From Sipunculus nudus (lineage: Eukaryota; Annelida; Sipuncula; Golfingiida; Sipunculidae): a stretch of 64,000 nt of DNA. A model generated the notes under the pieces. That model made no database searches. It was not told the origin of the DNA and worked only from the letters and a program-made list of their open reading frames with translations. Shown here in pieces: positions 1-64,000 of the stretch. Both the position numbers and the translations under genes were made by a program. Numbering within the stretch: the first letter of the stretch is position 1; each line of letters starts with the position of its first letter. The DNA lies in NCBI GenBank assembly GCA_026874595.1, contig CM049319.1, positions 2,880,601-2,944,600 of the forward strand. The letters are read 5' to 3'.

Positions 1-394
1 GCATGAGTAATAATATATTTAGCTTTCAATTACTTTTTTTTTTTATTTTTACCAAAAATTATATAGGCCTGTAATTTTCCTGGCGGGCATGTGAAACCAG
101 TATGCATGTCAGCAGTCGTCATAATTGTTATAAAATGAAAGTCCTTGCTGGTGGTGAAGTTAAAATGATACGCAGGAGGTATTCATGAGGGCCAGCAAGT
201 AGATGTCCTGGACTGTGGTTTAATTCTTGATTATTATAACTAATTAAAATGAAACTTTAAATAGCTTAGTAATAATAGGAAATTATAAAAAGGCAAAGAC
301 TTCTTTTCATCAGGTGGAATTACTAAGACATAGGGGCTGGGTTAAGAGAGTACAGTTTGACAGATAATTGCATATTTCTTAATATTTGTCTGAA

Positions 395-475
395 CCGATT
401 AATAATCGATCATCGATCGGTTTGCCCAAATCGATGCTCGATTACGAATAAGGTACCGACTCCCACCACTAATAA
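395..475. repeat. Possible hAT-type element end remnant
   Basis: This stretch has several ATCGAT-type short palindromes and ends in CCCACCACTA, the reverse complement of TAGTGGTGGG, a terminal sequence common in hAT-type MITEs. A similar terminus begins the element at 38074. I could not find the partner end, so this is probably a decayed fragment. Confidence 0.3.
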
Positions 476-589
476 AGACATAATTTTGAAATAATTTCAC
501 TCAGTTCTTGCAAGATTAAATTTCCCTAATTGTTACACGAAAGAGTGAACTATTTTGATAATAATTAACATTTAAAATAATTTTGTTTG

Positions 590-985
590 TGTGGAGAGGG
601 GGGAGTGGAAAAAAGAAAAGCAGGCCATAGGTGGCACCACAAAAAATGTCTTGCACATAGGTCACATAACCTGAAAATGTCTGCAAAATTTTGATATAAT
701 AGCTGCAGCATTTCTTGTTAGATATTTGGTTAGAGTCAACAGATATGCAGTGGGTGTTCTCTGTTACCAGAACTGTTAAGCATGATGTAAACACTAAACT
801 GATAACAATATCGAAAATATTTTTTTTCTTATAGGGGGGGGGGGGAGAAGAGGAAAAGAAAAATCAGCCAAAGGTGGCACCAGAAAAAATTGTGTTATAC
901 ATTGATAACAAAACCAAAAAATGTTGGCAAAATTTAGCTCTGATAGCTACAGCAATATTTCTAGATATTTGGTAATAAGAGCGAG
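590..985. repeat. Diverged direct duplication, two ~160-bp copies
   Basis: Two related segments (about 590-760 and 835-985) share a G-rich start, an AAAGAAAA stretch, GGTGGCACCA followed by an A-rich run, then a block ending in AGATATTTGGT. They lie in direct orientation just downstream (minus strand) of the TRAF6-like exon, probably in its intron. No coding potential is evident. Confidence 0.55.
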
Positions 986-1083
986 AGATCTAAGCAGCTG
1001 GTTGACACTCTGCCTTCACAAAAGCTTACAAAATGAACTTAAATTACATCTGATCATAAATAGAAAATTTTTTCTGAGCCAAC

Positions 1084-1307
1084 CTTATCCAGCGGAGTAT
1101 GCAGTGTTGACAGAAACGATGTCCACATTCAGTCTGCACTGGGTTCCGCAAAACCAAAAGACAAATCGGACACTCATAGCGTGAGTCTACTTCAGGGTCA
1201 AAGTTCAGATCCCAGCCTTGTTCCTCAAGTGAATCTGCTCCTGATCCAGTTGATACTTCTGAACTGGAGGAATCAGTCCCCCTCCATCCTCTCACACTGT
1301 CAGCCAT
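1084..1307 (-). CDS. TRAF6: TRAF6-like E3 ubiquitin ligase, first coding exon (partial gene)
   Basis: TRAF6 is a cytoplasmic RING E3 ligase and adaptor that builds K63-linked ubiquitin chains downstream of Toll/IL-1 receptors and TNF-receptor family members. This exon encodes 74 residues plus two bases of the next codon. Residues 1-36 are Ser/Gly/Glu-rich. A DLNFDPEVDSRYECPIC stretch then leads into the first six RING zinc ligands: C46, C49, C61, H63, C66 and C69. Both the FDP...YECPIC lead-in and the CGHRFC core match the TRAF6 N-terminus rather than generic RING proteins. The ATG at 1305-1307 is preceded by an in-frame TGA three codons upstream, which fixes the start. The reading frame ends at an ATAAG|GTTGG donor (last exon base 1084); reading past it gives intronic sequence. 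The last RING ligands, TRAF zinc fingers, coiled coil and MATH domain are not visible in 1-1083 and should lie beyond the left edge. Another TRAF-family member is possible but less likely. Confidence 0.8.
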
Positions 1308-1589
1308 TACTCCTCAGACACATCACCATGGCAACTGGAAAGATATGCAATTAAATACGAGTTAAAATTTTTAAAGCAGACACAGGACAATTATTATATC
1401 TCTAATATTAGTAGAATTTCTGAGCAGGATCAAACTCTTTATACCATTTAATGATGACATTTTCAAACTGACATCAGGACTGGCTGAAGGTCTGGTGGTG
1501 AAACCTGTATTAATGTTGGGTAACCATGACAGTCAAGCAGGTTCAAATCTATTCACCTCATCCATTCTCACTTTCATCTGGATAAAGGT

Positions 1590-2478
1590 AGACCTGGTGT
1601 CTAACACACCTGCAGGTTATGGGTATGTGATGATCAATCCATGTTGCTGGGTTATATTACTTATAACAGTGAGGATCTCACACACTTATAAGTCATACAT
1701 GGCTGTTGGACATAACCTTTCCAATAAGCACGCAGTTTGCTCCCTGGTTGGGTGAAATTTCACCACTCCCGAGCTGAGATTCTAACTATTAATATCCTGG
1801 CTTTGAGTCTGATGTGCTCACTTATAGTAGTCCTAAAGCACAGAAGCTAATTTTCAGTTTTTTTTACAAATATGCAAAGTAAATAACAATAGTATATATG
1901 TAGAACAGGTTGAACCAGGATGATGTTTGTTGCTAGGTTTTTAGGATTCATTCTACACGGTAAAAACATCACAGTACAAGCCAGGAACCGGTGAAAATAA
2001 TATGGTCTCATACCATAAATCACTGAAAATACAAGCATGAAAACAAGCTAAGTATACTCCAATTAACATGTTGCTCCCCTATATGTAAGTGGATCTTAAC
2101 AACTGTCAACGACTGGTAAAATTCTATCCAATGTAATTTTTTTCAAACATCAAACATGATGAATATAAGCTAAAATTTTTCAAATATTTTTTGTGTGGAT
2201 GAAACAGCTTCTATTTTTATGCTGTCTTTTCTAATTGTGAATCAAAATATGTACATCTACAGAGTCCCATTTCAGATTATGTGACAGGACGGCTTTGTGT
2301 CTACTCACCTGTAGGTCCTGGGTATGTAACCAACCCCAATCCTCACTGCAGGGACATAACACTGAGGAACCCCCAAAGATGCACTTGTTTTGGAGTGATA
2401 TACGGCCATCCCACTAAGCCTGCAGAGTGCTAATCTTGATTGGGGGCCTAACTGTGAAAATCCCTACCACTCCTCAGC

Positions 2479-2480
<2 letters not shown>
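1590..2480 (-). repeat. Two diverged copies of one interspersed repeat (about 1590-1795 and 2295-2480)
   Basis: Read on the minus strand, both segments begin near GGAGTGGT followed by a TTTCAC block. They share a CCTCACTGT...ATAA section and end in ATACCCA..ACCT..AGGTG..AGACAC. They lie ~700 bp apart in the same orientation and may be decayed SINEs. Sequence between them shows nothing recognisable. Confidence 0.4.

Positions 2481-2481
<1 letters not shown>

Positions 2482-2541
<60 letters not shown>
2482..2541. repeat. (TA)n microsatellite
   Basis: Uninterrupted TA dinucleotide run directly abutting the end of the interspersed repeat copy at 2295-2480. Confidence 0.95.
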
Positions 2542-2543
<2 letters not shown>

Positions 2544-3381
2544 TATAACCCCTTGCATATATATTCTGAATTCTCTTAGCTTAATAATATAACATATCAC
2601 CCGAATCATATGGTTCACATCATCACCATTTAACATAAAGTGCCATCTTCTAGCCATGCCTGGATTTATCTTTTTAAAAATCATCTCAAAAAGTTATGGA
2701 CAAATATAAATGAAAATGCAGTGAGCTGTGTATTGAGTCCTGGTAGAGTTAAATTTTTTGTTACCAGTTTGTGCATCTGTCCTAACATGACAATATCACT
2801 GGCAATTCGCCTGGAGTTAGAATTTTTGTACTAAACAGCAAGTTAACCTTAAGGAAAGGAAGGGTTGATTAAATGGAAGGTAACATGAATGCAAGCTGGT
2901 CATAGTAAAGGCATGAGCTTCCTGAGGGCTATGTGTTATTTTTATATTCTGAGTGTCAAATAAAATGGCAAAAAACCTTGCAAGTCATCGTAATCAGTTT
3001 TAACAATTAAATTACGGAACAATTGCATTAGCTCTAGTTACGATCACATTAAGTTTGATAAGGGTGCTCAGTAATTCTGTGATACCAACAACCCGTTTAG
3101 TGGTTACACAATGAGTGACAGATTTATACTATAATAACTAGCTTTGAGGTTCACTCTGTGGTTACTTTGATATCAGTACATATATTTTTTTAAATAAGAC
3201 TAGCGGTCGACAAAATACCACAAGGATGGAAAATACACCTGTTGTATGGATTTGACCTTATTAAATATGCACAGATTTGGTACACAACTGAACATAGAGG
3301 AGTTAACTTAAACAGTTTAACATTAATACTGAATGTCAGAAAAACCCTACACTCCTAACGCTGCAGAAGTACACTGCAGTT

Positions 3382-3460
3382 GTCCTAGACATCCTTGAAA
3401 TGGTACAACCCTTTGCTTTGCATAGCAAAATTCCCTGGGTTCAAACACCGGGGTGGGCAC
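3382..3460 (+). repeat. tRNA-Ala-like sequence (SINE head or tRNA pseudogene)
   Basis: The segment has a recognisable T-arm box (GGGTTCAAACACCGG) and an anticodon-like GCTTTGCATAGC whose loop would read TGC (Ala). A partial D-arm (AAATGGTACAA) precedes it. The acceptor arms do not pair, so it is not a functional tRNA. Confidence 0.4.
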
Positions 3461-3744
3461 AGAGCAAAGAATTGTACTCAGACAAATGAGAGCATGGTAT
3501 GGAATTGTGCATCGCCTTGCCCAAATTTTAAGCATGCCACACCTGCTCTTGATGGTTTGATTACATCGGGACATAATTAAGCTCTCATTGGTCTGATTTT
3601 TGGCCCCTTGGCAGAACGGGTGTTATCAGACCAACAAGAATGGGTGTCACTTAATTGTTTTAAATTTAAAATTAGAATATAATTCAGGTCAGATAATCTA
3701 TTTGTAATTACCATAGTGACCTTCTTGGTGATCCATCAAAGCCC

Positions 3745-4437
3745 TGGTAAGGCATCATGGTAACACTATAAGTTAACATGGAGACAGACATACGGTGCCC
3801 ATACCATATCACTTCATAAGGCATCATGGTGACACTATAAGTTAACATGGAGATAGACATACTGTGCCCATACCATATCACTTCATAAGGCATCATGGTG
3901 ACACTATAAGTTAACATGGAGACAGACATACGGTGCCCATACCATATCACTTCATAAGGCATCATGGTGACACTATAAGTTAACATGGAGACAGACATAC
4001 GGTGCCCATACCATATCACTTCATAAGGCATCATGGTGACACTATAAGTTAACATGGAGATAGACATACTGTGCCCATACCATATCACTTCATAAGGCAT
4101 CATGGTGACACTATAAGTTAACATGGAGACAGACATACAGTGCCCATACCATATCACTTCATAAGGCATCATGGTGACACTATAAGTTAACATGGAGACA
4201 GACATACGGTGCCCATACCATATCACTTCATAAGGCATCATGGTGACACTATAAGTTAACATGGAGATAGACATACTGTGCCCATACCATATCACTTCAT
4301 AAGGCATCATGGTGACACTATAAGTTAACATGGAGACAGACATACGGTGCCCATACCATATCACTTCATAAGGCATCATGGTGACACTATAAGTTAACAT
4401 GGACACAGACATATGGTGCCCATACCATATCACTTCA
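3745..4437. repeat. 69-bp minisatellite, 10 units, with 207-bp higher-order structure
   Basis: Ten near-identical 69-bp units run head to tail. Units 2, 5 and 8 carry GAGATAGACATACTGTG, whereas the others carry GAGACAGACATACGGTG or close variants, so the variant recurs every third unit (207 bp). Because 69 is a multiple of three, one of six frames (minus strand) stays open across the array and reads as a 23-residue peptide repeat; the other five frames have stops in every unit. I treat the long ORF as a by-product of unit length, not a gene. Confidence 0.95.
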
Positions 4438-4439
4438 TG

Positions 4440-4500
4440 ATCTATCACGTAATACATGAAGTAGTCAGAAGGGGACAAGTCAGGGCTTCCTTCATTACCA
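4440..4500 (-). other. Short segment resembling a mariner transposase signature
   Basis: The minus-strand frame immediately before the minisatellite reads SPDLSPSDYF. This resembles the conserved PDL(A/S)PSDY motif near the last catalytic Asp of mariner-family transposases. No other transposase motif is visible on either side, so it is at best a tiny fossil and may be chance. Confidence 0.2.
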
Positions 4501-4928
4501 TTTGCATTTAAAAGATCTTTCTTGACTTGAAGTGAGAATTAAACATACCTATCAAAGGTGTCTTATTTTATTTAACTCCACTAGAAAACCATGTATCTGA
4601 CATATTTGTCATGACTTTGCAACTTGTGTGCTAAAAACCAAACTGGGTGAAAGACAGGATTATCAGCATTTACCATTAACTGCGCCATTCTGAGGGCTAT
4701 TTTGTCATTTTCAAACTGGTTTAGTATGTGCTTGGGAAAACAACAAGAAGCAAATTTTTAATTGTAGGACAAAACAGGCATTAGACCACACATTATTTAC
4801 CTAGTTTAAAACTTGCATACAATTATGACAGGTAGACATGATGTCCCCATGGATCATTCATGTTTCGTAAGTACAGGACACTAGGTTATATTTGTGCGTG
4901 TCGGGAGTGCAAAGTACTCGATGTAGCC

Positions 4929-4986
4929 TCTTCAATGTTGATCATGTTTTACTGCACTCTTCAATGTTGATCATGTTTTACTGCAT
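4929..4986. repeat. 29-bp perfect tandem duplication
   Basis: A 29-bp unit beginning CTCTTCAATGTTGATC occurs twice back to back. Confidence 0.85.
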
Positions 4987-5527
4987 TTCATTTTATTTAT
5001 TTGAAACATTTGCATTTAATGCACCAAGTAACATTGGAACCCAATCCTTGAATCTATCCTTGAAAACTATGTCATACCATACATCAGAATACTGTGAAAA
5101 ACAAAATGTGCATCAATGATGGCACAATATGTCAAGCCTTCAGGATTTTAGAGTCTGATATTCTACTTCTCCCTAGGATATAACATTTACCTTCCACTTT
5201 ATTGCATAGATTTCAAACTTATTATAAAATAGCTGTAGGCAATCACAGAGCAAATCAAATGAGACACAGGTGCAAGGCTTTGGGATAAAGGTCACATGCA
5301 AAAATAAATATCAGGTGCAAATTTGTGACCTAGGAGTATCCAAAATTAATCTTTTATAAATAAGCCATATTGGAGATGTATTGCAAACAGAAAATGGCAG
5401 AAGAATGAAAAAAATATGAAATCAATTGTTTTGTACCCACAAAATGGTTTTTACCCACAAATGGATATATACAGAATAACGCCAAACCACTATAAGCCAC
5501 ATTCCCTATGGGAGAGGTACACTGAGG

Positions 5528-5530
<3 letters not shown>

Positions 5531-5579
<49 letters not shown>
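5531..5579. repeat. (TA)n microsatellite
   Basis: About 24 TA dinucleotides without interruption. Confidence 0.95.
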
Positions 5580-5582
<3 letters not shown>

Positions 5583-8449
5583 TTCTGATCAAAGAGACTG
5601 GGTAACCATAAGTAAGAGTATCATAGTTGCTGTTAAATAAATGTTACTTTTAAGTCCTGAGCGAATGGCACTCCTACACCCACAACATGATAAATCTGGT
5701 ACATTACATCACTGTAGAACAATTAAGCTGGTTATCCATGGACACTTAAGCCCTTATTTACTTGCTTGGCTAGACAAATTATACATTATTTGCTGATATA
5801 AAAATTGATGTGTCAGCAGAAATTTATCACACTGCATTACTATAAATTTACTGGTGATTAATTAAAGAATGCAATGTTAATATTATTTGAACCCTTAAAG
5901 AGGATTAATTTTATTTAATTAACAATAATAATAATGTAATTTATAATAGGCAATTACAGAATGGAATCAGAAAATGTTGAGTGTGTTTCAGGTTGGTGTT
6001 AATGAAGTCATGCCATTTCAGGGCTCAACAGTAACTTCTGAAAGTATTTGCAAAGTAGGGCAAGTGACAACCAGCTATTACTTGCCCTATACTTACATGA
6101 AATTTTACTTGTCCCACAAAATCAGTCATCATTGCCATTACAATAAAAAAATTCAACTCACTTGATTTTTTTTGTTAATTTTATTTCTCTTTGGCATTCC
6201 CATAGATTAAAACATGCATGTAATTAAAGCTAACAGTATTAAAATATGATTTCACTTCTCCTGAAAAAGAAAATGGCCAACTTAAGATTGGTCTAGATTC
6301 AGGCCTTAAAATGTGTAAAGGTTTATGTTGCACCCACTTGCTAAGATGGGCAAGAAGGAACCCACTGTTGGTTGTTCTACCACCATTTTTACTTGCCCCA
6401 TGCAAGCATTAACTGTTAATGTGGAGCCTTACCTGCTTGACTAGAGTAGGAGTTAGCACATTAATATCTGTCTGATGTCCATCATAAGTTACAGAAATAA
6501 ACAGCTAACAAAAGATGAGGGGAAAATAAGGTGGATCTAACACCAAGAAAATTTCCACAGTACCAGTATTCTGATATCAATCATAATGAATTGTGTGAAT
6601 TATAAAAAACATACTGGTATTTGATATGATACTAGTGTTACTCACCTAGCTGCATTTCTAGTAAATACTGTCGCTGTGAATTACAGGAAAAACAGACTCT
6701 CAATATAATTTAAGAGTTGGGTGGCCTGCATGTATCAATTTTTAACACAGTTCTAGTTCTCCCTCTGGGATTAGTCTATCACATAACGTGAGGCAGGGAA
6801 TATTCTAACATACATTTATTTGAGGTGTGGTTAATGGAAAAATTACAGTTATAATTCTGCATTATGCAGTTCTTAAAATTCAAAGTTTTCTTTTTCATTC
6901 ATAAATCACTGATAATGATAATATATACATATTACCAATGAAAATATGACAAAGCATTAACTTCCAATTTGTTTTTCTTATACTAATGAAAGAGTACACA
7001 TTTGGATATATGTACCATACTTACTGACATAACCAATGACAAAGTTAGTCAAGCTCATTTTATTCTGATTGGGGTACTCTTAATTACAAACTTTATGCAG
7101 TTCTAGAATTTCCTGCCAAAGAACATAAACTGATATGGTGTGACATTATCACATGCCTTAAAATAATATTCTTAAGATCTGCATGCTAATTTTCTTATCA
7201 TTCTGAAGGTAAATATACATGAACACCAGGATATGCATGTAAATATATCCACTGGAAAAAAATATGAAACCCATAAAATTATAGAATAATGGACATGAGC
7301 TGAAGTATAGTGATACACATTTAATTTATTAACTGAAATAAAATGCTGTAAAAATTTCCATTTTCAAATGAGCATAAACAAAATTTGATAATCAAGTTAA
7401 AACAAGCCAATCAGGTATAGAGTATATAAACATTGCATCTGCACTGTAATGTGTGTAATATATGAAATATAACTGTAGCCTGAAACCATTTCATGATGCA
7501 ATAAGGAAAAACATAGTAATTGTTTTAGCATATTCATTTTTGCATGAATAGTTTTTACCATATTTTCAATATTTATTAATTTACAAATGTTATATATCTG
7601 CATTAAAAAGATTCTAAAATATAGATTACTTCAACTGTAAGCTGCATCATTATTTTTCCTTAGTTTGGGTCACATCAAGTCAAATTATGCATATACATAT
7701 ATTTTATTATTTTTAAAATCATCAATTGTTTAAACTAAATTTAAAACATTTGTTTTAAAAGCAAATATTATTTGAAAAAAAAACATTATGCAAAAAAAAA
7801 CCAGTAACTTCAAGATTATTCTTTGAATTATCATTTAAAAAAAAGTTTCATATATTTGAATTTACAGTACACACTTTATTTTTTTAACTAAATAAAAGAT
7901 TCAGTAAATTTGATTAAAAATTCCCCTTTTTTCAACCAGGTATACACTGTTGGTTGCAGGAGAAACAATATCATTATGCTAATTACTATCTCAACTCTAA
8001 TCTAATACTGAAATTAATATTCAATTTCACACATGATAAAAAAGAACAAAGAGTTTTCTCTCTTCTGAAGTAAGCGATTCCTCATTTTATAAAAAATCCT
8101 CACTTTATAGCAATACATCACTTTGTGGGCACAATAAAAATTGCACTTTAATCATTGTAACCCTTGTGATACAATACACAATCCAAAATGAAGCAAAAGT
8201 CTAGAATAAGAATGAATTAAATATAGAAAATTAAGACATTCATCTAGTTTATGCATCTTGTTGAAGGGGGGGGGGGAAGTATAGGTAAGCCTTGCTGAGC
8301 TGAATCAAGAGAGATGCCTGGAGTGAAGTAGTTACATAACATAGGTGAGGCTACATCTCTCACTGCAGACCACTGGACAGGGTTGGCTTGATGTAAACAA
8401 CACTTGACATGGTGTATGAAACCTTGAATTTAAGCTTCTCTTTTTCACC

Positions 8450-9110
8450 AATTCCTTTCAAATTTCAGATTTTATAAGCATAAAACTGTATATATCCATC
8501 ATGTGAAAATAAAAGTGAATGTACATAGAGGGAAAAAATTGTGCCATAGTCAAAACTGGGCAAAATGTAAGGTAATGACTTACATTTATGTTAATAACTT
8601 TAAAAAAATTTAAATTTTTTTCTCTAATTTCTGGTACACAACTTAAACTAAGTTGGATATAGATAAATGCTTGAAATAAGCTCTCTAGCTAAACAAATTA
8701 TAATGTTAAGTAAATATTTTTCCTGATTTTTGACAAAGTGCATTATTTTTGGACTCATATTAAACTTCCAAGATTTACTCAATATTGACCTAATTTCTGG
8801 CATGTACATAGGAAATATATGTGGGGAAGGATTATATCAAATTTGAATAGATTTACAAAGCGGCTTTCATAGTGGGCAGTTTTGAAGTGTAACAATAGGT
8901 ATTTACTTGAAAATGGAGGTTTTTCCTTAACTTCTCATACAAATGAAGTGGTTAGGAAGGAGAACTTATGGACAACTAACTGTATGTAGAATTTTTTATT
9001 CATAGGTCCAATGGTTTAAAAATGTGTTTTGTTAACAGATGGCTGCAGGGCCAACCAGACCAACAAGGACCATGACTTTAGCTCATATGTCTTAAAGTCA
9101 GCTGAGCTAA
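8450..9110 (+). repeat. R1 interspersed repeat, copy 1
   Basis: First of three same-orientation copies (others at about 12890-13550 and 42210-42836). Shared landmarks in order are a TGCCA(T/C)(A/G)GTCAAA block, AAGTAAATATTTTTCC, an ACAAAGTGCATTAT-like block, CCTAATTTCTGG, GAGGTTTTTCCTTAA, CTAACTGTATG and a 3' end near AGTCAGCTGAGCTAA. No coding frame survives across copies. The class is unknown; the common 3' end with variable 5' length would fit a retroposed element. Confidence 0.7.
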
Positions 9111-9335
9111 TAATGTACAGGGAACAATTAAATATTTGGAATAATATGTGCATTTTCTCATGCCAGTACTTCATTCTGATTGAATATAAAAGTTTCACGT
9201 GAAAACCATCCTTACTAACTCCAATTCAGCTGTTTTATACATTGTTATGGTGCATACATGGTACAGTGTGTGAGAAGTCCATTATCATAACAAGACTACA
9301 TGACCAAAGATCCAATTTAATACATGCATGACACT

Positions 9336-9704
9336 AGGGCTGAAAGGAGTACTCGAGTACTCGAGTCCAGGTAATACTTACCGAGGACTCGAGTCAAAAA
9401 TAAGGACTCGAGTAATCGTGTATGTACATGCATATCTGAATATTACTGCATGTAATGTACGGGCAGTCTCTAGGCCTATTTATTCATTATCATAGCCTGG
9501 CATATGGCTCTGAACATATGCTAGTTAAATTAACAAAGGTCTTGTAATGACATATATCTGTTCCTTTGTTGGGATAAAGTTAATCCGTCACGAATTCAAA
9601 TATACACATATTTTGAATCGGTAAAGAGACGTCCGTTTTATCTTACAGTGTTGCCATGGTAACGAGTACTCGAGTCCAAAAATTTGTACCCATTTCAGCC
9701 CTAC
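9336..9704. mobile_element. hAT-type MITE with 8-bp target-site duplication
   Basis: The 369-bp element starts AGGGCTGAAA and ends TTTCAGCCCTAC, forming terminal inverted repeats. It is flanked by an exact 8-bp direct repeat, ATGACACT, at 9328-9335 and 9705-9712. Eight-bp duplications are characteristic of hAT transposases. Subterminal ACTCGAGT palindromes occur at both ends. No transposase is encoded, so it is non-autonomous. Confidence 0.85.
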
Positions 9705-10689
9705 ATGACACTGCCCATCAAAGAAGAAGTACCAAGAAAGAAGAAACGCAGAAGAAACACCAGTTGGAAACTTGAACAATCTTGATTTATGAAGAAACGC
9801 CTTATGCCTACTAAGTACCATGCATAGAATGCGTATCATTTGTGACCCGGTGCAAGGTTATTTCCACTAGTCTACATGAGTTTACAAACGGTTTTAGAAT
9901 GAAATATGACAGATACTGTTATAATTTACAGAGAAAACAAAAAGGTATAATCACCATATCTAGTTTGTGAATATGCCTCTTATGTATATCAGCCTGTGTT
10001 CTGTCATCATTCATCAGTAAAGATACAAATTAGTATCAAAAGAATGTTAATATAAATGCTGAATATCATCCTAAGATTATTGATAAAATATAGATATTTT
10101 CTATATCAATTTTGTATTAATCCTTGTGAAAGTCTCTATGTTAACTGTCAGTGCCAGCAATAATCAAATTGCTTATCATGCACTAATAAAAATATCCTAG
10201 TACCTATATCATGCCAAACCCTATATAATAATGACCATGATGTGTTGTGTTGTTAGAATCAAATTTAGATTCTTTTTGGCTTTCAATTAAACAACACATA
10301 TGTATGAACCATATTATGATATCAGATATTTTATATTATCAGCCAATAATGAGGAAGAATTCCTGTTTGTTTGATATTCCCTGAGGTCAACATCAAAGCA
10401 TTAAGATTTTGCAAAACTATCTATAAAAATTTTAGTACAATAATTGATATACCCTGTAAAGTTGGGTATGGTATGATCATCAAAAATTAAACCAAAAGGA
10501 AAATTGATAAAGTGAAAATCATAAAAATTTAACCTTGTGAAAATAAAGCAATCCCAGTATCTTGAGTGTTGCCCGCCCAAGGCAACCCAGGTGCCTCCAG
10601 GAGATACCAGTCATGCTTCTCACAAAGCCAAACATCAGCGATTCCTTTTGATACTTAGTAATAACCACCCGTAGGGCGATCCCAATACT

Positions 10690-10845
10690 AGAAATTTTTA
10701 AGCTGGCTCTGTAAATAAATGTAATAATCTATTTTAAGACTGAGAATATGTGATTGGCTGAAACCTGCATTTATCACTTTATCCCGTACTTCCCAGTGTT
10801 CTAGCTAAGCAGTCAGACACGATAACCACTAAGCTCCCATACTGA
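10690..10845 (-). repeat. Probable tRNA-derived SINE fragment
   Basis: On the minus strand from about 10842, the sequence reads like a tRNA 5' half: an A-box-like TTAGTGGTTATCG and an anticodon arm GACTGCTTAGC with a GCT (Ser) loop. The T-arm box is poorly preserved. No intact cloverleaf can be drawn. Confidence 0.4.
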
Positions 10846-10932
10846 ATGCTGCAGTAACTTCATCTTAATAAAAGCAAAAGTTTTCTGTTGATCACTGAAA
10901 GAAATCTGTATCCCTCAATCTTTGTCTGTAAA

Positions 10933-11227
10933 CCATAAAAAATAAAAGGTATGATTCTAAGGCACTGCCCGCGTCAATTTTATCCCCCCCCCCCACATCA
11001 ATTTTTTTTTTTATTTTCTTCTTTCATGAAGATAAAATAAAACAATTTTGATATGATTTCCTTTGTTAAGTAGTGCTTTTACCTGTTTAGCAAAAAATTA
11101 TGTTATTTTCATGCTTTTCGCTGATCATATGACATTTTTATCAAAACATGCAAAAAGGTAAAAAATAAAATATTGCCTGCCCGCACTGGTTTCTGAAAAA
11201 AGGGCCTGAGAACCATTCCTTTTTTTT
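10933..11227 (-). mobile_element. PIF/Harbinger-type MITE, reverse and decayed copy
   Basis: Ends match GGTATG(G/A)TTCT(C/A)AGGC and its inverse, the same termini as the elements at 40096 and 23987. Interior landmarks such as TAAGTAGTGCTTTTAC and the CTGCCCGC motif appear in reverse relative to those copies. The outermost GGCC and TTA flank are not preserved. Confidence 0.7.
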
Positions 11228-11239
11228 GTTTGCATAACA

Positions 11240-12860
11240 TCTATATTATAACTAACACTCCATTAAGTCATTGTGATGTAACTCCTTTGTGGCCTGAGAA
11301 AGCCTATAGTTTTGATCTTGAAGAGTCCAGAACAATACCAAGTGTGTCCATTATTTTCTTTAAAATGAGGAATTTGACATTATTTCATGAACAATAAATC
11401 ATAGTGCCATCTATCAGAAACTATGCCAGTCCACTTAGCCCATGTCAACAAAGCTCATGAGCAAGGGACCCATGGGTCAAGGCACTCAGCTGTTATATAT
11501 GATCACAACATATCATTTGGAAGAGGGAGTAGAAAAATGCTAGTTTTATGTGGTAATATAAGCTGTATTATGAGATGATGGTGTTTAACTCAAGTTTCGT
11601 AAGTTTTAGTTAAAATACTGGGATATAGGGAAGAGAACTGATGTCATTTATATTATTTACATTTGGAAATGGAATGCTATTGTCACACAAGTTTTGACTT
11701 GGCCTGATACTGCAAGTATACACCATTTTGTCGATTTTATCACGTGAATTTTATCTCATGAGTATTTATTTAGTTTCAGTCAAACAAAGTTGCTGAGAAT
11801 AGAGTATAAACAAATTACACAAATTAAAATAAAGATCATAGGTAACTGGTTTTATATCTTTAATTTATATTAAAAAAAAATAAAACTATTATATTCATTT
11901 TTAAATACTTTCACATCAATCTACACACTAAACATTGCAAGAGTCTTATGGCAAATATAAACATCATAATGAGAACTGGTCTAAGTTCTGATTTTTTCAT
12001 CACATTTGATTTTTTTTTAAATTTTTTTTAATACATATATCAGTAAACAAAATGAAAAGTAGTCTCAGCTATGAAACTAATATATGTGTAAAAATAATCC
12101 AATAAATCATTTAAGGAGCTAAGTGGAGATGAGCATGTTTAATTTTTAAACTAAAATAAAAGAATCAGTAATATAAATTTGATTATAAATTTACACTGTA
12201 TCATGTGACAACCAATACAGCCATGAATCTTAATGTCAGTAGTCTAACATATTGACATCTTTACTTGTCTGGGTAATACCTTAAATTTTTTACATATTTT
12301 AATTTATTTTATTTTTTTTACAATAAATATAATTGAACAAACTGGAACACTTGGAAAAAGACTTGATAAATTTAGATTGATTTAATATAATAATAAACTG
12401 CATCCTTGTCTATCATTAATTTGCTTCATATAACACTAAGTGTTAAAAACAATTTTATTCAATCATTTTTTCTTACATTATTAAATTGAAATGAAAAATA
12501 CCCAAACGTGACTACATGGTGTCATTTGGAATACATCTGGGGCCATCCATACAAGACCCACACAACATCAGTAATTGCAAGGTGATTCCCTGTTACTCAT
12601 TAAGTATAAATTCATCTTCAATTAATTTTTCTTAAAGTTGTCATTAAAAACCGATAAAAATTTATTTCATTATTGTTATTTGTTATGTTGTTGGGCAAAA
12701 CAATTACCAGAGGAGGGGGTTTTGACACATGGGACCAGCTGGGGCCAGCCAAGGGCTGGTTGGCTGCAGAGTATGTGCATCTTCAAGGCTTCAAGCATGT
12801 ATAATTAGCCTGAAAGGTCAACAATGGTGACATACATGTGACTTAAGAGGGGCTGCAGTA
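11240..12860. other. AT-rich non-coding stretch
   Basis: No bounded repeat, RNA gene or plausible exon recognised; poly-A/T runs dominate. Confidence 0.4.
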
Positions 12861-12889
12861 TAGCTTAGGTGTAAGTATGACATGGTCTC

Positions 12890-13550
12890 ATAAAAACTGT
12901 TAAAAAGCTAAAGTTTTGGCAAATTCCTTTGAATTTCTGAATTAAGAAGCTGAAATCCTTACGTGTGCATGATATGAAAATTAAATCAACAGTGCTTACC
13001 GGAAAAAAACGTGCCATGGCCAAAGTTCGGCAAATTTAAGGTACTGTTTTTATATTTATGCTTAAAATTTAAAATATTTCAGATCTTATTTTGGGTATAC
13101 AACTGAATCTTGATTAAACAAAGTTATATCCCTGAAATAAAGTCTCTAGCTTCAATATTTCTCAAATTGTTGTAAGTAAATATTTTTCCTTTTTTACAAA
13201 CTGCCTTTTTATGGGCCAATAACTTCAAGATATAACACAATACTCACCTAATTTCTAGAAAATATTTGGAAGAATGTTTTGCTTAAATATTATCAAAAAC
13301 AGATCAGTGCTTTTAATATTAGGCAGTCCTGAAGTGTTACAATGAGGTTTTTCCTTAATATCTGGAAGGAACAAAGTCCTAATGACCCATTTTTAGTATG
13401 GTAGGAGAGTTTGGAGACATTTAACTGTATGCCAAATTTGGGATTCATTGGTCCAAATATTTCAAAATGTTCCAGTTTAACGCACAGACAGCCGACAGAC
13501 AAAGAATCATTGCTAACACTCACTTGACTTACAGTCAGCTGAGCAAAACA
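12890..13550 (+). repeat. R1 interspersed repeat, copy 2
   Basis: Shares the ordered landmarks of copy 1, ending at CTTACAGTCAGCTGAGCAAAA. It is closer to copy 3 (42.2-42.8 kb) than to copy 1 in the TAGGCAGTCCTGAAGTG and GAACAAAGTCCTAATGACCC blocks. A 103-codon minus-strand open frame inside has no counterpart of equal length in copy 1 and is not regarded as a gene. Confidence 0.7.
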
Positions 13551-13559
13551 CCTGTCACA

Positions 13560-16240
13560 TAAACCTAGCAGAAATATTGTGGACCTGTCCAAACTCAGAA
13601 CCACTGGTAATAATATGCTTACTTATATGCAAATGACAGGATGACAGATACATATGTATCAATGCAGATCTATATATGGGTAGCAAAATGAAGACTTTTT
13701 CCACCACACTAGTGACATCTGTCAGTGAAAATTTACACTACCATTTCGGGTCTGTCATACAAGCAAAAAAAGAGACTTATCATGCTTTATCTCAAATGAT
13801 GAAGGTAAAAGAATGCTGTCTTAACATTAGAAGTAGGGCCCGGTCTGTGTCTGTGACATGTATTTGCTTTAATTTAACAAAACCCGCGATTCTGACCCAA
13901 AGGACCCAAATCCAGCAGATATCTGTTATGTGCAGTGTGCATGCTTGTGTAAAGTCTATTTCTTTCTTGGTCACAGAGATCTTAGTCAAGGTGACAACAG
14001 TTTCTTCCCTAACTTCCTGTTCTTCATTGAAATTTCCCTAACTTCCCTGGAGGGGAAGAAATACCCATCTTCCCGGAAAAATGCAACCCTGTCAAGGTCC
14101 TCTCCACAAGGGATCACCCCTCCCCCCTCCCATCCTAGAGTGGACGACAGTTCGGTTGATTGGATGATGTAGATGGGGAAAACCCTTGGCTCTTAAAAAA
14201 TAGCTCTTTACCTGGTGCCAACTCCCCAGGGACCTGACAAAAGTCACGTATACATAAAATTGAATGAACATAGCAGATCTACCAGGAAGGGTAGGGCTGG
14301 ATGGTACAGGGATGGTAATTGATAGAACTAACCCAACCTTGATCTTTCTAAAGCTCTGCCGGATTACATGGAACTTTGCACAAACAACTGGAGTGGCTCA
14401 CCATGTAGGAAGAAACTTGATTGTTACTTGTGACTGAACATTAGTAATGAAGCTGAGAACCCTCTGATTAACATGATTATATACTACATATAAAAATTCA
14501 CTCACCACTTCCGGGGTTAAATTTTGTGTGAAATTTACCAGTCAGCACGACCTGCAGTTATAACATTTCACAAGCCCACTGTTATTTGTAGCAATTACTG
14601 CATTAAAAACTGCATATTTCAGTAAAAGATAAAAAGGTGAATGTAATTTTGTTTATGTGGGCTACAAAGATCAAAATAAATTTAAACTTGCATCCTTATG
14701 TCTATATGGGGCAGTTGGTCTTAGTCACAAAATACAATATTGTCTCAGTTTGCCACCAGGGGTCATTACATTCATCTGTTTCAGTTTTCCTTTTCTCGTC
14801 ACCCTTTTTGCAATGCGTCTTTTCATTTTTTACAGGTTGCGGTCTTCCAAACAGGTTTATTAACTGTCTTTCTTTCGTTTTAGTAGCCTGCCTTGCTTTC
14901 AGTTCAGTCTCATGATTGTGTTTAGGTGTTCAGACAGTCAAGGATCATGAGAGAGCACAAACCACAGGTGCTTGCAAAAATTTAAAATGATTATGATTAA
15001 AGTCACATTCTGTCAAGCAATTTTGTTTTTCTTAAGATGATGCTTTATGTGTGTGCCTGAATCTATTCAGCCTGTGACATATTTATTTCTTGCAAAAAAT
15101 GTACTTTCACTGAGAACTGAGAAGGGTACAGGCAACCATATGAAGAAAACTAGACCTTGCAAATAGTCATCATTTGTTGATAAGAAAAAAATCCAAACTG
15201 GCACAGGTTACTGGTCAATATCCTTTTAAAGGAGACCACTTATATCAAGCCTCAGGTAATGGGACGTCGGAAACTAAGAATGCAATATCAGGGTAGGATT
15301 TCTACAGGCCTGCTAGGTCCATTTTGGTGAAACATCTAATATATGCACATGCATATGTATCATAGGCAAAAAATATGAAAAGAAAAATAATCAACTGAAA
15401 TTTCAATGAAGGTGCACTTATTCATGAATAAATCCATTGTGATGCATCATGGCTGAGCTTGAGGTAAACTTGAGGTTTCACAATCCCTTTCCCTTGTTTC
15501 TTTTAAAGAAATTGTTTAAGCTTTAAAGTTCAGTGAAAGAGGCGTGTTGCCATTTATTTATTGGAAGCATCTTTAGTTAAGCTAGCTAAAGACAGGTGGT
15601 GCTGCTGTTACTGACTCATACCAAACACAGCTGGCCGGGCTTGACCTGAGTCATTTAGTGTTGCCATCTCTGTATTACAAAGTAGGTTGATATTCTAGTA
15701 CCAAAGTGAATGCCAGTATTTCATGGTTATTATAGTTTTGGGCATTGCATAACCAGTTTTGTGTCAATATTCCTTTCAGAATGCCAGTGCATTACATTTC
15801 CTGTTTTTGTTAACTTTTGTTTCTATAAATTATGTATAATGTCATGCTAGCCTGTACTGAAGTGAACCAGACTGTGCTTATTAAATACAAGTATATTGTA
15901 AGTGTCCTCACAAAGATGAAAACTAGTGTTGTCACCAAGTTTTGATGATTTTCATGCCATGATCAGACACTTCAAATCATATCATTAATAGGAATGAGCA
16001 AAAGGGACCTGGATAGATATGAGACCAGCATGCAAGCATCATGTTAACATTTCTTGATCCAATGTTTTATTTAATATTGGTATTATATCATCATCTGAAT
16101 CAAGCAATATATTGTGCTGTACATATTTTTTAAAGACTGTCACAATATGATATAAAATTTAAGAGAAATATTCACATTCTAACATGAAATTCCAAATCTG
16201 TTACTGTGTCAAGTTTAAACCAAATGACTTTTTCAGTATA
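13560..16240. other. Unannotated non-coding stretch
   Basis: Open frames of up to ~120 codons near 13.7-14.0 kb overlap one another on both strands, lack recognisable domains and have irregular composition. Nothing else is recognised before the MITE at 16249. Confidence 0.4.
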
Positions 16241-16248
16241 ACAAACCT

Positions 16249-16449
16249 CAGAAGCCGATCCAAGGGAGGGCTACAGGGGGTCTGGACCCCCCCCCCCTTT
16301 TCATCGGCCACAATCTTTTTTAAATGGTTTCAGACAAATTTTTGCAGCCTGAACCCCTTTTTTCCAGACTTGGATACCTTGTTTTTAGGTTTTTCATAAG
16401 TCCTCTTTGGTAAGACCACTCCTTTTCCTAAATCCTGGATCCATCCCTG
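16249..16449. mobile_element. 5-bp-TSD MITE (CAGAAGCGGATCC family), copy 1
   Basis: It starts CAGAAGCCGATCC and ends GGATCCATCCCTG. The interior has the family pattern of a C-rich run after GGTCTGGACC, CTTTTTCAT, CAGACAAATTTT, GCCTGAACCCC and TAAATCCTGGATCC. Flanks are AACCT and ACCTT, a slipped or decayed duplication. A coding call would be wrong, because the open frame across it is repeated at the other copies with frameshifts. Confidence 0.75.
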
Positions 16450-17330
16450 ACCTTCAGGTTTATATCCCCCCCCCCCCAGTCCAATTACCTTCATCATCCA
16501 AAGCAACCTGACTGTGACTATGTGACTCTTTCTTGTTGTTTCTGTTGGCTGTATATGTTGGAAGTGTCTAGACAGCTGACATTGCCTATGTACACTTGAA
16601 AATATGTATCACAGGGGTGTATAATTAATTACTGATGCATCAATTTTCCTTTTTGCTAAAGTACAAATTTAAAGCCTTGTTTTATATCAAAGCACAGTTG
16701 TGTATAGCATTTATCATATGCACTTCAATATACTACTATTAATAGACTAGATATGCAATACTTAACAGCAAAAATTAATCAAAGAAAGTCTTATTTGAAT
16801 AATTCTTGCAAAAACTTGATGTCCTTCAATATAAGACAAAAATTAAATATATGTTGCATCTGATTAACATTTGGACACAATGTTAAATGTTTTTCATCTG
16901 TCAGTTAATAAATAAGCAAGGCATTTAATACTATGTTTGATTTCATGAATATAAAAGTAACAAACACATTTATTTTCTGCAATCTATATTTTCCTCTGGA
17001 ATATGTTTTGCATTAACTTTAATGAATATTTTGTTTGAGCCCTGCTACCAACTTAAATGCATATGAACAACGCCTACTGACAACTCAATGTTGTTTACTG
17101 TGTGCATTGCGCCTTGCATGGTAGATTTAGACTCACAAATGATCTAGGTATATAGAACATCTGTTTGTGTGCTTGTAGAACAGCTATTAACCTTCTAAAC
17201 ACATCAACATTACACCTGAGCTATGGAAATTCCAGATGTAACTCCACACTAAGTCCCGTGCCATGACTTGGCTTAAGGTATGATATGCAATTTATCAGCT
17301 GATAAATCAAATAGTACATTTTGCGCTTAC

Positions 17331-17650
17331 CTGTGCAATTGACCTTAGAATGGCACGCCACCGGAATGCATGCAGTGACACTGCACGTCCTGAACGTGAA
17401 GACAAACCGGGACAATTGGAAGTTTAGGAGTTAATCAAGGCAACCTGGCGTATTACGGTCCAGAGTACATTGAATCCAGCCAACAACAGAGCGATCCCCT
17501 TCCTTAACGGAGAGCAAACCGTATCACTAAATTCCCCAGATCGCTTCCTGGTAACTTCATATGTTATTGGCTGAGGCAAGAAGGGGTTTTCCCCAAGCTC
17601 TAACCGCAAATTTAATATAATCAGGCCAATCAACACCGACCCCGGGTACG
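17331..17650 (-). other. Candidate non-coding first exon of a minus-strand gene
   Basis: The minus strand carries a strong splice donor, CACAG|GTAAGC, with last exon base 17331. It lies inside a block (about 17330-17860) visibly richer in G, C and CpG than its surroundings. Upstream on the minus strand are CCACGTGA (near 17702) and the palindrome GTCACGTGAC (near 17806), E-box type promoter elements. The only minus-strand gene downstream in this window is the TRAF6-like one, whose coding exon has 5'UTR sequence in front of it. The link is inference only. Confidence 0.25.
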
Positions 17651-17801
17651 AAACGTCAGCTTATGTCTCAGTATGGATGTGATCTTGACAGTAACCTGTG
17701 CCACGTGAGTTAAGCGAATGCAGATACATGATTAACTGTTTAATTACAGGTCTCACCTGCCGCCGGTTTGACGTGTCTAGTGCCCACTGACCGCGTTTCT
17801 A

Positions 17802-17818
17802 CATGTCACGTGACCTGA
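17802..17818. promoter_or_regulatory. E-box palindrome GTCACGTGAC
   Basis: A perfect 10-bp palindrome containing CACGTG, the core bound by bHLH-zip factors of the USF/TFE/Myc type. It sits in the CpG-richer block next to the candidate first exon. Confidence 0.35.
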
Positions 17819-17899
17819 AAGAGGAACGTGCCGCTGTGCTGGCGTGGTAAATCATACTAGAGAGTATTATGCAGCTATCTGAATGTTATTGTCGAAAGA

Positions 17900-17903
<4 letters not shown>

Positions 17904-17998
<95 letters not shown>
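17904..17998. repeat. (TA)n(GT)n compound microsatellite
   Basis: About 41 TA units followed by about 6 GT units. Confidence 0.95.
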
Positions 17999-19032
17999 AA
18001 AGGCGGATACGCGGAAGCAGGAGCCTGTCCAGCTTAAACGTAAGACCACTGATAACTCCACTGCATCCGATAACGCTCTCATAGCAACCTTTAAAATTAA
18101 TCGCGTAAAATATCAGAAGCAAATCAAAACAAAAGCAGGAACTTGGCCATGCAGGAGACCTTGAAGGGGCCAAAAACTGATAAATAATATATATATATGT
18201 ATGATAATACGAAGCAAAAGGCCGTTCCCTTCTTTACATTCTCAGTAAAATAAAGATATTAATTCATTTTCAACATTGAAATAAGAGCTTGTACAAATCA
18301 TAGGCCTAACCTTTAATAATTTACAGGGAATTTTCATGGAAGTATAAAGGGCTAGGCTATAATGGAGACGTTCACACGGAACGTTGATTTGTTTCTCATT
18401 ACCTACACAGTGCGCAGTCATAACAATTACTCCCTGCATTTATATCCTTAAAAGTAAGATAAAGAAACGGTTAATTCTATTTTTGAGGAAGTATGGGCTC
18501 TAGACATGCACCTTAGAATATGAAGGCGGGCAATACGGCCGTGAGCTCCATATGACTATGTATTTAAATCCGTAGGGTATTTATAGGAACGGGATTGAAT
18601 TAATTAAGGGATCGAGGCATGCACGCACGCAGACACCGAAACATGTTGTGAGTGAGAGCTTGTTTTTAACATCAAGTGTAATAATATATGTACATCTAAT
18701 TCAACTTATACTGACTATTTTAGTGTTTTACTTTTTATTGATAAAAACGTGACCGTTGGTCGTATTTATATTTATATTGAAACAAACGGGAAAAATGACA
18801 GTTATTAATAGACATACAGGCCTATGTGTAGGCCTATAATGTATATATATATACGATTATATTTGTGTAGGTAATGAGACCATGAGATGTGTTTATGATG
18901 TATAATATCTTATTTTCTAAAACTAATAAACGTAAATGTAAACGTAAATATATATACGGCTGTATTCGAAAGTCTAATGATTTTTCCCCCAATAAATTTA
19001 TGATTGACAATAATAAGGGAATATGGTAAAAA

Positions 19033-19040
<8 letters not shown>

Positions 19041-19088
<48 letters not shown>
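19041..19088. repeat. (TA)n microsatellite after an A-run
   Basis: A poly-A run of about 13 leads directly into about 24 AT units. Confidence 0.95.
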
Positions 19089-19097
<9 letters not shown>

Positions 19098-20067
19098 ATT
19101 TTCATGTAAAACTTGATACATTTTATTTATTTATACATATATATTTCATGTTTATGGGGTTATTCAATACACCCATTAAAGCAGGTTATTTATATAAACT
19201 CCTTGGTCTGACTAATCCAACCTCATACGGCCATATATATATATACAGATCCCCAGCGGGAACGCCAGAACACGAAACCTTATTACATAAACTTGTATAA
19301 GTTTCCTGAAAGATCAGTTAATAAGCAGAAAAATATAACATGTTTTATAAATGGTTTACACCAGTTCACCTTATCTTTTATAAATAAACTCCCCCATGAG
19401 CTGGCTAAATAGTTCTAGAGGAAAATTTGACTATATATGTTAGGAGATACGGTAGTGCGTGTGCTGTAACATAAAATTGCATGCGTGATACTCACACAAA
19501 TCATAGATTGAAATGTATGTAATATATTATGTGACGTCAAGTTATACCTTACACAGGTTTATAGCTTATCTGTACAGTGCTAGCTGCCAGGCGTCTGTGT
19601 AGAGGCCCTATGTTACATGTGCGGGTGAATCGTCACTAGGACATCTTGAGAGGCGATTCACAGGGTAAAGATATCCTACATGGGTGTAGTCGTTGTTCCG
19701 GATTTCTTCAAAATACAAATACCTGCGATCACCATGAGTTTTGTGAAAATTCCTTCATAATGTAGAATTCACATATAGGTGATAAAAGTGACACAGAAAA
19801 TTCTCCATAATTAATACAGCGGACACGAGTTGAGTATGACGCTATAATATGGCTTTAAGTGCATACGATTTACCGAGAGTGGGAACAGGATTTGAATACA
19901 TAAATCGAGGGAATTGTATTCAGAGACAATTCAATTAATGAACTGCATTTATAACTTTGTGTTTATGACTATTCTGTGACGTTGCCTTGTTTTGTCACGG
20001 TTTTTTAGTTGTTAAACCGTGTACATCCAAACTGCTTCGAGAGAGAGAGTTCAAATGTTCATATAGG

Positions 20068-20070
<3 letters not shown>

Positions 20071-20142
<72 letters not shown>
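20071..20142. repeat. (TA)n microsatellite
   Basis: About 36 AT units without interruption. Confidence 0.95.
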
Positions 20143-20145
<3 letters not shown>

Positions 20146-21447
20146 ATTTCAAAAGTTTGTCGATCGTATAGAAGCCAGAGTGACAGAAAAACTATAAATT
20201 TCAATCTTTGAAACTACACTTGTGTTTGTAATTAGGCAAAAATACCCAACTGGTGACTGCAATTGCATGCTTCATCCTATTAACACTGATATATACATGT
20301 GACGATATACGTTCTTTCCTAGGCGCGAGGTTTTAATTTGTTGTAGGCTTGGCGTGACGTACCCAGTGTACGGGTGCCTGCATTGACACAGTCCTCTTTA
20401 AATGAAATTAAGAGTCGTCTCGAACAAAAATTCTAGGAACAGAGTCTTATATGAAAATAACTTTAGAATAAGTAATAAACTGCAGGACGCAATGCATGGC
20501 AACAGGCCCGTAACCACTCACGCACGCGCGCGACTTGGCTCGGGCTGCAAATTAAACATCATGATATATATAAAGATTTACATTTTACATTCTGTATGGG
20601 TAAATCATATCTAAGACAATATATTTTAAGCTCAATTGGTTAAAATTATTCTTAACTGTAGAGATGGCCCTTTACTGTCGTTATATATATGTATATATAA
20701 TAGAAAACATCGTTCAACCGTTAGACCCAGATAATAATAAATTAAGATATACCTGCTGAAATCCGGTGAGATCCTGTCAAAAAAAGGCGATACTCTTATA
20801 GCTGGGGACCCCTGAAGGCCAGATTTTTCGTTCAATCTCCGATTTGTGGACAAATAATGGCAGTGGATCGTAACTGGGAACAATTATCAAAAATAGAGTG
20901 TATGGCTCATGTATACGTCTAAATCTGTCGGCAAGAAAATTGATTGGTTCGATTGAAAAAAACAATCGGTTCTTTATGATTGTGAAATTGCACATTGATT
21001 ATTTAGAGTACACTTCCATAAAATAATCCAAAATATATACTGCATGCATTTTCTTTATATATAGCAGCAGTTTCCACCACTGTAAACATGCAGAAGGTGG
21101 TCAAGATGGCAACCTTGAGGGTCTTATAATGCAGTGTCTGTAAATGTGTATTTTTGGTTACAAATTTTATCGTAAAGAAGGGTTATTCACAAAAGTATAT
21201 GTTAATCACATCTCCCGAATACACAGCCTGTGTATTATAACCATCAATACACGACTCGGAAGGCTGGTAAGCTTGTACTGGAGTCGTGACACAAGTCATA
21301 CGCGAGAACCACTGCAACCGTCATCCAACCTATAATTCACCATGCATGCAATACTGTCACCACAGGCGTAGGAAGCAGATCAAAAGCGGAAGGGGCCAAA
21401 TTGATAATTAGGAATTTGAAAAATGTTGGTTGATGCATTATATATCA

Positions 21448-21576
<129 letters not shown>

Positions 21577-22403
21577 GTTTTTTAGCGTTTTTAAAAGTGT
21601 GGGGCATATTCTGCAAATGTAAGCGCCATTAAGGGGGTGAGAGTGGGGAAGGGGGTATCCCCCACAGTATGGAATATTTTGAAAAAAATAAAACATAAAA
21701 TATGCATTTTCAGTGCAGTATTTTGACCAATTTCCTATTTTTAATCGCATGCTGCATCACACAAAATATGATTTAATATTTAATTTTCAGAATCATGTGG
21801 GCCAAATTGATGATATTTATACCCTATTTAGCCTTCGTTAAATCTAAATAAAACTTCAGATCCGTTACTGCGTGGGTTTTTAATTTTACTCAAAACCATA
21901 TAGGTGTACATGATATAATGCACGAAACAAAAAGGCCTACTTGGAGGCAAAGGATATACCATTTTTTCAAACTAACTTGAAGTTTAAGTTGTAATTATCA
22001 AATAAATATTAACATGAACAATGTATATGCAGATAACTGATCTGATGTCAGTCATATTAATTACACATGAAGCAATAAAATAAGGTATATTCCAAAGCAG
22101 ACCTCTCTAACGGTTATCAGTATAAAAATTAACTACGCATATATAAGTATATAGTCTAAATTTCCAACCGTTCTTACTAAAACTAATTGCATTATATTTA
22201 ATTCTCTTATCTGTAAAAATTACACAATAATGATCTATATTACTAAACACACTCAATAAAGAAATGAAGTCAAAGTTGTTTTCACGTGAGCCATGTAGAC
22301 TGAGAAGAAATAAAATGGATTTTCCAAACAATTAATGGAATTTACGTCATTTCACACAGAGAGGTCACGCTGACCTGGACCATTGCATTGGCCAAACAGT
22401 TGG

Positions 22404-22440
22404 TGGGGGGGGGGGGGGGGGGGCGCCGCCAAAGCTTATG

Positions 22441-22490
<50 letters not shown>
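22404..22490. repeat. Poly-G run followed by (TA)n
   Basis: A G-run of about 17 (22405-22422) is followed after a short CGCC-rich spacer by about 23 TA units (22444-22490). Confidence 0.9.
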
Positions 22491-22492
<2 letters not shown>

Positions 22493-22931
22493 CTAAAGAG
22501 TTTTCCTATAGTTGTCTCACTTTATAATATACTTAGTTATGCCTCCTACGTCTTTGACTCATCCCCGCGCCCACCCACAACCCCACACATAATATACATG
22601 ATACGGGCCAATAGTTTGCTTGGTATTATAAACACAATTCCGAGTAAAATTCATGACACACAATATTCCACACAACACCCATGCATGCACGTATATAGCC
22701 GACATTGAAAGTGAAAGAAATAATCGGATATGCATTGAACTTTCACTTTTATCTCTTTGAAGACTACAGGAGCCGACACAAATTATTAATAATTTTATCC
22801 CTAAGTGGCTTTATGTGGAGGACATGAGCTGAGACTTCGTGTCACAACTTTCATTATGCAATGATAAATTGTTGCCGCAAAGTTATGCCTCATGCACCAG
22901 CTGTTAAACCGCGCTCCAGACAGATGTCTTA

Positions 22932-23213
22932 GGCCCGTTTTCCATGTTAGCTTTTTAACGCGCTTTTCTGCGCGCAGAAAAGTCGAGACAGTTCAAACAA
23001 GTTGAAGCATTTCAATGTACGCTTTTCATCGCGCTTGCATTCATCGCGATGAAAAAAAAAGTCGATTCCTGTTCGACTTTTTTGCTAGTTTTTTCTGAGT
23101 ACAGTAAAAACAGTCAGTACCCCGGATTCAGCGATTCAGTGCACATTCAACATATATTCAGCGTGGTTTGATTTCAAGCACGATGAAATTTCAGCGTACA
23201 TGGAAAACCGGTC
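22932..23213. mobile_element. Hairpin-rich MITE with TTA target duplication
   Basis: The 282-bp element begins GGCCCGTTTTCCATGT and ends ACATGGAAAACCGGTC, an inverted repeat. Exact TTA direct repeats flank it (22929-22931 and 23214-23216), as expected of PIF/Harbinger insertions. Inside lie a perfect 20-bp palindrome (22963-22982), a perfect 14-bp palindrome TTCATCGCGATGAA (23040-23053) and an 11-bp-arm hairpin AAAAAAGTCGA/TCGACTTTTTT (23055-23083). No transposase is encoded. Confidence 0.75.
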
Positions 23214-23219
23214 TTAGAG

Positions 23220-23815
23220 TGAACAATTAAGTTTTTTTGGTCCAATATCACTGTTGCATGGTATTATTCTTTTCCAAAGGTAAGCAATGTTATTTTTCAA
23301 AATTTAATTGTTTGAAAATTTAAAGCATAACTCCCATAACAAGTGCATGGATAAGCCGAGCTAGCATGATTCATATCTGCCCGGGTCTGCAAAAAGTGTA
23401 TCTCGAAGAAAAGAAGAATATACCAGTTGTACCCCAACGCTTGTGTTTTGATAATTTCACGTATTTTTTTGTAAAAAAAATATTTTTTTTTCTGACACTT
23501 TGAAATTTGACAGATCTCACAATTTACTGTAATCCACATAAATCAGAATTGCAATATTTTCCCTTCGATGATTTCAAATATTGTGGCCATGTAAAAGAGA
23601 CATAATGACGCAAGGATACACATTTGAACTTACGTATGTTATTTAAATATTATATAAAAGCAATATTAAGGCTTTTCTGATTTTCACTCTCTGGTATCAC
23701 GAACATATCCAAGTATCTGGTCAGAGTTTGCTGTGTCATATATGTTAGTAATAAATTTAAGCAGCTTTATTTTCTGTTAGATACATGTATTTACAGTTAT
23801 AGGCTTTTTAGCAAG
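23220..23815. other. Unannotated AT-rich stretch
   Basis: No recognisable exon, RNA gene or bounded element was seen here. Confidence 0.4.
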
Positions 23816-23817
23816 GA

Positions 23818-23818
<1 letters not shown>

Positions 23819-23878
<60 letters not shown>
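23819..23878. repeat. (TA)n microsatellite
   Basis: About 30 TA units. Confidence 0.95.
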
Positions 23879-23879
<1 letters not shown>

Positions 23880-23986
23880 GCACATTGATACAACGTTTGA
23901 TTTTACAAATCTTGTAGGCCTACATGGCGAGCTCTTAGCGTGTTTCCATGTGAGAATTGTCAGAAGCCTGCATCGTAGACACATTA

Positions 23987-26040
23987 GGCCAAAATAAAAA
24001 AAAGGTATGGTTCTCAGGCAATTTTTTTCAGAAATCAATGCGGGCGGGCGCTTTTTTTTTTTTTTAATTTTTTGGTATGTTTGATAAAAATGTCAAATGA
24101 TAAGGGAAAAGCATGAAAATAACAGTTTTATTTTGCTAAATAAGTAAAAGCACTACAAAATAAAGGAAATTGAATGGTTTTATCTTCTTGAATGAAATGT
24201 CGGAGCGGCAGCAGCTCAAAATTGGAAAGTTTTTATAGAAAATCAAAATAAAAATTTTTGATGCGGGGGTTTAAAGTTGATGCTGGGAAGTGCCTGAGAA
24301 CCATACCTTTAATTGTATCCGCCAAAACAGAGTTTTGCGGATACTATGTTTTCAGCTGGTCGCCGCCGCCGCCGCCGCCGCCGCCGCGTAGGTGTCCGGA
24401 GAACTCCTCCGTAACCGCTGGGCGGAATTTTCCGAAACCCGGGATTATGTTCGGGTCACATGTGAACTGCTGCGCCCCGATTTTGTTTTGACCTCTGACC
24501 TTTCCTCTGCGCTCTGCGTCCGTTTGTGCGTCTGTTTCCACACATAAACCCACATATCTCGGGAACCGTTTGACCGATCAGGAAAATTTTTTTGCACAAA
24601 TGTAGCCCTCGGAGAGCTTTATAACATACACCAAAAATGGTGGCGCCACCTGCAACCATGTTTGCACAGTGTCCATCTGTTCGTCTGCCTTGGGTTAAAA
24701 TCACTCATATCTCTGCAGTGACTTGACTAATTCACCTGAAATTCGGCATGCGCAAACATCCTGGATAGCTTTTCTGATTTTATGACAGGTGGCGCCACCT
24801 ACATTCACGTTGACGCTGCAGACATCCAAGCTCATATCTCGGGAACCGTTTGACCGATCAGGAAAATTCTTTTGCACAAATGTAGCCCTTGGAGAGCTTT
24901 ATAACATACACCAAAAATGGTGGCGCCACCTGCAACCATGTTTGCACAGTGTCCATCTGTTCGTCTGCCTTGGGTTAAAATCACTCATATCTCTGCAGTG
25001 ACTTGACTAATTCACCTGAAATTTGGCATGCGTATACATCCTGGATAGCTTATCTGATTTTATGACAGGTGGCGCCACCTACATTCACGTTTACGCTGCA
25101 GACATCCAAGCTCATATCTCGGGAACCGTTTGACCGATCAGGAAAATTCTTTTGCACAAATGTAGCCCTTGGAGAGCTTTATAACATACACCAAAAATGG
25201 TGCCGCTACCTGCAACCATGTTTGTACAGTGTCCATCTGTTTGTCTGCCTTGGGTTAAAATCACTCATATCTCTGCAGTGACTTGACTAATTCACCTGAA
25301 ATTTGGCATGCGTATACATCCTGGATAGCTTTTCTGATTTTATGACAGGTGGCGCCACCTACATTCATGTTTACGCTGCAGACATCCAAGCTCATATCTC
25401 AGGAACCGTTTGATTGATCAGGAAAATTTTTTTGCACAAATGTAGCCCTTGGAGAGCTTTATAACATACACAAAAAATGGTGGCGCCACCTGCAACCATG
25501 TTTGCACAGTGTCCAGCTGTTCGTCTGCCTTGGGTTAAAATCACTCATATCTCTGCAGTGGTTTGACTAATTCACCTGAAATTCTGCATGCTTATACATC
25601 CTGGATAGCTTTTCTGATTTTATGACAGGTGGCGCCACCTACAATCAAGTTTACGCTGCAGACATCCAAGCTCATATCTAGGGAACCGTTTGACCAATTG
25701 GGCCAAAATTTTGCATGTGTATAGTTCTCACAAAGCTCTTTATCATACGCTAAACTGGTGGCGCCACCTGCAACCCTTTTTTGCACAGCGTCCATCTGTT
25801 TGTCTGCCAAGGGCAAAAATCACTCATATACAATATAGTGGTTTGACTTATCTGCCTTAAATTTTGCATATGTATACAACTTGGACGGCTTTCTGGATTT
25901 TTTGGTAGGTAGCGCAACCTACATACACAATTTGGCTGCAGACATCCATGCTGATATGCAACACTTCACCCGTTCCACTCTGATTTAGGCGGATACAAGT
26001 AGTCGCTTGTCGACTACCCGTATTCTAGTTTTTTTGGGCC
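23987..26040 (+). mobile_element. PIF/Harbinger-type MITE split by a Helentron-like insertion
   Basis: The left part (23987-24312) starts GGCC then an A-rich run and GGTATGGTTCTCAGGC. The right part (26029-26040) finishes in T-run GGGCC. Exact TTA repeats flank the whole (23984-23986 and 26041-26043). With the 1716-bp insertion removed, the 338-bp MITE aligns end to end with the uninterrupted copy at 40096-40372, including the closing GCCTGAGAACCATACC. It is non-autonomous. Confidence 0.85.
24313..26028 (+). mobile_element. Helentron-like non-autonomous element (HINE), copy 1
   Basis: The 5' end TTGTATCCGCC is matched by an internal inverse GGCGGATACAA at 25988-25998, an asymmetric inverted repeat. 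After it comes a 7-bp-stem hairpin GTAGTCG-CTTGT-CGACTAC (25999-26017), seven bases and a terminal CTAG (26025-26028). This layout matches Helentron/Helitron2 rolling-circle elements. A second hairpin sits at the 5' end (GTATCCGCCAAAAC...GTTTTGCGGATAC, 24315-24344), followed by a CCG run (24361-24387). The core is a tandem array with GGTGGCGCCACC palindromes at 24639, 24788, 24919, 25068, 25199 (mutated), 25348, 25479, 25628, 25757 and 25908 (decayed). Spacing alternates 149 and 131 bp, a 280-bp repeat. Open frames in each unit recur identically and are not genes. No Rep-helicase is encoded. The architecture resembles bivalve pearl-type elements. Confidence 0.8.
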
Positions 26041-26044
26041 TTAA

Positions 26045-26500
26045 ATCATGTTTTGGATCTGGCAGACATGTAGTCACCCGCGGATTGCCACAGTCAAGTT
26101 TAACTCATCGTGTAACATAATTAAACATGGAGTTGTGATAATATATACAAATTCGGATGGTTTGTTTCCATGTCTTTTTCTTGGTATATCACACAGTTTG
26201 AAACCATGCACACAATCTTCAAGACAAATCATTGATGAAGAAATGCAATTTTTGAATGAATATGTATCATACGCGAGTAAAAATGTGCTGTCGATAAAGA
26301 CCTACCCTGGTGATTATGTATTTATATAGTGGAATTTTCAAAAGTGTGACAAAAATTTGTATTTAAAAATAAGATCAATTTTTAATGCATACTTTTCAGT
26401 GCAGTTCTTGACATTACATCAACAAAAGAGCACTCAGAGGGCCCATGTCTCAGCCGTTCCACAATTTACTCATGCAAACATTCCTTAACTGGCTCATGCA

Positions 26501-26553
<53 letters not shown>

Positions 26554-27580
26554 TTTATATGTATATAATAGTTCCTGTCTCAAGACCAACCCTTCAAAGC
26601 TTCAATGTGTTTCGTTGAAATTGATGAAATTCTTGGAGAAATTCTATGGACAATATTGTATGGACAGACAACGGTGAATACACAGCCACACATGTTTTTG
26701 AAGAGAACTACTGTTCAAGCTTTCAGTGATATTTTGCATTGCCACTCTGTCCTGCATTCAAAAATGTACTTTATCATCGTCAAAGCATTGCGTACACACA
26801 TGAATATGCATACCCAGGCTGTAATTTGTATATAACATCACTGGGGGAGTGTGTCATGGTTACAGTGTTTTACGCTAACATCCCCCGTGGTTACGGAGAA
26901 ATTGTTTTATCTGTCACATCTGTATATTGCGGTAACGTAACTGATCACTGTACTGATTGTGTCTAAATTATATCATCAATACGCTACGCGTTCCATATTC
27001 TTTGCCAAAAAATGTCGGGGATTTACGCAAATATAGATCCTCGGGGTTATTAATGAATCAAAACTAACAAAAAAAGATAAAAATAGAAATTTGCATTCTG
27101 AGGAATGCAAGACTCCGTCATGGGGGGGGGGTCCATATTGAGGGATGCTCCCCAAATCCTGTTTGCATTCACTTATTCTGCCTATATTACCAAGTTCATT
27201 CGTGCGTAAGTGACTGCACATTTGTGAAATACCTAATGAAATCTAATCGATTCTTCCTTTGCCCATTCCCGAAAAGCTCTGATAATGTCATGAGATTCCG
27301 TTCATGGTTGCATGAGTAATGCTGTGAATGAAATACACAAACACATACACGAGGGGGGATGCACGCATACCTTTCTAGCGGAGGCAAATACGAACGGACG
27401 GACATGCTGATACCTACAGTTTTTTTTCATCTCCCTCTTAGCTTATGCTGGTAGCATGAGTCAGAAAACGTATATGTATATACATAAAACATGTATATCG
27501 AGTACATTTTGTCCGATATTAAGAGTGAACGTGTGCTAATGTTGCTGTATCAAGGTTGCAGAGAGATTAGAGAATACATA
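26045..27580. other. Unannotated stretch with one (TA)n tract
   Basis: It contains (TA)n at 26503-26548 and a G-run near 27122-27130. Open frames of 75-93 codons overlap on the plus strand without recognisable domains. Confidence 0.4.
26503..26548. repeat. (TA)n microsatellite
   Basis: About 23 AT units. Confidence 0.95.
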
Positions 27581-27585
27581 CGGCC

Positions 27586-27792
27586 CAGTAGCGGATCCAG
27601 GGAGAAGGGGTTCCAGGGGGTCCGGACTCCCCTTTTTCATCCGAAGCAACTTTTTTTAGGGTTTCAGACAAAATCCTGCGGCCTGGCTCCCCCTCCCTTT
27701 TCCGGACGTAGGGACCATATTTTAGGTGTTTCCTTAGTCCTCCTTGTTTGTACCGCCCCCTCCCCTTTTCCCAAATCCTGGATCCGCCCCTG
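27586..27792. mobile_element. 5-bp-TSD MITE (CAGAAGCGGATCC family), copy 2
   Basis: It starts CAGTAGCGGATCCAGGG and ends CCTGGATCCGCCCCTG. The flanks CGGCC (27581-27585) and TGGCC (27793-27797) differ at one base, a near-intact 5-bp duplication. The interior matches copies at 16249, 36284 and 47234. Confidence 0.85.
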
Positions 27793-28100
27793 TGGCCTAT
27801 ATATATAGTGTGTCAGTAATCTTGCCAGAGCACTATAGTTATGTGATCTTTAATGATATTTCGTTTGAAAGTTAATTATAAAGCAAATGAGATCGCAGAA
27901 AGATAAGACCCTTTCGAGGGAGGTGTCGACAACCAATAATCCAAAAGCAAAACTATAGTGACCCATGGGTCATGACGTTAAGCTGACCGCATGTCCGACC
28001 TGGAACATTGGGAAGTTGGGGGGGGGGGGGGGTGATGCAAACATTAATTCATAATATTTAGACATTTTCTTTGAATCTTTTATACCAGCTGTGTACATAC

Positions 28101-28982
28101 TGTTACAGAACCTAATAACAACAGATCACGTAGTCGTGACGAGGATAAATTTTGTTATAGAGATAAAAACAAATCAGATTCTGTAACACTAGGCAGCGTG
28201 AAATGTCTAGGGGAATGAATAAAGAAGTCAGTGATTTTTTGTTAACAAATAATTATTCTTAAAACAATCCTTACATTACAATACACTAAATCAATACAAT
28301 TACACAGTATAACAACAAAACTACAGCAAGTCAATACAATTACACATGCAGTATAATTAATAAAGTGTACAGAACCTGGATACCACCACTGTCACAGCGA
28401 CAACAAGTCCTTTAAAATGTATAATCCATATGAACAGTTCACATAAACCTTCTCAGAGAAAAATAGTCCAATTCAATCAAAAAATCAACCTGTTGTAATC
28501 CAAAAGTGAAGTTCTTGTAATAATCCCGAAAGCAAACTGGAGACAGGCCACACTAAATCTGCATAGAGTTCGTAGAATCCCTGACACTATTGCAATTATC
28601 GGATAGGTCCAAAACTGACTCACACTCTTCCGTGTCCGCTGGAATATTTCTCTCTCCTCTTCTCTCGGCTCCAGACACAGCCCCTTATTTATAGCTTCTC
28701 TCCCTCAAGCCTAGAAACTTCTATTTCACGAACAATCTTAAGAACCCAACAATACATAAAACACACGCCCAAAGAACATTACAAGACACGCGTTCATATA
28801 GCGCGACCAGCCCAGAAAGTTCCAGAATAGCATGAACGCTCTGTTTCTACACATCAGAGTTCAACCAATGCGGATTACACCGAGCCTGCAACACCCGGCC
28901 AGGCGAGGTTGCTACAACAACGAGCCACGACCGCGCCACACGAACCAAGTGTCAACAACACATGTAACAGACATCTGTGACA
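28101..28982 (-). mobile_element. Solo-LTR-like element, minus orientation
   Basis: In its own (minus-strand) orientation it begins TGTCACAGATG and ends GGTTCTGTAACA, with TG...CA termini. ATAC flanks it directly on both sides (28097-28100 and 28983-28986), a 4-bp duplication. A TATA box (TATAAATAA, minus strand 28693-28685) lies within it, followed by a region strongly similar to the inverted copy at 31494-32362. There is no internal coding region on either side, so it is either a solo LTR or another promoter-bearing non-autonomous element. Confidence 0.6.
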
Positions 28983-29048
28983 ATACCCATGAAAAAAAAA
29001 TCTCATGATGGTCCAAGAGAATTATACTTTTTTTTTTAGCTAAAACGA

Positions 29049-29050
<2 letters not shown>

Positions 29051-29104
<54 letters not shown>
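29051..29104. repeat. (CT)n microsatellite
   Basis: About 26 CT units. Confidence 0.95.
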
Positions 29105-29107
<3 letters not shown>

Positions 29108-29317
29108 TAAAAGTATAATACCACGCAACAGTGACACTGGACCACATAAGAGACTTAAATGATACATCTTTCAGCGGGAGAGCAGTCACGACGTGTTGCA
29201 GGCTCTGCCAAGATGAACAAAAAATTGCCTGCTTGGAGTGGTGACGTCACGTTTAACCAGGGGTGTCTAATTACTGTCAATAGGGGGGGGGGGTTATCTC
29301 CTAGAGGTGCGGACGTC

Positions 29318-29875
29318 GTTCTTCTAGTATAGGAATTACTGTGTGGTTCTTCTAGTATAGGAATTAGTGTGTCGTTCATCTAGCGCGGGAATTATAGTGT
29401 GTTGTTTTTCTAGTACAGGAATAAGTGTGTCGTTCTTCTAGTATAGAAATGAGTGTATCGTTCTTCTAATGCGGGAATTAATGTGTCAATCTTCTTGCGT
29501 GGAAATAAGTGTGGCTCTACTATAGTGCGAGAATTAGTGTGTCGTTCATCTTGTGCGGGAATTAGTTTGTAGTTCACCTAGAGCGAGAATTAGTGTATCA
29601 TTTCTCTAGTGTAGGAATTAGTGTATGGTTCATCTAGTGCGGGAATAAGTGTATCGTTCATCTACTGTAGGAATAAGTATGTCGTTCAACAAGACCGGGA
29701 ATTAGTGTATCGTTCATCTATTGCGGGAATTGATGTGTCGTTCATCTATGGTTCAGGAATAAGTATCGTTCATCTAGTGCAGGAATTAGTGTCGTTCATC
29801 TAGTGTAGGAATCAGTTCACGCCGTTCGTCAAGTTATACGAATAAGCGTGTTGTTCATCTATACTGTGCGGTCGC
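29318..29875. repeat. Diverged 28-bp minisatellite, about 20 units
   Basis: The unit reads approximately GTTCATCTAGTGCGGGAATT followed by AGTGTGTC. Units differ at many positions and some have gained or lost bases, so the array is old. There are no unique spacers between units. Confidence 0.9.
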
Positions 29876-30989
29876 TTTGTTGAATTAACAGAAAAGTATA
29901 TATAAATATATTGCACTAGTTTACACAACAGATCTGAGGAGATATGTCACGATTCACAATAAAACAATGACTCTATTTACTTCAAAGGCATACATTTTCG
30001 TGCATTTTCAGATTTACAATTGGTTGGCGAGTTAACAAGTGAAAATTTCTGTATTCTCTTTTAAGTCGTGCAATTTCACAAACGCGTAAGGTATATGCAG
30101 GGATTACAGAAACAATGATTCATATAGAACCCCATAAAATGAAATTATACAAAAAAAAAGTAGTTGTGGTTTTTCTAACGACATGACTTGAGGGACTTTT
30201 ATCAAAATTTCCAAAATATGGCGGGTGACAGGGGTTCCTGTGGAATTAATGTACCTAATTGTTCATCGTGACTGATCACATATCTAAAGTCCCCCCCACC
30301 CCGGCTTATTAATTTAATATTTAGCTTATCTAGCTCAATGAACATATTATATGCCTGAAACAATTTTTTCTAACTATGATACATGAATAATTTATATTTA
30401 TCATGTATTTATGAGAATAATTCTTACATAAAATTTACGGGATCTCCGTTTCAGCATCATGTGTTTGATAAATTAATGATCAGGACATCACATATAGACT
30501 TTCAAACTATTCATACCCTGGTTGATCATTAGTTTTATCATCCTTTTGCCATTCACAGGCAAACAGAATTACTTTTAATGAGTTTAAAGTTTAAGTAATA
30601 CTATATATTCATGCATACACAAATGAAATATGTTAATTCAATAACACTGTATACTTCACCATTTTTATATCAAATATACTTTTTTGGCTTTCTGTAATCG
30701 TTGAAGATTTTACTAATTTAATGAAGATTGTGAATCTGCTAGTATTGTATTCAAGCTCATGACAGAAAGATACCATTTTTAAATTTGTAAACCAATTGTC
30801 ACTTTATTAACTAACAAGAGAATGAAGGGCTAAATGGGTGGCTCTTGGTGGCTCTCGGTGAAAAGACCGACCCTAACTTTTGTAAACCTAGGAACTCGGT
30901 CATTAATTTCATGTTTATACATGGATCGTCATGTCATCTGATGTATCTCTTGCTGAACGGCATCACCAGATTATACACATGTCCCTCCC

Positions 30990-31030
30990 CAGGGGCGGAT
31001 CCAGGATTTTGCAAGAGGGGGGGCTAGTAG
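30990..31030. mobile_element. Isolated CAGGGGCGGATCC transposon terminus
   Basis: CAGGGGCGGATCCAGGATTT is the inverse of the right end of the 5-bp-TSD MITE family. The interior after it differs (GCAAGAGGGGGGGCTAG) and no partner end was found. It may be a related family or a truncated copy. Confidence 0.45.
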
Positions 31031-31089
31031 ACACTTTGCATATATATATATATTGGCGCAGGCTCTTGCCATAGACATTTATCTTATTA

Positions 31090-31091
<2 letters not shown>

Positions 31092-31140
<49 letters not shown>
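31092..31140. repeat. (TA)n microsatellite
   Basis: About 24 TA units. Confidence 0.95.
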
Positions 31141-31144
<4 letters not shown>

Positions 31145-31493
31145 TATAGTGTAAACTTCTGATGTTCAAAAGGTTATAATCAGTCCATTGTTGGATACGT
31201 TATTTGAATTTAAGTCACTTTATACCTAAAAAAACTGAATTCTTTGCCATTTTAAAACGAAAACTGCCCTTTTCTATTCATTAACTTCAGAATAATTATT
31301 TTTAAAAAATGTTTCAAATCAACGAATCAACCAACGTCGATAATTACATGATAAACCTTGCTTCGCAGAGGAATAATTAACTCGGCAAATAAAAACTTCT
31401 CCGGAGCAAGCAGTAAGAATGGGGAATCCATAGCAAAAGAATAAATTATCTGGACATTATTTTGTTTCCTTCTATCAACCGATTTATAAATAA

Positions 31494-32362
31494 TGTTACA
31501 TGTATCTGTTTGTTATGCTTGGGATATTACATAACTTGGCATGTGCTAGGCATTCTAATTCGTGTTAAGCGCAAAACCCTGTTCGCTGCTATGGGAACCG
31601 CACTGGCTGAACTCTGGCGTTTAGCGTCACGGCGCTCGTTGTAGTTTAGAATTTTCGGGAATGTTCATGCGGTATGGGCACGTGTGTATTGTTGTGTTCT
31701 TTGGAGTATTCGTGAATATGGAAGTTTCTTGGCTTCGGGTGAAAAAAGCTATAAATAGAGGCTATGTTCAGAGCCGGCAGAGAGAAAAATACCAGCGGAC
31801 ACGATGAGTATGACTCTCTCGTCCGTGTTTTTTTTTTGTGGGGGGGGGGGGGGGGTCTTTTCGATAATTGCAGAACTTACAGATCTTCAACGGATTTAAT
31901 ACAGACTTTATATACGGATTGTCTTCAGTCTGCCCTTGGGATTATTACTAGAGCTTCACTTTTGGATTACAACACATTGATTTCGGGATTGAATCGGACT
32001 ATTCTCTGGGAAGATTTATTTGAACTATTTACGAGGATTATTTGTGTTAAAGGACTCTCGTTGAGCTGTGGCAGTGGTGGTATCCAGAAATCAAAGCCTA
32101 GGATCCGGACACTCTGGTGATGTACATTTTTATTATTATTGTTATACTGTGTAATTGTATTAATTTAGTGTATTGTAATGTAAGGACTGTTCTAAGAATT
32201 AATTATAATTATTTTTTAACAAAAAACCACTGACTTCTTCATTTATTCCCCTAAACGTTTATATCACGCTGCCTAGTGTTGTGGAATCTCATTTTTTTAT
32301 CTCCGTAAAAAAATTTATGCTCGTCACGATTACGTGATCTGTTATAATTAGGTACCGTAACA
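31494..32362 (+). mobile_element. Solo-LTR-like element, plus orientation
   Basis: It starts TGTTACATG and ends ACCGTAACA. It is an inverted relative of 28101-28982 along most of its length, e.g. the shared GCTATAAATA box (TATA at 31750-31757), CCAGCGGACACG, ACTTTTGGATTACAACA, GTGGCAGTGGTGGTATCCAG and ACTAGGCAGCGTGA (as inverse). No clear target duplication was found. An internal 118-codon open frame is not conserved in the other copy and is rejected as a gene. Confidence 0.55.
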
Positions 32363-32999
32363 ATGAAAATAAGACTTGGGTATTTTAATAATCTCTTTTA
32401 TAAAGTATCGTATTGAGATGAACATGACGTGAGCACAAGTTCCCAACGATGTAAACATTTCGTTCATTATTTAATCTCAAATAATTGATCAGTCATAAAA
32501 TAAAGACACAACTACATATTAAAATCTTTAAGTGCATTCAACATCATTGAAAAAGGCAAACGAATAACTGGAGATTATTCTATAACTACTTTTTGAGGTA
32601 CTATTCACCAGCGTTTATTTTTAATAACTGGTATAGCTTAAATTACTTTTCCATGTGTGCATTTGCTTCATTATTCTAAAACTTGCTTTTATACGTTCAA
32701 ACGTCAGATGTCTTTATATACGTCTAAATTTTAAAATGCATTTCAAAATCTAGCATAAAGAGAGGTGATTAAGGCTTGCTTTTTATTTTAACGCTTTATC
32801 ATGTTCACAAGCAAGATGTCCAAGCCAAAGGACAGCTGGAACATTGCATGAGAAATGCTTGAGGGGGCTACGGATGATAGATCATGTAGATCGAAATTTT
32901 TAACGTCTTAAAATATTGTTGTAAAATGCCAAATAAATTATATAAAAATATAACAAGGACCTTGGGCCGCAATTGTCCCCGGCCATTTATTTAACTATG

Positions 33000-33355
33000 A
33001 AAGTGTGGCATCAGTGATGGTGCGGGACGGACGGACGGATTGAAGAACAGACGGACGAAAGGACGGAGGGACTTACAGACGCGGACCATTTAAGTAGTCC
33101 TCTCTCCTATCGGCGGGGGAATAAAAAGATGCCTGATACAGGTGTAGACATTCGTTTCTCCTAACGATTCCTGGGGTTTTCAACCTTTGTTTTTGTGTAT
33201 ATATTTTGTGTTTTTTGTATATGTGTATGATGGCAACTGAAAATAATATAAAGAAAATCTCCTCTGATAAGAAATGATAACAATGTTTCAATCTGGGGGG
33301 GGGGGGGGGGGGCTTCAGCCCCCAAAGCTCCCCCTCTGGATCCGTCACTGCTCCC
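33000..33355. repeat. (GGAC)-rich patch, G-run and isolated transposon end
   Basis: An imperfect GGACGGACGGAC patch at 33027-33065 is followed by unrecognised sequence, a G-run at 33296-33312 and a terminus CTGGATCCGTCACTG at 33337-33351. The terminus is the inverse of CAGTGACGGATCCAG and is related to the 5-bp-TSD MITE family. No partner end was recognised. Confidence 0.5.
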
Positions 33356-33689
33356 GCAGATGTATATCATAGGTCATGAAGGTCCTTGTACATATGTGGA
33401 CTAGCGGTCATATAACATCCGCCTATCGTCAAACATGCTTCACTACCCCCTAGATCTAAATATTTCTAATTTGATATGCCAGAGGTTGCTTATTTCACCA
33501 CAAAATTTGAAATTTCTATACTATAAAACTGATGTTTCTAATGTTATTCAGAAAATATGTTTAGAAATTACACTGAAAGACAAAAATAACATTCGTCGTA
33601 TGTCGTATGAAAAGGGCTTTGGTATATAGGTCTAAATTCCTGGATAGCTGCTTGATGACCATATTGGAGTTCTGAAATCAATAGCGAAC

Positions 33690-33900
33690 GTTATAGCAGA
33701 ATGGGAAGGCTGGACCTGCCGCACAGCCAGCTACCACCGATCTTTTTCTCGAACGAAGCCGGCTGTGGGCTGTCATATACTTATCCGTTTTACAGGCTGT
33801 GGTTGGCCGCAACAGCAGTCGAGGCGCCAAACGGAACCAGCTGGTATACGAGACTGCCGGCTGGAAATTCTTACTTGTTTGTGGTTGGATGGCCAAAATC
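33690..33900. other. Locally GC-richer block, unidentified
   Basis: This 200-bp block is clearly richer in G and C than its surroundings and is open in one frame on each strand (67 and 72 codons). No domain was recognised and splice sites are not convincing. Confidence 0.3.
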
Positions 33901-34099
33901 TTGATATTACTCGAGTTTAAAAAACAAGCTTAATTGCTGGAGTACAAAAAGACACATTAAAAAAGTTTTGAATTTTTTATATTAATTTTGTTTTGATTTG
34001 GTATGCAACTCAGTCAAACAAGTCGTCTGAGGAAAACAGAGCTCGCTGATACGGGGCATTAAAAAACAATGACCACCACAGAGGTGATTAATATGCCCG

Positions 34100-35460
34100 T
34101 CACATTTGTTGTGACCTCTGGCCTCATAATATGGATCGATTTTGGCGGGAAGCAAACGTAAAGGAAATATATTATATTGGTTAATATTTGCATTGAGTTT
34201 CATGAAAATCCATTATATCCCTGCTTAATGATAGCAGCAACATCATTAAGTAGGCTAGTGACCCCGACCTCGTTTCGTATGCGTGGATTTTTGCCGGGAA
34301 TCAAATTTATATATTAATATTATACTGGTTAATATTTCTGTTGAGTTTCATCAAAATCCAACTCTTTTCTGCCAAGTTATCGCAGCGAAACCATTAAGGA
34401 GCTTGGCGACCTCTGTTCTCATTAAATGTGTGGATTTTGTCTGAAATAATACTGGACCTAGTTAATCTATGCATGGGTAATGTCACAGAGCATCAGTATA
34501 TTATAGAAATATCTTCATTAGCAATGGAGCAATATGCCCCACAGAAAAAGTTAACCTAAACTGTCATGAACAAGGTGACATGAGACCTTGAACTATACCC
34601 CCCCCCCCCCCAAAATATAGGAAATTCCTAACCCCCATATAACCCATTTATAAAATATGAAAACAATAGAGTGAGTGGTTATTGGGTTATCTTTATATCC
34701 CAAAACTAAAACCTGTGCTGGGTTAGGATCTGCACAAATTTTGTCCATTAAGTGCTAATTACTGGTCCAGAAAATAAAATATGGGGAAGTTTTAATAGCT
34801 GTGCTGGGAATTGTGAATGTACCTTAGTCTGCTAAGTTTAATTGAGATATCTTCATTAGCAAATGGAGCAATGAGCCTAACAACAAACTTTAACCGGCCT
34901 TTATATAAACAACCGGGGCCTGTGACCTTGACTGCTAAATCACACGAAGGATTCTTAACCCCATACGCAATACATACTAGTATGTGAAATATAAAAGCAA
35001 TAGAGTAAGTGGTTGCCGAGTTGTAAAGAATTAACAAAAAACTTTAACCTTAGCTAGGTTGTGATCTGTACATATTATGTTCGTCAAGTGCAATTACTAA
35101 GCCAAAAAATTATCGGGTTTAAAAAAAAAGTATCGGGAAAAAACTTAATAAATATATAAATAAAAAAAAAATAAAAATTAGTTGTGCTGGGTATTGTCAT
35201 TGTTGATCAGTGTACTTAATTTAACTGAAATATCTTCATAAGCAAATGAAGTAATGAACCTAACAAAATACCTTTAACCAGACTTCATGAACTACGGGTG
35301 CCCAGGCTTTAAACTTTAGAATCCCAAAATCATAGAGGTGATTCCTAACCATCTGTACAATCCATATAAGTAGCCTAATATTGAAGCAATCGGGAAAGTG
35401 GTTGCCGAGTTATAAAGAGTATTATATTTAACCTTTCGTTGTCTATATATTCAATAACCC
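34100..35460. repeat. Diverged tandem arrays (about 170-bp then about 360-bp units)
   Basis: Two ~170-bp units (34100-34440) share TGGTTAATATTT...TTGAGTTTCAT(G/C)AAAATCCA and a GTGACC/GCGACCTC ending. Three longer units follow (about 34490, 34840 and 35200), sharing GAAATATCTTCAT(T/A)AGCAAATG, a GAACCTAAC-type block, CCTTGAC, ATTCCTAACCCC and AGTGGTTGCCGAGTT. Divergence is high. Confidence 0.6.
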
Positions 35461-35497
35461 ACAGTCGTTTTATCTATAACATCGCGAGTTTTTATTT

Positions 35498-35534
<37 letters not shown>

Positions 35535-35541
35535 ATATATT
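35498..35541. repeat. (TA)n microsatellite
   Basis: About 20 TA units with one TT interruption; a C-run (35745-35760) lies 200 bp further on. Confidence 0.9.
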
Positions 35542-36283
35542 ATTTTGATTATACATAAGACGACTTTTCTTCGAAGTAATGAGAGATTTGGCTGTGACTT
35601 TTCAAATAAAATTCCTGAGAGTGACACACTACATCCCGAATGAGGTTGGTGCTTGGCCAGAGTGGTGGCATATTTGGCAGAATATTATAATTTAGCTATG
35701 CCATGATTCAAATAATTTTGTGTTGAATTTTCATGTTCCCCCTGCCCCCCCCCCCCCCCCCATAAGTCATATACATTTTTATTTTTGTGGTTTTCCCGTG
35801 ATCTCCCTTGCTTTGACTTTTGTTAATATTTTACATATAATCATCCTATGAAAAGAGCAAGAACCAGACAATTAACAGCGAAGTTTATTTTGGTTGACTA
35901 TAAGCACTCGATACACACATTAAAGTCGTTCATTTCATTTTACTTTTTAATATTAGCAAGAAAAAAATACTGACACGATAAAGCAGAAATCAGAGCGTGG
36001 CAGTGAATCACATAAAAAACAAAGAAGTCACATATTAACAGTCAATAAGCAACACGTTTAATTAACTAATGTTTATAAATAATCATATTTTAAATTAACT
36101 CAAACATAGGCAAAATACATTGGCTGAAAACCTCAAAGCATAATCTGCCTACTAATTTTTCGCTCGGGAATGTATTATAAGCATGTGAGGCTGTTTATTC
36201 ATAATAACATTTGTACTAAAATGTTTAAATGAAAATAACCCACTGTCTTGATAAATATTTGGTTATCGTGGATCAGCTCACAT

Positions 36284-36471
36284 CAGAAGCGGATCCAGGG
36301 GGTCTGGACCCCCCTTTTTCATCAGAAACAACGTTAAAATTTTAAGGGCTTCAGGCAAAATTTTGCCGCCTGGACCCCCCTTTTTCAGACCTGAGGACCT
36401 TTTTTTTAGGGTTTTCATTTGTCCTCCTGGGCTGGACCCCCCCCTTTTCCTAAATCCTGGATCCGCCCCTG
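36284..36471. mobile_element. 5-bp-TSD MITE (CAGAAGCGGATCC family), copy 3
   Basis: It starts CAGAAGCGGATCCAGG and ends CCTGGATCCGCCCCTG. It is flanked by an exact 5-bp direct repeat CACAT (36279-36283 and 36472-36476). This is the shortest and cleanest family member, 188 bp, with no coding capacity. Confidence 0.9.
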
Positions 36472-36479
36472 CACATTGG

Positions 36480-38070
36480 CATGGGCGTTGTCACAGCTGC
36501 TGCCACCTTGCAGCATTTACATAACTAATTCTTGCTTGGAACTGCACGACAAGCTAAGTCCATATGTACTGTTCCAAATAATAATTAAAATGAAATTTTA
36601 TTAAAAAACTAAACACTGAAAATTATGGGGATTTTTCAGGTGATGTTATTAAAGCAGAACAAGTGTATATACTCTAGACTAAGTGATACACAAGACTTTA
36701 ATAACAAATAAAATGGAAATAAATGAATACATTAACAAGAAAACAGTAAAATATCAGACATCTGAGTGTGAATATCAAGCTAGCTCAGATCATATATGTT
36801 CAGTATAAATAAAATATCATGACATAATACTGCATGAGGGCTTCAATAAACTATAACCATGGTGGCATCAGTAAACTATACCTAAACAACATGTCAGAAA
36901 TAACACAGGTAAAATAAAATTACAAAAATAGTTATATATCACCATTAAATGTAAAATGATTCTGGTATCAGCTCAGCCACCAGAGAATTTACTACCTTGA
37001 TTACCATAGGCTGAAAAACTTGTCAAAAAGTGAAGAAACATAATTTGCATCTGGGAGGAAGGGGGCAGGCATCAGAAATGGTGTTTAATGAACAGATGTT
37101 CTTTATCTTGAGCATAAACTGGCTCAAAGCAATATTCCCTTTACATTTGTCTTATGTGATAATTTCTGCATACCATGTTTAAGCTATACACAAGATGTGA
37201 AGAAAAGTCTCTGCAAAATGTATATAAAAGGACAAGGTGATGTTGACTGATACAGGTATCAATTGTGTCAGAACTTCAAATCTGTTCCTGACCAACACCC
37301 TGTGCCTCCTCTTGGTCTAAATGTAGGGCAGATCCCACACCACTGACCAAGTTTTCCAGCCTATGCTTTTTTTAACTTTATACAGTTTTATTCCATGACA
37401 ATAAAATTAAAGCATTACAGTAGCAATGGAATGAATATATAGCTGCATTTGGAATCTTGTCTAAAAGGCAGATGTGAGCAGAAAAAATCTGAACTCATGG
37501 TCCTTCTTGCAAAAAAAAGTGGGTGACTAATAAAGTTTGTTTAATTAATGGTAATTTTAATGTTGCATTAGGAACAGATAATCCTTAACTATAAGAGTCA
37601 AATATTCCTGCACATTATATGTGCAATAACATATATTAAATTAACATATAAATGCATTGGAAGCATAAGACCTTACTGCAAATAAGATTTTGTTGTGTTA
37701 TAGACAACTAGCTAATCATGTCACAATTTCAAATCACAATAATCATATATGAATTATATTACTGATTAGAGGGCATTCTGTAGAGCATCAGATCCTAGAC
37801 CCTAACAAATCATTTAGACCAATATAGAAATTAGCTTTATTGATTAACCAAGAACATCAGCTGCTTAAACCCTAGCCCCTGTCATTGTAAGGAGCCCATA
37901 CTCCCAACTAGAGAAACCAGTGGACAAAAGTACCTCAGCCATACTTACCTTATCCTTAAATTTGGTAATGTAATCATATTAACGAAGGGAATATCCTGGA
38001 TCTAAGTAAAAACCATAAGTCAATTAGGATCAACACCAAAAAAACATGAAGGATAGAATCTTTGAGCCAC
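36480..38070. other. Unannotated AT-rich stretch downstream of the JmjC gene
   Basis: No exon, RNA gene or bounded element was recognised. Confidence 0.4.
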
Positions 38071-38073
38071 TTG

Positions 38074-38465
38074 TAGTGGTGGGAATTTCTTTTCATAATG
38101 AAATCATCGGTTTCACAAACCATTTGATGATTGATTAATATTCAGTTCAGCTAAATTTTCCCATCACCTGAGAACTGGACAAATATTGTTATCATTTAAC
38201 TTGGTACTGTCCATATTTTACTAGCTAATCTTCAACAAAAGTCTGCTAATTCTTGTGTTTATTCTCAAGTCAACTGTCCACTGTTTTCTTGAGAACATAA
38301 TAAATGTTTGGATAAGTGTACTGTTTTAGGGTTTATCAGGTTGCTGTGGTCCTTTTTCAGGCCTTATTGTGATGTAATCAAATGCTGTCTTTGGTAATCA
38401 AGTGTTTGAAATTGAAAAAAGAACAACCTACTTTCTATAAAACTTAAATGATTGCCCCATCACTA
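38074..38465. mobile_element. Probable hAT-type MITE
   Basis: It starts TAGTGGTGGGAA and ends GCCCCATCACTA, an imperfect inverted repeat. The flanking octamers GCCACTTG and GTCAATTG agree at six of eight positions, compatible with a decayed 8-bp duplication. It lies just past the 3' end of the JmjC gene. Confidence 0.5.
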
Positions 38466-38774
38466 GTCAATTGTCAAACACTGGTAGGAGCTTGTTTTCT
38501 TTGCACTACATAGAATACAACATTTTTATTCCACATATCACCAGACTGCCTCAAGGATCTGTAGCAGATTGGCTCATACAGAGCAAATTTCTGTAATTTT
38601 AATAAAAAAATCAAGCATATAATTAACTATTTCTTAAACAACTATTCTCATGGAAAATCATATAATATTAGGTGGAATAAGTTGTCTTCCTGAACAGGCC
38701 ATTACAGCTAGAAAACCTGAATCAACAGTGGTGCTCCACCCATAAGAATCAACTAGTATTATTTATATATATTA

Positions 38775-38780
38775 TTTATT
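38775..38780 (-). terminator. AATAAA polyadenylation signal of the JmjC gene
   Basis: AATAAA on the minus strand, about 43 bases past the TAG stop codon. The position suits a short 3'UTR. Confidence 0.5.
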
Positions 38781-38822
38781 GCTGATAACCTGTACTGCAT
38801 ATCATGTGATTGTTGTATCTCT

Positions 38823-38904
38823 CTACAGCAGGTGGTGATAGTGAGGGTTGATATCCAGTCTGCATTCCTGGCATGGAAACTCCTTGGTCAAGAATGGCTC
38901 ATAC
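38823..38904 (-). CDS. JmjC gene, exon 4 (terminal)
   Basis: The acceptor is ATTGACAG|G; the first G completes the Trp codon split by the previous donor (TG|G). Twenty-six further codons (starting YEPFLTKEFPC, ending HHLL) precede TAG at 38825-38823. This exon is too short to appear as an open frame by length and was found by reading for the expected continuation after NLW. Confidence 0.85.
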
Positions 38905-41900
38905 CTGTCAATGAACAATGTTTCAGTATTTTAATATAAGCTCCAGGCCCTTTGTCTTTATCATCAGATGAGAAAATAATGAGTGGAAAAAAATATATTT
39001 CGAAAAATTGCATTCAAAACTATAATCTGGGCTTTTTAAAGAGAATCTGCTTCTTATATACTCCTTCCTGTATCAGTGGTATAAATAGATATTACAGTAA
39101 CAGTATTACCATGGTATAAATATGTACTACAGTATATATAGATATTACAGTATAACAATGGAATAATATATATAACAGTATTACCATGGTATAATAGATA
39201 TTACAGTATTTCCATGGTATAAATAGATATTACAGTATTACCATGGTATAAGATATTACGGTATTACCATGGTATAAATAGATATTACAGTATGACCATG
39301 GGATAAATAGATATTACAGTATGACCATGGTATAAATAGATATTACAGTATTACCATGGTATAAATAGATATTTCAGTATTAATATGGTATAAAATGATA
39401 TTACAGTATTACCATGGTATAAATATATATTACAGCATTACCATAAGTTTTACAGCAGTTAAATGAATAAATATTATTAAAACTTAAAAACATGGATTAA
39501 TGAATTCAATTAAAATGAAATTTCAAATATACATTTAAATAATTTTACAGGACTATAGGTAGGTAAAACAGAATTACTTGTGCCAATAAGTCAAAAACAA
39601 ACTACAAGGGACCCATAGGTCATGGCGCTCAGCTGAATATGACAGCTGAGTATCACCGTTGTTGTATATAGGTACGTAAGATTTCATTTTGACAGATGTA
39701 ATTTTTTGTAATAAGTATCAGTATTTCAAATATGTACAAGAATATGTGTCTAAAATATTGCATTGGGAATGACCAGATGTTGTAAATTGCAGAGGAAGGA
39801 AGTGGAGATTTGCAAGTATAAAAATACACATTTAATACATTCAAATAATTATGGAAAAGTAGAAAACTGATATGTTTTGGGAAGCAGTTGTTGCTGAATG
39901 AGAGGAAACAGAATGTCTTAAAGGTATCTATAGAGAAGAAATAAATAAAAAATAACATGATAAACTACCTTCCTGTAAATATTAAAATATTAAAGTCAGC
40001 TGGCCTAAAAAGTACAGTACAACAGAAATTCATAGTACAGTTTTTACCTTTAAAGGGAGTTAAAAGAAATAATTTAAAATTAATATGAGTTGTTAGGCCA
40101 AAAAAAAAATAAGGTATGGTTCTCAGGCACTTTTTTTCAGAAATCAGTGCGGGCGGGCGGTATTTTATTTTTGACCTTTTTTTGGATGTTTCGATAAAAA
40201 TGTCATATAATCAGAAAAAAGCATGAAAATAACAAATTTTTTTGCTAAACACTATATAAATTGTATTATTTATCTTCTTGAAAGATAAAAATCAAAATAT
40301 AAATTTTTGATGCGGGGGGTTAAAATTGACGCGGGCGGTGCCTGAGAACCATACCTTTTATTTTTTTTGGCCTTAAATATAATTTTTATGAAGCAAGCAA
40401 TATTCTTTACCTTGTTACAGATGGGACATGTTACGGGTGGGACAAAAAGATGTATTTTTTATCTGCTGTATAATAAATGCAACGGGCAGGGATACAAATA
40501 AGGTAAAAACAGTTCAGGTTAGTGCTTTTCTGCAAAAAAGATTAAATTTTTATCTTCTCCCTAATTTTACAGTGTTATTCCACTGTTACGGGTGGGACAG
40601 TTATGATTACAGATATCTATCTTTTCAGATGAAACACTTTATTCTTATTTATTCAAGTTATATGTACCCCAGACTCGTATGAAAAACCGATGGTGCCACA
40701 GTATCCCAAGACAATTAATCACCCTTCAAGAATAGGCCCCCATCTTCAGCAGCATATACTGACACTTGGCAAGCGACTATGGTTTCTTCCATTAATTGAT
40801 TCAAATAAAAAGCTGTGAACGAATTCATTTTCAAATGAGCATACACTATATCTGATAAGTATATATTGTAATGTGTAGTACACAAATATGTGGTATTAAA
40901 CTATTTAATAATACACCTGAACATTTCCGTATTTGGCCCATCTGTAACATGAATGTTATAATGTAACTGATATTGGATCAGTATTTTAAAATATATTATT
41001 TAAGCACATAAACGGGGGGGGGGGGGGGGGGGTGATTAATTAACATTCCAGTGTACCAACTTTTGAACATTCTTAAATAAGATTTTGTGACCAACTAAAA
41101 CATATCAGGCTATAGCAGTTTGTGAATATGAGATCTATACTATTACCATAATCATTAGTTGGCTTTTTGATAAGCTGTTGACAGTTCAGCAGTTTACACT
41201 ATCCAATTAAATCCATTGTTTTTAAATATATACAAACATAATGTTCCCTTCCCACACGACCAGATTGGAGGGGGGGGGGGAGGCGGAGGATGAGAGTTTA
41301 AACACACCTTTGTACCTCTGTATATTTTTTCTTTATTTACCAGTAATAAATTTTATGCAGTTGCCAGAAGAATATTGTCCCAAACAAATACTCAGTGGCC
41401 GGGAGTGAGGAAAGTTACAACACCTTTGCATAAACATACAGGATACAAAATATAATCCAAAAGTGCTTACAGGTAAAAAAAGTTTTATTCATAATTATTG
41501 AATATTTCAAAACAAACAGAGATATAGAAAAACAAAGCAAATCACTTTAATTCTCATTCTACTGAGGCAGAAAAATACCGAACGAATGTGTGCATTAGAT
41601 CTCCATTTTTTTAATACATCAATTCTTTGTTAAGGAAAATTTTGGACAAAATTTATAAATTTTACTATACATTTACAGTATACATCTATTATATTTGAAA
41701 ATTTTAGTTGATTAACGATTCTAAATTGCATCAACATTTAGAGTTAATCTGCTCAGGCAACATCACATTATATACACATGTATTTATTTTTTCTTAAAAT
41801 ATATTTTTGAAATTTGCAAAATAATAAATATCGGAAATAACACTTGATTCAGGAAAAGTTGTATACATTGGATCGGAAACAGCAAAGAAATTAAAGAATG

Positions 41901-42116
41901 CAATAAATCTGGTTGGGCTGGGGGTGTCAGGGTTGCCACGTGATCCTACATTTGTGACAGCAGTGTTGCATCACTAATTAGTTCACCCAGGCAAGGCTGT
42001 AGGGACCAGACATGGCTGGCCTTTAGGTTCAAAATTTAAATACATTAGAGCCTCGAAAAACTTCAATAACTAGAATAATTTTTAAGCTTTTACTTTCAAA
42101 ATTAAGAATTTAACAG

Positions 42117-42182
<66 letters not shown>

Positions 42183-45100
42183 CCGACTGTGAAAAGTAAA
42201 TCAAATGTTCTTACAAGAAAGAACATGCCACGGTCAAACTTGGCCAAACTTTAAGGTACCAAATTTATATTTTTGCTAATATTTAAAAACATTTAACAGA
42301 TTTTGATCTATATTTTGATCTAATTTTTGGTATACAATTAAATTTTGATTAACTCAAGTTGTATTACTGAAAAAAAGTCTCTAGGTTTAACATTTTTGGT
42401 CTTAAGTGACCAAATATCTTTCCCTGATTTTTTACAAAGTCCATTATGTTTGGGCCCATTACTTTTTAAATTAAATAATACTGACCTTAATTTCCAGGCA
42501 TGTACATAGGAACTATAAAGAGGAATTTTTATGGTAAATATGAAGAAAACCAGATGAGTGGTTTTGATATTAGGCAGTCCTGAAGTGTGAAAATAGATTC
42601 CTAATAAAAAATTGAGGTTTTTCCTTAATATCTCGCAGGAACGAAGTCCTATTGACCCAATTTTCAGCATGGTACTATTGGTAGGAGATTTTGGGGACAT
42701 CTAACTGTATGCCATATTTCAGATTTGTAGGTCCAATGGTGTTGAAATGTGCCAGTCTTACGGACAGACATCCGGACGGACGACGGACAATGGACCACGA
42801 CTATAGCTCAGATGACTTATAGTCAGCTGAGCTAAAAAAATGGTAAGTTTTAAAAATAAAGTTTATGGCACAGAGGTAAACATTACATATTCAACAAGTG
42901 CACCAAAATTAGATTTTAATAAAATGACAACAGAACCATGCACTACACCATACACTAAAAATAAAGTTTTATAGTTAGAAACACTACACACCACAAATTC
43001 ACTGCAAGGTTTCTCCTCTGCTGATTGTTGGGGAAGGACTGTACTTCGTGCCACCAGAATGATGGCATGAATAAAACATCACCTTCCTCCAGTGTGCAGT
43101 TTAGTGGATGAACATCAGCAAACTTTGGAAAACGCTGAAGGAAGAGATAACTCACATTAAACTGAGAGTGATGGCAGGTTAAACTACCACAATTAACAAT
43201 TCTAGGTTTAATGTAGACAATTCAATTTTTACCTGTACCTTGCACCTTTTCTAGGAATGATTTTATGTTGCTGTACCATGGAATTCTCAATAACAGTATT
43301 ATTTAATGATGATCAGAATTAATTTTATTCAAATTTATTAGTCTTTTTTAATAGCAAGCCACTGTGGACTTCATGATTTATTAAACAGTAAAGCACATCC
43401 TTCCTTCTGTGCATAAAATAATTTAGTTCTGAGAAAAATGATATGCATCTAATAGGATTATATTACTAACAAAATGTGTAATATTTGGTATTTTCTAAGA
43501 GGATGAATTGTCCAGAATAGCACCTAATATAGCTTTGAGAAAAGTTATATACCTGTAGAAACAAGTTTACTTCAAACAAACTTTTTAAATTTGTCTTCCA
43601 AACTTAAAACTGAATAGCAAAACAAGCAGATCAGCCTATCCATACCTTAAAATCAGGGTTAAGGATATCAACTGGAGACATAACCATGGAAGTACTGTCT
43701 GACAATTCTTTCCTCTGGAATTTCTGTTTCTCAGCATCATAGTGAAGCATGGCTTGTGGAATGTGAGCTTCATACAACCGGGAGTTGTCATAGGGTTCAA
43801 ACATCACAACCTGTTTCTTGCCACTTATCTAGAATATAATAATAATAATAAAATTTTCACAAACAACCTGATGCAGTGAATAAATACTGGTGTTACAGGA
43901 TATATTGTGCTATTCATTTACAGATGATTTTACATTAACCTGATATCACATTAATATTTTATAAAATTAACAGTAATCTAACAAAAAAAAACTTACAGCT
44001 GTATATATTTGTACATCACTGAAACTTGTGGTTTAATTCTAAAAGCTCTCTGATAATTTTAAATCCTTCCATGTTATTTTGACTAACATGTATTGACAAA
44101 GAACAGAGTTCATATAACATTTTTGGCCCTTACTCATGGTTCACATAATATGTCAGGACAAAAGTCATTTAAGTAACTCACATAAGTGTTTGTACCTGAC
44201 AAAGCAAATTGTCAAAAGGATCAAAATGCAAGCGACCAAGTGTGTTTCCATCACTCAGCCATATGTTAAAGTGCCGCCTTGTCAACAATCCTTTCACAAA
44301 ATCAAACGGCTGTATATCAACTTCAAGCTCTGGCATATATTCTGGAATTGAGGAGTATTCCAAGTATGCAGAAATGTTCTTTTCTTTCTGTTGTGCTGCA
44401 TATTCAATGAGATCAAGAAATTTTGCAAACTTTATATTCAAAGTTGCAGGTCTCACAACCACAAGATCAGGGAATTTAAGCTGTTCTCTCACTTGAGCTG
44501 GAATGTCAAATGTGTCATAATTATCCCAAAGTTCTGCTTTTTCAACTCCTTCATAATCTCCACCAGGTGTGAGCTTTATGTGAACCTCTCTTTCACCATA
44601 TTGGTCCCGCAGAAACTCTTTGGTCCACTTTGAAACAGCAGGCCAATCGGATATGGCCTTTTCAAATATTACTGGTCTGGATAATTTCAGATACTTATGA
44701 AAAAATTCTTCCTTGTTGGGTAAAGTCTTTAGTCTTTCGCATTTAGCCATTTCAGTTTTAGGCTCCTTAGAATATATTGATTTTGCTTTATTTGTGCTGG
44801 TGACACACGTTTCATCATTATTTATTTCTGTATTGACACTGCAATCACTGTGAAATGAAAAACTTTGGTTCAGCGGGTTATTTGTCGTGTGGTAAAGTCT
44901 CCCCATTGTCATATTGGTCACTTGTTTTGTGAGAAATAAATTATTTAAAATAAATTGTCTGTGCAGTCCTGCGCTTGAAAGGGCACCATTCTCTTCTCTG
45001 AATGTACCGCATCGGTGGTTAATAAATTCCATCAGCAATGGCAGACTTGGTCTCCCAGTATACTGTTCAGCCTCGGGGACATGATACGTGTGTGCGGGCT

Positions 45101-45476
45101 TAAGTAGGCATTTGCGATCCAATATCTTCTTTGGAAAGAAAGCAAGATCATTGTTTGAGGCCTCGTGTTGAAACCCTTTCGCCTTCCACCTGATCTCCTC
45201 ATAGGCAGTCAACTGCAGACGAGCCACCAGAACATGGGCGTCTTCAAGGAAGTTTTTTGACAGCTGCTCCAGGGTGGGCGATAATTCAGGATTTACAGGC
45301 TCCAAAGCCGCTAAAACACACGCATCCGCTACTATTTGATCTATATCCTTCAGTGTTAGTATTGGTAAGTAACCGTTGGCCGATACTTGTAGCAACAAAC
45401 CAATAAACATTGAAAGGATGCAGAAAGTTTTAAGATTGGTCGGTGGGGCCGTCGTCCCGCCCGTGGGCGCAGCCAT
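38823..45476 (-). CDS. JmjC-domain (cupin_8) 2-oxoglutarate oxygenase, complete four-exon gene
   Basis: The coding sequence joins 45476-44196, 43828-43646, 43134-42992 and 38904-38823 (1689 bases, 562 residues plus TAG). Every junction has GT...AG borders and keeps the frame. The family uses Fe(II) and 2-oxoglutarate to hydroxylate proteins. The iron triad is visible as H417-x-D419 (LHFDPFDN, exon 1) and H517 (FWWHEV, exon 3); K431/K432 in ISGKKQ is a likely 2-oxoglutarate contact. Residues ~17-34 (KTFCILSMFIGLLLQVSA) look like a signal peptide, suggesting ER or secretory residence. Residues ~35-270 form an unrecognised N-terminal region with conserved-looking Cys. The C-terminus after NLW reads YEPFLTKEFPC then a second Cys. 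JMJD7 of vertebrates has a similar catalytic layout but is far shorter and lacks the signal peptide, so I give no symbol. The start has a good context (AACATGG). The 4.1-kb third intron holds a MITE, the R1 repeat and a 29-bp minisatellite. Confidence 0.88.
39075..39445. repeat. 29-bp minisatellite, about 12 units
   Basis: The unit is approximately ACCATGGTATAAATAGATAT followed by TACAGTATT. Each unit starts with the palindrome ACCATGGT. Units vary mostly by loss of a few bases. It lies in intron 3 of the JmjC gene. Confidence 0.9.
40096..40372 (+). mobile_element. PIF/Harbinger-type MITE, uninterrupted copy
   Basis: The 277-bp element runs from GGCC plus an A-run and GGTATGGTTCTCAGGC to GCCTGAGAACCATACC plus a T-run and GGCC. 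The TTA repeats at 40093-40095 and 40373-40375 are exact. It lies in intron 3 of the JmjC gene and preserves the empty form of the site into which the Helentron-like copy at 24313 inserted in its sister element. Confidence 0.88.
40414..40950. repeat. Possible ~530-bp inverted-repeat-bounded element
   Basis: TTACAGATGGG near 40415 and CCCATCTGTAA near 40940 are exact inverses. TGTTACGGGTGGGACA occurs at 40429 and again about 155 bp later. No target duplication was found. Confidence 0.35.
41012..41031. repeat. Poly-G run
   Basis: A G homopolymer of about 19. Similar runs occur at 28017-28032, 31841-31855, 33296-33312, 41271-41280 and 48907-48922. Confidence 0.9.
42119..42182. repeat. (TA)n microsatellite
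   Basis: About 31 TA units with one TT interruption, abutting the R1 repeat copy 3. Confidence 0.95.
42210..42836 (+). repeat. R1 interspersed repeat, copy 3
   Basis: It carries the shared landmarks of the copies at 8450 and 12890: GCCACGGTCAAACTTGGCC, AAATATCTTTCCCTGATTTTT, TAGGCAGTCCTGAAGTG, GAGGTTTTTCCTTAATATCT, CATCTAACTGTATGCC and a 3' end at GACTTATAGTCAGCTGAGC. It lies in intron 3 of the JmjC gene. Confidence 0.75.
42992..43134 (-). CDS. JmjC gene, exon 3
   Basis: Acceptor CTTCCTTCAG|CGT; donor TTGTG|GTGTGT. It encodes RFPKFADVHPLNCTLEEGD onward to NL plus the first two bases of a Trp codon, and carries the third iron ligand (H517, in WWHEV). Confidence 0.88.
43646..43828 (-). CDS. 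JmjC gene, exon 2
   Basis: Acceptor ATTCTAG|ATA; donor AAG|GTATGG. Exactly 61 codons from ISGKKQVVMF to NPDFK, continuing the cupin barrel and followed in phase by exon 3. Confidence 0.88.
44196..45476 (-). CDS. JmjC gene, exon 1
   Basis: Exactly 427 codons from ATG (45474-45476) to CAG, with donor CAG|GTACAA. It encodes the signal peptide, the unrecognised N-terminal region and the first half of the JmjC fold through H417 and D419. Confidence 0.9.
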
Positions 45477-45482
45477 GTTGGC

Positions 45483-45504
45483 TCTCGCGCTTCTTATCGC
45501 GAGA
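45483..45504. promoter_or_regulatory. Split TCTCGCGAGA-type palindrome at the JmjC promoter/5'UTR
   Basis: TCTCGCG (45483-45489) and CGCGAGA (45498-45504) are exact inverses separated by 8 bases, starting seven bases upstream of the ATG. TCTCGCGAGA is a known metazoan housekeeping-promoter motif, but here its halves are spaced apart, so a regulatory role is inference. The local sequence is CpG-richer than the surroundings. Confidence 0.35.
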
Positions 45505-47233
45505 CAACACGTAAGCGTTAAAATAAATTCACTACTGTTAGGATTAGTTCACATTCGTTATGTGACTAAGTTAACGCAGTGTTGCCGAGGAAGTTCATCC
45601 TTATCAGCCCACACCTGTTTCATTTCTTTGAATGGGAAAAGATGAAACCACAACAGATGCGGAACCGACTTTGCAATGTCGATCGCATGTCTCAAGCTGA
45701 TATCGAGGGACTATAAATTTGTTGATGTGACACATTTTATAATAATTAAATAATATCAATAAAACTAGCAATAGCCATATTAGGCTATATACAAAAAAAT
45801 TAAAAAAACAACTAGAATTTACAATTCTATACGCCAATAATCAAGTACTTAAATGAGTTATTTTTTGATAATTTGGCGTATAAAAAAATATGGAGTCGGT
45901 TGAAAAACTTGAAACAAAGAAAAGATAACGAAAATTTACGATAAGGCATATAATACGTACATGCACTTTTTGTGTAGGCCTCAGTAATATAAAAATCAAA
46001 TATGATGGTAAACAAACTGAAATTGGCCAGGCTCACTCACATTGTGCAGAACAAGTCCATGTAGTACATTTCGATCCAATCCATGCTGTCAACATTTAGA
46101 ACTCATATTTAGTGGGAGTACTTAGAAAAATATAACTCGAAATTTCACAACCGTCTACCCTTTAGGCCTATATAAGGTCTATAAACTAGTAGAATTTAGG
46201 CCCGGCTATACATAGGCCTAACTCTCGAAAGCGGAGATACAGGGTAGCACACGGTAAGGTGCAAACTCCGGCGGTATTAAGCGTAAATTATTCTATTATG
46301 AACTATTTTCATTTTTTTAGATCCAGTGCAAGAAGTGTTTGCTGAACTGAAACTGCTACATTATAGCTACTGATTTGCCTATCTTACTAAGCCTAAGGCT
46401 ATGGCTGACGTACTCCCAAAATGGAGAAAGCTATATAAATATAAAGATATAATCTAGTACGGCAAATCAAGGCCATGCAACGCATAAGTCCATTGAGAAA
46501 TCAACCCTTGTACAAATTTTCACTTCAATCAAATGTCAGCTGGTCTTGCCCAATTTTTTTAAAGAAATGGTTCAATTCCATTCAAACATCGCACAGAGAC
46601 AGAAATTAATTTGTTTGACTTAAGACTAGTGTTTAAGTTTTATTACCCCGTGTTGAAATGTAACAATAACTAAAAATTAGAACTGTAGTAAAAATATTAA
46701 ATTTTCGTTAAATTTAAAGAATACATATGACGTCAATATTCTCATACATTATTCTTGTCTGGCGGATGGAGCGCAAGAACACGTTAGTTCACAAAATTAC
46801 CGACAGGGGACAGCACACGGTTTGTCCTGTGAGATAGCCTCCTGAAGAATCACGAGAACTCTGCTTTTTTTGTGACAGTATATAGGAATTGAGGCTATAA
46901 GGAATTGAGAGGTGAAAGGTGGCCTTCATTATCAACTTACAGTGTACTTTGCCTTGCAATCTGACAAACATGAAATGTACAGAACAAGAACTTTCAAATA
47001 CTTACAAGTGGAGTGTTCAAGTGGATAAAAAAGATAGCCTTCATTTTGTCCTTCTGGCGGAGGCTATGTTTCTGTATTGAGGACGACCGAAGAACTTGTA
47101 CTGTTTAGTATCTGAAAGCATGTCAATTTATTCAGAATATATACTTTGAATTAAATTCCTCAGCAAATCAATTTCGGGAAATTCTCAGCACACTGGTTTT
47201 ACCCCTGTCTTTTTATTTTATTATAAATGTGGG

Positions 47234-47434
47234 CAGAAGCGGATCCTGAGGGGGGGTCCAGGGGGTCCGGACCCCCCCCCCCTTTTTCACCCGAAGCAAC
47301 CTTTTTTAAAGGGTTTAGACAAAATTTTGCGGCCTGGACCCCCCTCTTTTCCGGACCTGATGACCTTTTTTAGGATTTTCATAAGTCCTCTTGGGTTGGA
47401 CCACCTCTTTTACTAAATCCTGAATCCGCCCCTG
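47234..47434. mobile_element. 5-bp-TSD MITE (CAGAAGCGGATCC family), copy 4
   Basis: Starts CAGAAGCGGATCC, ends GAATCCGCCCCTG. It is flanked by exact GTGGG repeats (47229-47233 and 47435-47439). The corresponding place in block A' (around 59085) reads ATAAATATGGACATT, an empty site. Confidence 0.9.
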
Positions 47435-47639
47435 GTGGGCATTTAATTTTTATCACATGTATGAAAACCTTAATCACCCCCGTTCCATGGCAGGGTTTGG
47501 TGTTGCTGCGTCAGTTCAACTACAGGATTTCTGCTTGAAAACCGCTTGCGACCAGTGTCTTGCGGGGTCTCTTAGTAGAATCTGTTTCTATCTGTAATTA
47601 TCAGTGAGAGCTGGCATTTGAAAGAAGCTAATCTCAGGG

Positions 47640-48120
47640 CTATGTCAGATACAAGATGGCCTTCGTGAAAGCAGAGCAGTGAAGGCAAAATCCGCTGTCA
47701 AACAGACTCCAAACAGCTGGGAATCAAGGCCATGTCAGATGAAAGATAGCCTTCGTGAAAGCAAGGCGGTGAAGTTCAAGTCGGTTGTCAGACGAACTCC
47801 AAACAAGCTCATTTCCAAGACTATGTTAGGTGTCAGATAGCCTAAAAACAAGCTCAAAACAGAGCTATGTCAGATACAAGATGGCCTTCATTATGCACGG
47901 CAGTGAAGGCCTAGTCGGTTTGTCAGACGGACCCCAAAACAGTGAAAGCCATGTTGGATGCATGATTGACACGAAACATGCTCACTACCGAGGCCACCTG
48001 GTGCATGGGCAGAGTGTAGTTGCCTGACGAGAGTGGCTAGTTTTGTCTGGCTAGTTTGGTAAGAGTGATGCGAGGTAGCACCCATGAGTGCACAGCAGAG
48101 AGAACAAATCGGGTCTAAGA
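47640..48120. repeat. Decayed ~100-bp tandem array (block A)
   Basis: Recurring phrases are CTATGTCAGATACAAGAT, AGCCTTCGTGAAAGCA, GCAGTGAAGGC, TCGGTTGTCAGACG, GACTCCAAACA and an AAGCTC... spacer. They recur about every 90-110 bp with heavy divergence. No frame is conserved. Confidence 0.6.
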
Positions 48121-48589
48121 TAGCCTACAAGATAGCCCATTAGGAACAGCCTATCAGCTTGTTTTTATTCTCTTCGCTATCAGGTTTAAAAAAACACTTT
48201 GGGTATGCATCAGCTGTATGTATGGATTTGTTTCCTTGAAATTTCAGCATCACCTGCAGATAGAAACTGCAGATTGTTACCCTGTGCACTTTATAACCAC
48301 TAGTAGCTGCTATAAATAACTGATAGAAAGAGGGCAGATGGATTTTGATAGATCGAATTAAAAAAATAAACAAAAAAAAAAATAAAACGTAAGGATGGCA
48401 ATAAAAACTGGATTCAGTAGAAAAGCAGTAATAGACATTTCGATTATTTAATTACTATATTACAATTATACCTGTTCAATTCTCGTTATGAAAAATCGGC
48501 TGGCAACGTACTTTAAAATGAATATCAATCCGTAGAGAGTGGGATGCAATCATTACAGAAAATACTCTGAATGATGCTGATATTATTGT

Positions 48590-48640
48590 CATTATTATTA
48601 TCATTATTATTATTATTATTATTTATATTTAAATAAAATA
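48590..48640. repeat. (ATT)n microsatellite, empty counterpart of the Helentron-like insertion site
   Basis: An imperfect ATT run. In block A' the same run is split by the element at 61336-63315. Confidence 0.85.
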
Positions 48641-50029
48641 TCAACTCAAAAATTGCATCTATAAAACCTGAAAGGTTTTAATTTCATCTCAACGAGTATG
48701 TGGAATTTCACCCGTCATTTAAGTTCTAGTATATTTTGTTTAGGCATGTACCATTTATTACATATATGAAACCGGTGAATAATAGGGGTTAAAGACAGTT
48801 TCGAAGTCATTAAATACAACTGGTAGAATTCATGTGACAAGCGTCTTGTCGGTGTCTTTACAGTGAGGGCTGTTTTTCGAACTCTGGAAAGGGAACGTTT
48901 ATGTTCGGGGGGGGGGGGGGGGTTGGACTCCCTTTCGTGAGTCAAATGGCCTCCAGATCGGCATCGAGAGGAGAAGCAACATATGTCATAACCAAATTGG
49001 CCTCCATATCAGCACGGCAGTGAGGCCATGTCAGATATAAGAAAGGCTTGAAACAAGTCCATCACAGCGCTATGTCAGATACAATTCATGTAAGAATTGC
49101 AGTGAAGACCAAGTGATTTGTTAAGCTGTGTTTACATTCACCCGTAAATCAAGTACGTCAGGTACGCAAAAAATCGGATCCCTCTTTTTAAGATGAACTG
49201 TTTCCATATGTACGATTTAACGTGCTCGGCATGCGTATCCGCAAAAACGGACAGCATCGAAACGGATCGGTGAGCGATTCATCCGTTTTGCGGATGGCAA
49301 AAATGCCTACATTTCCCAACAGTGTCGTCTGTTATCAGACGGTATACAGGTCTGTTGAATTACTATTTGTGTTATAAATAGGAAACATTGAATCACTGAT
49401 ATAACATTAGAGAGGACGATTTGATATTTCCCAGACTATTTGTAATTTCTATTTCTGAATATTATTACATTATGAATATTATTTTATATTGTATATTTAG
49501 GGAGGCAGGATATCGACTAGGACGGGCTACACAAAACGTGTTTAATTAGTGATAACGGTGACACATTATTTATATATGGTGTCCATTACTGAAATAATAT
49601 AATATCAAAAGATTAAACATATATTCTCATACAGTCTTTTTAAAGTGACTACGAAATCGTGTTATAAACCTTTCAATGCCCATCATTACTCCGAGTCAGA
49701 TCCAGAGTTTCAGCGGGCTGCATTAATCTAAAATAAAAACCTTATTTTAAGCGGGGTTCTTTATTCATCATATATATTAAAAACAGATTAAATTATCAAC
49801 ACATCTTTATTTCATGTCCGTGCATTTTTATTATCTAAAATAAAACATGGCTTAATGTGGAAAATAATGAAGGTTTATGTACTCAGATTCAAATTTTAAA
49901 CATTATAACCAATTTATGATTTAAACTACATCATAACCAGTGCATAATATACACAAAAAGTAAACTGAGGAGCGCGATAGCCTCAACAAGCCTCCATATG
50001 TACAGCGAAGGTGCTCCTGAGTAAGCTCC

Positions 50030-53000
50030 CATATTAGCCTACTGAAACTTGGTCCAGCGGATGGACCACAGAACCCGATATTTGTTTCTAAGATTACCGA
50101 CAGGGGGCAGTAGACGTTTTGTCCTTTGTGTTAGCCTCAGGAAGACTTATGATAACTAGTTTATGTTATAACAGATATATAGGTTATGGGTCTGTGACAG
50201 AGCTGAAAGGTGGCCTTCATTATCAACTTAGTTTGTCATTTGCCTCGCAGTCTCGCCACCATACAATGTACAGAACAAGACCAAGGTTTTCTGTTCGAGT
50301 GTTTAAGTGACACAACATAGCCTGCATCCTGGTGTTGTTACGGAGACTATTTCTAAAACCATGCTCATTCGTATAGAATTTGTTCAGGATACGTCTGTGT
50401 TTTAAAATTCTGGAGAGGAATAAGGTCATGTTCAGCGCCTCGAGTTAACCTTTCATTTGTGAGCCAAATGTTTCCCAGAAAGTCATCGTGAGCAGGCTCC
50501 GTCACATCAAAAGCTGCCTCAATATGAGCACGATAGTGAGGCTAGGTCAGGTGTAAGATATACTTGAAACAAACTCAGCACAGAGGCTCCGTCAGATGCA
50601 TAGTAGCTGTTTTATAACCAACGCAATGAACCCATGTTCCCTGCTAGACTTGATTTGAAACACATTTAATTAAATGCAAGGTGACGTCGGGTGTGGATAT
50701 AGCCTTTCAGGACAGCTCGTCAAAAAGAACATATCAGGGTTATATCGGTTACGAATGACGGTCTCCATAACGCACGGCATGGCTGGCAGTAAGGTCATTT
50801 CAGATCTAAAATAACCTCTACGGTAATCCATTGGGAACAGGCTGTATTATCTTGGCCATTATGGAATCACGATTATCACTATTATTATTACTATTACTTC
50901 TACAAATACTTCTTCCATTACTTCTACTACTGCTACTGCTGACAAGAAAATATAAATGTTAAATAATAAAATAATTATTATAGATAAAAATAAAAGTGTA
51001 ATTGTGCCAGGAATGTGTTCAATTTCTTTCCACCTATACATTTTGGTAAAGTGATGTGTGTATTGCTCATTTATTGCAGCGAGATTACAGATAAAGGCCG
51101 TCTCACCTTGGTATCCTGCGCTATAACCTATAGTTACTGCAATATAAAACCCAGGGTACAAGTCTGTATATACGACAATCACGGTTTCGGATTTTATTTT
51201 AAGAGATGCAATCCCAAAAATGGCAAATTGGTACAATATTGCGAATTCTAGAGAATAAATAAAATGAAATATGTAGGGGCATGACGTTGCCTAGTGGATA
51301 AGGCGCTGTATTCGGGGCTGAAGGTCCCCCATTCAAACCCCACCGGTGCCTCAATGGTGTCATAACGGTAAAACTCGCTAGAATCTCAGAGATTCGCTCT
51401 GATATCTTCACGACAAGTTATGACTCCTGGATTATACCAAACCACGTGCATATAAAACCTTAAATCCATAGGGCTTAATAATGATATATCGTCCTTATCG
51501 TATGAGTAACATCATCCTCATTAAAATGATACCAACAGGCCATGGACCTATCCTTATAAAATATGAAATATGAATAATAAATGTAACACCAAAATCATGT
51601 TATTTGGACATGAAAATTATGTAAACTGGTGAACGACCCATCTTTGCTGAAACAATACAAAAGGAAATTGATTCAGGCTATTGAACGGTATGTCAATTTC
51701 AAACAAATGCAAAATAAATAATTAAACATTGTAAATAAAAATCTTACCTGGAGTAAACTGGGTAACATTAAATTATTCCCGGAGTAACGTTGAATCACAT
51801 ATTTCCTTTTCAAACTGAAAACTGTATTGAGAGACTTGTGTTAATATAAACGCTAAAACGTGGAAGTCTGTTATAACTGATTTAAATAAAAATACAAATG
51901 TTTAAATAAATAAATGGATATTTTAACTTTAAGAAATTAAAAATAAAACATATTCTTCTATCATTGTTCTTTTCTAGCGATGAAACAATTCTCAATTCTG
52001 TTGCACACAATAAATATCACAGTCATATAATTGGTAAAGAAACAAATATAGGAAAAGTCTAGGACACGTTTTAACAAACCTGGAGTCTGGTGGCTAAAGG
52101 AGAATATTTGCTCCACTGTAAAGTCATTACAATACAATATGTAGACAAACCTGACTTTTAAAAGCGAGAATGCAGGGTCCGATTCCGAGGAGGAGGGAGG
52201 GTGTGATTCCAACCTCTCTCCTCGGTAGCACCAATAACTGTTAATAAAAAAATTATATACATTGAACAATGAACACCTAGATAACCTCAAGCCCGCGGAA
52301 AAAATAACGACCATGACAAGTGAACTCGTTAACTTTATTAAATAAATCAATCTCAGAGTTAAGAAAATACAAATAACCAAAGGGTACAAACTTATTCGTT
52401 ATTATTAGAATATAAATCATGGACTGCCATTTGATACCAGAAGATATTATATCGCTATGTCAGAATCAATGAATATTTCCTTAGTAATTGGACTGTGCGG
52501 GCTCGAATACAAAACACCAAGTTCTCACTACTTTCCCAATAGGGTGCAGCACATGTTTGGTCCCTGGAGTTAGCCTGCAGTTAGCCTGCAGTTAGCCTCC
52601 CGATGAATCAGAGAGTCATGGTTCCGTTATTACACATGATCTGACTATGACGCTGTGACGGGTCCAAGGTAGCCTTCAGTGGCGAAGGCTATGTTCCGTA
52701 TACTTTCCCTGCTTATCTATCCGTCTTAAAACAAAAAAAAATGAACTTAGAGTTTTGTTTCCAAATTTGCCTCCCTGTTTGCAAATGGGGAGCCCAAGTC
52801 CACATATAGGATATATAATTACCCTATTCCTGGCTGGGCTATGTTTAATTGCGGTGGATATCTATATATCTGTTATCGGTTGCAGTACCATGATGATAGT
52901 CACTAAATTACTTGTTTTAAAATACACATCTTTTTTTTTCAGCACAGGGAATTATCAGCATATCAATGATTCACATCCATATATATTTTTATTGTGTATG

Positions 53001-54250
53001 TTAAAACGATGACTTGATTAAAGAAACTCCAATAATTAAGTACTAAAATTATTTTTTTTTCGGATAATTGTTAATTAAGTTTAAGTTTAAAAGTAAAATA
53101 TTGTATCAATAAAATAACTTTAAACAGTAATAAATTAATTTACGATAAGGCATGTACATATCAATTGAATTATACATGCAATTTTTGTGTATTGTAAAAA
53201 ACAAAGTATGATGATAAACAAACAGAAATTGACCAGGCTTACACTGCACAGAACAATTTCAGGTACTATATTTTGAGTAATCCATGCTGTCAACATTGAG
53301 AGGTAATATTTATTCGGAGTTCTAAAAAAAAAATCGAAATTTTACAACTGGCTATACCTGCTGTCTATATACTTCTAGAATTTATACATAACTCGAGAAA
53401 GTAGAAGGACATGACTGCAAACGGTACCGTGTTAGATGCAAAATCCGGCGCTGCACATTTCGGTATTAAGCGAACCGTATATTGTTCTATTACTCTGATG
53501 TTTTCGGTTGAAAAATAGAGAGCGTGACTCTATTCTGTTTTAAGATCAAGTGCAAGAAAGCTTTGTTTAGCTAAAATTGCTACCTACATTATTGCTTTAA
53601 TTCAATATTAGGACTTTGATTTAACTTGAACATGTTCGGCATTTACTCCTATACAATTTATGGTATTTTACATATGGGCATTTTATACACCGTTTATTAT
53701 AGATATGACACCCCTTATCAAACCGGTGTGATTTTTCCGTGTCCTCGTTAGTCCAAATACAAGTACCTCTGTTTGAAAGCTGTATGTAATTTGTGCCTTG
53801 TGGGTCTCTTTGAGGAGGCTGTGTTTTAAGAATTTTGGAGAGTTAAGTGGTCATGTTCAGCTCGAGTTAGCCTTTCATTTGTGTGCCAAATATCCTCCAG
53901 ATAGGCACCGTGAGAAGGCTATGTCACGTTGGAAGTTGCCTCAATATCGGCGGGATAGTGAGGCTATGTCAGGTGTAAGATATACTTGAAACAAGCTCAG
54001 CACAGAGGCTACATCAGATGCAAAGTAACCCTCTTTTCACCAACACAGTGAACCCATATTCGCTGCTATACTCGATTTGACACACAATTGCAAGGTGATG
54101 TCGGATGTGTATATAGCCTTTCAGGAGAGCTCGTCAAAAATAACATAGCCAATGTAGGAGGGTATCCAAACAAGTTACGTATGGAGGCTATGTTAGTTGC
54201 AAGGTAGCCTTCATAGAACCGTTCTTACAGCAGGTGCCATATGAGCCTTA
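50030..54250. repeat. Segmental duplication block C (two partial sub-copies)
   Basis: 50045-50330 matches 46750-47000. 50395-50740 matches 53805-54150 closely (GCCTCAATAT.(A/G)GC, TCAGGTGTAAGATATACTTG, CTTTCAGGA.AGCTCGTCAAAAA). 52530-52720 is a more distant relative of 46790-46950 and includes an 11-bp GTTAGCCTGCA triplication. Intervening sequence is AT-rich and unrecognised. Confidence 0.7.
51276..51500 (+). repeat. tRNA-derived SINE
   Basis: The head has an A box (TTGCCTAGTGGATAAGGCG) and a B-box-like CATTCAAACCCC at tRNA-like spacing, then a ~150-bp unrelated body beginning TCAATGGTGTCATAACGG. The acceptor arms do not pair, so it is not a working tRNA. The 3' limit is approximate. Confidence 0.55.
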
Positions 54251-54363
54251 TTTTCAGTAAAACGATACTTTGTGAGACTATACCTACATTGTGATACTAG
54301 GCCCACAAGTGGGTTTGTATAAATAGGTACAAATCGACCCTCTGAACTTGTTTAGGGGTACCA

Positions 54364-57300
54364 GTGTCGCGATGCTACGGACGATGTTTTTTGTTTGAAC
54401 ATATTTGTCCGTCTCAAAATAGTCAGTTAACATATTTAGCGGACATTGATGAAAATTATAGTTACACAGCCGTATCAGGCATGGACTCTAGCAGGGACAT
54501 ACATTTAGGTAGGCCTAAGGGTGGCGTGGCCATCCTTTGGCGTCAATGCTTGTCCAGCAGGGTAACCATACTTCAGAAAGACCACTCTCGCATTTGTGCT
54601 ATACTAGTTAATGTGGGTGCTACTTTTAATATCTTATTTATTTGCTGTTATTTACCATGTGGCACCAGGGCTAGAGATGTTGAAAATGAATTTTTGGAAT
54701 GCCTGAATGTGGTACAGCAGATAATTGCTAGGAATCCATGTGACGTAGTTGTAATTGCAGGTGACCTAAATGTAGATTTGAGTAGATCCACGGGTAATGT
54801 AAATTACTTAAAGCAATTAGTGCTGGATTTAAATTTATATTTTGTATGGAATCATGAAAAAGCTGAGTGTCAAGCTACATACGAAAGTTATGATAGTAGT
54901 TCCGTATCAGTAATTGATCATTTTATATGTTCACGTAATATTTATGATAAACTTGTAACGGCCAAAGTCATAACTGACGTTGACAATACCTCCAATCATA
55001 ACGTTATTATCATGGAGATGAACTGTTCACATAAAGTATTAACTGGAACAGGGCAACGTCTGATGACAAATTGAACTATAAACGTACATTGAACACCTTA
55101 CTTTGTAACAAAAGTTTTCCAGCTGATGTTTTTAACTGTAATAACCCTTTATGTAAAAACAAAAAACACTGTGATTTGATTGAGGATATGTGTAGCGATA
55201 TGATACAATGCATGTTTAAAGCCTCAAAAGATACAATTCCCACTCATTTACCAAAGAAAAAAAGAAAACCATTCTGGCATGAGATTGCACAACCAGAACG
55301 TAAAAAAGCATTGTTGTGGCACAATATTTGGAGAGATAGCGGGCGGCCCCGAACTGGATATGTTGCGGACATCCGACGTAGAACCAGAGCGAACTATCAT
55401 AGAGTTGTTAAAAAGCTTCTGAAGGGGGGAAGATAGAGGGCGCTTATGTCGTATGGCAACAGCTGTGGCGAAGGACCACTCACGTAACTTATGGACGGAA
55501 ATAAAAAAGCTACAGCCACCTCAAAGACGTAATGCCCATATTATTGATGGATTAAACACAAATAAGTTTAAAGATAAATACAATAATTTATATAATGTAT
55601 GTGCAACAGATTCCAAGGAACAAGGAATTTTAATGGAGACTATTCATGCTACGATTGCACATGATTCCAACATCCTTCATCGAGATCATACCATAACGGT
55701 ACAGCAGGAAGCAGAGGGAATAGCTATGCTGAAAACAGGGAAATCAGATGGATTAAATAATTTATATTCTGACAATATCATATATAGTTCTAACCGATGT
55801 AACGTTCTACTTTCTTTAATGTATACTGCAATGTTATCCCATGGATATTTCCCACGATGTATAAATAACTCAGTAATTGTGCCTATCCCCAAGGACAGAA
55901 AAGGAAACCTGAACGACAGCGAAAATTACCGTGGTATAGCACTTAGTAGCTCAATCGGTAAGCTCTTTGAGATCATCATATCTCAGGTATACAATAATTG
56001 TTTTCGCTCATCAGAATTACAGTTTGCTTTTAAAGAGAATCACTCCACGACAATGTGTGCTACAGTTTTAAAGGAAATTGTATCTTATTATAGGTCACGA
56101 GGTAGTAAAGTGTATAGTTGTTGCCTGGATGCCAGCAAAGCCTTTGACAGACTTAATTTTGGTAAAATGTTTTCCTTACTTATTAAAAAGGGGATTCCTG
56201 GGGTTATCGTAAGACTTCTTTATGATCAATATAAAAATCAATCAATATGTGTTGCATGGAATGGTGAGACATCTGATAGTTTCTGTTCACAAAACGGAGT
56301 GAAACAGGGCGGGGTGCTTAGTCCACTAATATTTAACCTATACATTGATGAATTGTTATCCAGATTACGTTTAAGCGATATTGGGTGTCACATTGGACAC
56401 AAATATGCAGGCTGTCTGGCCTACGCTGATGACCTGATGCTATTGGCACCATCGGCAAGCGGGTTACAAAAATTAGTGAATATCTGTAGCAAGTATGGAA
56501 TAGAGTACTCCATAACATACAATCATAAAAAATCAGTATGTTTAGAATTTTGTAATGAATTAAATATGGATTATCCAACTATTGTTTTAGATAACAATAA
56601 GCTTTAATGGGAAATAGGATTAAATACTTAGGTATATATATTTCTAGTTCTCTCACAGACAGTGATGACATATGCCGTAAGAGAGCGGATTTCTTTGTGA
56701 AAGTAAACTCTCTTGTAGGGAACTTTGGTCATCTTCCTAGAAAGTTGGTGAATATATTATTTTCCCAATATTGCTGTTCGTTTTATGGTTCACAGAGTTG
56801 GAAACTCAAAAGTAAAGATATTGCCTCTCTCATCACTGCATATAATAAAGGTTTGAGATGTGTTTTGAAACTACCTCCAACAGCTCATAAATATATTGTA
56901 TTAAATATAGCCGGGAAGAAACCATTAAGATGTCAGTTAGAATTGCGTTTCATGAACATGTTTTATTATATGTATAGTTCAGACAATTCTATTGTTTTAC
57001 ATGTAGCTCGGAATGCTTGTCGAGACCTTTTGACTCGTCTTGGTGGCAATATTAGCTATACATGATGGAGCAGTATGGGTTTTTATACGCAAAAATGTCC
57101 AAATCGTAACAAAAAGAGATTAGAAAACAGATTATTAATAGATTCTCATTTAATGAAGATGAATATGCTCAGGCAGAGTTGGTAAGAGAAATTATTGAAT
57201 GTCTTGATTGTACGATGTATGTAGAAAATTTTGACAGGGCAGATTTAGAACATATGCTTGCCGTGATATCCACTCAATAAGCAAGCACAACGGCTTTTGA

Positions 57301-57412
57301 CTATGCACACTTTATATTTTTGTTATAAAGCACGACAAATCTCTGCACTTTTTCATGACAATATATATTATATTGTACAATGTATGTACGAAATAAATGA
57401 TAATAATAATTA
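54364..57412 (+). mobile_element. Decayed non-LTR retrotransposon (LINE), 5'-truncated
   Basis: The coding part runs to a TAA at 57278-57280 but is broken by frameshifts at about 55071, 55436-55453 and 56607 and a stop near 57065. An APE-type endonuclease comes first (GGVAILWRQ, VVIAGDLNVDL, VIDHFICS, SNHN in place of SDH). A reverse transcriptase follows (NYRGIALSS, CCLDASKAFDRL, GVKQGGVLSP, YADDLMLL), then a C-terminal region. The expected first ~40 residues of the endonuclease are missing, so it is truncated or decayed at the 5' end. A ~130-bp 3'UTR ends in a short ATAATAAT tail at about 57400-57412. CR1/L2/Jockey-group affinity is my guess; a tree is needed to name the clade. Confidence 0.85.
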
Positions 57413-57439
57413 GACTGTATTGCCACCTGGTGGCTTAGA

Positions 57440-58020
57440 TCAATACCATCCTGGCTTGAAATTTGCGGAACATTTTCCGGCGTCTCACAAGGCTTTAGAC
57501 CATTTCTGTCTTAGATGTATATTGATACCATGCTTGCCTGGAATCGGCGGGAAACATTTTCGGCGTCTCACAAGGAATCGGACCATTTCTGTTTGAGGGG
57601 TTTACCTTAAACTGCTTCAAATATTCACTCTTTTCGGTAAGCTTCATGTTCTTTGAACAATAAAAGCATTGATTCTATATATGATTATCATTAAGAATAT
57701 CAATGAATCAGTTATACTCATTTTGTAATCAAAGCTGCGTTTTACGACATGTCGCACTTGCTCAACTTGGAATTTGCGGGAAAACTTTTCCTGCGTATTA
57801 CTAGGCTATGGACCATTTCTTCCGTAGGTGTATATACCTTAAACTGCTTCAAATATTTATTTTTTTGCAGTAAGCTTTATGTTTTTGGAGAAAAAGGCAT
57901 TGACTTTATATATGATTGTCAATGAATCAGTTACATTCATTGTGTAATCAAAGCGGGGTTTTACACAATGTCAAACTTGCTGAACTAGCTTGATTTATTT
58001 TGGCATCGTCTCACAAGGAA
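57440..58020. repeat. ~235-bp tandem repeat, 2 full units plus a partial
   Basis: Units share GGCGTCTCACAAGG (or a variant), GACCATTTCT, TACCTTAAACTGCTTCAAATA, AGTAAGCTT.ATGTT, AAAGCATTGA, TCAATGAATCAGTTA and TGTAATCAAAGC. An imperfect palindrome GCCACCTGGTGGC lies at the left border. Confidence 0.75.
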
Positions 58021-59091
58021 GGGATAATTCGTGTTTATAAAGATAAAAAAAAGTAATAAGAATTCATGTATGTTAAACAGATTGATGTAATTATCAGTGC
58101 TGTGATATCTAAAACATGAAATCTGTATAGTATTCAGAACATATATAGAGATATATGTATAAATGCAGCATCATGAAGATTATAAATATTGCTTGCATTA
58201 TTTTTTTACTGCAAGATACAACGCGACAGGAGCGGACTCTGACACCGACGTTATTGCTATTTGTCTGGCTTACTAAGCCTATAAGGCTGACACACACAAA
58301 AATGGAGAATGCTATATAAATATATGGATATAATATAGTATGGCAAATTCAAGGCCATGCAACGTAAACATCCATTGAGAAATCATCATTCACTCCAAAT
58401 GTCAGCTGGTCTCGACCTTTTGAAAAAATGACTGGTCTTATTCCATTCAAACATCGCACATAGACAGAGCAAGGTCTATATTTATTTGACTGAAGGCTAG
58501 TATTTCAGTTTGATTACCCAATGTGAATATGTAACAGAATAACTCTGAAGTTAGAAATGAAATCAAAACTATAAGTTTTTGTTAAATAGTGAAAATACAG
58601 ATAACGCCAATATTCTCATGAATAAACATGTATAATCTAGTCCGGCGGATGGAGCACAAAAACAACTTTGTTCACAAATTTACCGGCAGGGGGCAGCAGA
58701 CGGTTTGTCCTCTGAGATAGTATCCTGAAGAATCACGAGAACTCTGTTTCTGTGACAGCACATAAACAGTCAGTGGGCAAGTGACAGGTTAAAGGTGGCC
58801 TTCAATATCAACTCAGAGTGTACCTTGCCTTACACTCTGGCCGTTATAAAATGTATAGAACAACACCATTTAGAAGTGTTGGAAGTGTTGAAATTAATAC
58901 ATTTGTCTTTCTGATGGAGACTGGTTTATGTGTCGAGGACGACTGTAGACCTTGTGTTGTTAGTATCTGAACCCATGCCAACTAATTCAGAATGTATGCC
59001 TTTCATGGAAATCCTCAGCACATCAATTTCGGGAAATTATCAGCACACTGGCTTTACCCATGTATTTAATTTTATTATAAATATGGACATT

Positions 59092-60028
59092 ATATATATA
59101 TCACACTAGCTGATAAACCCGGTATACCGGGCTTTTTACCGCGGTTAGGGAGATATATTTAATAAGATATTGAATGTTGGTTCATTTTTTTATTATAAAA
59201 GTTAAAAGAAAATATAGATTTTTAGTGGGAAACTTTCGGAATACGATATATACAAATAATTTTTTACTGTTATTTTGTGGCGCTGTGCTCGTGGCAAAAA
59301 TCATATCCCGGTACGTTTACCTTGAAGACGTGGTCAGTGATGGTTTACATTACGAACCGGAATGAGACGCGGAGGCATACAGTGTTTCGTTGATATTTGA
59401 CTGGCTTCTATCGTTGGACGTATAAAGAATAGGTTGATGTGTGGAAAACATGAAAGATTGATTAAATGTACGTTGCAAGGAAACTGTTCCTGAAGAAGGA
59501 AACAGAAATATGCATACATCGTAAGTAGCAGAAGTGGACCCAGCGGGACTCCATGCAGTGGGTCCGTATCCCATTTTCAGCCACCGCAACCTTTTTTCAT
59601 CGTTTCAGAGAAATTTTGAGGCCTGAAACCCCCGACACCACCCAAGCCCTGTTCCTGAAATTGGGACCTTAAATTAGGTTTTGTCACTGAAACATGTGTT
59701 TTTCTCTTTTACTGACCACGCACGTGGGTCAAATCCCTCATTGAAAGCAAGCGTTATTCATTTGAACAATAGTCCTTAGTGTAAGAGGTTAAGTGAGCAC
59801 GATGCACGCATTCCGGTGATTGCCGAAGGCAGTTCGGCTGTGCTCAGTAAAAAAACGGTAAAATCACTAAAAATTATATGAATATTAAGAATTATTTATT
59901 TTCATATCGCCTATGTCACTGCGGGGATAATAACCTTTAAAATGATGTATGGCACAATATTGTACACAACGCGGTTTTAGAGAACATTGCGAACAAACGT
60001 GAACTGAAATCCTTTTTTAAGTATTAGA
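59092..60028. mobile_element. Unidentified ~0.94-kb insertion in block A'
   Basis: The boundaries come from comparison with block A. Near the left end, CACACTAGCTGATAAA is followed by a perfect 14-bp palindrome CCCGGTATACCGGG and then ACCGCGGT. A ~60-codon open frame has no recognised domain. No terminal inverted repeat was found, so it may be the 3' part of a retroelement or a Helitron-like fragment. Confidence 0.5.
59529..59735. mobile_element. 5-bp-TSD MITE (CAGAAGCGGATCC family), diverged copy 5
   Basis: It starts CAGAAGTGGACCCAGCGG and keeps the TTTTCAGCCACCGCAACCTT, CAGAGAAATTTTGAGGCCTG and GGGACCTT blocks. The right end is too diverged to place exactly. Confidence 0.55.
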
Positions 60029-60289
60029 TAGATGTATGAAAACCTTAATCAAACCGTACCATGGCAGGGTTTGGTGTTGCTGCGTCAGTTTAACTACAGG
60101 GATTTCTGCTTGAAAACCGCTTGCAACCAGTGTCCTGCGGGTCTCTTAGTGAAGACTGTTTTCCTTTCCCTGGAAAAAGGTCATTTTCAGTGAGAGTTGG
60201 CATTTCATTCGTGAGTAAAATGTTCACCAGACCTGCATCGTGAGAAGGCGATGTCACATCCAACGTAACCTCCATATCAATACGGCAGA

Positions 60290-60830
60290 GAGGCCATGTC
60301 AGATACAAGATAGCCTTCGTGAAAGCAAAGCAGTGAAGGCCAAGTCCGCTGTCAGAGGGACGCCAAACACCTGGGAACCAAGGCCATGTCAGATGTAAGA
60401 TAGACCCGAAACCAGCTGAAGAGAGGGCAAATGAAAGATAGCCTCCGTGAAAGCAAGGCAGTGAAGGCCAAGTGGGTTGTCAGACGGACTCCAAACAAGC
60501 CTATTACCAAGACTATGTCATGTGTAAGAAAGACCTAAAAGAAGCTCAACCCAGAGCTATGTAAGATACAAGATGGCCTTCATTATGCACGACTGTGAAG
60601 GCCAAGTGGGTTTCTCAGACGGACTCCAAAACAGTGAAGGTCATGTTAGATGTAGGATTGACGCGAAACATGCTCACTACCGAGGCTACACTGGTGCATG
60701 GGCAGGGAGGGTGTAGTGGCCTGACAAGAGTGGCTAGTTTTATATGGCTAGTTGGGTTAAGAGTGCTAGGTCTGATGCGAGTCAGCCCCCATGAGCGCTC
60801 AGCAGAGACGAGGAATCGGGTCTAAGATAG
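60290..60830. repeat. Decayed ~100-bp tandem array (block A' copy)
   Basis: Counterpart of 47640-48120 with the same recurring phrases and roughly one unit more. Confidence 0.6.
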
Positions 60831-61335
60831 CCTAAATGATAGCCCATTAGGAACAGCTCATTGGGAACAGTTGTTATTATTCTCTTCGCTATCAGGTTTC
60901 TTCTTTTAAAAAATACACTAGGAGTATGTATGCGCTGTATGTTTGGTATTGTTTTCTTGTAATTTTAGCGACACCTGCAGATAGAAACTGCAGATTGTTA
61001 CCCTGCGCTATTTATAACCACTAGTAGCTGCTATAAATAACTGATAGAAAGAGGGCAAATGGATTTTGATAGATCGAATTAAAAAATCACATTAAAAAAA
61101 AATAAAACGGAAGGATGGCAATAAAAGCTGGATTCAGTAGAAAAGCAGTAATAAACATTTCGATTATTTAATTACCGTATTGCATAATTATACCTGTTCG
61201 ATTTACTGTTATGAAAAATCGGCTGGCAAGGTGCATTAAAATTAATTTCAATCCGTAGAGAGTGGGATGCAATCATTACAGAAAATACTCTGAATGATGC
61301 TGATATTATTTTCATTATTATTATTATTATTATTA

Positions 61336-63315
61336 TTGTATCCGCCAAAACAGAGTTTTGCGGATACTATGTTTTCAGCTGCACGCCGCCGCCGCCGCCG
61401 CCGCCGCGTAGGTGTCCTGAGAACTCCTCCGTAACCGCTGGGCGGAATTTTCCGAAACCCGGGATTACGTTCGGGTCACATGTGAACTGCTGCGCCCCGA
61501 TTTTGTTTTGACCTCTGACCTTTCCTCTGCGCTCTGTGTCCGTTTGTGCGTCTGTTTCCACACATAAACCCACATATCTCGGGAACCGTTTGACCGATCA
61601 GGCAAATTTTTTTGCACAAATGTAGCCCTCGGAGAGCTTTATAACATACACCAAAAATGGTGGCGCCACCTGCAACCATGTTTGCACAGTGTCCATCTGT
61701 TCGTCTGCCTTGGGTTAAAATCACTCATATCTCTGCAGTGACTTGACTAATTCACCTGAAATTCGGCATGCGTAAACATCCTGGATAACTTTTCTGATTT
61801 TATGACAGGTGGCGCCACCTACATTCACATTACGCTGCAGACATCCAAGCTCATATCTCGGGAACCGTTTGACCGATCAGGAAAATTCTTTTGCACAAAT
61901 GTAGCCCTTGGAGAGCTTTATAACATACACCAAAAATGGTGGCGCCACCTGCAACCATGTTTGCACAGTGTCCGTCTGTTTGTCTGCCTTGGGTTAAAAT
62001 CACTCATATCTCTGCAGTGACTTGACTAATTCACCTGAAATTCGGCATGCGTATACATCCTGGATAGCTTTTCTGATTTTATGACAGGTGGCGCCACCTA
62101 CATTCACATTTACGCTGCAGACATCCAAGCTCATATCTCGGGAACCGTTTGACCGATCAGGAAAATTCTTTTGCACAAATGTAGCCCTTGGAGAGCTTTA
62201 TAACATACACCAAAAATGGTGGCGCTACCTGCAACCATGTTTGCACAGTGTCCATCTGTTTGTCTGCCTTGGGTTAAAATCACTCATATCTCTGCAGTGA
62301 CTTGACTAATTCACCTGAAATTCGGCATGCATATACATCCTGGATAGCTTTTCTGATTTGATGACAGGTGGCGCCACCTACAATCACGTTTACGCTGCAG
62401 ACATCCAAGCTCATATCTCAGGAACCGTTCGACCGATCAGGAAAATTTTTTTGCACAAATGTAGCCCTTGGAGAGCTTTATAACATACACAAAAAATGGT
62501 GGCGCCACCTGCAACCATGTTTGCACAGTGTCCATCTGTTCGTCTGCCTTGGATTAAAATCACTCATATCTCTGCAGTGGTTTGACTAATTCACCTGAAA
62601 TTCGGCATGCTTAGACATCCTGGATAGCTTTTCTGATTTTATGACAGGTGGCGCCACCTACAATCAAGTTTACGCTGCAGACATCCAAGCTCATATCTTT
62701 TGACCGATTGGGCCAAAATTTTGCATGTGTATAAATCTCACATAGCTCTTTATCATACGCAAAACTGGTGGCGCCACCTGCAGCCATGTTTGCACAGCTC
62801 CCGTCTGTTTGTCTGCCATGGGATAAAATCACTCATATCTCGGCAGTGGTTTGACATATCTGCCTAAAATTTTGCAAGTTTATACATCCCCGACAGCTCT
62901 CTTGATTTTATGACAGGTGGCGCCGCCTGCATTCTAGTTTATGCAGCAGATATCCAAGCTCATATCTTGGGAACCGTTTGACCGATTGGGCCAAAGTTTT
63001 GCATGTGTATAGTTCTCACATAGCTCTTTATCATACGCTAAACTGGTGGCGCCACCTGCAACCCTTTTTTGCACAGTGTCCATCTGTTTGTCTGCCAAGG
63101 GCAAAAATCACTCATATACATGTAGTGGTTTGACTTATCTGCCTTAAATTTTGCATATGTATACAACTTGGACAGCTTTCTGGATTTTTTGGTAGGTAGC
63201 GCAACCTACATACACAATTTGGCTGCAGACATCCATGCTAATATGCAACACTTCACCCGTTCCACTCTGATTTAGGCGGATACAAGTAGTCGCTTGTCGA
63301 CTACCCGTATTCTAG
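61336..63315 (+). mobile_element. Helentron-like non-autonomous element (HINE), copy 2
   Basis: 1980 bp with the same termini as copy 1: TTGTATCCGCC start, inverse GGCGGATACAA at 63275-63285, hairpin 63286-63304 and CTAG at 63312-63315. The core has palindrome sites at 61659, 61808, 61938, 62087, 62218 (one mutation), 62367, 62498, 62647, 62767, 62916, 63045 and 63195 (decayed), two more than copy 1. It is inserted in an ATT microsatellite that is uninterrupted in block A near 48.6 kb. No protein is encoded. Confidence 0.82.
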
Positions 63316-63347
<32 letters not shown>

Positions 63348-64000
63348 GATAATTCAATAAAATACCAACTCATTAAAATTTGCATCTATACAACCTGAAA
63401 GGTTTAAATTTCAATTCAACGAGTGTGTGTTTTTTCACTCGTCATTTTAGTTCTATTATATCATGTTTGGGCATAATATAGATAATAAATAAAAGAAATA
63501 AATAAAATAACAAACCGATAAGGTATCGTTTGTTTTCCGACGGTATACACACCTGGTTGATTACTATATATATATAGGAAACATTGAATTACTGAGATAA
63601 CATTATAGAGGATGATTTTATATTTTCCCAGACTATTTGTAATTTCTATTTCTGAATATTATTACATTATGAATGTTATATTGTATATTTAGGGAGGCAG
63701 GATATTAACTAGGACGGGCTACCTAAAACGTGTTTAATTTGTGATAACGGTGGCGCATTATTTACACATGTTGTCCATTCCTGAAACAATACAAAATCTA
63801 AAGATTAAACAAATATTCTCAGTCTTTTTAAAGTGACTACGAAATCGTGCTATTAAACATTTCATTGCCCATATTTTTGCGTCAGATCCAGAGTTTGAAC
63901 GGGCCATAATCTAAAAAAAAACTTTATTTACAACAGGGTTCTTTATTCATCTTTTATATTAAAAACAGATTAAATTATCAACAGATCTTTATTTCATGTC

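Follow-up and report, generated by a model that had tools for sequence, protein, structure and literature searches.

Within the window, by which we mean the whole 64,000-nucleotide stretch of Sipunculus nudus DNA that was analysed, positions 24313-26028 are, we are fairly confident, a complete and recently multiplied HINE (a non-autonomous Helentron), which would be served by the Rep/PIF1/endonuclease helper of a rare Helentron with the same ends, the best candidate being the lineage of an element on C6. The initial annotation had proposed a non-autonomous Helentron here, and that reading is now supported by asymmetric ends, a 3' hairpin, copies with the same ends and a coding relative that carries both of them. 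A family with more than 4,000 5' ends in this genome has both ends in common with a rare element that holds Rep, helicase and endonuclease matches, and an apparent deletion derivative bridges the two; if confirmed, this would furnish a concrete helper-dependent pair for testing the rolling-circle movement of satellite arrays, together with a worked example of a reversed-gene Helentron. The layout of the element, which we call copy A, was read from the sequence and, for the 3' hairpin, from a DNA fold as well:

24313..26028, plus strand: HINE copy A, complete, 1716 bp, ends read directly and shared by other copies
24313..24323, plus strand: 5' subterminal inverted repeat (subTIR) TTGTATCCGCC, unchanged in 38 of 39 copies
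24315..24344, plus strand: 5' hairpin GTATCCGCCAAAAC-AGA-GTTTTGCGGATAC
24361..24387, plus strand: (CGC)9 microsatellite
24553..25957, plus strand: central array, 5.0 units of 280 bp
25988..25998, minus strand: 3' subTIR GGCGGATACAA, the 5' end inverted, without change in 38 of 39 copies
25999..26017, plus strand: 3' hairpin GTAGTCG/CTTGT/CGACTAC, 7-bp stem, 5-base loop
26025..26028, plus strand: 3' terminus CTAG (in 39 of 39 copies), then target TT

The inverse of the 5' end, the 7-bp hairpin, the seven bases after it and CTAG all lie exactly where they had initially been placed. The hairpin stands 11 bases before the 3' end, with the 7-base spacer CCGTATT leading into CTAG, and the 3' segment folded as DNA gives z = -2.9, an equally good fold arising in 2 of 200 shuffles. 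At the other extremity, the right arm of the 5' hairpin repeats the subTIR in inverse with two mismatches (24336-24346, CGGATAC), a second inverse that the initial annotation had missed and through which the 5' end folds as a hairpin of 13 pairs. The 280-bp unit of the array appears to be an old dimer of 153- and 127-bp halves, whose mutual identity is 50-61%, and GGTGGCGCCACC or a variant of it is present in most halves. Coding capacity is absent, the longest stop-to-stop frame reaching 82 codons in copy A and 119 in any of the 39 complete copies described below. Several features by which a HINE is recognised are found: subTIRs of which the 3' one lies inward, a 3' stem-loop, insertion at TT and no coding capacity. 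The only exact occurrences of the 11-mer in the window are at the two ends of copy A and of a second element, copy B, and letter shuffles of copy A's two ends gave an inverted repeat of at least 11 bases in 0 of 500 trials; the subTIR pair alone is not decisive, because such a repeat also turned up in 3 of about 500 stretches of 1716 bp taken at random from the AT-rich window, and it is the genome copies that settle whether the pair arose by chance.

In the 1.43 Gb assembly that was searched, the exact 18-base 5' end occurs 4,407 times (2243 + 2164, with 0 for the reversed-pattern control), and such ends are spaced 324 kb apart on average. With the first 500 bp as query there were 1,195 candidates, and in the surroundings of the best 40 we find both ends in 38, one of them at L019; of the remaining two, L018 has no 3' end, and in L039 the 5' end of the second copy is altered. 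The initial annotation had proposed just such a search with the termini, and had named full-length copies with differing ends as what would count against it; copies do share both ends, in a sample that is biased to copy A. Near these 40 lie three more 5' ends (L022, L024 and L033) with no 3' end in the fetched DNA, L032, where the 5' pattern is matched by chance, and L013 and L039, each with a place that has a 3' end but no 5' end.

We counted 39 complete copies, namely 37 of the best 40 plus copies A and B, leaving out L019, whose 3' end is cut. All but three are 1,696-1,761 bp long (36 of 39), the others measuring 1,980, 2,011 and 2,078 bp. Copy A has zero substitutions against the column majority of the set, and the median pairwise divergence is 0.8%, a figure for copies selected as best matches to copy A, in which divergent copies are under-represented and which makes the family look too young. 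Four copies that came up incidentally (copy B, and parts in L022, L024 and L033) lie 1.2-2.8% from copy A, and some copies of the window family are identical. Two tandem duplications were also seen. At L084 (C7:76681500-76685367), two copies of a HINE subfamily sit in a 1,964-bp duplication that is 99.6% identical, the first lacking its 3' hairpin and terminus, a loss that read-through in rolling-circle transfer could produce; at L052 (C4:96577000-96584500) a duplication with 4,150-bp spacing, 99.4% identical, holds a HINE and its flank.

Copy B, a second complete element in the window, was overlooked in the initial annotation. Its ends are the 11-mer at 61336 and the inverse at 63275-63285, and it differs from copy A at 36 of 1711 aligned bases (2.1%). 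Both copies have related sites without an insertion within the same window:

61336..63315, plus strand: HINE copy B, complete, 1980 bp, 6.0 repeat units, inside a (TTA)n microsatellite
40300..40420, plus strand: related repeat without insertion, 71% alike, counterpart of the copy A site, CCTTTTATTTTTTTTGGCC
47638..48747, plus strand: paralogous segment without insertion, 83-84% alike, counterpart of the copy B site

The relative of the copy A site reads CCTTTTA-TTTTTTTTGGCC, and neither empty site, the one a poly-T and the other a (TTA)n tract, reveals a target duplication beyond TT; a 2-bp TT duplication is indistinguishable here from a TT borne by the element, and in such repetitive tracts single bases are not placeable. 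Across the 39 complete copies, the right flank is TT in all 39, T stands at -3 in all 39 and A at -1 in 37, and TNA^TT is found at 37 of the 39, against 1.1% of window positions. The site into which copy A inserted belongs to a dispersed repeat (23984-24314, 40093-40362 and 10933-11248), the first copy of which has inverted ends, AAAGGTATGGTTCTCAGGCA at 24001 and its inverse at 24291; the 15-base left flank of copy L024, elsewhere in the genome, is the same as that of copy A. Copy B lies in one half of an old segmental duplication that survives in pieces (46373-49818 and 58259-64000, 75-85% identical). The window also holds the remains of a non-LTR retrotransposon at 54346-57065, with endonuclease and reverse transcriptase domains in successive frames, a 456-codon open frame with a Cupin_8 domain at 44178-45548 on the minus strand, perhaps a host gene exon, and at 3748-4438 a 69-bp tandem repeat of 10 copies, 97% alike, one minus-strand frame of which is open for 276 codons.

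We infer that the HINE is mobilised in trans. A Rep/PIF1/endonuclease protein from a rare Helentron with the same ends would nick the 5' end of the HINE by its Rep, the PIF1 helicase would peel off one strand, the 3' hairpin would terminate the transfer, and the strand would be joined between T and T of the target. This genome has at least 143 matches to the Helitron Rep family (150 of 195 candidates scored) and at least 150 to PIF1 (150 of 256 scored), all of these being matched fragments and not complete genes. Rep motif 2 is visible in 28 of 30 Rep loci, with S before PH in 26, L in one (L054) and W in one (L079); S in this place is Helentron-like (PMC4067079, in part). L in this place would mark a Helitron1 Rep. 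None of the 30 Rep loci, which are 3.4-3.6 kb long and reach 1.5 kb on each side of Rep, has ends of the window-HINE type.

The 3' end with a non-HINE continuation occurs at 96 places; the two that were fetched, C6:50110132 and C8:36876483, have an unusual continuation in common. When all 96 were compared by eye with the Rep matches, C6:50110132 alone came within 20 kb of one, where chance would give about 0.3 pairs if 120 Rep loci are assumed. The exact 5' hairpin with a non-HINE continuation (100 of 141 places listed, judged by eye) gave only C6:42036923, which is about 18 kb from a Rep match but points away from the gene; the C6 candidate is absent from these places because its hairpin loop differs by one base. 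The variant that recurs among them, TACTAGTAAG, was rejected as a helper, the single locus fetched holding a HINE subfamily with about 79% identity to copy A. As an observation apart, the Helentron-type Rep locus L080 (C3, first 463 bases) loses its similarity to L082 at a repeat-bearing stretch that ends in the hairpin-like ATGCCCCGGCCACTTTGTGGCGGGGGCAT, possibly a different HINE family.

The initial annotation had looked to a Rep/helicase element with the same ends, and had named ends shared with a transposase-encoding cut-and-paste element as a second point against it. The coding relative that turned up, the C6 element, answers that point indirectly and is a candidate of the expected kind at one locus, with both ends and with matches to Rep, PIF1 and endonuclease:

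C6:50110116-50129775, minus strand: C6 element, 19,660 bp, target TAA^TT, both ends of window-HINE type
C6:50123428-50123739, plus strand: PF14214 Rep match, E 8.2e-20
C6:50125728-50126135, plus strand: PIF1 match, E 1.9e-8

Its 5' end reads TATAA^TTGTATCCGCC, or at greater length TATAA^TTGTATCCGCCAAAACAAAGTTTTG, and its 3' end CTAG^TTTT. The Rep and PIF1 matches lie 13-16 kb inward from the 3' end, on the strand opposite to the element, and beyond PIF1 there are 277 open codons that match Exo_endo_phos over the cut-off (E 2.9e-13). In the 3.2 kb beyond Rep/PIF1 the endonuclease codons come first; after a spacer there follows what is left of a HINE 3' end, then HINE-like repeats and finally the 5' end. 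The relic, at about C6:50128983, reads GATTTTGG followed by TGTATTCTAG and lacks both subTIR and hairpin. For about 14.5 kb of its length, in which Rep and PIF1 fall, the element is known from profile matches. Because the matches fall in separate open frames (Rep 364 codons, PIF1 443, endonuclease 382) and the Rep match covers only profile positions 103-190, the gene is either spliced or broken. What the window HINE shares with this element is limited to the first 791 bp (86.2% identical to HINE 1-809) and to the last 54 bp (91%) of a 3' end that follows 1.9 kb unlike the HINE. It is because the likeness is confined to these two parts that we take the C6 element to be a relative of the helper of the window subfamily, hence a candidate helper lineage and not a proven helper.

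How well do the two ends of the C6 element belong together? With 5' ends 324 kb apart on average, it is no great rarity for an unrelated 3' piece to have a 5' piece less than 20 kb away, and what mainly opposes a coincidental pairing is a derivative on C8, itself without the gene:

C8:36876467-36877625: C8 element, 1,159 bp, at a TAA^TT site

Over 801 aligned positions the 5' part of this element matches the C6 5' module at 94.3% identity (the window HINE at 85.4%), and the final 333 bp match the C6 3' end at 97.6%. The element seems to derive from the C6 type by deletion, and it shows that the 5' module and 3' tail of that type have travelled together. Coding relatives seem to be few. The C6 endonuclease as query (140 of 844 candidates scored) finds two more places at least 92% alike, the next relative being at 61%:

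C1:45761575-45762346: endonuclease relative in two pieces, adjoining PIF1 in an open frame of 722 codons
C12:51600947-51601252: endonuclease relative, a fragment with a stop, Rep match nearby

The helper lineage may thus be represented by C6:50110116-50129775, our best candidate, or by these relatives at C1 and C12. So few coding copies beside 4,407 HINE 5' ends agrees with the excess of non-autonomous copies over their partners reported elsewhere (PMC4067079, in part).

The explanation that competes most seriously with a C6 helper accepts the HINE as described and holds that the gene in C6 was picked up as a passenger or is dead, the actual helper lying elsewhere, for example in a clade with frames of about 2,230-2,430 codons. 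We would not call this probable, yet it is a real possibility. A HINE module with a relic 3' end stands ahead of a reversed gene, as read-through capture leaves it, the three C6 matches are in separate frames, and long open Rep/PIF1/endonuclease frames do exist elsewhere in the genome. That clade, whose members carry a motif resembling YVIRIEFQARGSPHAH and have open frames as long as 2,426 codons, is seen at C11:50385293 (2235 codons), C7:31578448, C4:36174940, C8:80139053, C3:43366583 and C13:66180677 (2426 codons); over 3.6 kb its C11 and C7 copies show 99.7% identity, and given this likeness it has perhaps been active recently. The 4 kb upstream of the C11 copy, searched on both strands, contain no end of the window type, and this speaks against the passenger, as does, weakly, the absence of such ends from the 30 Rep loci, which extend only 1.5 kb on each side.

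The same relic and the reversed gene after it suggest a composite origin. A satellite-carrying HINE may have lost its 3' terminator, with transfer continuing past that point, across a reversed helper gene, as far as a later, second terminator, the whole then being mobile as a unit, which the existence of the C8 derivative suggests. We put forward a composite Helentron of this kind only tentatively and lean somewhat against it. A relic terminator with a reversed gene fits the composite route, in which composite elements are proposed as the cause of gene-orientation reversal (PMC5148889, in part), and it fits a captured passenger equally, for which reason the helper role of C6 stays a candidate one. 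If the composite reading is true, there would be sequence evidence for the composite route to reversed Helentron genes, and a HINE family would have gained its own helper.

That the element is a Helentron derivative at all can be doubted from two sides, of which the better is a non-autonomous element of the canonical Helitron (Helitron1) kind. The features of that kind are a 3' CTRR, a hairpin 10-12 nt before the end and an A^T target (PMC5148889, in part), and CTAG indeed fits CTRR, the hairpin stands at a distance of 11 bases and an A^T reading suits 37 of 39 sites. The element nevertheless begins with TT and not TC, its asymmetric inverted repeat and 5' hairpin are traits that the same source, as far as we draw on it, gives to Helitron2, and its coding relative has an endonuclease domain, there a Helentron trait; we consider Helitron1 very unlikely. 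Least credible of all, and close to negligible in our opinion, is a cut-and-paste element such as a MITE, or a satellite that recombination has scattered, for although the element is short, non-coding and repeat-bearing, and although pearl was first described as a MITE (PMC7492417, in part), there are no inverted repeats at both extremities and no target duplication beyond the ambiguous TT, and a scattered satellite, like a cut-and-paste element, sits badly with both ends being kept in 38 of the 40 best matches.

We call the window family a new HINE family, new as far as text searches reach, and set it beside published families by their descriptions. A literature text search with three end strings brought up 8 papers, none of them about transposons to judge by title, and the first 16 bases of the element have 12 matches in viral contigs, 0 of them with the hairpin continuation, which we take as chance. 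Among the Helitron2 elements, FoHeli1 and FoHeli2 of Fusarium oxysporum have hairpins at both ends and an inverted repeat inward of the 3' end (12 bp there), as here, and they insert between TNAT and T (TNAT^T), the same site as our copies; they differ in being fungal and in their ends (TCAG...ATTTT, against TTG...CTAG), and the part of PMC5148889 that describes them notes no tandem array, whereas the window HINE has one. Pearl (CvE), DTC84 and MgE of bivalves, compared by description, are likewise short elements with tandem-repeat arrays, those of pearl having repeats of about 160 bp against 280 bp in the window HINE; pearl has been re-classed as a non-autonomous Helentron, and DTC84 and MgE are of comparable architecture (PMC7492417, in part).

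Arthropod families are covered in part of PMC4067079. Mite and Culex HINEs have palindromic subTIRs, and HINE-Mo and HINE-Cq resemble the window family in a palindromic 5' subTIR, a 3' stem-loop and tandem repeats in some copies, while Helentron-Da-40A has its Rep-helicase-endonuclease reversed, as has the C6 element. HINEs are treated there as deletion derivatives of Helentrons, with mite pairs 84-99.9% identical, Culex pairs above 95% and Drosophila DINE-1 pairs at 98%; the window family stands at 86% to its candidate, over the 5' module only, and against the Culex and DINE-1 figures it is only the C8 element that reaches 94-98% to C6. The same layout has been published for Cg_HINE of Crassostrea gigas, in a genome where tandem-repeat-bearing HINEs spread satellite-like DNA (PMC7492417, in part): an 11-12 bp 5' subTIR with its inverse adjoining, a microsatellite, an array, a 3' subTIR and a palindrome, and TT insertion in T-rich DNA without target duplication, a likeness of layout. 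The oyster consensus monomers are 138-181 bp, where ours is 280 bp as a 153+127 dimer, and the oyster microsatellites have mostly 4-base motifs (3- to 8-base motifs also occur), where ours is CGC. In the part of that study drawn on here, 0 of 10 autonomous Helentrons could be related to HINEs and no partner is linked to Cg_HINE, whereas the window HINE has a candidate partner.
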